Assembly (NCBI GenBank): GCA_021776395.1
Contig: JAJFFZ010000013.1
Location: 1-43,724, forward strand
Reading direction: 5' to 3'
Length of the DNA stretch: 43,724 nt
Origin: Hyphococcus sp.
Lineage (GTDB): Bacteria; Pseudomonadota; Alphaproteobacteria; Caulobacterales; Parvularculaceae
The notes below the pieces were generated by a model. The model was not told the DNA's origin and did no database searches. It saw only the letters and a program-made list of their open reading frames with translations. Shown here one piece after another: positions 1-43,724 of the stretch. Numbering within the stretch: the stretch's first letter is position 1; every line of letters begins with the position of its first letter. Made by a program: the position numbers and the translations under genes.

Positions 1-61
1 CGCTTGCGTAGCGCGGGCAATCCCGCTCATAATGTTTGCGAGTGATTTCGGTCCAGGTCAT
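1..61 (-). mobile_element. 5' end of an IS5-family-like transposase gene (truncated by window edge)
   Basis: Reverse complement of 1-61 reads MTWTEITRKHYERDCPRYAS, resembling the N-terminus of IS5-type transposases (xWTEITRxxYxRxxxRYAS). A GGAGG RBS lies just upstream. Confidence 0.65.
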
Positions 62-95
62 GCGATCCTCCGTGTTCTTTCCAAATCACAGAGAA

Positions 96-329
96 TCACA
101 AACCGCTGAAATCACTCAATTCTTTTTGGAGCAGACACTTAAATGCTCCGTCACTTTCCAGAAACCTCTCAATCATCAACCCAGCAACCTCGCCAGGCTT
201 GACATCATTCCCATATTCACGTGCATGAATAGCCGCGTAATCCACCAGAGCTTCATGGACATCTGGCGCCAGCGACAGGCTTAATTTCACCGGCGTGCGA
301 TCAGGTATGGGACCAAGTTTCAAACTCAT
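96..329 (-). CDS. DUF2274 domain protein, end of trb operon
   Basis: MSLKLGPIPDRTPVKLSLSLAPDVHEALVDYA...; ATGA overlap with the trbI stop; position after trbI is typical of this family. Confidence 0.75.
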   Translation of the reverse strand: MSLKLGPIPDRTPVKLSLSLAPDVHEALVDYAAIHAREYGNDVKPGEVAGLMIERFLESDGAFKCLLQKELSDFSGL

Positions 330-1585
330 CGCGTTGCGCCTTTTGTCTCGAAGGGCCGCAGTACAAGGTCTTTGTGAACAATGACGCGCAACGGCCAACC
401 GGGGCGGATTTTGATTGTCGGTTGAATATCGAGATTGCGCTGAACGATTTTTTGACCAGCTTGGTTGGCGGAAGTTTGAGCGGACTCGCGCAGAGCCTGC
501 ACGATGTCGCTTTCAGCATTGTCGAAGGAGAGTTCCGTACCAACGCCAAGCAATGTGGAAAGCACTACACCCTTCAACAACCGAAATGTGTGGAAATCGA
601 CCTTATCGGCGAGCCCTGCATAGCCGGCAACATCGCTTGCCGGCATGTTGTCGATGATGATCGAGGCGCCATCGGGGTAGATGATACGCGACCAAACCAG
701 CAAAGCCCTCGCCTGCCCAAACGCGATAACGCTATCATATCGACCAATCAGCTTTGCGCCTTGCGGGATCAGCACATAGTGCCCAGTGACGCTGTCATAA
801 ACGTTTTGCGTCACTTGCGCGATCACCGTGCCAGGCAAATCGGAGTTTACACCGGTGATAAGACTTGCCGGGATAACGGTTCCCGCCATCACTTCAAACG
901 GCGTGATTGGATCTTCGAGGACGTATGGATTGTCGGTTGAAGACCCCTCACCGTCTTTCAGGAATTCAAGTTTTCTGAATTGGCGGTTAGGGTCATCTTC
1001 GCGCTCAGCGCCGAAGGGAACTGGCGGTTGGCCAAGCCCCATATCAAATGGCTGGTTCGGGACGGTCTCTGAGACAACCGCTGGATTTGTGTCACCATTC
1101 GACGCCAACGAGAAGAACACGCCCGCTTCCCGCGCTTCACTGGCGATCTGCGCCTCGCGTAACGCCGCCTCTCTCGCGGCGTCTGCTTCAGGCGAATTGC
1201 GAAACGGCGTCGCTGATAGAGATGCATAGTCTGCGCGATTTAAATAGCTTGTCTCACCTGAATTCGCGACCACTTGTTCTGCGCGCAACATCGCGGCGCC
1301 AAGATCGCCAGGCAAGGGCGCCCCGAGTTGCGGTTTTACATCCGCATAGGTCTTCGGCAGCGCCTCAAGGCCTTCCGCTGTCGGTTTGGTCTCAACATTG
1401 TAAAGCTCGGTTGCTTGCACGCCACCACTCGCGCGCGGCGGTTTCAGAGCGACGCTCATGGCGCCAAAGATGATCAACGCCGCACCACCAGCGGCGATCA
1501 TCAGCGCTTTTTTGTTAAGCCGTGTCACCGGCCGTGGTTTGGCGCGCAATTCGAGCGTTTCAGGATTTTGTTTCACGGCGGACAT
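326..1585 (-). CDS. trbI: Conjugal transfer protein TrbI (VirB10-like)
   Basis: 419 aa; single N-terminal TM, then VirB10/TrbI-like core (GTVIPASLITGVNSDLPGTVIAQVTQNVYDSVTGHYVLIPQGAKLIGRYDS). Confidence 0.95.
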   Translation of the reverse strand: MSAVKQNPETLELRAKPRPVTRLNKKALMIAAGGAALIIFGAMSVALKPPRASGGVQATELYNVETKPTAEGLEALPKTYADVKPQLGAPLPGDLGAAMLRAEQVVANSGETSYLNRADYASLSATPFRNSPEADAAREAALREAQIASEAREAGVFFSLASNGDTNPAVVSETVPNQPFDMGLGQPPVPFGAEREDDPNRQFRKLEFLKDGEGSSTDNPYVLEDPITPFEVMAGTVIPASLITGVNSDLPGTVIAQVTQNVYDSVTGHYVLIPQGAKLIGRYDSVIAFGQARALLVWSRIIYPDGASIIIDNMPASDVAGYAGLADKVDFHTFRLLKGVVLSTLLGVGTELSFDNAESDIVQALRESAQTSANQAGQKIVQRNLDIQPTIKIRPGWPLRVIVHKDLVLRPFETKGATR

Positions 1586-2565
1586 TATGACCGCCGCTTC
1601 GCATCGTTACGAATAATGCGCACGATCTGTTGCGGATCTTCACCGAGCCTGAGTTCGGCGGCGGTAAACAGGCGATCGACAATATAGTAATTACCGCGCA
1701 TGCGATAATTGACGAGTTCCGGTTTCCCTTTGCGGCTTAAAACAAACAGCGGCGGCGCCTCGCCTTGCGCGATGTTTTCAGGAAACTGAATAAAAACCTG
1801 TTTGCCATTGTCAAAGGCGCGTATGGGGCGCCAATGAGGTTTGCCGCCTTCAATCTTGTAGCGGAATTTCAAGTCACCGGGATCAACCGAGGCGTCAATC
1901 ACGTGGCTTGCCTGCTGCAAGGCGCGGGTATTTTCTTTGCGCCGCCGGGTTAGTTGTTCTTGCGGATAGGTCCAGGAGATCGCCGCCATATAGGTCTCAT
2001 TGAATGACCGCATTTCAAGATGATAAGCGCGCCGGTCGGTGGCGATCACAAGATTGGTGGAGAGATGGGGGGCAATCGGTTTGACGAGGATATGAACCCG
2101 CTCGTCTCCATCGGCGTCACCGCTGGTTGTATCGCCAACAACCCAGCGCACCGTGTCGCCGGCAGATACCGAGTTCAACCGCTCGCCCGGCTGCAGCGTG
2201 ATGTCGGTCACCTGTTCGGGCGCGGCATATAATCGATAAAGCGCGCCTTCCATAAACGGATAGACTTGGACCGCGTTTACGAAGCGGCTGAGGTCGGGTT
2301 CGATTTTCGCACGTTCATTCGCCGTATCGATACGCTGAAAAGGTTTCAGAGATGGAGACAGCGCCGTTTTTTCCTCAATAGGTTTCAACTGACCCGGCAA
2401 CGGATAAGGCGTCGCGGTTTCAATGATTTCGCGCACCGGCGTATCGTCATCGAAATTGATGGCCTTGGCCGGACGCATCGGATAGCTGTCGAGCGCGATA
2501 TCCGGATAGGTCGTTGCACAGCCAGTGAGTGCAATGATGGCAATAAAAGATACTGCGTGTTTCAT
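1585..2565 (-). CDS. trbG: Conjugal transfer protein TrbG (VirB9-like)
   Basis: 326 aa lipoprotein-like N-terminus (LTGCATTYPD) and VirB9-like core; between trbF and trbI. Confidence 0.92.
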   Translation of the reverse strand: MKHAVSFIAIIALTGCATTYPDIALDSYPMRPAKAINFDDDTPVREIIETATPYPLPGQLKPIEEKTALSPSLKPFQRIDTANERAKIEPDLSRFVNAVQVYPFMEGALYRLYAAPEQVTDITLQPGERLNSVSAGDTVRWVVGDTTSGDADGDERVHILVKPIAPHLSTNLVIATDRRAYHLEMRSFNETYMAAISWTYPQEQLTRRRKENTRALQQASHVIDASVDPGDLKFRYKIEGGKPHWRPIRAFDNGKQVFIQFPENIAQGEAPPLFVLSRKGKPELVNYRMRGNYYIVDRLFTAAELRLGEDPQQIVRIIRNDAKRRS

Positions 2566-3251
2566 GATCGTTCTCCGAGGTCTTTCGACCAGTTGATGCC
2601 GTGGACATAAAGTCCGAGTGGGTTTTTATGGAGCGCCTCTTCATTGCGCGGCGGAGTCACAACAATGGTCAGATGCGCAGTGAAGCGTTCAAGCTTTTCG
2701 AATTGCCCGCTGGCGTAGGTTTTCTCAGACCAGCGAATTTCAAAGGAATCATCGGAGGCGCGTACGACGCTCGCGACATCAACATTGACGCTGCGCCGGC
2801 CAATATCGGTGAAAGGATCATTCAGCCTCGCGTAATCATTAAGCGCTATCGCGCCGCGGTCAGTCGCAAAATCATAAGCCTGCAGCCAGTTCTCGCGCAC
2901 CACGACGGGATCAATGGAAATCGAGCGAACGCTGCGAATAAAATTCGCCAGCGCGTGCGCGATCTGTGCGTCGTTTGGTTCATAGGCCTCAATAGCGGGG
3001 CCAATAGCGCGCACAGATCCTTGGGCGTCGACCTCAACAACATAGGGCGTCACGATAGAGCGGTTAGACTGCCAGATAAGACCAGCTACAGCGACAGCGG
3101 CGATGGCAATCGAACCGAATGCGGCCACTCGCCAATTCGCGGCTTGTGCGTGGGCCGAACCCAGACGCTCGTCCCAAGCCGTTCTCGCTTTTTGATAAGG
3201 CGTTTCTGGCAGCGGTGTTTCGCTATAGCGGACGGAAGATCGTTTAAACAT
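2562..3251 (-). CDS. trbF: Conjugal transfer protein TrbF (VirB8-like)
   Basis: Start set at MFKRSSVRYSETPLPETPYQKARTAWDERLGSA; the longer ORF to 3596 overlaps trbL and is unlikely. VirB8-like fold with an N-terminal TM. Confidence 0.92.
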   Translation of the reverse strand: MFKRSSVRYSETPLPETPYQKARTAWDERLGSAHAQAANWRVAAFGSIAIAAVAVAGLIWQSNRSIVTPYVVEVDAQGSVRAIGPAIEAYEPNDAQIAHALANFIRSVRSISIDPVVVRENWLQAYDFATDRGAIALNDYARLNDPFTDIGRRSVNVDVASVVRASDDSFEIRWSEKTYASGQFEKLERFTAHLTIVVTPPRNEEALHKNPLGLYVHGINWSKDLGERS

Positions 3252-3253
3252 AT

Positions 3254-4591
3254 TTATTCTTCCTCTTGTCGGAGTTTTGGCGCATCGGCGGAACTGGGCC
3301 GGTCGCCTGATGCGATCACATGGGTCGCCGTCATCCCAGCATCGCGAACGCCCTGTTCGCGCCGCAATTGTTGCGCCCAGTTTGGCGCTGCACTGGCGCC
3401 CGGAACGGATGATGAGGCGGTAGATGGTGAACCAGCGATGCGGCCGCCGGTTGCTGTAAACGCCGCGCGTGCTCCTGACTGATAGGCTTCGCCCGGACTG
3501 CCCAGTGAACGCGAAACTGAACTCCGCGCTGATTGCATCGCCGCGCCCGCACCCGCTTGAGCAACACCGCTGGCGCCGGAGGCAACCGAACGCCAACCGG
3601 ACCCGCCTGACGCCGCGCTGCCGAGCGCGTAAGCCGCATTGGCGCCGCCCGCCATGGATGCGCCAGCGCGCACAGCAGATTGGCCAGCACTCGCCGCCGC
3701 TCTTGCGCCTGATCCCGCCAAAGCACCAGCGCCGACCAGCGCAGCTCCGGTTCCTGCGACCGTCGCCACAGCGGCGCCCGCGCCAAGTTGCGGTGCGCCT
3801 GCAACCAGCCCGGTTGCAATGCCGGGCCCAAAGATGCCGAGCGCTAACAAAGAGAGCGAGCCGAGTATCGTCGACGCCGCCTGTTCAAGGGTCACCGAAC
3901 CCGGCGTAAACGTCCCTGCTATCGATCCGAAGATCGTGGAGCCGATGCCGACAATGATCGCCAGCACCATCAGCTTGATGCCCGACGCGATAACATTGCC
4001 GAGGACGCGTTCCGCTAAAAATGAGGTTTTGTTCCAGAGGGCGAAAGGAACGAGCACGAATCCCGCAAGCGTCGTCAGCTTGAACTCGATGATCGTCACG
4101 AATAACTGGATTGCGAGGATGAAGAACGCGAACAGGACAATCACCCAAGCGAGCAGGATAATCACGATAGTGACGAAGTTCGTGAAAAAGCTTGGGAACC
4201 CAATGAGCGAGTTTGCTTCTTCGAGAAGCGGGTATGCCGCATTGAAACCGGTCGCAGCGACAAACCCTGGCTTTAAGAGGTCCGCCGCTGTCAGCGTCGT
4301 GCCGGTAGCGACAAGGCCTAACCCAGCAAAGCTTGAAAAAATAATATTGGCGAGCAGCGCGAAATTATTGATGATGAAAGCAAAAGCGCCCACATAAAGC
4401 ACCTTCTTCACAAATTGCCCGAGAACATTTTGTTCTCCGGCCAGCGCCCAGAACAATCCTGCCAGGACCACATCAATGCCGATCAAGATCGCGGTGAGGA
4501 ATCCCACATCGCCTGCAAGCAATCCAAAACCGCTGTCGATATAAGCGATAAAGGTGCTGGTAAAATCATCTATGACATTGATGTCGTCCAT
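3254..4591 (-). CDS. trbL: P-type conjugative transfer protein TrbL (VirB6-like)
   Basis: 445 aa polytopic protein with a long Ala/Gly/Ser-rich C-terminal tail. Confidence 0.92.
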   Translation of the reverse strand: MDDINVIDDFTSTFIAYIDSGFGLLAGDVGFLTAILIGIDVVLAGLFWALAGEQNVLGQFVKKVLYVGAFAFIINNFALLANIIFSSFAGLGLVATGTTLTAADLLKPGFVAATGFNAAYPLLEEANSLIGFPSFFTNFVTIVIILLAWVIVLFAFFILAIQLFVTIIEFKLTTLAGFVLVPFALWNKTSFLAERVLGNVIASGIKLMVLAIIVGIGSTIFGSIAGTFTPGSVTLEQAASTILGSLSLLALGIFGPGIATGLVAGAPQLGAGAAVATVAGTGAALVGAGALAGSGARAAASAGQSAVRAGASMAGGANAAYALGSAASGGSGWRSVASGASGVAQAGAGAAMQSARSSVSRSLGSPGEAYQSGARAAFTATGGRIAGSPSTASSSVPGASAAPNWAQQLRREQGVRDAGMTATHVIASGDRPSSADAPKLRQEEE

Positions 4592-4606
4592 GAGGAGGAT
4601 GTGTTC

Positions 4607-5326
4607 CTATGAGGGTGTGTATGCGGCGCCGTCGCCAAGAAAGCGTTTGCGATGAATGCGGGAACGTTCTTCGGACTGCAGCTGGCGTGCGCGCTCTAGC
4701 GCTTCCGCGCGATATTGAACGCTAAGCATTTGTGCGGTCTGCATTGACTGCTTGGTCTGCAGAGCGATCAGCTGGTTGCCAGCTTGTACGACTTGCAAAT
4801 CCCCGATAGCGCTCTGGCTTTCGGTAACAAGTTCATCGAGCGTCATCGCATCATCGGCGATGGTCTCGGTAATCTTCGCCTGCATCAGCATCGCATCATG
4901 AAGCGAGCGCGAGGCTTCCTCCCAGTGGGTGCGGGCTTGTGCGCCCATCGCCAGATTCGAAAAGCTGGTATAATCTTCCGGGAACAGGATTTTGAACGCG
5001 GTATCAACCGTCGCAACATCATAGGCGATCGAGTTTGCAGTTTTGATCAACTTGTCTATCTCTGCGAGGCGCGCATTGAGCGCTGCTTTTGCCGAATATG
5101 GCAGCTGGGTGAGGTTCTTCGCTTGATTGGCGATCATTTGCGCTTCATTGGTCAATTGCTTGACCTGATTGTTGATCATTTGAAGGGTGCGCGCCGCGGT
5201 CAAAACATTCTGCGCGTAATTCGTCGGGTCATAGACAATGCCGCCGAGAATAAAGGCGTTTGCAGACGAGACAGGCGCCAGCACCAAACCGACAATGGCG
5301 ACACAGCTCAGCAGTTTTGATTTCAT
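4607..5326 (-). CDS. trbJ: P-type conjugative transfer protein TrbJ (VirB5-like)
   Basis: Signal peptide MKSKLLSCVAIVGLVLAPVSSANAFILGGIVYDPTNYAQNVLTAARTLQMINNQVKQLTNEAQM; ATGA overlap with the trbE stop. Upstream in-frame starts also exist. Confidence 0.9.
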   Translation of the reverse strand: MKSKLLSCVAIVGLVLAPVSSANAFILGGIVYDPTNYAQNVLTAARTLQMINNQVKQLTNEAQMIANQAKNLTQLPYSAKAALNARLAEIDKLIKTANSIAYDVATVDTAFKILFPEDYTSFSNLAMGAQARTHWEEASRSLHDAMLMQAKITETIADDAMTLDELVTESQSAIGDLQVVQAGNQLIALQTKQSMQTAQMLSVQYRAEALERARQLQSEERSRIHRKRFLGDGAAYTPS

Positions 5327-7764
5327 TCGGCGGCGCATGAGTAAGCTCCTTTGGGGTTGGTATGTTTCGAGATAAGATCGGCGGCCCAATCGAGCCCTTT
5401 GGCGCGCAAAAAGGCGGGCGCGAACTCCGCCGGACGGTGCTGGTTAAAAACTCGATCTATGATTGAGTGATCATCCGGCGATGAGGCGCCGCAAATGCTC
5501 AAGGCAATGGGTCCAAGCCCGAGATCAAACAAGCGATTGCCGATTGAGGATTGATAGTAATAATCGCGCTTAGGCGTTGCAGTTGCGATGATCTCGATCT
5601 GGCGGGCATTGAGCCCGAATGCATCATAGGCGGCGCGAATACCGATCTCTTGCGCGCGAGGGTTGGGCAAGAATATCCGCGATGGACAGGATTCGATGAC
5701 CGCCGGAGCGATTTTTGAGGTTTGGATGTCGCTTAGTGACTGTGTTGCAAAAATAACCGAAACGTTTTTCTTGCGCAGTGTCTTAAGCCAGTCGCGCAAA
5801 CGTTCGCTAAACAACGGATGGTCCAAAAACACCCAGGCTTCATCAAGCAGCAACAGGGTCGGCCGGCCATCAAAACGCGCCTCCAACCGGTCAAAGAGAT
5901 AGGAAAGCGCCGGTGCGATCGCCGCCTCGCGGCGCATTAGCGTTTCCATCTCGAAGCCCTGAACATCGGTGAGATCGAGCGTGTCGGTTTCAGCATCGAA
6001 AAGACCGCCATGAGCACCGTCAATGGTGAAGGGTTTTAAAGCATCGCGGAGATCAGACCGTTGCAACAGCAGCGAGAACCCCGTCAGCGTACGTTCGCGT
6101 TTAGGCGCTGCCGATAGATTTCCAAGCGCCGACCAAAGCGCATCCTTCACCGACGGATCAAGCATCACGCCTTCCTGGGCAAGAACACCCAACAGCCAAT
6201 GCTGCGCCCGCCCCCGTCCATCATCACTGTCGATATCGGCGAGCGGTTGAAACGCCAGCGAACCTTCAGCGCCTAGATCATGAAACGCGCCGCCAAGGCC
6301 TAAGATGCTTGCGCGCATCGAGCGGCCCTTATCGAAGGCGAATATTTGCGCTTGCGTGTAGCGGCGAAACTGCAGCGCCATCAGCGCCAGAAGAATTGAT
6401 TTACCTGCGCCAGTTGGACCAACAATAAGCGTATGACCGACATCGCCGATATGCGTTGATAGGCGGAACGGCGTTGTTTCTTGTGTAGTCGCCGAAAGCA
6501 GCACCGGCGCTTGCAGATGCTCATTCCTCTCCTGCCCCGCCCAAACCGCCGACAATGGCGCCAAATGGGCAAGATTTAACGTATGGAGAAGCGGCTGACG
6601 GATATTGGCGTAGAGGTGACCTGGAAGACTGCCGAGCCAGGCTTCAACCGCATTGACGCTTTCACGGATTGTTGTGAACCCGCGCGCATTCAAAATGCGC
6701 TCGACCTCACGTAATTTTACGTCAACATTACCCCGGTCTTGATCGCGCACAATAATTGTTGTGGTGAAATACCCGTAAGAAACATCATCGCTCCCGAGTT
6801 CCTGAAGCGCAGCGTCCGCATCCGCCGCTTTGTTGTCGGCGTCAGCATCGACCAAAACACTCTCTTCATTAAAGAGCGTTTCTTTAATAACCGCAGCGAT
6901 GGATTTGCGTTTGGCAAACCATTGGCGACGGTATTTTGTCAGCTCTTTTGTCGCTTTCGCTTTATCAAGCGCTATAAACCGCGTCGTCCAGCGATAGGAA
7001 AACCCGAGCGCGTTGAGCGCATCCAGAAACCCCGGCTCGCTTGCCGGTGGAAAGCCGTGCACAATAAGGCTTCGTAAATGCTCATCGCCCAGCATTGGCT
7101 CCAGCCCGCCGGTAAGCGGCGCATCCAGCATAAACGCATCCAGATATGTAGGGGTTTCCGGAACCGCGACGGGGTGGCGTTTGGTTGATATACAAGCATG
7201 CAAGTAAAACAGCGTTTCTTCGTCGTCGAGCGCGGCGCATTCCGGCATTAATGTTGATAAGAGATCGATGGCGCGGGTCGTCTCATCTGTAAAAGCCTCG
7301 AGATGGTCGCGATAGCTGACTTTGTCTTCGCTCTCATCGCGATCAAGAAACAGCATCTCGGTTTTCCGGGTTCGATCGGTCGGCGGCAGAAAAATGAGGG
7401 TGAGATAATATGCGCTCTCGAAATGCTTACCCGTTGTATCAAAACTCGCGCGGCGCTCTTCATCCACAAGCCAGGCGATATCATCGGACCAGTCGCTTCG
7501 AGGGTAATCGCGCGCTGGAAACCGATCCGCCTCAAAATGTAGCGACCAGCCGGAGCCGAAGCGTTTCAGGATATTATTGATCCGCGCGGTAAAACTGAGG
7601 AGTTCCTCAGCGCTGGCGCTCTCTAAATCCGGACCGCGATATCTAACCGTCCGCTGAAAGCTGCCATCCTTGTTCAAGATAATGCCGGGTGCGATCAACG
7701 ACGCCCATGGCAAGAAATCAGCAAGGCGTTGCGGGCGCGCATTATATTCACGCAAATTTAACAT
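5323..7764 (-). CDS. trbE: Conjugal transfer ATPase TrbE (VirB4-like)
   Basis: 813 aa; Walker A GPTGAGKS, Walker B LLLLDEAWVFLD. Confidence 0.96.
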   Translation of the reverse strand: MLNLREYNARPQRLADFLPWASLIAPGIILNKDGSFQRTVRYRGPDLESASAEELLSFTARINNILKRFGSGWSLHFEADRFPARDYPRSDWSDDIAWLVDEERRASFDTTGKHFESAYYLTLIFLPPTDRTRKTEMLFLDRDESEDKVSYRDHLEAFTDETTRAIDLLSTLMPECAALDDEETLFYLHACISTKRHPVAVPETPTYLDAFMLDAPLTGGLEPMLGDEHLRSLIVHGFPPASEPGFLDALNALGFSYRWTTRFIALDKAKATKELTKYRRQWFAKRKSIAAVIKETLFNEESVLVDADADNKAADADAALQELGSDDVSYGYFTTTIIVRDQDRGNVDVKLREVERILNARGFTTIRESVNAVEAWLGSLPGHLYANIRQPLLHTLNLAHLAPLSAVWAGQERNEHLQAPVLLSATTQETTPFRLSTHIGDVGHTLIVGPTGAGKSILLALMALQFRRYTQAQIFAFDKGRSMRASILGLGGAFHDLGAEGSLAFQPLADIDSDDGRGRAQHWLLGVLAQEGVMLDPSVKDALWSALGNLSAAPKRERTLTGFSLLLQRSDLRDALKPFTIDGAHGGLFDAETDTLDLTDVQGFEMETLMRREAAIAPALSYLFDRLEARFDGRPTLLLLDEAWVFLDHPLFSERLRDWLKTLRKKNVSVIFATQSLSDIQTSKIAPAVIESCPSRIFLPNPRAQEIGIRAAYDAFGLNARQIEIIATATPKRDYYYQSSIGNRLFDLGLGPIALSICGASSPDDHSIIDRVFNQHRPAEFAPAFLRAKGLDWAADLISKHTNPKGAYSCAAE

Positions 7765-8009
7765 GCGAGATACGCCTTATGCTTTAGATGCCGCATCCCG
7801 GCTTCGAGGAATTTCGGATCCTTTTTTGCCGCATAAACCGCGCCCCCATGGCCGATCATCCAGAGAACGATCCCCGCGACCCACATTTGTAAGCCCAGCC
7901 CCACCGCCGCCGCGATGGTGCCATTTAAAAACGCGACACCGCGCGGCGCGCCGGCCATCATGATCGGCTCAGTGAGGCTTCGATGGATGGGAACAGTAAA
8001 CCCTTGCAT
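7758..8009 (-). CDS. trbD: Conjugal transfer protein TrbD (VirB3-like)
   Basis: 83 aa, MQGFTVPIHRSLTEPIMMAGAPRGVAFLNGTIAAAVGLGLQMW...; start overlaps the trbC stop. Confidence 0.92.
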   Translation of the reverse strand: MQGFTVPIHRSLTEPIMMAGAPRGVAFLNGTIAAAVGLGLQMWVAGIVLWMIGHGGAVYAAKKDPKFLEAGMRHLKHKAYLAC

Positions 8010-8338
8010 TAAATCACCGCCCCGCCGCCGAAGGAAAAGAAGGCGAGAAAGAAGCTGGTCGCCGCGAAGGCGATCGACAACCCAAAGACGATTTGAATAA
8101 GGCGGCGCGATCCGCCCGACGTATCGCCAAAGGCAAGCGACAGGCCGGTGATGATAATGATGATGACGGCGACAATGCGCGCCACTGGCCCTTCGATTGA
8201 AGCGAGAATCTGCGCTAACGGCGCTTCCCACGGCATGCCGGAACCAGCGGCGTAAGCAGGTGCAGCTGTTGCCGCCAGGACTGCGCCAACTACGAACGCT
8301 ATCGAAAGTAACCGACGATTGGGATATTGGTTGTTCAT
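8009..8338 (-). CDS. trbC: Conjugal transfer pilin TrbC (VirB2-like)
   Basis: 109 aa, signal peptide plus two TM helices; between trbB and trbD. Confidence 0.92.
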   Translation of the reverse strand: MNNQYPNRRLLSIAFVVGAVLAATAAPAYAAGSGMPWEAPLAQILASIEGPVARIVAVIIIIITGLSLAFGDTSGGSRRLIQIVFGLSIAFAATSFFLAFFSFGGGAVI

Positions 8339-9339
8339 AAATTCACTCCTTCAGTAACGAGGGAAAACCCGCCGGCGCTGGCGGGCTCAAGCTGATAGCA
8401 ATCATGGGCGTCAAGACCGGTGACGCGGAGAATTTCTTCAACCCGCCTGCCGTCATTGGTGCGCGAGATAAAAACAATGAGATCGATCGCGTCGGCGATC
8501 AGTTGATAGGGAATCCTGGCCGTCCGCTCCCCAATCAGTTGCTCAATACGCGACAAGGCGGTCGCCGCTGAATTGGCATGCACCGTCGCAATGCCGCCGG
8601 GATGGCCGGTATTCCATGCCTTTAAAAGATCAAGCGCTTCGCCGCCCCTCACCTCACCGACAATGATCCGGTCCGGGCGGAGGCGCATGGTAGATTTAAC
8701 GAGTTGTTCTAGCCCGACGCCCAGCGAGGTGCGCAACGCAACAAGGTCAGGCGCTTCACAGCGAAGCTCGCGTGTGTCTTCAAGGATGACGATGCGCTCT
8801 TCCGCGCGCGCAACTTCTGCGAGCAGCGCATTAACGAGCGTGGTTTTCCCGGACGACGTGCCGCCGGCGATCAAAATATTATCGCGGGTCTTAACGGCGG
8901 ATTTGAGGACCAGCGCCTGGGCGCCGGTGATGACGCCGGCTTCAACATAATCGTCGAGGCTGATAACGCGGCCCGCCGGTTTGCGGATCGCGAATGCCGG
9001 CCCGAGCGCTATGGGCGGCAACACGCCTTCAAAGCGCTCACCGGTTCCAGGGAGTTCTGCGGAAACAACCGGGTTTTCCTTGTTGCAATCAAACCCCACA
9101 TGGCTTGCTACCAACCGGATGATCCGTTCAATGTCTTGGCGGTTTAGGACCTTATCCTCACGAATTCGGCCAGTCTCATGGCGTTCAATCCACAGCGCCC
9201 CATCGGGATTGACCATGATCTCAATGACGGACGCATCATCAAGCGCCGCGCCGATTATCGGCCCGAACGCTGTCTTTAACATCGAGGCGCGCCGAGCCGC
9301 CGTTATGGCGGCGCCATTGGTTGGTGATCGGTCGGTCAT
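8335..9339 (-). CDS. trbB: Conjugal transfer ATPase TrbB (VirB11-like)
   Basis: Start at MTDRSPTNGAAITAARR; Walker A GGTSSGKTTLVNALL; VirB11 motifs ILEDTRELRC and RLRPDRIIVGEVRGGEALDLLKAWNTGHPGGIATVHAN. Confidence 0.95.
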   Translation of the reverse strand: MTDRSPTNGAAITAARRASMLKTAFGPIIGAALDDASVIEIMVNPDGALWIERHETGRIREDKVLNRQDIERIIRLVASHVGFDCNKENPVVSAELPGTGERFEGVLPPIALGPAFAIRKPAGRVISLDDYVEAGVITGAQALVLKSAVKTRDNILIAGGTSSGKTTLVNALLAEVARAEERIVILEDTRELRCEAPDLVALRTSLGVGLEQLVKSTMRLRPDRIIVGEVRGGEALDLLKAWNTGHPGGIATVHANSAATALSRIEQLIGERTARIPYQLIADAIDLIVFISRTNDGRRVEEILRVTGLDAHDCYQLEPASAGGFSLVTEGVNL

Positions 9340-9788
9340 TCGGCCGCCTCCAATGCGCCGCCGCCAACTGGTTCCAATCCCATGTGAGAGAGAAGCGCAT
9401 CGCCATAACGCTCCTTTCCCATCAACCGGTCGCCAACCTGTCCGATAAAATGCTCGAACCGCTTCCGGCCCAACGCCTCGGCGCCAGCGCGCGATTGCTC
9501 CGGGAGTGGCGGCGTGATGCAAAGATAGTAAAGCACGTAGAGAGCAAGGGTCTCAGATTGCGCCGCCCCATCATCAGCAAGCCGCTCCATGGCTCTGGTC
9601 ATTTTGTCAAAACGTTTAATGAGAATGGTTAGTTCGCGGGTCTCAGATGTTGGCGCTAGCAATTGCTTTAGCGCCGCATCCACAATTGACGCTTTTGTAC
9701 TGTTTTCATGATGCGTCGCGTGATCGAGGAGCTTTGCAGCCTCATGACTAATGTGAATATTGATGCGGGGTTTTGGCATGATACTCAC
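9336..9788 (-). CDS. Ribbon-helix-helix (CopG-like) protein of the tra/trb operon
   Basis: MPKPRINIHISHEAAKLLDHATHHENSTKASIVDAALKQLL is RHH-like; ATGA overlap with traG and overlap with trbB. Confidence 0.8.
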   Translation of the reverse strand: MSIMPKPRINIHISHEAAKLLDHATHHENSTKASIVDAALKQLLAPTSETRELTILIKRFDKMTRAMERLADDGAAQSETLALYVLYYLCITPPLPEQSRAGAEALGRKRFEHFIGQVGDRLMGKERYGDALLSHMGLEPVGGGALEAAE

Positions 9789-11812
9789 ATGCTCGGTAAA
9801 ATGCTGTCGGGGTGCTGGTCGAGTCCGGCGGCGCGGCGTGCAGTCTCGCGACTAAGCTGGTTCAATCGACGCGCGACTGCTTGGTCGTCGTCACCTTCCA
9901 AACTCTCATCAGAAGGTTCGGGTATGATTTCTTTTTGCTGTTTGGAGGGCGCGAATTCCGGTTTAAGAGCATGCCCGCCTTCGTCGCTGACAGTCTTCAG
10001 CGAATCTTCGTCCGCTTGTGAATGGTCAAAAACGGGATTGTTCGGCATAGGCGCACCCGACCAATCGTCGCAGCGCTGCTCTGGCCGATCCGGATACGCA
10101 GTCGTCCAATCGGTAATTTCTGGCGGTGCGGCACAACGCGCCATGAAGTTTGCATCTTCAAAATATTTGAGCTTGTTGGCGCGGATCGGCGGGGCGCCAG
10201 CAATCAACACAACCGCCTCATCGGCCGGCAATTGCATCACTTCACCTGGCGTCAATAATGGCCGCGCTGTTTCCTGGCGCGAGACCATGACATGGGCGAG
10301 CCACGGCGCCAGGCGATGTCCGGCATAGTTCTTCTGGGCGCGCAATTCGGTGGCCGTGCCAAGCGAGTCGGATATCCGTTTTGCCGTGCGATCATCGTTG
10401 GCGGCGAAGGCAATGCGTATATGGCAATTATCGAGGATCGAATTGTTGGCGCCATATGCTTTTTCGATCTGGTTCAGCGACTGCGCGATCAGATAGGCGC
10501 GCACCCCATAGCCCGCCATGAAGGCAAGCGCCGATTCAAAGAAATCGAGCCGCCCAAGCGCTGGAAACTCATCGAGCATCATCAATAATTTGTGGCGTTT
10601 AGGCGCAGATGCGGTCTCGAGCTCTTCGGTGAGCCGCCGACCGATCTGATTGAGGATCAACCGCACCAGGGGTTTGGTGCGTGAGATGTCTGACGGTGGC
10701 ACAACGAGATAAAGCGAGACCGGATGCTCGGCATCCATCAACTCTGCAATCCGCCAGTCGCAAGCGCTTGTGACTTTTGCAATCGTCGGGTCGCGATAGA
10801 GCCCTAAGAAACTCATTGCCGTTGATAAAACGCCCGATCGCTCATTTTCGGATTTGTTCAAAAGCTCGCGCGCCGCTTGCGCCACAACCGGGTGCGTTTG
10901 AGGCGCACCCTTTGTTCCCAAATGATTGGTCGCCATCATGATGGTGAGGCTCCCCTCGAAAGATCGTGAAGGGTCCGACAGAAACGACGCTACTCGCGCT
11001 AACGTCTTTTCTTCCTCGGTGTAGAGGACATGAAGAATGACCCCGACCAGGAGAGCGTGCCCAGTCTTTTCCCAATGGGTGCGCCGTTCTAAGGAGCCTT
11101 CTGGATCAACGAGAATATCAGCTATGTTTTGAACGTCGCGAACCTCGCCCTCGCCTTTTCGCACCTCCAGAAGCGGATTGTATCGCGCCGAATTCGGATT
11201 GGTCGGATCGAATAACAAGCAGTGGGAGAAGGTTGATCGCCAACCGGCTGTGAGCTGCCAGTTCTCGCCTTTGATATCGTGGATGACGGTACTGCCCGTC
11301 CACGATAATACTGTTGGTACGACAAGACCGATGCCCTTCCCCGATCGCGTCGGCGCGAAAGCCATAACATGCTCCGGCCCATCATGACGGAGATAGTCGC
11401 CGTTCCATTTCCCGAGAAACACGCCTGATGAATTCAGCAAACCCGCTTTTGTAATATCGTTGCTGGCCGCCCATTTGGCGGAACCATAGGTCGTAACATT
11501 TTTTGTTTGCCGCGCCCGCCAGACAGAACCTGCGATCGCAGCGACTGCGCCAAACATCCCGCCCGACGCGGCAATGGCGCCGCCGTGCATGAAGACTGCT
11601 GGCGCATAAGCCTCGTAAGAATACCACCACTCGAACAGACGCCACGGATAATAGATCGGCGTATCAAATGTGTTGAACCATGGGGAACCGAGCGCCGCGT
11701 CATAGCCAAAAGCGCCGGCGACATAGGCGGTCGCCGCCCACATCGCGCTCGCAATGATAAGAAAAACAACAATCGCCTGACCGATCAGTATTTTTGTTGG
11801 CGTCATGATCAA
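9785..11812 (-). CDS. traG: Conjugal transfer coupling protein TraG/VirD4
   Basis: 675 aa; Walker A APTRSGKGIGLVVPTVLSW, Walker B LLMMLDEFPALGRL; two N-terminal TM segments. Confidence 0.95.
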   Translation of the reverse strand: MIMTPTKILIGQAIVVFLIIASAMWAATAYVAGAFGYDAALGSPWFNTFDTPIYYPWRLFEWWYSYEAYAPAVFMHGGAIAASGGMFGAVAAIAGSVWRARQTKNVTTYGSAKWAASNDITKAGLLNSSGVFLGKWNGDYLRHDGPEHVMAFAPTRSGKGIGLVVPTVLSWTGSTVIHDIKGENWQLTAGWRSTFSHCLLFDPTNPNSARYNPLLEVRKGEGEVRDVQNIADILVDPEGSLERRTHWEKTGHALLVGVILHVLYTEEEKTLARVASFLSDPSRSFEGSLTIMMATNHLGTKGAPQTHPVVAQAARELLNKSENERSGVLSTAMSFLGLYRDPTIAKVTSACDWRIAELMDAEHPVSLYLVVPPSDISRTKPLVRLILNQIGRRLTEELETASAPKRHKLLMMLDEFPALGRLDFFESALAFMAGYGVRAYLIAQSLNQIEKAYGANNSILDNCHIRIAFAANDDRTAKRISDSLGTATELRAQKNYAGHRLAPWLAHVMVSRQETARPLLTPGEVMQLPADEAVVLIAGAPPIRANKLKYFEDANFMARCAAPPEITDWTTAYPDRPEQRCDDWSGAPMPNNPVFDHSQADEDSLKTVSDEGGHALKPEFAPSKQQKEIIPEPSDESLEGDDDQAVARRLNQLSRETARRAAGLDQHPDSILPSM

Positions 11813-11898
11813 ATCCCGTTAAACGCAAGCATGCGCTCGATCGGGCGATCATCGGCCTACAAACCAAAAACTGTCACTAGGGATTATAAGGGATTTCT

Positions 11899-12003
11899 TG
11901 CGGCTCTATGTGGCCGGATGTGGCGATTGGCGGCCATTTGAGGCGGCTTGTGGTTACTTGCGGTGATATGTGGTGGATTGCGGGAATTCGCGGTTGCATG
12001 TGG
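11899..12003. repeat. 11 direct copies of TG(T/C/A)GG with exact 10-bp period
   Basis: Copies start at 11899, 11909, 11919 (TGTGG), 11929 (GGCGG), 11939 (TGAGG), 11949, 11959, 11969, 11979, 11989 (CGCGG), 11999; the G and GG positions are invariant in all 11. Confidence 0.9.
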
Positions 12004-12151
12004 AGTATTGGAGGCTTGACGTACTGAGACCACCGGTAGGAGGCAGCGGGTTATTTCAGGAAGATCCTCTTAGCGGACGTTAGGCTATATGGTGGATTGG
12101 GCGAAGTCGTAATCCGCTATTTGTAGCTATCAAATGTTGAAAGTGGTTACA

Positions 12152-12176
12152 GTGCATTGCGCTTCGCTTAATGCAC
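12152..12176. repeat. Inverted repeat GTGCATT-N11-AATGCAC with inner GCG/CGC
   Basis: Perfect 7-bp arms read directly at 12152-12158 and 12170-12176. Confidence 0.8.
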
Positions 12177-12279
12177 CGCACTTGCTTGCTATCCCTCTTG
12201 TTGCGTCTTCCGTCGAAGCAGCGCCCAATGAGACTCCGTTCATATGAGCAGTGGCGACTAGGGGCGACATGAGAGCGCG

Positions 12280-13527
12280 ATGATCGACTTTGACGTAAAA
12301 AAACGCAGCGTCGTCCTAGAGTATGAGCCTGACTTCAACGCCGGCTGGGTAATGAAGGAGCTGAACACTCATCGCCAAGTGACCATCAGCCGCGCGTTTA
12401 CCTTTAAGGAAGGCGATCTCATTTCCGGGCCGGATGAAACGGAATTCGGAGATGTCGAGGAAGGCGCTTTCCGGTTTCGCTTCGCCAAACGAAAAGACGG
12501 ATATTTCTGCATCGCCGGTCGAATATTGAACATCGAGAATGATGTATTGATCGCCGATCAAGGCATTCTACTCGAACGCAAGCTTTTCGTGGCCGAGCGC
12601 AATATCGGCATATTTCGGCGCATCGCCAAGGTGAAGCAGGACGATGGCGATATCGTTGTTGGCGGCAACCGTGACGGCGCCATCCCGATAGACGCCTTTC
12701 GCGAACTACTCGACAAATTCCCGAACTCCGGAGAGCTCGACCGCTATGCAAGTGCACGTGTCGAGACCATCGTCGGCGAATTCTTCGACGGGATGAGAAG
12801 TGCGCGCGAGAAATACGAAACCTATCTCAGCAAGCGAAAGTCGTCCGTAAGCAAAAAACCGCTCCGGCAACAAGCGCTATTGCAGGCGGAAATCGACAAA
12901 TACATCTACTTGCGTGACACGATTTCGGCTTGGCTAGAAAAAGCGTACACCTATACCGAGCGCGACTGGCAGGGGATGATCACGAAAGTCATCCTTCTTT
13001 TATTCCCGAAATATGTCGCCGTGCTGGAGAATGTCCAAATTTCTGATTTCTACTCATCGCCGGACCGCAGGAAAAAGAGGTACATCGACCTGTGCCTCGT
13101 CGATGCTGGCGGAAACATCGACGTCATCGAAATTAAGAAGCCATTCGATAACACCATCCTGAGCAAGAGTCGCTACCGGGACAATAGCCTTCCGGCGAGG
13201 GAACTGTCGGGAAGCATCATGCAGGCGGAGAAATACCTATTCCACCTTTCAAAATGGGGCGTCGCGGGTGAGCGCGCACTGTCCAAGCGATATGAAGCGG
13301 AACTACCGACCGCGATGCCAATCCGCATCACCAATCCTAAGGCAATGATTATCCTGGGGCGGGACCGCTTGCCGAGCAGCCAACAAGCACTTTCAGAAAG
13401 TCAGATGCTCGACCTGGAGGTCATCAAACGCAAATATGCCAATATGATGGACATCCTCACATACGATGACCTTTTACGGCGCCTGGACAACATGATCGCT
13501 TCGCTCTCTCAACGAAAGCAGAAATAG
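12280..13527 (+). CDS. Shedu-family immune nuclease (SduA-like, DUF4263)
   Basis: 415 aa; C-terminal PD-(D/E)XK-like signature IDLCLVDAGGNIDVIEIKKPF followed by SGSIMQAEKYLFHLSKWG, as in DUF4263/Shedu; N-terminal beta-rich region. Confidence 0.75.
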   Translation: MIDFDVKKRSVVLEYEPDFNAGWVMKELNTHRQVTISRAFTFKEGDLISGPDETEFGDVEEGAFRFRFAKRKDGYFCIAGRILNIENDVLIADQGILLERKLFVAERNIGIFRRIAKVKQDDGDIVVGGNRDGAIPIDAFRELLDKFPNSGELDRYASARVETIVGEFFDGMRSAREKYETYLSKRKSSVSKKPLRQQALLQAEIDKYIYLRDTISAWLEKAYTYTERDWQGMITKVILLLFPKYVAVLENVQISDFYSSPDRRKKRYIDLCLVDAGGNIDVIEIKKPFDNTILSKSRYRDNSLPARELSGSIMQAEKYLFHLSKWGVAGERALSKRYEAELPTAMPIRITNPKAMIILGRDRLPSSQQALSESQMLDLEVIKRKYANMMDILTYDDLLRRLDNMIASLSQRKQK

Positions 13528-13560
13528 GAAATTCGGCACGAGGCGCTTCGCGCCTTGTAA

Positions 13561-13590
13561 GGCGGGCCGTGGCCCGCCATCTTTTTTTTC
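13561..13590 (+). terminator. Rho-independent terminator after the Shedu-like gene
   Basis: GGCGGGCC-GT-GGCCCGCC followed by ATCTTTTTTTT; preceded by a second small hairpin AGGCGCTTCGCGCCT. Confidence 0.85.
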
Positions 13591-13812
13591 AGCGGGGTAA
13601 ACACCGCCCTACGATTTTTTGTCCGGGGTAATTTCTTATGACCGCTTTTGCGCACCCAACGGCCCATCACTTTGTCGTAAGAGACTTTACGCTTTCAGCT
13701 CCACTCCATTTCCCACGCACGGCCATTAATGCGCCATCCGACAGAAACGAGCGAAGCTCTACCGAGCCGGCCCATTTCATGCTTCAAAGAAGTCTCGACG
13801 GAAACTCTCAGC

Positions 13813-15510
13813 ATGGGGACAACGGTTATGCTTCAAATCAATACCGGCAAACTTTTTACCCGTGATATTAGTCGTACAAATCAGCTGAGAGGCATTCTGT
13901 ATTCAAACGGCTGGATCGTCCGTGATGATGATATCTTAACCGCTGCAGGCACGCTTCGCTCAGCAGGATCAGGTCCTCACAACAGTGCCATCGTTTACGA
14001 ACTTCTTGAGAATATCGAGAAGGAAAAAGAAGGACCGGGAGTGCTGATATCACACACGGTCAAGCCGTATCTCGATGACATGGCTGCTGTTGCATCATTC
14101 TATCTCGGCGTTTTGGTTTCCCCTGATCATGATCTCGTGCAGCGTATGATAGACGGCACCTCACACCTTTCCGCGCACGATCAACCTCGCAAGTTCGTCC
14201 AGCGCTTCTTCGATAAACAGGTCCCTCTGAGTCCCGAAGATGGGAGTGCATTCAGCGATTTTATCGCGCAATTATTGGGGCTCGAAAGAAAGCACTTTCT
14301 AGGAGCCATGAGAGCAATTCGAACCTATGTGGCGGCTTTCCACAGCCTTAGTTCCGATCTTGGCTTATCCTATACCTTGCTCGTTTCTGCCGCCGAAACC
14401 TTGTCCCAGAAGTTTGATGATTATGAAAGCGAATGGAGCGATGTTGATGATCAGAAAAAGCATCGCATCGACAAAGCGATGGAGGGAGTGCCTGAAGCAA
14501 GAGCGAATGCTGTGCGTGAGGCCATAGTCCAGTCAGATCACGTTGCTCTATCTCGTAGGTATGGGGAGTTTGTGCTCGCAAGCGTAGGGCCTAAATATTT
14601 TCGCGGAATTGAACCCAAGCCTATCTCGAAATGGGAATTACCTATTGCACTAAAGCAAGCTTATGCCTTTCGGTCAAAGTACATTCACTCAGCAAAACCA
14701 CTGCCAGACCCTCTTACGATGCCCATGAAAGACTGGGAAACGACCGAAGTTGACCGTCGTCCAGCTTTGACATTCCAAGGGCTTAGCCGATTGACCCGGC
14801 ACGTCATTATTCACTTTGTCGAGAACGGCCAAAAGATCGACCAAGAAGTCTATGATTACAGCTTAGAGCGTGCCGGGATAGCTCAGATGCAACTAGCAGC
14901 GCAGTATTGGGTCGCTCGACCAATTGCTGAGGCCGAGCACGTTAAACAACGGTTAGAGGGGTTTCTCGGTCAACTCGCGACATTCTATTTGAGTAATCCC
15001 AGAACGCCGCTCACGGATTTGCGTCCAATCATGGGGTCGTTAAGAGATATGTTTGCACAAGCAAAAGCCTCACACCGTCCTTCGATTTACGCGCTTTATC
15101 TTCTCTTTAACGCGTTAGCTGGATCAGAGGTCGCAGCAGAAGACTGGCAGGATTTTTGTAACAAGCATTCTAATCTATTCGACCAGCCAACGGGTGAAAC
15201 TCTAATCGCAAGAACGATCTTGGAGGATGCCTCATGGGATATCTCTGTGCACGAAAAGGCCTACAAAAACTACTGGGATCAGCGCTTAAGCCGGTCTGGT
15301 TTACACGCTCCAAAGTTTTTTGAAGCGGCCGCAAGTTTGACGCTGGCAGAAAGATACCGGCAAAACGGCGACTTGGATAGTGTCCAACTTTATGTGTCTT
15401 CAGCTGTAGAATGCTATCCAGAGTGCAAAATCCTCATAGCGTTCGAAGCCGCTTCAGACTTCTCAGACAAAATATCTTGGCGAGAGATTTTAGCTGTGGA
15501 GTCTGAGTAA
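13813..15510 (+). CDS. Uncharacterised protein with HEPN-like RxxxxH motif; candidate defence cargo
   Basis: About 565 aa from MGTTVMLQINTGKLF (the ORF opens at 13729). Contains a helical region with KQAYAFRSKYIHSAKPLP (RSKYIH, nt 14671-14688), like Apea/HEPN RX4-6H motifs. Start uncertain. Confidence 0.55.
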   Translation: MGTTVMLQINTGKLFTRDISRTNQLRGILYSNGWIVRDDDILTAAGTLRSAGSGPHNSAIVYELLENIEKEKEGPGVLISHTVKPYLDDMAAVASFYLGVLVSPDHDLVQRMIDGTSHLSAHDQPRKFVQRFFDKQVPLSPEDGSAFSDFIAQLLGLERKHFLGAMRAIRTYVAAFHSLSSDLGLSYTLLVSAAETLSQKFDDYESEWSDVDDQKKHRIDKAMEGVPEARANAVREAIVQSDHVALSRRYGEFVLASVGPKYFRGIEPKPISKWELPIALKQAYAFRSKYIHSAKPLPDPLTMPMKDWETTEVDRRPALTFQGLSRLTRHVIIHFVENGQKIDQEVYDYSLERAGIAQMQLAAQYWVARPIAEAEHVKQRLEGFLGQLATFYLSNPRTPLTDLRPIMGSLRDMFAQAKASHRPSIYALYLLFNALAGSEVAAEDWQDFCNKHSNLFDQPTGETLIARTILEDASWDISVHEKAYKNYWDQRLSRSGLHAPKFFEAAASLTLAERYRQNGDLDSVQLYVSSAVECYPECKILIAFEAASDFSDKISWREILAVESE

Positions 15511-15615
15511 GCACGTTGCCGTTGTTCGTTCGCGCAAGACTGTCAAGTTGTACGTGGAACCAAACCGGGCTCACATCACGCTCTATCTGATGTGTCCCGA
15601 GATCGGGTTATGTCC

Positions 15616-15638
15616 GCTTCTGCGCGCTCAGCAGAAGC
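15616..15638. repeat. Inverted repeat GCTTCTGC-N7-GCAGAAGC between convergent genes
   Basis: Perfect 8-bp arms; no U-tract. A second IR CACATC-N11-GATGTG lies at 15572-15594. Confidence 0.75.
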
Positions 15639-15699
15639 AAGCCCTGACATTGGTTGTCGCCTGTTGTTTGGCTTCAGTTACCTCAATATGACGGCGCTT

Positions 15700-16635
15700 T
15701 CATAGCCGGTCCGCCGTAGCTTCGATTTTTTCCAAGATCTCTGCAAAAGACGGCATTTCCCGATAGTAGAGCGTACGCGTTCTCGCATAGGCGCCTTCGT
15801 AAAGCTTGCGCGTGTCATTGTCCCGAAGAAAAAACGCCTCATTCTTCGCGATTTCTTTTTCGTCTCCTTGTCGGAAACGGGCGTCTTTATGCGCCTTGTA
15901 TTCAAGCGTGCCGATAAATTTTTGAACATCTTCGGAACTCAATAGGCAGTAGACGTCGTAGTAATGCCGTATGAAATTCTGGGGTAAGGCGCCCGTTCCC
16001 TGTTGTTTGCGGTATTTCGTCGAGATTGTCTGGAGTTTCTCGACAAAGGTGTAACCCGGCTCATAGCACGCGACGGCTTTGGCGCGGTTATCGAGAATAT
16101 CATCGGCGCCGTTCTTTATAGCGTGATCGAATGCCCAGGAAGATATATCGCAGGGCCGATTCGGCGCGGTTACATCAAAGCCGGCTTCAAGAAGTATACC
16201 CTCTTTCACGCCAGCGGGTATTGGGTTTTGCGTATCATATTGGAGCCGAATGCCGGCGTTTCGTAATTTTGCGTCGTCAAAGGCTTCGTCGCGGTCAACA
16301 CTCACGATACCTGGTATTTTTATTTCTGTTGCAAGAGTTTCAAAATATTTCCGGCGCGCTTCGATTTGTGCTGGCTTTGTTTGGTTTCGCCCAACGGGCA
16401 AATCATCCGGCGGAATGATTTTGATGTCGATATCCTCAGAGAAACGATGGATGAGTTGGTAGCCCTTTGATAAAGACGTGCCGCCTTTCAGTTCGAATGC
16501 ATAACCGGCTTCTTGCAAACCGAACAGGCAATGCATGATCCAATAGTCTTTTTCGACAAGGGCCGGATCGATCCCAAGATCGCGCCCGACAATGGCGAGA
16601 AGACCAGCAAAGTCAGGCGCTTCATGGAGATACAT
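15700..16635 (-). CDS. AbiEii/AbiGii-type nucleotidyltransferase toxin
   Basis: 311 aa; LVEKDYWIMHCLFGL...FELKGGTSLSKGYQLIHRFSEDIDIKI, the AbiEii GGTSLxKxxxxxxRFSEDIDL-type motif. Confidence 0.88.
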   Translation of the reverse strand: MYLHEAPDFAGLLAIVGRDLGIDPALVEKDYWIMHCLFGLQEAGYAFELKGGTSLSKGYQLIHRFSEDIDIKIIPPDDLPVGRNQTKPAQIEARRKYFETLATEIKIPGIVSVDRDEAFDDAKLRNAGIRLQYDTQNPIPAGVKEGILLEAGFDVTAPNRPCDISSWAFDHAIKNGADDILDNRAKAVACYEPGYTFVEKLQTISTKYRKQQGTGALPQNFIRHYYDVYCLLSSEDVQKFIGTLEYKAHKDARFRQGDEKEIAKNEAFFLRDNDTRKLYEGAYARTRTLYYREMPSFAEILEKIEATADRL

Positions 16636-17243
16636 TAGGCCACCGCACGCAATTCAGTATCGCCCACAAGAGGTTCGAATACGCGTTTAGCGCGTCGGCC
16701 GCCAAATTCGCGAACAGCTTTTTCGAGAGTTTTCGGGTCCATTTTCGCGGCACGCATCACAACGCGCTCAACGAGCGCACCTTGATCTTCCGCAAGCCGA
16801 TCAAGATTGTCGACGAGATCGACCAGCAAAAATGGTTCTGACGCTTTGTTCGGAAAGTACGGCTTTAGACGAAAGTCAAACCATCGCCCTCCCAGTTCAA
16901 AACGGCCGCGGCGCTTGGCGTTGTACACCACGGTTTCGTTGTAGAGTTGTGTAGCGCCAACGCCCAGGCCGTTATAGGAGCTTGGCGAAACCATAAGAAA
17001 ACGATCATCTTTCAAAAATCGTTCGACGAGTTTGTTCGGATCGGCTGGCGCATCGCCAAACCGCGTTTTCTTGGGCGTGCTGTAAAGGCCGCCGGACACC
17101 TTGACGAGCCTCCCTTCCTCAAGAAGTTCGCGCAGATGACGGTCAACCGCATTGGACCAACGCGCCAGATCGGCGCGCCGGTAGACCTGCCCCGGGCGAA
17201 GTTTCTTCTTCAATTCATTCAAGGCTGTCATCGCTTGCTCCAT
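16635..17243 (-). CDS. AbiEi-like / DUF6088 antitoxin
   Basis: ORF extends to 17303; internal start around MEQAMTALNELKKKLRPGQVYRRADLARWSNAVDRHLRELLEEGRLVKVSGGLYSTPKKTRFG (winged-helix). Stop overlaps the toxin start. Confidence 0.82.
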   Translation of the reverse strand: MEQAMTALNELKKKLRPGQVYRRADLARWSNAVDRHLRELLEEGRLVKVSGGLYSTPKKTRFGDAPADPNKLVERFLKDDRFLMVSPSSYNGLGVGATQLYNETVVYNAKRRGRFELGGRWFDFRLKPYFPNKASEPFLLVDLVDNLDRLAEDQGALVERVVMRAAKMDPKTLEKAVREFGGRRAKRVFEPLVGDTELRAVA

Positions 17244-17403
17244 TTCAACGTCCAATATAGGCCCCCAGGCATTAAACTGCAAGTTTTTTGATGAAAATTT
17301 CATGCAAGTTTAAAAATAATAGTCTCCTATACTATTGATTTACATTGCATTTTTATGTGTTCATGGGAGGGTAAAAGACTCAAAATATCTATCATAATTG
17401 CAA

Positions 17404-19378
17404 TCATCGGGCAGGACCACGCAATCGCTTAGTGAATTCCCAACTGACGCCGCCCCGGCCCATGACGCCAGAGACCTCCATCCCGCGGCGTTTTTCGAGC
17501 GCGGCGCGCCACGGAACCAGCGTGAATTCTTTCGACTTTTCAATGAGTGCAAACCGGCCTGATGGCAGATCAACAAAACGGCGATAGATGCCAGTGACGT
17601 GTTCTCCTTCATTGGCAGGCGTAAAAGCCTTACCGGTTTGCTTGGCAAGCTTTGCAGCGGTCTCATTCATCGCACTGCGTTCAGCTTTGCACAGGGCATT
17701 ACGATCAATGGCGAACTTGTCACCCTCTTCCGTCGCCAGCCCTTGCGACAATAACCAGCGCCGCCGCGCCGCGATCGCCGCATTTAATTCCCTGCCGAAT
17801 TTATGGTCAACGGCGCCCAGTGTTTTACGGGTCTCCAACAAATCATCGATAAAGACTTGCGCCTTCGCTTCAGGCAAATGTTCAATACTGACCCAGGAAA
17901 GTGTTTTGATACACGCAGCAGATCGCTCCGATTCAAATTGCTTTTCCCGCTCCAGATAGTCGCCGGGCACACGCCACGACCCATCGCTCTTTCGCACAAC
18001 AATTCCAGCGCGGCGCAATGCTTCCAGTTGCCGCTTATGGGCGAGCCGAAATTCAGCGCTCGCTGATGGATCAGACGCGGCATGGTGTTGATCGGAATAG
18101 ACGCCGTCATTGCGCTCGGCGATCGCTGCAATTACGAGATCGGATTTTTTGGGCGTCGCAACGCCTCTCGTCACTTCTAAAATAGCGCCTTTCGGCGGCA
18201 TGGCGCCGGGCTCATTATCGACCGCCACATGCCATTGATTGCCATCGACGCCGTCAAGCGCCAGAAACCGTTTTTCATGGGCGCCATCTGCAGCGCCTGC
18301 TCCAGCAACACGGCCAATGAGCTTTACAGGCGCGTTCTCTGAACCAAATTCACGCATTGTCGAAGGCGCAAACCCCTCGCCCATTGTAGCGTCCATGGAC
18401 CGGATGATATCGCCGCGCCGTCCCATGGCTTTGAGCGCTGGTTCATGTCTCTCCGACAAATGCCAGCCGGATTTATCGCGGCGCGCGAGAGTCATTTTCT
18501 CTAGTGTGCGCAGTCTCGCCATCAAAAGCTTCACCCGAAATCGTTCATAGGGCGCGCGGGGTTTCTCAAAAGCGATCGCGCCATCTTTCACCATCTCGGC
18601 AAGCTCACGATCAAGGCTCGTAAACCGCTCTTTATCAACTTCGGTATAGCGGTCTTTTGCAATCTCAAAATCACGCCGTTGACCGAGCTCCAGGGTAGCA
18701 ATTTCACTGGCGCATTTGCGAAACCCGTGCGTGATATAATTGCGGGCAATGACGAGGTCTTTTCCATCATCCGCTTTTCCTCGCAAAACCACATGGACAT
18801 GAGGGTGATCAGTATCGAAGTGATTGACCGCGACCCAGTCGAGCTTTGTGCCAAGATCATTTTCCGCCACCGCCATAACATCGCGTGTGAAAGAATTAAG
18901 ATCGGCGAGCTCGCCCGCGTCCTCCGGCGACAAGATGATCCGAAACTGATGGCGATCATCCTTGCCATCCTTTAAAAATTCTTTGCCCTCGATCTCCTCA
19001 CGATCAGGCCCATAGAGTTTCCCTGGAATCTTCTCGCCATCCTTGTCTTTCTGAGCGCCGTCGCGTTGCAAATATCGAAGATGCGCCTGCACTTTGGCGA
19101 GACCATTGCCGCCAAGCCTGACGGATCGAATTTTGACGGCGACACGCCGCGCTCGAAAGCCAGCAAATGGATGGCGTGAGGCGAAGGCGGCGCCAAGCCC
19201 TGCCCCGCGTCCTATCCGAGCGCCAGTAAACCGCGCGCCTGATCGCTTCGCGAAAACGCCAGGGCGGGCTTTTTCCATGGCCGCATAGAGCTTGCCGAGG
19301 TAGCGCTTTGACGCAGCGCCGCCAACGCTACGCATACGACCCAAACGCGGGCGGAAATCATCTTTAGACCCAGCCATT
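17404..19378 (-). CDS. Relaxase/mobilisation nuclease with VirD2-like and DUF3363 domains
   Basis: Start at MAGSKDDFRPRLGRMRS (ORF open to 19410). Motif WVAVNHFDTDHPHVHVVLRGKADDGKDLVIARNYI is the HxDxxHxHxxx relaxase motif III. Confidence 0.9.
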
Positions 19379-19494
19379 GGTCTTGCACTCTTTTGCACTA
19401 AACCTAACACCCATGGTGCATAAAAACGGGATGTGCAGACTGCTTTGCAGTGGGGTCTTGCACCACTGCTTTAATCTTGCCCTGCAGCCCTTTT
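19379..19494. promoter_or_regulatory. Candidate oriT/regulatory region upstream of the relaxase
   Basis: IR GCAGTGG-N9-CCACTGC (19447-19453/19463-19469), then TTTAATCTTGCCC. TTGCAC repeats at 19383, 19393 and 19458. Confidence 0.4.
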
Positions 19495-20061
19495 TCATAC
19501 TGCTTCCCCATCAACCCACACAGCCGACCCAGTCATATCACGACCCAACGATGCATCAGTTTTCGTCCATAGAGGGATGGAGACGCCGATGATTTCGGAC
19601 GTTTTTGTCACGCCCAAATAACGCCCATCAAACGATTTTATTGGTGCATTTAGGAGAAAAACTTCATCCAAATTGAGTTCAAAACAGCCGCTCCATACAG
19701 GCATTTTTCGGCCCATAGAATCGAATAAAAGCGCATCTGCGACGTGGGTTTTGTTAATCAAAATTCGCTCATTGATACGGCAAATCTCATCACCAGATAA
19801 CCCCGATACACGCTTTATGAGCGGCGTTCCAGGTGGTAAATAGCGCCGCTTCGCAATAAGAGCCGCGATAGATTTTGGCGGCTCAACGAGCGCAAATTCG
19901 CCAAGCTGAACTACACGATATTCTATTCGATAGAGTCCAATAGGAGCGCTATTCGAACCGTTCCATACGAGCCACGGCGCAAAACTCCTGAAGCTTATAG
20001 CTAGAAGCGCGATGACGGATATTGCACTTGCAATGATAATTATAATTCGGTGGTTTTTCAT
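19495..20061 (-). CDS. traF: TraF-like S26 family signal peptidase (conjugation)
   Basis: 188 aa; SxPxGLYR-like NGSNSAPIGLYRIEY, then YLPPGTPLIKRVSGLSGDEICR (Lys region). Confidence 0.85.
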   Translation of the reverse strand: MKNHRIIIIIASAISVIALLAISFRSFAPWLVWNGSNSAPIGLYRIEYRVVQLGEFALVEPPKSIAALIAKRRYLPPGTPLIKRVSGLSGDEICRINERILINKTHVADALLFDSMGRKMPVWSGCFELNLDEVFLLNAPIKSFDGRYLGVTKTSEIIGVSIPLWTKTDASLGRDMTGSAVWVDGEAV

Positions 20062-20309
20062 TGCTCCGCACGCTTACTGGTGGAGCGAAAACGTCGCCTC
20101 GCAGACCATCGGTTAAGATCATCGATGTGATAAACAATCTTTCCGCCATGCTTTCGATAGGCAGGCCCTTCACCAGTCATACGGTAGTTTTCAAGCGCTC
20201 TTTCGCTAATCCGTAAATAAATGGCGGCTTCAACAGCACTCAAATATGGGCTTTCAATGTCCGGTGCCCGGACGCATGGCGTGCTCACAAGACTTCCCCC
20301 AATACTCAA
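20058..20309 (-). CDS. Helix-turn-helix (MerR/excisionase-like) DNA-binding protein
   Basis: 83 aa; SPYLSAVEAAIYLRISERALENYRMTGEGPAYRKHGGKIVYHIDDLNRWSARRR; overlaps the traF start. Confidence 0.85.
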   Translation of the reverse strand: MSIGGSLVSTPCVRAPDIESPYLSAVEAAIYLRISERALENYRMTGEGPAYRKHGGKIVYHIDDLNRWSARRRFRSTSKRAEQ

Positions 20310-20366
20310 CCAAAATTCGTGCGTCCTACATTTCGTTTTTCGTTAGTTATACTATGGTGGAAGAAT

Positions 20367-20388
20367 CTGATTTTATCAATAAAATCAG
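20367..20388. promoter_or_regulatory. Near-perfect palindrome upstream of the HTH gene (candidate operator)
   Basis: CTGATTTTAT-CA-ATAAAATCAG, perfect 10-bp arms, 58 bp upstream of the HTH start. Confidence 0.6.
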
Positions 20389-20674
20389 GATACTATCGCT
20401 ATCGCATTATCCTCGGCAAAAACTGAATGGGTTATGCCTTTAGTCAATAGCAGCGCATGTAACTTATTGAAATAATTAACATAATTTGCCGCTCAGTCCG
20501 GCAATTTTAATAGTGCTCAATCTACGCGATAATATGTTGTCATTTTTCGAAATTTCGTGATTTATATTTCGCATTTCTGATCACTTTTTCCCTGTAATTA
20601 CGAAGTTTAATCGGTCCATTTTTGAGTTGATTATATCAAGGTCGCGCAGACACGGCACTTTGAAAAACCGTGCA

Positions 20675-20713
20675 CAAAAAACAAAAACCTCGCGTGATTT
20701 TCATCTCGCGAGG
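20675..20713 (-). terminator. Rho-independent terminator of the DUF736 gene
   Basis: Minus strand CCTCGCGAGATGAAAATCACGCGAGGTTTTTGTTTTTT, just downstream of the stop at 20737. Confidence 0.85.
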
Positions 20714-20736
20714 GCAGTTATTGTTACGCTCAAACC

Positions 20737-21066
20737 CTAGCTTTGCGGGTTCCAGATGATTGCCAGAACGCCTTCGTCATCTTGACCGGCGGCGCGTGCG
20801 AGGTTTGCAAAAACGCGCGCTGGACCAAAGGCCGGATGGGCGAAAGTAAGCGAAATATAGTCCTTGCCGGAGTTCTTGCCGACGCGGTTCCAGCCGCCTC
20901 CGATCTCGCCGCCTTTTGCCGCGTAGATGCGGTAATCGGGCTGGCTGTCGTTCTCTTTCGTCTCGTTCGGGACGATGGTGATCCGCGTATTGAGGGTCAT
21001 CATTGCGAGCGTGCCTTCAAAGCCACCATTGTCGCGTTTGGTTACGGTTCCAAGTGATTGAGCCAT
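20737..21066 (-). CDS. DUF736 domain protein
   Basis: 109 aa; MAQSLGTVTKRDNGGFEGTLAMMTLNTRITIVPN...YRIYAAKGGEIGGGWNRVGKNSGKDYISLTFAHPAFGPARVFANLARA. Confidence 0.92.
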   Translation of the reverse strand: MAQSLGTVTKRDNGGFEGTLAMMTLNTRITIVPNETKENDSQPDYRIYAAKGGEIGGGWNRVGKNSGKDYISLTFAHPAFGPARVFANLARAAGQDDEGVLAIIWNPQS

Positions 21067-21573
21067 CTTTAAGTCTCCATTTATTTGCCGTCGAGAACCA
21101 TTTCCCGGACTGACGCGAGACCGTTGGAACGGCGGCGGGCGCGCCGGAATCCTTCAGGACCGTAGCGGACGCGAAGGACCGGCGGGGGCGGATTTTTTGG
21201 ACACGGAAGTGACTTCGTCACGAAGTGTTAGGCGCTAGGAGATCAAAGATCGGGGAAAAAATTCGTCAACGACGGTTTCGGGCGGGCCGGACGGCGTTCA
21301 GGTCCAGAAGCAAAAGGCCGGGGAATGGTTTTTGTCCGCACAAAAGAACAACGAGACGGATGGCAAAAATTCGCATGCTAGGAACCCTCAAAACCGCGCG
21401 GCAGTGCAGAGGAAACGCCCATATATTGACGCCGGAATGCGCGTGACTTGATGGGTGGTGGACAAGACGAGGCCCCAGCCTCGCCCCATAATTTTCAGTT
21501 AGCCCTTTAGCAAAGCGGCGACCTCGGCGGTACGCTTCACAGCGCCGGGGAGCGCCGGTCTTGCCATAACTTT

Positions 21574-21798
21574 TCACGGGAAACGCCATCCAGCGCGGGT
21601 CCATGCGGGCTTCGCCTCACGCTCGTTTTTGTCGCCAAGAATGTCGCGAATGATCTGTTTTTGCGCCTTCGTGGTTGCCAAATAGTTGGCGTCAGCCAGT
21701 GTCTTGCCGCCAATGTCGTCAAGGAAATTTGCGATGGTTTCGTCCGCTTCTCCTTTACGAAGTTTGGGTTTGGAGGGGCACGTCTGCGGTTTCTTCAA
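21574..21798 (-). CDS. Small uncharacterised protein overlapping the ArdC 3' end
   Basis: 74 aa, MKKPQTCPSKPKLRKGEADETIANFLDDIGGKTLADANYLATTKAQKQIIRDILGDK...; 44-bp overlap with ardC, same strand, different frame. Confidence 0.5.
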   Translation of the reverse strand: MKKPQTCPSKPKLRKGEADETIANFLDDIGGKTLADANYLATTKAQKQIIRDILGDKNEREAKPAWTRAGWRFP

Positions 21799-22729
21799 AT
21801 GCCAGAATGAAATTGGCGGCTTTCGACGCCTTTGAGGCTGCTGAGAAAATCGCGCGATTGTCTTCTCTCAAGACCGCAAGCCATGAGCCCAGATAGTCGG
21901 CATGGCGCACGGTTGGCGTGATCGAAAGAGACGCGCAGACAAAAGCTGAGCTAAGTTCGGCAACCAGTTCCTCGCGGGCGTAATCCTTCACGCCAGAACG
22001 GCTTTTCATGTTGCGGTCGAGGCGCAATTTGTGCCCCGTCCAGTGGCCAAGCTCATGAAAGCAAGTGCGGTAATAATTGATCTGCTCAAAAAATGCCGGT
22101 TGCGGTGGAACGCAGATAAAATCCTTTGACGGAACATAGAGCGCCTTGTCGCCGCCGATCCTGAAATCAGCGCCAGTCACCTTGATCAGGCTTTCCGCAC
22201 GCGGGATCGTTTCACATTCCGACAAGGGGCCAGCGCCTGCATAAAGCTCGTCAGCCAACCCTTCGCACTGGTCGATATTGAATACGGTGTAACGTTTCAG
22301 GAATCCGACACGCCTTGGGTCTTCTCTTTCACTCGCGGCACGGTCCTGTTCTTTTTTAGGAATGAAGCTATCCGCATAACAAATGGTCGCGCCACGCTCG
22401 CCTTTACGGACATTGCCGCCAAGCGCTAGAGCCTGCTTATAGGTCAGCCAAGCTTGCGTCGTCCGCGCAGTCTCAATCGCTGCGCCCCAAAGCAACAAGA
22501 TGTTGATGCCGGAATAATTCGCGCCGGTCGCCGCGTTCTTCGGCAAGCCCGGCGCAAGGCTCGCAGCCTCATCGCGCACCGCCCAGGGCTGCGCCCATGG
22601 GAAACGCCCGGCTTCAAGTTCCGAGACTATCTTCGCGGTCACTTCCTGATAAATATTGCCGCGTTTCTTGGCGCCGCCTCTCCTGCGCTCTCCGTCTCCG
22701 CCTACGTTTGAAATTCTTAGGTTTGTCAT
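21755..22729 (-). CDS. ardC: ArdC-like anti-restriction / ssDNA-binding zincin-domain protein
   Basis: MTNLRISNVGG...IYQEVTAKIVSELEAGRFPWAQPW...YSGINILLLW; HELGHWTGH metalloprotease motif and the ELVAELSSAF motif. Confidence 0.9.
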   Translation of the reverse strand: MTNLRISNVGGDGERRRGGAKKRGNIYQEVTAKIVSELEAGRFPWAQPWAVRDEAASLAPGLPKNAATGANYSGINILLLWGAAIETARTTQAWLTYKQALALGGNVRKGERGATICYADSFIPKKEQDRAASEREDPRRVGFLKRYTVFNIDQCEGLADELYAGAGPLSECETIPRAESLIKVTGADFRIGGDKALYVPSKDFICVPPQPAFFEQINYYRTCFHELGHWTGHKLRLDRNMKSRSGVKDYAREELVAELSSAFVCASLSITPTVRHADYLGSWLAVLREDNRAIFSAASKASKAANFILAFEETADVPLQTQTS

Positions 22730-23052
22730 CGCCGCCGCCTCCAAATCGGCCCCGCCGCAATTTCCCCGGACTGGCGGGGGGGCGGAAGCGGGGCTTCTTA
22801 AGCGACGGGTCTAAGGGCGCGGTGCAATTGCTTTGGTAGGAGAACAAAAGAACGAAGGCGGATTAATACGCCAAAGCGGTTGCACCGCGTCCGCCCGGCG
22901 CTATGCCCCCGCATGCCTTCCACCGCCCCCACCCAGCCCGTTGGGAAATCAAAAAATGTCGCCGGCGCCAATTCTTCATTGGGGTCGGCGTTCTTATCCC
23001 GTCCGAAGGGCGGGCGACTAGAAGGGACCGTCACCGAATGGTGAAGACAGCG

Positions 23053-23089
23053 ATATTCATGAAGTGAATATGGGCAGCTTCGGCCTGCC
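23053..23089. repeat. Two adjacent inverted repeats
   Basis: ATATTCA-TGAAG-TGAATAT (23053-23071), then GGCAG-N7-CTGCC (23073-23089). Confidence 0.7.
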
Positions 23090-23215
23090 TCTCATGCTTA
23101 GAGCGCGGCGGCGCAACTAATTGCGGCGGCTGCACGAAATCTGTTCGTAAAGAATACGACTATGCAAACATTCTTTGGACAGTATCGCAAACCCAAAAAT
23201 ACACTAGAATTAACT

Positions 23216-23239
23216 GCTTGTGCTTAAACTTAAACAAGC
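23216..23239 (-). terminator. Possible stem-loop downstream of the haloalkane dehalogenase gene
   Basis: GCTTGT-N12-ACAAGC with inner TTAA/TTAA; no strong U-tract. Confidence 0.4.
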
Positions 23240-23255
23240 TGGTCTGACGTCTGAT

Positions 23256-24242
23256 TTACGAATCCGAACGCCTGCGCAACCAATCTGCTATGGCACGGCC
23301 AATAAACTCCGGTTGATCTTCTTGAATATAATGCAAACCGCCACCGACGAAGACGGTCTCGATATTATTAAGATTCTCCGTCAACCAATCAACTGAGGAA
23401 AGCGGAAGGAGCGAGCCGGGCGATACATATAACAGCAAGAATGGCGTATCAGTGCCTAACATCCAGCGGCTATAATTTTCGACAATTTGAGTTGTCGATA
23501 CAGGCTCACCCCCGATAGGTACTTCGTTCGGCCAGCGCCAGATAGGCTTTCGCGATTCTCTACTCTTAAACGGCGCGCGATATGCATCAAGTTCCTCTTC
23601 GGTTAAATCGCGCATCACGCCTCCCGGCAAAATACGTTCGATGAAGGCGTTTTCATCCATCAGCATTTTAGGGCCGGTTTTCGGATCGCGCATCACCTTG
23701 AAGATCGCACCAATCCGCATTGCATCATAACTTGGAAAGGGCGCGGCGGGCGGAACAATTGGTTCCATGAAAGCAACGCCCTTGATGTTGCCCTCATGGC
23801 GCGAAGCATAATGCATTCCAAGCGCCGATCCCCAGTCGTGAATGACGAGCGTTACATTTTTCAGCCCTAGCTCCTCGATGAAGGCCTCTAGATAGTCCGT
23901 ATGATCGGTAAAATAATAATCAATATCGGGCTTGTCCGACTTGCCCATACCGATGAGATCTACTGCAATTACTCGACCACGAGATTTCAAATATGGAATT
24001 ATGTTACGCCAGAGATAGGAGGACGTGGGATTGCCGTGCAAGAGAAGGATCGGATCACCGTTCCCTTCTTCTACATAGTGCATTTTCGCCCCTAATACTT
24101 TCGCGAATTTTGATTCATATGGAAACAACGCTGAGATTTCCTGTTCATATTTAGGCTTCGCCTGTGGAGCGGTCGCGGCCTTTTTTACTTGCGTGCTGTC
24201 TTTTCCATGGCTCGCGCCTAACATCGACTTTATGATGGACAT
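23256..24242 (-). CDS. Haloalkane dehalogenase-like alpha/beta hydrolase (HLD-II-like)
   Basis: 328 aa; LLLHGNPTSSYLWRNIIPYL (halide-binding Asn), VIHDWGSALGMHYA (nucleophile Asp plus Trp), VAFMEPIVPP (Glu), GGGLHYIQEDQP (His); about 40-residue N-terminal extension. Confidence 0.88.
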   Translation of the reverse strand: MSIIKSMLGASHGKDSTQVKKAATAPQAKPKYEQEISALFPYESKFAKVLGAKMHYVEEGNGDPILLLHGNPTSSYLWRNIIPYLKSRGRVIAVDLIGMGKSDKPDIDYYFTDHTDYLEAFIEELGLKNVTLVIHDWGSALGMHYASRHEGNIKGVAFMEPIVPPAAPFPSYDAMRIGAIFKVMRDPKTGPKMLMDENAFIERILPGGVMRDLTEEELDAYRAPFKSRESRKPIWRWPNEVPIGGEPVSTTQIVENYSRWMLGTDTPFLLLYVSPGSLLPLSSVDWLTENLNNIETVFVGGGLHYIQEDQPEFIGRAIADWLRRRSDS

Positions 24243-24342
24243 TTTTTTCTCCTGTAACGATTGATCTTAAATTCCGTATTTCGATCCGCTGTGAGCCATG
24301 TTGCGCTACAGCTATCTTGCTTAAATAGAGCGGTGAGAAAAC

Positions 24343-25866
24343 TCATTGGAGAGGCCTGCCCGCACATGCACGTCGACGAATATATTGGGATGGCCCATAA
24401 CGGGGCTCTCCGATCGTCTGCGTTAAATTGCAAAGAGTTTCAAAAACGCGTGAGACGCCGACAAGATCTCCCCATTCCAGCGGTCCTATCGGATAGTTTG
24501 CGCCATACCTCATAGCATTATCAATTTCGCTTGGTATCGCGACACAATCGCGGACCGCATCTGCTGCGACATTCGCCAGCATCACCATTATTCGCATAAC
24601 GATCATTCCCGGATAATCGTCGATAATAAATACGTCTTTGCCGATTATCTGAAACAGCGACACAGCAATATCTATATCTCCATCGCTCGCTTGATCGCCA
24701 GGCGCCAATGCAATGACAGGAGACGTCTTATAATTCAAAGCTAAATCATATAAGACTACAGATTTTCCAGAATGGTTCGATCTTTCTGTCGCTAGCCTGC
24801 CATCCGTCAATGCGATTTCTACGTCGTCGCAATTTAAAACGCCATGAGCCATGGCTGGATCAATCTCCACACTTACGCCGACATTGGCGATCTCCGCCAG
24901 CAGATCATGCGCGGGGCCCATTTTATCGCTCGCCCGAATATGCAGAGTTCTCTTTGGTCTTTTATGTTCTGGCTCAGCTGGCGCCGGAACGCCGTTTGTA
25001 TAGTTATAAACTCCAATGCCAGACTTCCGGCCTAACCGGCCTATAGCTACATATTCTTCCTGAATGATTGAAGGCAGAAACCTTACCTCATGATGGTATC
25101 GGTCGAACACAGATGCACTGACGGCGGCGTTGACGTCGTGACCGATCAGGTCGGTAAGCTCAAATGGTCCCATGCGAAAACCTGCGCAACATTTTAGTAC
25201 ATGGTCGATCAACACCGGCGAGGTAACACCTTCCTCAAGCATGCGAAAGGCTTCGGCATAAAACGGACGTGCAACACGGTTGACGATAAACCCCGGCACG
25301 GATCTGACAAGCACGGGTTTCTTGCGCCATTGCTCGGCGAATTTAAACACGCTTGAAGCAACGGCGCTGGACGTCGCCAAACCGCTTACGACCTCGACAA
25401 GCTTCATTGCTTGAGCGGGGTTAAAAAAATGCATGCCAACAACTCTCTCGGGATGTTTCGAGCCCGCGGCAATTTCGGATATAGAAATCGAAGACGTATT
25501 TGTCGCCAGTATTGTTTCTCGATCGGCCAGCTCGTCAAGCCTTTGAAACAACGCTCGCTTTGCATCCAAGTTTTCAGCAATCGCCTCGATGATAAGTTTA
25601 GCTGGTTTTAAATCTTCAATCTCGTGCGTGAAAATGACTCTGGACAAAACCTCCAACCGCTCCGGTTTGGATAGTTTTCCTTTTTCAACGGCTACAGACA
25701 ATGCGCCTTGCAGTCGTTTATCGCCAGCCTGGATAGCCTCAGCGCTTATATCAAAAACGTATACAAGATGGCCGGCTGTCGCGGCGACTTGCGCGATACC
25801 AACCCCCATAGCACCGGCGCCAACGATTGCAACGATCGTATCGTGCGGCACTCCATTAACGGGCAT
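24343..25866 (-). CDS. 3-hydroxyacyl-CoA dehydrogenase (PaaH-like, duplicated C-terminal domain)
   Basis: Start at MPVNGVPHDTIVAIVGAGAMGVGIAQVAATAGHLVYVFD (Rossmann); HFFNPAQAMKLVEVV; two C-terminal domains. Confidence 0.9.
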   Translation of the reverse strand: MPVNGVPHDTIVAIVGAGAMGVGIAQVAATAGHLVYVFDISAEAIQAGDKRLQGALSVAVEKGKLSKPERLEVLSRVIFTHEIEDLKPAKLIIEAIAENLDAKRALFQRLDELADRETILATNTSSISISEIAAGSKHPERVVGMHFFNPAQAMKLVEVVSGLATSSAVASSVFKFAEQWRKKPVLVRSVPGFIVNRVARPFYAEAFRMLEEGVTSPVLIDHVLKCCAGFRMGPFELTDLIGHDVNAAVSASVFDRYHHEVRFLPSIIQEEYVAIGRLGRKSGIGVYNYTNGVPAPAEPEHKRPKRTLHIRASDKMGPAHDLLAEIANVGVSVEIDPAMAHGVLNCDDVEIALTDGRLATERSNHSGKSVVLYDLALNYKTSPVIALAPGDQASDGDIDIAVSLFQIIGKDVFIIDDYPGMIVMRIMVMLANVAADAVRDCVAIPSEIDNAMRYGANYPIGPLEWGDLVGVSRVFETLCNLTQTIGEPRYGPSQYIRRRACAGRPLQ

Positions 25867-25985
25867 AGCGCGCTTCCTCTTTTTGCATCCGACGGAATCG
25901 GGCCAACCTCGACAGCGGTCGTCTCCGAAATGCTTCCGTATACGGTTTTGTTGCAGATTTTTGAAGTAGGGCATAAAACATTAGC

Positions 25986-26771
25986 TTATCGCCCCGTGTA
26001 GGTGGGTTTTCGTTTCTCAAAGAAAGCACTCATACCTTCTTCGCGATCTTGCGTTGAAAATAAACTCTCAAATATTCGTCTTTCATATTCCAGGCCAGCG
26101 CGGGATGCCGTTTCATAGCTATGGCGTAACGCGCCAATGGCGCCTTGCACGGCAAGCGGGGCTTTTTCAGAAATTGTGGTTGCGATCTCGATCGCCCTTG
26201 TGAGCGCCGTCCCATCGGCAACAACGTCTAACACCCATCCAGCCTGCTGCGCGCGATCCGCGGTTATGAACTTACCCGTTAACACCATATAAGCTGAAAG
26301 CGACATGCCTACTTTACGCGGCAAAATCTGTGTGCCGCCGGCACCCGGCATGATGCCGAGATTGATTTCTGGCTGGGCAAATTGCGCCGATTGCCCAGCG
26401 ATTACGATATCGCAGGCAAGGACGAGCTCCGAGCCCGCACCCAGACAATAACCCTCCACAGCCGCAATGAGCGGTTTTGGAAACGCCCAGATGCGCTTCC
26501 ACGCCTTAAGCCTTGGATCACCGAGAATACTAGTTGCATCATAACTGCGAAGTTCATTCAAATTGGCGCCCATAGCGAACGTATCCGTAGCGCCCGTTAT
26601 GACGACACAAAGGATTTCGCGCCGTGATGTCGCATCGTCAAGATGTTGAGCGATCGACTGTAAGGCTGATGTCGTGATGACCTTTCTTTTTCCTTCATAA
26701 GAAAGCGCAATCGTCAGAAGTCGATCTCGAACAGACGCTCTTATGAGTACACCGGCCTCCGGTTTCTTCAT
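25986..26771 (-). CDS. Enoyl-CoA hydratase/isomerase family protein
   Basis: Start at MKKPEAGVLIRASVRDRLLT; crotonase motifs FAMGANLNEL, GAGSELVLACDI, QPEINLGIMPGAGGTQ keep both catalytic Glu positions; ATGA coupling to the thiolase. Confidence 0.92.
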   Translation of the reverse strand: MKKPEAGVLIRASVRDRLLTIALSYEGKRKVITTSALQSIAQHLDDATSRREILCVVITGATDTFAMGANLNELRSYDATSILGDPRLKAWKRIWAFPKPLIAAVEGYCLGAGSELVLACDIVIAGQSAQFAQPEINLGIMPGAGGTQILPRKVGMSLSAYMVLTGKFITADRAQQAGWVLDVVADGTALTRAIEIATTISEKAPLAVQGAIGALRHSYETASRAGLEYERRIFESLFSTQDREEGMSAFFEKRKPTYTGR

Positions 26772-27976
26772 GACACCGCCTCCAATGCGATCGCGACGCC
26801 CTGGCCAACGCCGACACACATCGTCGCGAGCGCTCTTTTCTGACCGCGATCGATGAGTTCGAGCACGGCCGTCCCAATTAACCGCGCGCCTGAACATCCA
26901 AGAGGGTGTCCGAGCGCGATCGCTCCACCATTGGGATTGACGAAATCACTCGCATCGCTCACGCCAAGGCGGCGCAGAACAGCAAGCGCTTGCGATGCGA
27001 ATGCTTCATTCAATTCAATGGTATCGAAATCTGAAATGCGAAGACCGAGATGGTCCAACAGTTTTTCACACGCTGGCGCTGGGCCAAAACCCATAATGCG
27101 CGGCAGCACGCCAGCAGACGCCGCTCCGAGCACTTTCGCCATTGGCAATAACTGATATTTGTCAACGGCCCTGGGTGAGGCCAGCAATATAGCGGCCGCA
27201 CCATCATTTACGCCTGAGGCATTGCCGGCTGTGACGCTCCCGCCCTCTCTAAATGGGGTTGGGAGCGCGGCGAGCTTTTCTAAAGTTGCATTGGAACGCG
27301 GATGTTCATCTTCACTCACGACGGCCACCGCACCCCTTCGGCCGAGTACGCTAACCGGAATGATTTCTCGCGCCAGCCTTCCAGATTTTTGCGCGGCGAT
27401 TGCGCGGTCCTGTGAACGCAAAGCAAACATATCCTGGTCTTCACGACTGACACTAAATTCTTCAGCTATGTTCTCTGCAGTCTCCGGCATCGATTCCACA
27501 CCGTATCGTTCCTTTAAAATTGAATTGACGAAACGCCAACCTAAAGTCGTGTCGTGAATTTCAGTATTCCTCGAATATGCTTGACTCGTTTTCGGCAAAA
27601 CGAACGGAGCACGCGACATGGACTCAACGCCCCCTGCAATCACAAGATCGGCCTCGCCAACCTTTATCATGCGGCTTGCGGCAATGACCGCTTCCATGCC
27701 AGACCCGCAAAGTCGGTTAACCGTCACGCCCGGGACCGTACAAGGCATATCCGCAAGCAAGGCAGCCATGCGCGCAACATTTCGATTGTCTTCACCAGCC
27801 TGGTTGGCGCATCCGAGGAACACCTCATCGGTCTGCGCCCAGTCGATCTGCGGGTGGCGGGTTACGAGTTCACGTATTGGCGCCGCAGCGAGATCGTCAG
27901 TGCGTATACCAGATAGAACGCCGCCGTATCGGCCTATAGGCGTTCTTATATAGTCAACGATAAAAGCTTCGTTCAT
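26768..27976 (-). CDS. Acetyl-CoA acyltransferase, 3-oxoadipyl-CoA thiolase-like (PcaF/PaaJ type)
   Basis: 402 aa; MNEAFIVDYIRTPIGRYGGVLSGIRTDDLAA; VNRLCGSGMEAV (Cys), NPNGGAIALGHPLGCSGAR (His), CVGVGQGVA (Cys). Confidence 0.92.
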   Translation of the reverse strand: MNEAFIVDYIRTPIGRYGGVLSGIRTDDLAAAPIRELVTRHPQIDWAQTDEVFLGCANQAGEDNRNVARMAALLADMPCTVPGVTVNRLCGSGMEAVIAASRMIKVGEADLVIAGGVESMSRAPFVLPKTSQAYSRNTEIHDTTLGWRFVNSILKERYGVESMPETAENIAEEFSVSREDQDMFALRSQDRAIAAQKSGRLAREIIPVSVLGRRGAVAVVSEDEHPRSNATLEKLAALPTPFREGGSVTAGNASGVNDGAAAILLASPRAVDKYQLLPMAKVLGAASAGVLPRIMGFGPAPACEKLLDHLGLRISDFDTIELNEAFASQALAVLRRLGVSDASDFVNPNGGAIALGHPLGCSGARLIGTAVLELIDRGQKRALATMCVGVGQGVAIALEAVS

Positions 27977-28025
27977 TCTTATGTCATCCCGACGATATTA
28001 ATTCTTGCGCAGACACCGTTATGAT

Positions 28026-29609
28026 TCATGCTATTTTGAGAGAATCGTTGGGCGCGCCTTCCGTCGCCTGCAGGCATTGACGGCGGAGAATTTTTTTATC
28101 AACTTTATGGGAGGCGGTGAGCGGGAGTGGTGACTTCATCACCGTATAGCTGCGCGGCGCCTTATAATCTGCAAGATAACGCTTACAAAAATCCCTGAGC
28201 TTCACGAAGGATTTCTCGTTGAATTCAGTAGACACGATAACAACATGGACGCGTTCCCCCCACTGGGAATCCGGTAAACCAACGACAGCGCAATCTATAA
28301 CGCCCGTAAAGCGGCGAATGATTTCCTCCACCTCGGACGAATAAACATTCTCTCCCCCTGAAACGATCATATCTTTTTTGCGATCAAGAAGTGTTATGTA
28401 TCCCTTTTTATCCATGCGGCCGATATCGCCTGTATGTAACCAACCGTCCTTTAATACAGACGCTGTCAACTCCGGCCGGCGCCAATAGCCTTTCATGACG
28501 TTGGGGCCGCGCACGACGACTTCTCCTGCCTCGCCAAGCGCCGCCTCATTTCCGTTTTCCAAAACTATACGTATTTCGGTTGTTGTTGCAGCTCGCCCAA
28601 CCGTTTCCAAGCGTTGATCGGATCCGCTAATCCCGCGATGTTCTTCGTCGGTCAGGGACGTTGCAACTGGCGAGAGTTCCGTCATGCCGTATGACTGACT
28701 GAATTGACACCCCGGCAACTCCTCCATAGCGCGCCGTATGAGTGTATTCGGCATTGGGGCGCCGCCATAAGATATGTACTTCAGACTAGAAAGATCGAAA
28801 TCAAGCAAATTCGGATAATCTAATATCATTTGCAGCATTGTTGGAATGACCATCACTGATGTTGCGCGATGACGCTCTACAGTGACGCAAAAATTCTGCG
28901 GAGAAAATTTCCCCATCACGACGTGACTTGCCGCAGCGATTGTCGCAGTGAACACACGCTGTCCGGCGCCGGTGTGAAACAGCGGCGCTGCATGGAGCTG
29001 AATCGTTTTGTCCGTAGTCTTTAGATAAGGGATCGTGTTCAGGGCGTTAAATATAATATTGTGATGCGTGAGCATCACACCTTTTGGTTCGCCCGTCGCA
29101 CCGCTCGTGTAAATGATAGCCGCGATGTCGTCGCCCTGTCGATCGACAAATGGCGATGCAGCGCTCGAAGAAATTCCAGTTTCATAATCCAATGCGTCAG
29201 CTGCCCAGGCCGGAGGGACGCCATTATTTGCCCGAATATGTATAATGTCTGTGTGGGATCCGATAATTTCATGGACTTTACCTCCGTATACATCATCACT
29301 CACCACGATTTTCGGCTCGGCATGCCCTATGAGTTGCCGAAGCTCTGGGCTACTCAACCGCACATTAACGGGAACAATGACGCCACCCGCGCTCGGAGCG
29401 GCGAGGTAGACTTCAAGATAACGATAACTGGGCTCAGCAATGATCATTACACGATCATCCGGTTTCAAACCTACAGTACGAAAAAAAGCACATAAACGCT
29501 GAACACGATCACAAAAGCCCATCCATGATATCTGGTGTTCGCCATCAGCGACCGCCATCTCACTGCCTCTTAACTGTCGGGCCCGGCGTAAGGACTGCGC
29601 AATATCCAT
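28026..29609 (-). CDS. AMP-dependent acyl-CoA synthetase/ligase
   Basis: 527 aa; AIIYTSGATGEPKGVMLTH, QSYGMTELSP, GWLHTGDIGRMDKKGYITLLDRKKDMIVSGGENVYSSEVE. Confidence 0.93.
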   Translation of the reverse strand: MDIAQSLRRARQLRGSEMAVADGEHQISWMGFCDRVQRLCAFFRTVGLKPDDRVMIIAEPSYRYLEVYLAAPSAGGVIVPVNVRLSSPELRQLIGHAEPKIVVSDDVYGGKVHEIIGSHTDIIHIRANNGVPPAWAADALDYETGISSSAASPFVDRQGDDIAAIIYTSGATGEPKGVMLTHHNIIFNALNTIPYLKTTDKTIQLHAAPLFHTGAGQRVFTATIAAASHVVMGKFSPQNFCVTVERHRATSVMVIPTMLQMILDYPNLLDFDLSSLKYISYGGAPMPNTLIRRAMEELPGCQFSQSYGMTELSPVATSLTDEEHRGISGSDQRLETVGRAATTTEIRIVLENGNEAALGEAGEVVVRGPNVMKGYWRRPELTASVLKDGWLHTGDIGRMDKKGYITLLDRKKDMIVSGGENVYSSEVEEIIRRFTGVIDCAVVGLPDSQWGERVHVVIVSTEFNEKSFVKLRDFCKRYLADYKAPRSYTVMKSPLPLTASHKVDKKILRRQCLQATEGAPNDSLKIA

Positions 29610-29717
29610 CTATTTTCCTGACCAAATAGTGCTTACTACCTTCGCCTCTAACAGAACCGATGGTAAAAATGGGGCCGCCCTTTCGAACGACCCCAAGTGG
29701 CTTGCGCCAGGGAGAGG

Positions 29718-32372
29718 TTAAAAACCCATTGTCGCGCGGACATAAACCAACCGCCCGCGCGGATCGTGAACCTTCGTATCAAAACCAATATTTGTGAACA
29801 CTTGTGGAGGTGCATTATCCGTCAAGTTGATTGCACCAATAGACAGAACCGCGTTGCGTTCATCACCTACCCAATCGCTTAGATCAAAATTATATTGAAC
29901 ATCAAGCGTGGTGTGGGAACCAACTTCTGTTCCCGGGTTTTGATCGTCGTCGTAACTCGCAATATGTCGTACAAACGTATTGATTGAGTGAGCTCCAGCC
30001 GCCCAAGCAATCCCTGAGTTAAACCGCAACTGTGGCGTAGAGGTTCCGAAGTTTCGAAAATTCCTCGAACCGGCTCCATTGACCGCGCCCGCTTGCGGAT
30101 CGATCAGATCATAATTGAGAATGTAGGTTCCCTCAAAAAACGGCTGGAAAAACCCAAAGCGCGTATCAACACCATATTTGGCAGAAAAATCGAGACCATC
30201 TGTTTCGACCGAACTCGCATTCACAAAATTCGTGTTAACACGAATAATCGGTCCGTTGATCGGGTCTCCGGCGCGGATAACACGGGTCGGATCTTGTGGA
30301 AAGGCGTCGACGATCGCCTGGAAGTTCTCCTGGATGATGACGTCCGTAAAATCGAAACGCCAATAGTCCACATTGAACTCTAGTCCTTCGACAGGTTCAA
30401 ACGTTGCGCCAATATTCCATGCTTCAGATTCCTCTGGCGCCAGAGCTGAGTTGCCCACAGCCCTGACGGCGGCAAACGCGGTGCCGCCAAGAATCGGGTC
30501 GACAACTTGGTTCAACGACGTTGACGTACCCCCGACTTGAAACAATGACGGCGCCCTGAACGATGTTGAGTAAGATGCTCTCAAACTCAAATTATCGAGC
30601 GGCTGGAACAGCAATGCCACCTTTGGATCGATCGTGTCGCCAATCGCGCCGCCGTAATCTTCATAACGGACAGCAGCCTGAAGCTCCAGATTATCTAAGA
30701 TAGGCACGCTCACTTCGGCGAATATTGCATATACATCCCGGGTAAATCCAAAATCAGGATTGCCAATTAGAAAAGCGAAGGCGTCCTGGTTCGAAAATTC
30801 ATCATAGTCTTGATCCAGACTTTCATCGCGATATTGAAACCCGACAGCAACCCCTAGCGGTCCTGAAGGAAGATCGAAAATATCACCAGACGCAATCGCA
30901 TCGATTGTTGTCAGAGTTGATTTAGCGTCGATGGTTTGGCGCGCGGTGAACCCTTCAAAAACAGCCGGATCATTTGGTAAAGTTGTAAATGAGGTGGAAA
31001 ATGGGTTGAAAAACAGGCAATCGCCCTGCCCTGGAATAGCGCTCGGGTCCGTCGGGCCATTACAGCTTGGACCGCCAAATCCATTTAATGCGTCCTGAAA
31101 CTCGTTAGCAAGCGTGTCCGTCCATCTGAAGAGAAAATCATTCTCCGCACGCGTATACCCTATTTCCCAATACCAATCATTTTCAAACTCCCCGCTTAGG
31201 CCAGCTGAAAAACGCCACGTATCAGATTCCGATTCATTGCTGGTCGGACCGGTTGCACTATTACCGATCGCCCGGCCAAAAAATGAAACCGGCGCCCCAA
31301 AAACATTACCTGGGTTGTTTACGGGCACCGTCGGCAGGGTGAGTATCGGAAAGCTCGGCGAGTTTCCGCGGAACGCACGATTTCGTGCGTAGCTGAATTC
31401 TGTTTCGAACTGGATGTTATCAGCAAGGTCATAAGACCCCTGAACATAAGCCTGAAGGCGCGTCTCTTTCGGTACAAGATTAAAAAAGCTGCCGAAGTCA
31501 AACCGACAAAAACCCGCATCCCCGCTAGGCGTAGAAGCAAATATCTGCAGGAGCCCACCAAATTCCTCACAACCAGTTGGATCGATCACGGGCGTGCCAG
31601 CGGGAAAACCAGAAACACCAAAAAAAGAACCCGGATTGCCTAACGCCGAACTGTCGTCTTGCGGCCGGCTCAACCGGCGTTCGGCAGTCGTAAGGTCGCC
31701 GCGGTCGGTATAGCTCATCGCAGCAACAAGATGGCTCCTGTCTCCCTGGACGCCTATTATGCCTTGTATGCTATATTCACTTTGATCGCCTTCTCCGGTA
31801 ATCGTCTGGTAGTCTGTGGAAAGTTCAAAACCCTCAAAATTCTTACGGGTTACAAAATTGACGACACCCGCCACGGCATCCGAGCCGTAAAGCGCCGCAG
31901 CGCCATCTTTGAGAACTTCCACACGATCAACAGCGATCATGGGCATCAAAGATGCAGTATCGACGAAGCTTAGGCCATCATTCGTTGTGACCGCCGTCAA
32001 CACTTGCCGCCTGCCATTGAGCAGCACAAGCGTTGAGGCAACACCCAGCCCGCGCAAATTTATATTAGATGTACCCGTTGTGATATTCTGAGTGAAGGCG
32101 TCGATATTATTTTGAGCGCCCGTATTTATCGTCAACGTTTGCACTAGATCAGCGATACTCTTCGCACCGACAGCATTAATATCTTTCGATGCTACAGAAA
32201 CGATAGGCGACGGCGAGTTTTTTTGGGAGGCTCTTCTAATGTGCGACCCAATAACCACAATTTCATCAGTAGTATTCCCCCCTACAGACAATTCCTGGGC
32301 AGACAATGGCGAAATCGACGCCGCGCACACGCCCATCAATAAAGCGATCTTATGTTTCAATGCTGGTTGCAT
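29718..32372 (-). CDS. TonB-dependent outer-membrane receptor
   Basis: 884 aa; signal peptide, plug (GVASTLVLLNGRRQVL, DRVEVLKDGAAALYGSDAVAGVVNFVTRKNFEGFEL), C-terminal Phe. Confidence 0.94.
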   Translation of the reverse strand: MQPALKHKIALLMGVCAASISPLSAQELSVGGNTTDEIVVIGSHIRRASQKNSPSPIVSVASKDINAVGAKSIADLVQTLTINTGAQNNIDAFTQNITTGTSNINLRGLGVASTLVLLNGRRQVLTAVTTNDGLSFVDTASLMPMIAVDRVEVLKDGAAALYGSDAVAGVVNFVTRKNFEGFELSTDYQTITGEGDQSEYSIQGIIGVQGDRSHLVAAMSYTDRGDLTTAERRLSRPQDDSSALGNPGSFFGVSGFPAGTPVIDPTGCEEFGGLLQIFASTPSGDAGFCRFDFGSFFNLVPKETRLQAYVQGSYDLADNIQFETEFSYARNRAFRGNSPSFPILTLPTVPVNNPGNVFGAPVSFFGRAIGNSATGPTSNESESDTWRFSAGLSGEFENDWYWEIGYTRAENDFLFRWTDTLANEFQDALNGFGGPSCNGPTDPSAIPGQGDCLFFNPFSTSFTTLPNDPAVFEGFTARQTIDAKSTLTTIDAIASGDIFDLPSGPLGVAVGFQYRDESLDQDYDEFSNQDAFAFLIGNPDFGFTRDVYAIFAEVSVPILDNLELQAAVRYEDYGGAIGDTIDPKVALLFQPLDNLSLRASYSTSFRAPSLFQVGGTSTSLNQVVDPILGGTAFAAVRAVGNSALAPEESEAWNIGATFEPVEGLEFNVDYWRFDFTDVIIQENFQAIVDAFPQDPTRVIRAGDPINGPIIRVNTNFVNASSVETDGLDFSAKYGVDTRFGFFQPFFEGTYILNYDLIDPQAGAVNGAGSRNFRNFGTSTPQLRFNSGIAWAAGAHSINTFVRHIASYDDDQNPGTEVGSHTTLDVQYNFDLSDWVGDERNAVLSIGAINLTDNAPPQVFTNIGFDTKVHDPRGRLVYVRATMGF

Positions 32373-32574
32373 TTTTTCCTCCTAAACGACCAACTTCTTG
32401 TTCTCCCTGCGACGCTGGCCCGTGCGTAGGAACGCACCAATCACAATCAGCTAATTATTATTTTAATCACAAAACACGATTTTACGTGCAGCGAATCATT
32501 CTTACTGATCGTAAATCAACTTCTCATCCCCTCCCTGTCACGTAACTTCGCACTTGAAGTAAGCACATCGATAT

Positions 32575-34047
32575 TTAGTTTACCAATACGTCAAACCATA
32601 TTGATTTAGATTTCAAATATTTTTCAAATCCAGGACGGCCTAAGTCTTTTCCGTATCCTGATTTTTTATACCCCCCGAATGGGCTCGTCAGATCACCTTT
32701 GCGGCCCCAATCGTTAACCCATACCGTTCCGACTTCCATCCGGCGCGCCGCCCTTAGGGCATTCGCCATATTTGACGTGTGGACGGAATTTGCGAGAGCA
32801 AAGTCCTTATGGTTTACCAGTTGAATGGCTTCATCAAAATCGGAGAATGTTTGCACGGTTAACACCGGACCAAAAATTTCCCGCGCAACTGCCGGCGTCT
32901 CATCAGATACATTTCGCAATATTGTCGGCGCGTAGAAGGCTGCCCCCCTAGGTCCCTCCAAAGGCGTTCCACCTGTTATGATTTCCGCACCTTGCGCAAC
33001 GCTATCACACACGATCGAATGGATCCGATGCAATTGTTTTTCATTTATAATTGGCGGAAGATCCCCATGCTCATTCCATGTTGCTCCCGGGCGCATGGCT
33101 TGGAATGCCGCCGCTAAGCCTGCAATTACTTCATCCGCCACCGCCTCCTCAACGACAAGGCGCGTGCCTGCAAAACAAACCTGGCCGGAATTATAACAAG
33201 CCCCCTTCTTCAACAGTGAGATTAAAGCATCTTTGTTAGGCGCATCAGAGAATACGAGTTGGGCCCCCTTGCCGCCTAGCTCAAGGCTTACCGGCTTTAC
33301 GCCAGATAGCGCAGCATCCGCCGCGACCTGGGCGCCAGTCTCAACCGATCCGGTAAAGCTAACATAATCAACGTCCGGATGTTTAACTAACGCCGCACCA
33401 GTTTTGCCATCCCCATGCACGACATTAAATATCCCGGGCGGCACACCGGCTTCGATAGCGAGTTCGGCTATTTTTGTCAGAGAAAATGGCGCAAGCTCGG
33501 AAGGCTTTAAAACAACAGCATTTCCAGCTGCCAATGCAGGCGCATATTTCCAAGCGGAGAGTATCAGCGGGAAATTCCATGGCGAAATTGCCGCAACAAC
33601 ACCGTGTGGTTCATAAACCGACAAAGACAGGACATCTCCCGATGTCGGCGTCACGGCGCCATCAAGCTTGTCCGCAAACTCCGCGAAGAATTCGATACAA
33701 TCTGCGGCGACGTGAACATCACGCGCCAGCACCTCTGGATATGGCCGAGTTGATATAAGGGCCTCAAGGCAGGCAAGCTCTTCCGCCCGATCACGTATGA
33801 GAACCGACCATCGTTTGAGCGTGCGTGCGCGGCTGCGCGGATCTACGGTTGCCCATTGAGATGATCTAAATGCCGTTTTGGCTGCAGTTACCGCTCGATC
33901 AACAAGCACGTCATCGGCGCAATTCAACGGCCTCGTTATCTGTGGATCTGACGCAGAGACAACGTCGAAGGATTCCCCGCTCGCCAGGCCCACACCGCCA
34001 ACAAAATGACCCCGCGGCGTTAAAATGGATGACGGCTCGAACAGCAT
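32575..34047 (-). CDS. NAD(P)-dependent aldehyde dehydrogenase
   Basis: 490 aa; SPWNFPLILSAWKYAPALAAGN, SLELGGKGAQLVF (Glu), YNSGQVCFAGTR (catalytic Cys). Confidence 0.94.
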   Translation of the reverse strand: MLFEPSSILTPRGHFVGGVGLASGESFDVVSASDPQITRPLNCADDVLVDRAVTAAKTAFRSSQWATVDPRSRARTLKRWSVLIRDRAEELACLEALISTRPYPEVLARDVHVAADCIEFFAEFADKLDGAVTPTSGDVLSLSVYEPHGVVAAISPWNFPLILSAWKYAPALAAGNAVVLKPSELAPFSLTKIAELAIEAGVPPGIFNVVHGDGKTGAALVKHPDVDYVSFTGSVETGAQVAADAALSGVKPVSLELGGKGAQLVFSDAPNKDALISLLKKGACYNSGQVCFAGTRLVVEEAVADEVIAGLAAAFQAMRPGATWNEHGDLPPIINEKQLHRIHSIVCDSVAQGAEIITGGTPLEGPRGAAFYAPTILRNVSDETPAVAREIFGPVLTVQTFSDFDEAIQLVNHKDFALANSVHTSNMANALRAARRMEVGTVWVNDWGRKGDLTSPFGGYKKSGYGKDLGRPGFEKYLKSKSIWFDVLVN

Positions 34048-34133
34048 TTCGGATTCCGTTGTAATAAACTTATGGTGGTCAACTTACTGTTGCCACCGCA
34101 CGGAGTCAACATATAATGAAATTCTATTTCGCT

Positions 34134-34173
34134 ATGCGGTATCATGTTGCTAAATAGTTGCACTATACCGCAT
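34134..34173. promoter_or_regulatory. Candidate operator in the divergent ALDH/IclR promoter region
   Basis: Perfect 9-bp arms ATGCGGTAT (34134-34142) and ATACCGCAT (34165-34173), 22-nt spacer. Confidence 0.6.
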
Positions 34174-34246
34174 GACCCGTTAGCGAACATCCTCTAACAA
34201 TCGCAGCTCACATAGAGTGCAGGCCGTATATTCAAAGTGAGAATAA

Positions 34247-35077
34247 ATGCCAGAGATTACCGAAACGCTGCTTGAGCTACCCTCTGCCAATAGCAGCGAC
34301 AAAGATCGTCAGTTTATCATGGCCCTAGCCAGAGGACTTGAGTTACTACGCGCCTTTTCTCCTGGCGAGGGCCCTCTCGGCAACAAAGAATTGTCTGAGA
34401 GAACCGGGATTCCGAAGCCCACTGTATCGCGTATGACCTACACGCTGTCCAAGCTCGGCTATCTGGAATATATCACACGATTAGAAAAGTATCAGCTCGG
34501 TGTCGCGGTTTTGTCGTCCGGTTATTCTTATCTTCAAAACCTTGATATGCGTAATACGGCCCATCCGTTAATGCAGGCTCTGGCCGAAGAATTTGAGGTT
34601 TCCGTAGCCCTTGCAGCACGCGACCGCCTTTCCATGACATACATCGATATTGCACAAGGATCGGGCCTTGCAGCTCCACGCCTTGATATCGGATCACGTC
34701 TTTCCGTTGAATCGTCTGCTATCGGAATGGCCTTTGTGTATGCGCTACCGGCGCTAGAGCAAGATTATCTCGTCACGGCGCTTAAGGAACGTTGCCACGA
34801 CACGAAAGCGCTTAAAGAATTCGAAGATCGTCTGGCGCGGACCAAGAGCGAACTCAGCTCGCTCGGTTTCTGCGTCGTTTTTGGCAGTGTAGACCCAAAT
34901 GTCATCGCCGCAGGAACCCCTTGCTTTGCCAGCAACGGCGCCCCAAGCCTCGCCCTCAATATATCGGCGACACGATACCAGTATGACGTCGACTTTTTTT
35001 ACAACTCACTTGGCCCACGCCTTCAACAACTAAGCTCTGAGTTGAATCGACAGATGCCAGACCGGCACCGCTGGTAA
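34247..35077 (+). CDS. IclR-family transcriptional regulator
   Basis: 276 aa; ALARGLELLRAFSPGEGPLGNKELSERTGIPKPTVSRMTYTLSKLGYLEY and an IclR effector domain. Confidence 0.93.
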   Translation: MPEITETLLELPSANSSDKDRQFIMALARGLELLRAFSPGEGPLGNKELSERTGIPKPTVSRMTYTLSKLGYLEYITRLEKYQLGVAVLSSGYSYLQNLDMRNTAHPLMQALAEEFEVSVALAARDRLSMTYIDIAQGSGLAAPRLDIGSRLSVESSAIGMAFVYALPALEQDYLVTALKERCHDTKALKEFEDRLARTKSELSSLGFCVVFGSVDPNVIAAGTPCFASNGAPSLALNISATRYQYDVDFFYNSLGPRLQQLSSELNRQMPDRHRW

Positions 35078-35149
35078 CCGACTTTCAAAGAAACTATCAA
35101 GATTTCCAAAGCTCAGCACTGTGGCCCTGTTAATAATACATTATAATGC

Positions 35150-35174
35150 ATTTCGTTGTGCGAAATTCGATTTC
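35150..35174. promoter_or_regulatory. Overlapping inverted repeats upstream of the NMO-SDR-MFS-HK operon
   Basis: ATTTCG-TTGTG-CGAAAT (35150-35166) and GAAAT-TCG-ATTTC (35162-35174). Confidence 0.55.
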
Positions 35175-35298
35175 ATTTAATTGACTTTATCACTAAAATA
35201 TGTATGCTCACAATCTGGCCTTCACGCTGCATTGCTTCGCCCGCAACCAGAGTCTGGGCTCACTATTGTTTGAAGAATCATAGAGGGGCGCTAATAAA

Positions 35299-36393
35299 AT
35301 GGTCTCGGCGGGACAGAAGATAGCCCCCTACGCAGCGGAAGAAGAAAGCGTCACAAGCGGACGTCAAAGCTATTTTTCAACAAAACTGACCAGTTTGTTG
35401 GGCATTCGCCATCCTATTTTGTGCGGCGGTTTAATGTGGTTATCAGATGGGGCCTATGTCAGCGCGGTAGCCAACGCCGGCGCGATGGGCTTTATCACCC
35501 CGAGATCCTTTTCATCTCCCGATGCTTTCCGTGATGCATTGAAAGACTGCACCCTACAAGCGAACGGACAGCCCTTCGGCGTTAATCTATATGTTTCATC
35601 GCGACGTGAAGAGAATGAAAAGCTTTTGCGTTTTGCAGAGGTCGCCATCGAAGAGCATGTACGCGTTTTCGAAACGGCGGGACGCAGCCCTGTAGCTTTC
35701 CTGCCCATGTTAAAGGAAGCAAACGCCAAGGTCATCCATAAAGTCACGACGATAAAGCACGCGATAAAAGCAGAATCCATAGGCGTTGATGCGGTCGTGA
35801 TTCTAGGCGGCGAATGCGGCGGACATCCAGGCGTCAATAAACTTCCGGCAATGTTGCTCGCCGCTCTAGCGCGCCCAAAGCTTAAAATACCACTCATCGT
35901 CGGCGGCGGCATCGGATCGGGCGCGCAACTACTCGCCGCTCTGTCCCTCGGCGCCGATGGTATTTTAATGGGGTCGCGTATGCTCGTCGCCAGTGAAATT
36001 TGGGCGCACAATCATTATAAAGAACATATCGTAGAAATTAACGAAAATGGAACAAGACGCATCCTGGAAAATATGGGAAACGCCTATCAGTGCCTTAACA
36101 ACGACACCGCTCAAACAATCTCTGCACTCGAAGCGGCCGGTCATAATGATTATGAGACACTCGGCCCATATATAGGCGGGCACCTGCAGAAAAGTGCTTA
36201 CAAAACGGGTGACTTCAACAAAGGGGTCTTGTCGCTAGGGCCTGCTGCGGCGTTTGCTGACAAAATAGAGCCAGTTGAAAAAATAATCCAGCGCATCCTG
36301 CATGACGCAATGGAAGCTTACGGAGACCTGTCACAGAAAATTATATTCCAGAACGAAATGGAAGCAGGCGTTCATGCTCAAGCCTCATGCTGA
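35299..36393 (+). CDS. Nitronate monooxygenase / 2-nitropropane dioxygenase-family flavoprotein
   Basis: 364 aa; LLGIRHPILCGGLMWLSDGAYVSAVANAGAMGFITPRS; GVDAVVILGGECGGHPG; PLIVGGGIGSGAQLLAALSLGADGILMGSR. Confidence 0.88.
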   Translation: MVSAGQKIAPYAAEEESVTSGRQSYFSTKLTSLLGIRHPILCGGLMWLSDGAYVSAVANAGAMGFITPRSFSSPDAFRDALKDCTLQANGQPFGVNLYVSSRREENEKLLRFAEVAIEEHVRVFETAGRSPVAFLPMLKEANAKVIHKVTTIKHAIKAESIGVDAVVILGGECGGHPGVNKLPAMLLAALARPKLKIPLIVGGGIGSGAQLLAALSLGADGILMGSRMLVASEIWAHNHYKEHIVEINENGTRRILENMGNAYQCLNNDTAQTISALEAAGHNDYETLGPYIGGHLQKSAYKTGDFNKGVLSLGPAAAFADKIEPVEKIIQRILHDAMEAYGDLSQKIIFQNEMEAGVHAQASC

Positions 36394-36487
36394 CATAATT
36401 CGTATGACGCGCAGATATATAAATCTGATCGGATCAAATATGCAGAGCGTGAATACAGAAACACCATAGCGTTTAAGAGGAAATATC

Positions 36488-37240
36488 GTGCTTGAAGGAA
36501 AAATAGTAGTCGTAACAGGGGGCGCTAAAGGCATCGGGAAAGCCATGACGCGGGCATTTGCTGAACGCGGCGCCAAACTTGTTATACAAGACTTACTACA
36601 CCCAACTGACGCTGTGAATGAACTTAAATCTGCCGGGCATGAAGCGGTTGGCGTCGACGGAGATATTTCTGAACAAAAAGACGTTCTCCGAATGATAGAT
36701 GTAGCCCAGGATGCATTTGGCACTGTAGATATCTTGGTGAACAACGCGGGAATTTTCTCCTCCCTTACGCCGACTCCGATTTGTGAAATCAACTTAGACG
36801 ATTGGGACCGGATCATGGCGGTCAATGCTCGCGGCGTGTTCTTGTCATGCCAGTCTGCTGTTCCAATCATGCGAAAACGCGGCAGCGGACGCATCATTAA
36901 TATTGCATCCAACACACCGTTAACAGGAATTCCAAATTTTGCGCACTACGTTGCAAGCAAAGGCGCGGTTATCGCGTTTACACGAGCACTCGCGCGTGAG
37001 TTGGGTGCAGACAACATTTTAGTCAACGCAATTGCGCCGGGATACACGTTAAGCGACGGCGTGCGTGAAAACGCAGAACAAATGAGCAAGCTCCGAGAAG
37101 GGGCAAACTCTAAGCGGGCAATCAAGCGTGACCAGACGCCAAATGACATTATCGGCACCGCACTCTTTCTGGCTGGGCCGGACTCAGCATTCATGACCGG
37201 ACAAACTTTGTGTGTAGATGGCGGAACATACATGCTTTGA
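36488..37240 (+). CDS. Short-chain dehydrogenase/reductase (SDR)
   Basis: 250 aa; VVTGGAKGIGKAM (TGxxxGxG), NNAG, catalytic YVASK, C-terminal FMTGQTLCVDGGTYML. Confidence 0.94.
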   Translation: MLEGKIVVVTGGAKGIGKAMTRAFAERGAKLVIQDLLHPTDAVNELKSAGHEAVGVDGDISEQKDVLRMIDVAQDAFGTVDILVNNAGIFSSLTPTPICEINLDDWDRIMAVNARGVFLSCQSAVPIMRKRGSGRIINIASNTPLTGIPNFAHYVASKGAVIAFTRALARELGADNILVNAIAPGYTLSDGVRENAEQMSKLREGANSKRAIKRDQTPNDIIGTALFLAGPDSAFMTGQTLCVDGGTYML

Positions 37241-37314
37241 CGGTATCAATCAAAAACGCGGAATTTATCCAAATTGTCGCCACCTTTCAAATAAGACGCT
37301 CTCATTAATACGGG

Positions 37315-39285
37315 TTGAAAAGAAGAAGCAAAATGGACATCCAAGAATCTATCCAAAAAAACCCGATGACCCGGTATCAGTTTATGATTGTCGGCATTTG
37401 TCTGGCGATTAATCTTCTAGATGGGTTTGATGTATTAGCAATTGCCTTTGCCGCTCCAGCGATTTCAGCCGAATGGAATTTGGAGCCTGCCTCGCTTGGT
37501 ATTTTATTTAGCTCTGGTTTGTTGGGAATGACGTTAGGCTCGCTCATTCTTGCACCTCTTGCGGATATATATGGTCGTCGTCCAATCATTATTGGATGCC
37601 TGTGCTTAATCAGTACTGGTATGATTTTTTCCGCCCTTTCATCAACGCTCACGCAACTAGCGGTGCTACGGGTCGCGACCGGCATTGGAATCGGCGGCAT
37701 GCTCGCAAGTTTAAACACGATTGTTGCGGAGTACTCCTCTGATCACAGACGAAGCTTCTCGATCAGCATCATGCAGATCGGGTATTCCATTGGCGCCACA
37801 CTAGGCGGCATTATTTCTATATTTTTGATCGCTGGATTTAACTGGCGAGCCATCTTTTTGCTAGGCGGCATCCTCTCAACCGCCATGATTCCAATCACAC
37901 TCTGGCGGCTTCCCGAATCCCTGGACTTTCTTCTTTCAAAGCGCCCACACAACGCGCTCAAGCGCGTTAATGTGATAGCGACCAAACTCAACCGTCCCAA
38001 AATAGGCGCGCTGCCGCACTTAAATAGGGAGGCGCGCAAAAGTCGTTGGAATGGGTTAGAGTTGTTCTCTGCACGGTATAGAATTTCCACAATCGCCATT
38101 TGGATAGCGTTTTTCTGCGCATTATTTAGTTTCTATTTTGTGCTCAGCTGGACGCCAAAAATCCTCGTAGATGAAGGTTTGTCTCTGAGGGGGGGCATAT
38201 CTGGCGGCGCCTTGGTAAACTTTGGCGGCGTTCTCGGGTCATTGTCCTTAGGATTTTTCGCCGCGCGGTTTGGCCTCTTGAAATTATCAACTATATTCGC
38301 GGTGACTTCAGTCATCATGATGATTGCCTTTGCTCAATTTTCCATTGGGTTGGAACTTTCATTGATAATTGCGTTCGGCGTAGGGTATTTTGTATACGGC
38401 GTTGTCGTCGGCCTTTACGCTATTATTCCAAACCTTTACGATGTGAGGTTAAGGACTACGGGCACCGGATGGGCGATCGGCGTCGGTCGATTAGGCGGCA
38501 TGGCGGGGCCGTATATAGCCGGCCTGTTAATCTCCTTCGGTTGGGAAAGAGCGGATTATTACACAGTCCTATCCTTCCCGCTTGTTGTGACTATACTAAT
38601 GATAATTGTCTTGCGTACAGCCATCCCCGCAAATGCTGGCGACAGCGCTTCATCTCACCACATGGAGGCTGCAACAGATCGGCCTCCCCCAAAATGGGGC
38701 GAGGGTTTTTCCTTACTTTTTGTCCTGGTAGGAAATAAGCTAAAAGACCCAAGCACGTATATTCTAGCATCGATCGTTGGCACAGTAATCAACGTTTATG
38801 GCCAGTTTCTTGTGCCGGTCCTTCGCGGAGACGCCAATCCCATCGACACCGTCATCAACCAATATGAAACAAATCCATACCTGTTCCTAACATCCGTCGT
38901 AATAGCTTACATGTTTCCAATGTTCGTCGGAATCTATTCGTCAGTACATGCACAATTTAAATTGCGACACACGGTGAGCAAAGCCGAATTTCCGGACAGT
39001 AAACCTGACCCGGTTTTCCGTACCGCTGCCGATACTGATGGACGGATTATTTCAGCCGGCGTGACAACTGAGGCTTTTCTTCAAAAACATTCATTCCATA
39101 CAGCGACTGATATTATCGGACAGGATGCATGGCATCGCATCCTGAAGGTATCGTTGGACGGCGAAAGTTCTTCACTTGCATCAAAAATTTTCGTCAAAGC
39201 ATGCAATGAACACTTTTTTGTTTCGCATTCACCCGGAAAGGATGGAGCCGTTAACCTCTATTTGACGCGAGCCTCCGCATCATGA
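37315..39285 (+). CDS. MFS transporter (AAHS-like) with C-terminal two-TM plus PAS-like extension
   Basis: 656 aa. MFS part has DGFDVLAIAFAAPAISAEW and LADIYGRRPIII. After about residue 460 there are two more hydrophobic segments, then FPDSKPDPVFRTAADTDGRIISAG..., resembling the PAS of the next gene. Confidence 0.85.
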   Translation: MKRRSKMDIQESIQKNPMTRYQFMIVGICLAINLLDGFDVLAIAFAAPAISAEWNLEPASLGILFSSGLLGMTLGSLILAPLADIYGRRPIIIGCLCLISTGMIFSALSSTLTQLAVLRVATGIGIGGMLASLNTIVAEYSSDHRRSFSISIMQIGYSIGATLGGIISIFLIAGFNWRAIFLLGGILSTAMIPITLWRLPESLDFLLSKRPHNALKRVNVIATKLNRPKIGALPHLNREARKSRWNGLELFSARYRISTIAIWIAFFCALFSFYFVLSWTPKILVDEGLSLRGGISGGALVNFGGVLGSLSLGFFAARFGLLKLSTIFAVTSVIMMIAFAQFSIGLELSLIIAFGVGYFVYGVVVGLYAIIPNLYDVRLRTTGTGWAIGVGRLGGMAGPYIAGLLISFGWERADYYTVLSFPLVVTILMIIVLRTAIPANAGDSASSHHMEAATDRPPPKWGEGFSLLFVLVGNKLKDPSTYILASIVGTVINVYGQFLVPVLRGDANPIDTVINQYETNPYLFLTSVVIAYMFPMFVGIYSSVHAQFKLRHTVSKAEFPDSKPDPVFRTAADTDGRIISAGVTTEAFLQKHSFHTATDIIGQDAWHRILKVSLDGESSSLASKIFVKACNEHFFVSHSPGKDGAVNLYLTRASAS

Positions 39286-41327
39286 CAGGTAAGAAATTCG
39301 ATAATCGCCCCTCCCAAATAAATCGTTTAGAACAATCGGTTGATAGCCTTGCGCGCTTTCCGGAAGAAAATCCAAACCCTGTTATGCGCGCCTCACCGAC
39401 AGGAACATTACTGTACGCGAATACAGCATCGCGCGATCTATTAAATCTTTGGAAAATGTCTACTCAAGATCATTTTCCAACCCATCTTGCCACTCAGATA
39501 AACGACATATTCATCGGCGGAGAGACAAAGTCGATAGAAACCGATGCCGATGATGCTATTTTTATTCTCGATATTACGCCCATTCCCGAAGCCGGATACC
39601 TTAATATTTATGGCATAGACGTTACTGAGACGCGCCAGATGCGCGCCGCGCGTGATACTGCCGAACATGCGGATCGCGCAAAATCAGAATTCCTCGCCAA
39701 TATGAGTCATGAGATCAGGACTCCGATGAACGGGATCATGGGGATGGCGGAACTTTTAACCAAAACAAAACTAGATAATAAGCAAAAAATGTTCGCTGAT
39801 GTGATCTTAAAATCGAGTTCCGCCCTGCTTACCATAATCAACGATATTCTTGATTTTTCCAAAATTGGCGCGGGGAAATTACAAATAGATGCAGCGCCAT
39901 TTTCATTGCCCGAAGCCATCGAAGATGTTGCTACGCTTTTGTCGTCCAATATACGTGATAAGGATGTCGAGCTAATCGTGCGGATTGCCCCGACATTGCC
40001 GAAGTTTTTTATCGGAGACGTAGGTCGTATCCGTCAGATTATCACTAATATTATGGGAAACGCCATCAAATTTACCGATAAAGGCCATGTGTTGGTCGAT
40101 GTCACTGGCAAACCGACAGATGAGAATAAGTACCGGCTTGATTTCAAAATAGTCGACACAGGTGTTGGCATTCCCGAAGATCAACGCGACAGAATATTTG
40201 AGAAATTTTCACAAGTGGACGGGTCTGCCACTCGCAAACATCAAGGTACGGGATTAGGTCTAGCGATCGCTTCCTCACTGATCGACTTAATGGGCGGCAA
40301 GATCGGCGTTGATAGTGAGCCAGGCGACGGAAGTACTTTTTGGTTTAATATATGTTTGTCTAAAGATACTGATGAGCAAGTAGAAGACCCAATACCAGTG
40401 GATGTATCGGGCGCGCGCATTCTCGTTGTAGACGACAATGATATCAATTTGTCGATCCTTAATGAACAGATGAAACAGTGGGGATTTTTTGCTACTAGTT
40501 GCTCTTCTGGGGTGGACGCATTAAATATGATGCGTTCTGCAGGGGAATCACACACAAGGCCGGATTTAATCATCCTCGATTACCAGATGCCGGGAATGAG
40601 CGGTACTGACGTGGTGCGTAAAATGCGCAACGAAGTTACAGTGAAGAACATTCCCGTAATAATTCTTTCCTCCGTAGACACGGCGGAACATGATAAGGAT
40701 CTTGACAGCCTGCTTGTCCAAGGGCGGTTAATTAAACCGGCCCGGTCCTCACTTCTATTGAAAACTATCATCGGAGTTCTTCAGGATCACTTTGGCGTAG
40801 CTTCAATTAAAAAATTTATTCCGATAACCCTCGATAAGACGGACGGCGATCAATATGTGGAGAAGAAAATACCGACAATTGCTACGGCAGCGCCTAACTA
40901 CGCCGTAAATACAGACCCTCAAAAAGATTCGGCTCTCGATATTCTAATTGCGGAGGATAATGAAGTAAATCAGATCATCTATGAGCAGGTGATCAAACCT
41001 CTGGGTTTCTCCTATCGCATAGCAAATGATGGCCGCGAAGCGCTAGATCTTTATCGGACACATCGTCCGAAGATCATCTTGATGGACGTGTCAATGCCGG
41101 AAATGAACGGGCTGGAGGCTACGCAAGCGATCCGCTCAATTGAGGCTGAAAGGAGTACGCACACGCCAATTGTCGGCATCACTGCCCATGCGCTCACCGG
41201 CGATATGGAAAAATGTCTTGATGCAGGTATGGACGATTACCTTTCGAAACCTCTCTCCCCAGAGCTACTGGCGAGTAAAATCTCTGACTGGTTTGTTAAT
41301 GGTACAATGATAAAAAAAAGAATCTAG
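39282..41327 (+). CDS. Hybrid sensor histidine kinase: PAS-HisKA-HATPase-REC-REC
   Basis: 681 aa; H-box FLANMSHEIRTPMNGIMGMAELL; HATPase GTGLGLAIASSLIDLMGGKIGVDSEPGDGSTFWF; REC1 LIILDYQMPGM; REC2 KIILMDVSMPEMNG; ATGA overlap with the MFS gene. Confidence 0.94.
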   Translation: MTGKKFDNRPSQINRLEQSVDSLARFPEENPNPVMRASPTGTLLYANTASRDLLNLWKMSTQDHFPTHLATQINDIFIGGETKSIETDADDAIFILDITPIPEAGYLNIYGIDVTETRQMRAARDTAEHADRAKSEFLANMSHEIRTPMNGIMGMAELLTKTKLDNKQKMFADVILKSSSALLTIINDILDFSKIGAGKLQIDAAPFSLPEAIEDVATLLSSNIRDKDVELIVRIAPTLPKFFIGDVGRIRQIITNIMGNAIKFTDKGHVLVDVTGKPTDENKYRLDFKIVDTGVGIPEDQRDRIFEKFSQVDGSATRKHQGTGLGLAIASSLIDLMGGKIGVDSEPGDGSTFWFNICLSKDTDEQVEDPIPVDVSGARILVVDDNDINLSILNEQMKQWGFFATSCSSGVDALNMMRSAGESHTRPDLIILDYQMPGMSGTDVVRKMRNEVTVKNIPVIILSSVDTAEHDKDLDSLLVQGRLIKPARSSLLLKTIIGVLQDHFGVASIKKFIPITLDKTDGDQYVEKKIPTIATAAPNYAVNTDPQKDSALDILIAEDNEVNQIIYEQVIKPLGFSYRIANDGREALDLYRTHRPKIILMDVSMPEMNGLEATQAIRSIEAERSTHTPIVGITAHALTGDMEKCLDAGMDDYLSKPLSPELLASKISDWFVNGTMIKKRI

Positions 41328-41692
41328 CCGCTGGCCGATCATGTCGAAACGAATGCATATTATTTCGCCATCCAAAATTAATCTAAACACGGTCGGTTAC
41401 GCGGCCATTTGCAAACATGCGATGCATATATTTTCACTGTACGGGATAAGCTACATACACAAACCGTAGTTTCGGTCAGGTTTTCTGCTTCGGACAAGAG
41501 GGCGTTTGCGAAGGTGACAAGCTTTCCCATCATGTCAGCGATGGTGTCTTATCAATTTCCTTTTATCGATGAGCCGATCCCCTGTCCATTTTTGGTTACT
41601 TAGCGCGCAAAAATGCGGCCTTCCGTGATGGTCGTTCAGCCTGTAAAATAATAGAATGATTTTGCCGAAAAGATAATAGTGAAGGAAAAAAA

Positions 41693-42124
41693 ATGGAATT
41701 GAGTGTCGAGCTGTGGTCGCTTTTTGGGTGTGCCCTTATGGTGGTTTTTGCGATCAATATTCAGGGAGTTCAAATGGTGACCGGGTCAGGTGTCGCCTAC
41801 TGGTTATCCGCACGCGATAAGCCTAAGGAAGGCGTTCTTGCAGGGCGCCTGGACCGCAATGTACGGAACAATGTCGAGGGGATAGCAATGTTCGCCCCAC
41901 TTGTTTTTGTTGCAGAATCTGCCGGGATTTCAAACGGATGGACGCATGTTTCGGCCGAAATTTACCTCGCAACACGGATTATATTTCCGTTCATCTACAT
42001 AATCGGAATCCAACCCTACCGTTCAATTTTATGGGGCGTAGGCCTCACGGCTATTTTCACTTTTATCTATGGCTTGCTTATTGACCTAAGCTTCCAGAAT
42101 TTGCCCTTCTTCAATTGGACGTAA
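41693..42124 (+). CDS. MAPEG-family membrane protein
   Basis: 143 aa; ARDKPKEGVLAGRLDRNVRNNVEGIAMFAPLVF and YLATRIIFPFIYIIGIQPYRSI are MAPEG hallmarks. Confidence 0.85.
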   Translation: MELSVELWSLFGCALMVVFAINIQGVQMVTGSGVAYWLSARDKPKEGVLAGRLDRNVRNNVEGIAMFAPLVFVAESAGISNGWTHVSAEIYLATRIIFPFIYIIGIQPYRSILWGVGLTAIFTFIYGLLIDLSFQNLPFFNWT

Positions 42125-42234
42125 TGCAAATAATTTGAATCCCAAACACATGCCTTTTGGGGCAGATAGTTGTATATCCGTTTGGCGACTTGGGCGAGTT
42201 TCAAGTGCGCTGCAACACGAGAGTAACGCCAATC

Positions 42235-42430
42235 ATGACGCTCACCAACGGCCACCGCCTGGATTTTTCTGCGGCACGCCGGAACGGAAGCGCCATACTA
42301 GGTGTCTTGCAGCCGTTGTTTGGAACACTTCCTATCAACGTATTGGAAATCGCAAGTGGCTCCGGACAACATACTATCCACATGGCTTCGGTCTGCCCTA
42401 ATATCACTTGGTGGCCAACGGACCTTAACC
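42235..42430 (+). pseudogene. DUF938-family SAM methyltransferase, 3'-truncated
   Basis: DFSAARRNGSAILGVLQPLFGTLPINVLEIASGSGQHTIHMASVCPNITWWPTDLN matches the DUF938 N-terminus; similarity stops at about 42430. Confidence 0.7.
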
Positions 42431-42509
42431 GCCACGCAACGCGGCCATTAAGAACGGTTGCAAAATGCTCGACTCGCATTTATTGCAATTTGCTATAGTC
42501 TGGACCCCT

Positions 42510-43364
42510 CTACCCCGTACGCGCAGCGACGACCCAGGTCGCCGCGCCCAATGTGACGCCGGCGCCCGTGTCATAGGGCGCCAGCGCCTCGCACAGGTCC
42601 GCGACAATTGTGGCCTTCACCATGTCGCTGGCGCCGGATTGCGCAATCGCCCCGCTCGCCGGACCCATCTGCGTCAAAAACGCGACAGCCTCGTCGAGAT
42701 TTTCGCCAATCACAAACGGCGTGTCAAAACTGTTTATCTCAATGTTTGAAAACCCCGAAGCGGCCAAAATACGCGTTACTCTCTCTGGATCAGCAAACGA
42801 CATCATCCCCGGATCCTCTGGGTCCGGAGGGTCCAACAACGGCACATGACGCGAGACAACCTCGTGAGATTTGCTAACCCACTCATTTTCTTTAGCCGGC
42901 CGCCAACAGATAAAGGCTGCGCGCCCGCCAGGCCGCAACGCCGCCCGCAGATTTTTGAATGCGGCGACGGGGGCATCGAAAAACATCACGCCAAAGCGCG
43001 AGAACACCAGATCGAAGGCGGCGGCGTCAAAGCCATGCAGCTGCGCGTCACCGCGTTCGAATGTTACATTTTTCTCCTCGGCAGACATTGCTCGCGCTCT
43101 GGCATGCGCCAGGATCGGCTCCGAGATATCAACCCCCAACACGCGCCCCTCGGCCCCAACGAGACGCGCCATGTCAAACGAAGTATCTCCGCATCCGCAG
43201 CCGACATCCAGCACTCTCTCGCCAGGCAATATGCCAGCAGCCGCCATAACCTCCCGACCAAAGGGCAAAAGACTTGCATCTATTATTTCCTGGAAACGCA
43301 GCCATTTATCGCCTCCCTCGCCGTTCCAGAACTCTCCCATATCCGCGTTAGCCGCGCTGCTCAT
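42510..43364 (-). CDS. Class I SAM-dependent methyltransferase
   Basis: Start at MSSAANADMGEFWNGEGGDKWLRFQ; motif I VLDVGCGCGDTSFDMA; FDLVFSRFGVMFFDAPVAAFKNLRAALRPGGR. Confidence 0.92.
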   Translation of the reverse strand: MSSAANADMGEFWNGEGGDKWLRFQEIIDASLLPFGREVMAAAGILPGERVLDVGCGCGDTSFDMARLVGAEGRVLGVDISEPILAHARARAMSAEEKNVTFERGDAQLHGFDAAAFDLVFSRFGVMFFDAPVAAFKNLRAALRPGGRAAFICWRPAKENEWVSKSHEVVSRHVPLLDPPDPEDPGMMSFADPERVTRILAASGFSNIEINSFDTPFVIGENLDEAVAFLTQMGPASGAIAQSGASDMVKATIVADLCEALAPYDTGAGVTLGAATWVVAARTG

Positions 43365-43454
43365 ATAGCTTCTCCATCTACGCCGCCAAGTTAGATTCTC
43401 AAAAATGAACGTCAATTGTTGATTTTTGACTCTAAGCCACTCATAAATGGACAC

Positions 43455-43601
43455 ATGGTTAGTTGGGATAATCGGCGCATATTTCTCGCAGTCGCGCGCG
43501 CTGCTTCGCTTTCTAAGGCGGCAGATACACTAGGCTTGAGCCGTTCCACAATCATGCGGCGGATAACAGCATTAGAAGAAGAACTGTCAATGACGGTCTA
43601 A
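43455..43601 (+). pseudogene. LysR-family regulator, truncated after the HTH by a putative IS
   Basis: MVSWDNRRIFLAVARAASLSKAADTLGLSRSTIMRRITALEEEL, then stop; divergent from the methyltransferase. Confidence 0.75.
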
Positions 43602-43724
43602 AAATGTACCGGGTTGGCGCCGCAAAACTGTACCAGTGAAGCTTCTATGGTATGCTCGCTGGATTGTGGGAAAGCGCGCTGACCGCCCCACGAGTCAAAG
43701 CGCGCCTTTTCCACAGTCCAGCCC
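43585..43724 (+). mobile_element. Putative left end of an IS21-family-like insertion sequence (partial)
   Basis: Abrupt loss of LysR coding at TGTCAATGACGG; repeated AAAATGTACC / AAAACTGTACC; then a long imperfect IR CTGGATTGTGGGAAAGCGCGCT ... AAGCGCGCCTTTTCCACAGTCCAG. Confidence 0.5.

Follow-up and report, generated by a model that had tools for sequence, protein, structure and literature searches.

The window, by which we mean the whole 43,724-nucleotide stretch of Hyphococcus sp. DNA that was analysed, contains upstream of traG a row of eleven short sites that recur with an exact 10-bp period. Probably, the RHH protein whose gene directly follows traG uses this phased array as a multi-site operator to repress the traG-RHH-trb operon, to which that gene belongs, a reading in which we infer both the binding and its sign. 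The spacing of the sites is preserved upstream of traG in related elements, whereas the site sequence differs from one group of elements to the next.

The array occupies positions 11899 to 12003 on the plus strand, with its pentamers starting at 11899, 11909 and so on to 11999 and reading, in order, TGCGG, TGTGG, TGTGG, GGCGG, TGAGG, TGTGG, TGCGG, TGTGG, TGCGG, CGCGG and TGTGG. The preliminary description of eleven pentamers at exact 10-nt spacing with variable filler holds, as the period-10 score of the array is 10.3 where 40 Markov shuffles of the window reach at most 5.4, and column counts bear out the G at position 2 and the GG at positions 4-5 of every site (11/11 each). Position 1 is T in 9/11 and position 3 a pyrimidine (C or T) in 10/11. 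The TGYGG core then proposed is real but, with an A or T preceding each of the 11 pentamers, is more accurately given as the 6-mer W(T)GYGG, or CCRCAW on the traG sense strand. Period 20, a harmonic of 10, is the only other period that stands out, with 7 and 14 at background. Simple tandem duplication or a minisatellite can be ruled out because the filler is far less alike than the core (0.2-0.3 bits in the sampled filler columns versus 2.0 bits in the invariant columns) and, the filler being random, Tandem Repeats Finder (minimum score 30) misses the array. Rfam and tRNA scans gave no match, and a DNA-level plasmid search with the array returned no homologous region. Two weaker sites lie on the plus strand nearer to traG, TAGGG (11878-11882) and AAGGG (11888-11892), spaced 10 bp from each other and shifted by 1 bp relative to the main array. 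Judging from this phasing and from the TAGGG repeats in the RxQxR-class elements L004 and L005, they would extend the array toward traG.

The window is part of a Tn4371/rlxS-type ICE, with a DUF3363 relaxase, a TraF peptidase, TraG and trb genes in the characteristic order; Pfam matches for this gene set fall at 17404-19410, 19495-20061, 9785-11812, 8335-9522, 5323-7764, 3254-4591 and 326-1585. A minus-strand block encodes TrbI, TrbL, TrbE, TrbB, the RHH protein and TraG, and the array comes next. The coupling protein gene traG (9785-11806, minus strand; T4SS-DNA_transf, PF02534, E 4e-105) likely starts at the ATG at 11806, although the ORF extends to 11812, and the array therefore begins ~92 bp upstream of traG rather than the ~87 bp given originally. 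The RHH reading frame (9336-9779, minus strand) opens 6 nt past the traG stop codon, which is consistent with coupled expression. It is followed in the operon by the trbB ORF (8335-9522, minus strand; PF00437), whose true start is probably near 9340. Beyond the array lie divergent cargo (Shedu and a 593-aa protein), an AbiE pair, the DUF3363 relaxase, the TraF-type peptidase, HTH_17, DUF736 and ArdC.

The nearest of these genes, the Shedu (SduA) defence gene (12280-13527, plus strand; PF14082, E 9.5e-33; PADLOC SduA, E 2.8e-182), has no part in the array mechanism. No Shedu matches were found in the other loci searched and, in the sister element of the same genome, the array sits beside a different protein; as the array stays with traG while its far-side neighbour changes, it does not belong to the Shedu gene. 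Together with an AbiEi/AbiEii pair and the 593-aa protein, Shedu forms a block of defence cargo between traG and the relaxase (12280-17303). The 593-aa protein (13729-15510), encoded on the same strand after Shedu, has no Pfam, NCBIfam or PADLOC match. A large metabolic block, either cargo or chromosome, occupies positions 23256-41327 and encodes a haloalkane dehalogenase, 3-hydroxyacyl-CoA dehydrogenase, thiolase, TonB receptor, aldehyde dehydrogenase, nitronate monooxygenase, MFS transporter and hybrid histidine kinase.

Conservation of the phasing was evaluated in 137 traG-upstream regions, taken from relatives of the host genome and from named genomes, of which 113 remained after removal of near-duplicates. 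Lag-10 self-similarity reaches at least 11 in 25 of the 137 regions, with all other lags at 7 or below except the harmonics 20 and 30. An exact run of at least 6 nt is repeated at spacing 10, between -40 and -140 from traG, in 36 of the 113 non-redundant regions, compared with 0-8 regions at other spacings (6 to 25) and 1-4 regions in control windows 200-500 bp away. The signal does not depend on long arrays: when these are excluded, spacing-10 runs are found in 23 of 99 short-array loci, versus no more than 7 at any other spacing. The 80 named-genome loci, 1.30 Mb in all, contain seven lag-10 segments that score at least 15, six of them located within ~225 bp upstream of traG; the seventh, the only such segment outside this position, is L121:339-377 (GGAGCACATC... 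repeats). The phasing is thus conserved in the orthologous regions of more than one element, where the motifs are specific to the element and the filler has diverged. It has limits, as spacing-10 repeats precede 0 of 20 distant traG homologues (L230-L249, about 35-45% identical), although 17 of these 20 loci have an RHH homologue nearby, a combination that counts against the RHH reading. A TGNGGx5 pattern matched four loci among 149 relatives, all Tn4371/rlxS-type elements, with 0 matches to the reversed control pattern. In an unbiased pattern search of 385 genomes of the class, there were, besides the array of the window, only low-complexity or isolated matches, at approximately the reversed-control number.

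Copy number in related elements is mostly 2-4, some lineages have at least 5, and the longest array extends over ~190 bp. An array of about this length, in the region L180:3370-4190, precedes a 205-aa traG fragment in what is apparently a decayed element, with no RHH gene in the 10 kb examined. Period-10 phasing is also present at L266:7690-7856 and L263:6516-6719, where a divergent ParA-like operon lies on one side of the array and a probable RHH accessory gene, followed by a relaxase and traG, on the other. The accessory gene looks MobC/TrwA-type and, by analogy, the region is reminiscent of R388 stb-oriT-trwA.

The site sequence is specific to each group of elements, and the motif has thus diverged under a conserved phasing. 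WTGYGG sites occur in the window, its sister (L085), L046 and L084. Elsewhere the sites are TTTGGGG-type (L006 and L007), TAGGG (L004 and L005), AGCG/TGCGG mixtures (L010), GGATGC (L047), GATGGGC in Sphingomonad elements, TACGC or TCCAA, and the beta/gamma Tn4371 elements have two GTGCC/GGCAC sites. The sister's TraG is 89% identical to that of the window and its proximal flank is nearly unchanged, but its array is much shorter. This is consistent with gain or loss of 10-bp units, the exact event not being fixed by the gapped alignment. Covariation of the motif with the RHH strand beyond common descent was evaluated by partial Mantel tests, whose p values lay between 0.004 and 0.39 according to motif definition, orientation and threshold; given this variation with settings, we claim no motif-protein covariation. 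Proteins of the RLNVHV strand class have R, N and H as in the window protein, yet their elements carry TCCAA-type sites, so that the site cannot be predicted from the three presumed contact residues alone.

A promoter-like pair presumably lies between the array and traG. Fourteen loci of the window's clade share the conserved sequence GTGAC-N19-GAT[G/C]AT, which starts 71-79 nt before the traG start, and a consensus scan of the window selects the same pair, GTGACA (11877-11872) and GATGAT (11853-11848), separated by 18 nt on the minus strand (11848-11877), as a putative traG promoter with a weak -10 match. An alternative -10 box, TATAAT (11883-11888, minus strand), positioned between the two weak proximal sites, is less likely because it is common to the window and the sister element only. 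Throughout the window's clade, the array adjoins the GTGAC box, the presumed -35, on its upstream side.

The RHH protein (MPKPRINIHIS...) is likely the protein that binds the array, as profile matches and the position of its homologues suggest. The preliminary description had noted an RHH protein encoded beside traG, and this association is both real and conserved, with the gene directly following traG in nearly all related elements (124 profile matches). Its Pfam RHH_1 match is below the cut-off (E 0.13). When a profile of 31 family members was compared with solved structures, however, it matched a CopG-family protein (9kkd, E 5.9e-5), CopG (1b01/2cpg, E 4e-4) and ParG (1p94, E 0.02), and the N-terminus is by this profile a CopG-like RHH fold, of a strand and two helices. 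An AF2 monomer has helices at 12-21 and 29-41, then long helices; the strand is not seen, as it is expected to pair only in the dimer. The top Foldseek matches to this model are mostly RHH proteins, none significant. The layout is that of an autoregulatory operator, with the sites 92 bp before traG and an operon that encodes the RHH protein, and it is the same family-wide. In L084 (G032:C38), where no traG was recognised, an array with the window motif heads an HTH_17-led operon that includes an RHH gene with the strand RVNVHV. This locus (L084:4615-9670) is an apparent element remnant, with a Fic-like gene between the relaxase and the RHH gene, and the phased array persists before HTH_17.

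Genetic data exist for a probable relative, likened here by description and gene position. In Bradyrhizobium sp. SUTN9-2, copG1 is described as located downstream of traG in a T4SS cluster. A copG1 deletion mutant expresses traG1 and trbE1 more strongly in non-symbiotic conditions, and under genistein the effect is dual and more complex (PMC11201211). Homologues of the window RHH protein follow traG in four Bradyrhizobium loci (L119, L131, L141 and L146).

As we envisage the mechanism, each ~6-bp site would accept one RHH dimer in the major groove and the 10-bp spacing would set all the dimers on one face of the helix, where neighbours could touch and so bind cooperatively. The dimers would form a short nucleoprotein filament, ending at the traG promoter, that holds this promoter low so that the traG-RHH-trb operon represses itself until a fall in free RHH protein, or an activator, opens it. 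The basic family design would be 2-4 sites 10 bp apart, a row that has been enlarged by whole units in the window and in some other lineages, and added sites should raise the apparent affinity and sharpen the switch. RHH binding, cooperativity, repression and the effect of length are what we infer from the arrangement.

The position of the array upstream of the presumed -35 box in the window's clade is compatible also with the opposite sign, in which the same RHH dimers, on the polymerase-facing side of the DNA, make the array an activation platform for a weak promoter. We regard this as unlikely. The array does border the -35-like box on the upstream side, the promoter has a poor -10 match and CopG1 of SUTN9-2 seems to have a positive effect under genistein, but loss of copG1 increases traG1 and trbE1 expression in non-symbiotic conditions (PMC11201211). 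Moreover, in the beta/gamma Tn4371 elements the two sites sit between TTGACC and GATCCT boxes, where a bound protein should block polymerase.

It is distinctly unlikely that the array is bound instead by the small HTH_17 (AlpA/excisionase-type) protein encoded at 20058-20309, coating the phased direct repeats in the manner of Xis. Excisionase-type proteins bind rows of sites cooperatively, as this reading supposes, and in L084 the array is directly before the HTH_17 gene. The identity of the HTH_17 protein does not, however, track the motif: the sister's protein is 58% identical and has the same motif, whereas those of L110 (56%), L102 (54%) and L141 (52%) accompany other motifs. The upstream region of the window's own HTH_17 gene also has no TGNGG pair.

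We give still less credence to the array being a DNA-bending element or the site of another regulator, for example a LysR activator of the TraR type. In ICEKKS102, traG expression is increased by TraR and a half-site has been proposed near the traG promoter, but this is a single CAAAACG half-site and not a 10-bp row (PMC11448139). The invariant G and GG columns and the element-specific motifs argue for base-specific contacts over A-tract bending.

The preliminary description had put forward autoregulation or partition, and of the two the former is the better supported. A partition or stability site of the parC, omega parS or stbDR type, segregating or anchoring the excised circle, seems very improbable. 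ParR/parC do combine an RHH protein with one-turn iterons (PMC5016525), and StbA, bound to repeats of 11-bp period, also lowers R388 conjugation (PMC3098194), but no gene for a par motor was found next to the array, the array is part of the traG-RHH-trb conjugation operon, and the two-site versions carried by most relatives are not large enough to be a centromere. An origin of transfer is not favoured, since the family oriT has been mapped to the traF-traI interval (PMC11448139).

With self-repression by the RHH protein as the preferred reading, the array can be placed among known systems. CopG of pMV158, the solved RHH repressor (1b01/2cpg) matched by the family profile, acts on its own operon, but it has a single short operator and no long array and is only 45 aa, whereas proteins of the window RHH family have in addition ~75 aa of helical sequence at the C-terminus. 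The omega protein of pSM19035, to which the array was compared initially, likewise forms rows of RHH dimers, coating 7-10 promoter-overlapping sites with the affinity set by copy number. The omega/parS sites are, however, contiguous 7-bp heptads and the window has 5-6-bp sites at 10-bp spacing, with period 10 only and 7 and 14 at background, so that this likeness is loose. ParR/parC and StbA/stbDR are closer than omega in spacing, and it is the long arrays that are like them; the two-site versions look more like classical RHH operators. ParR/parC of R1, pB171 and pSK41 combine an N-terminal RHH domain with direct repeats about one helical turn apart beside a repressed promoter (PMC5016525). 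There, parC flanks or precedes a par operon with a ParM motor, unlike the window array, which precedes traG; the Pfam-scanned ORFs include no ParM, and traG and trbB flank the RHH gene. The stbDRs of R388 also lie close to conjugation genes and consist of short direct repeats (9 bp + 2) in phase, and bound StbA lowers conjugation, but their period is 11 bp, StbA is TraK-like and the site is by oriT and the stbABC operon (PMC3098194). The window array has period 10, not 11, and adjoins traG, not an stb operon. CopG1 of SUTN9-2 shares with the window an RHH-annotated gene downstream of traG and, in the accessible text, is described without an operator (PMC11201211).

The ingredients of the array are known already. 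A family-wide one-turn operator upstream of traG, with motif turnover and expansion to at least 11 sites, was not found in the open literature searched, nor was any description of an operator for the conserved RHH protein of Tn4371-type ICEs, though an earlier description may exist. The traG/trb operon promoter is a conjugation control point in an ICE family that ranks among the widest in Proteobacteria, with related loci in Pseudomonas, Stenotrophomonas, Sphingomonas, Mesorhizobium and Bradyrhizobium, among others. The common layout, at least two sites one turn apart and 40-140 bp before traG, is a candidate operator for many of these elements, and the natural series of array lengths, from 2 to >10, is suited to measuring repression against repeat number. 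More tentatively, Tn4371-type ICEs could have a fast-diverging operator code in which every RHH protein recognises a 5-6-bp site of its own on a fixed one-turn scaffold. If so, co-resident elements would regulate their transfer without cross-talk, lineages would tune the switch by gaining or losing whole 10-bp units, and the long arrays would form a ParR-like filament with a role that may exceed repression.
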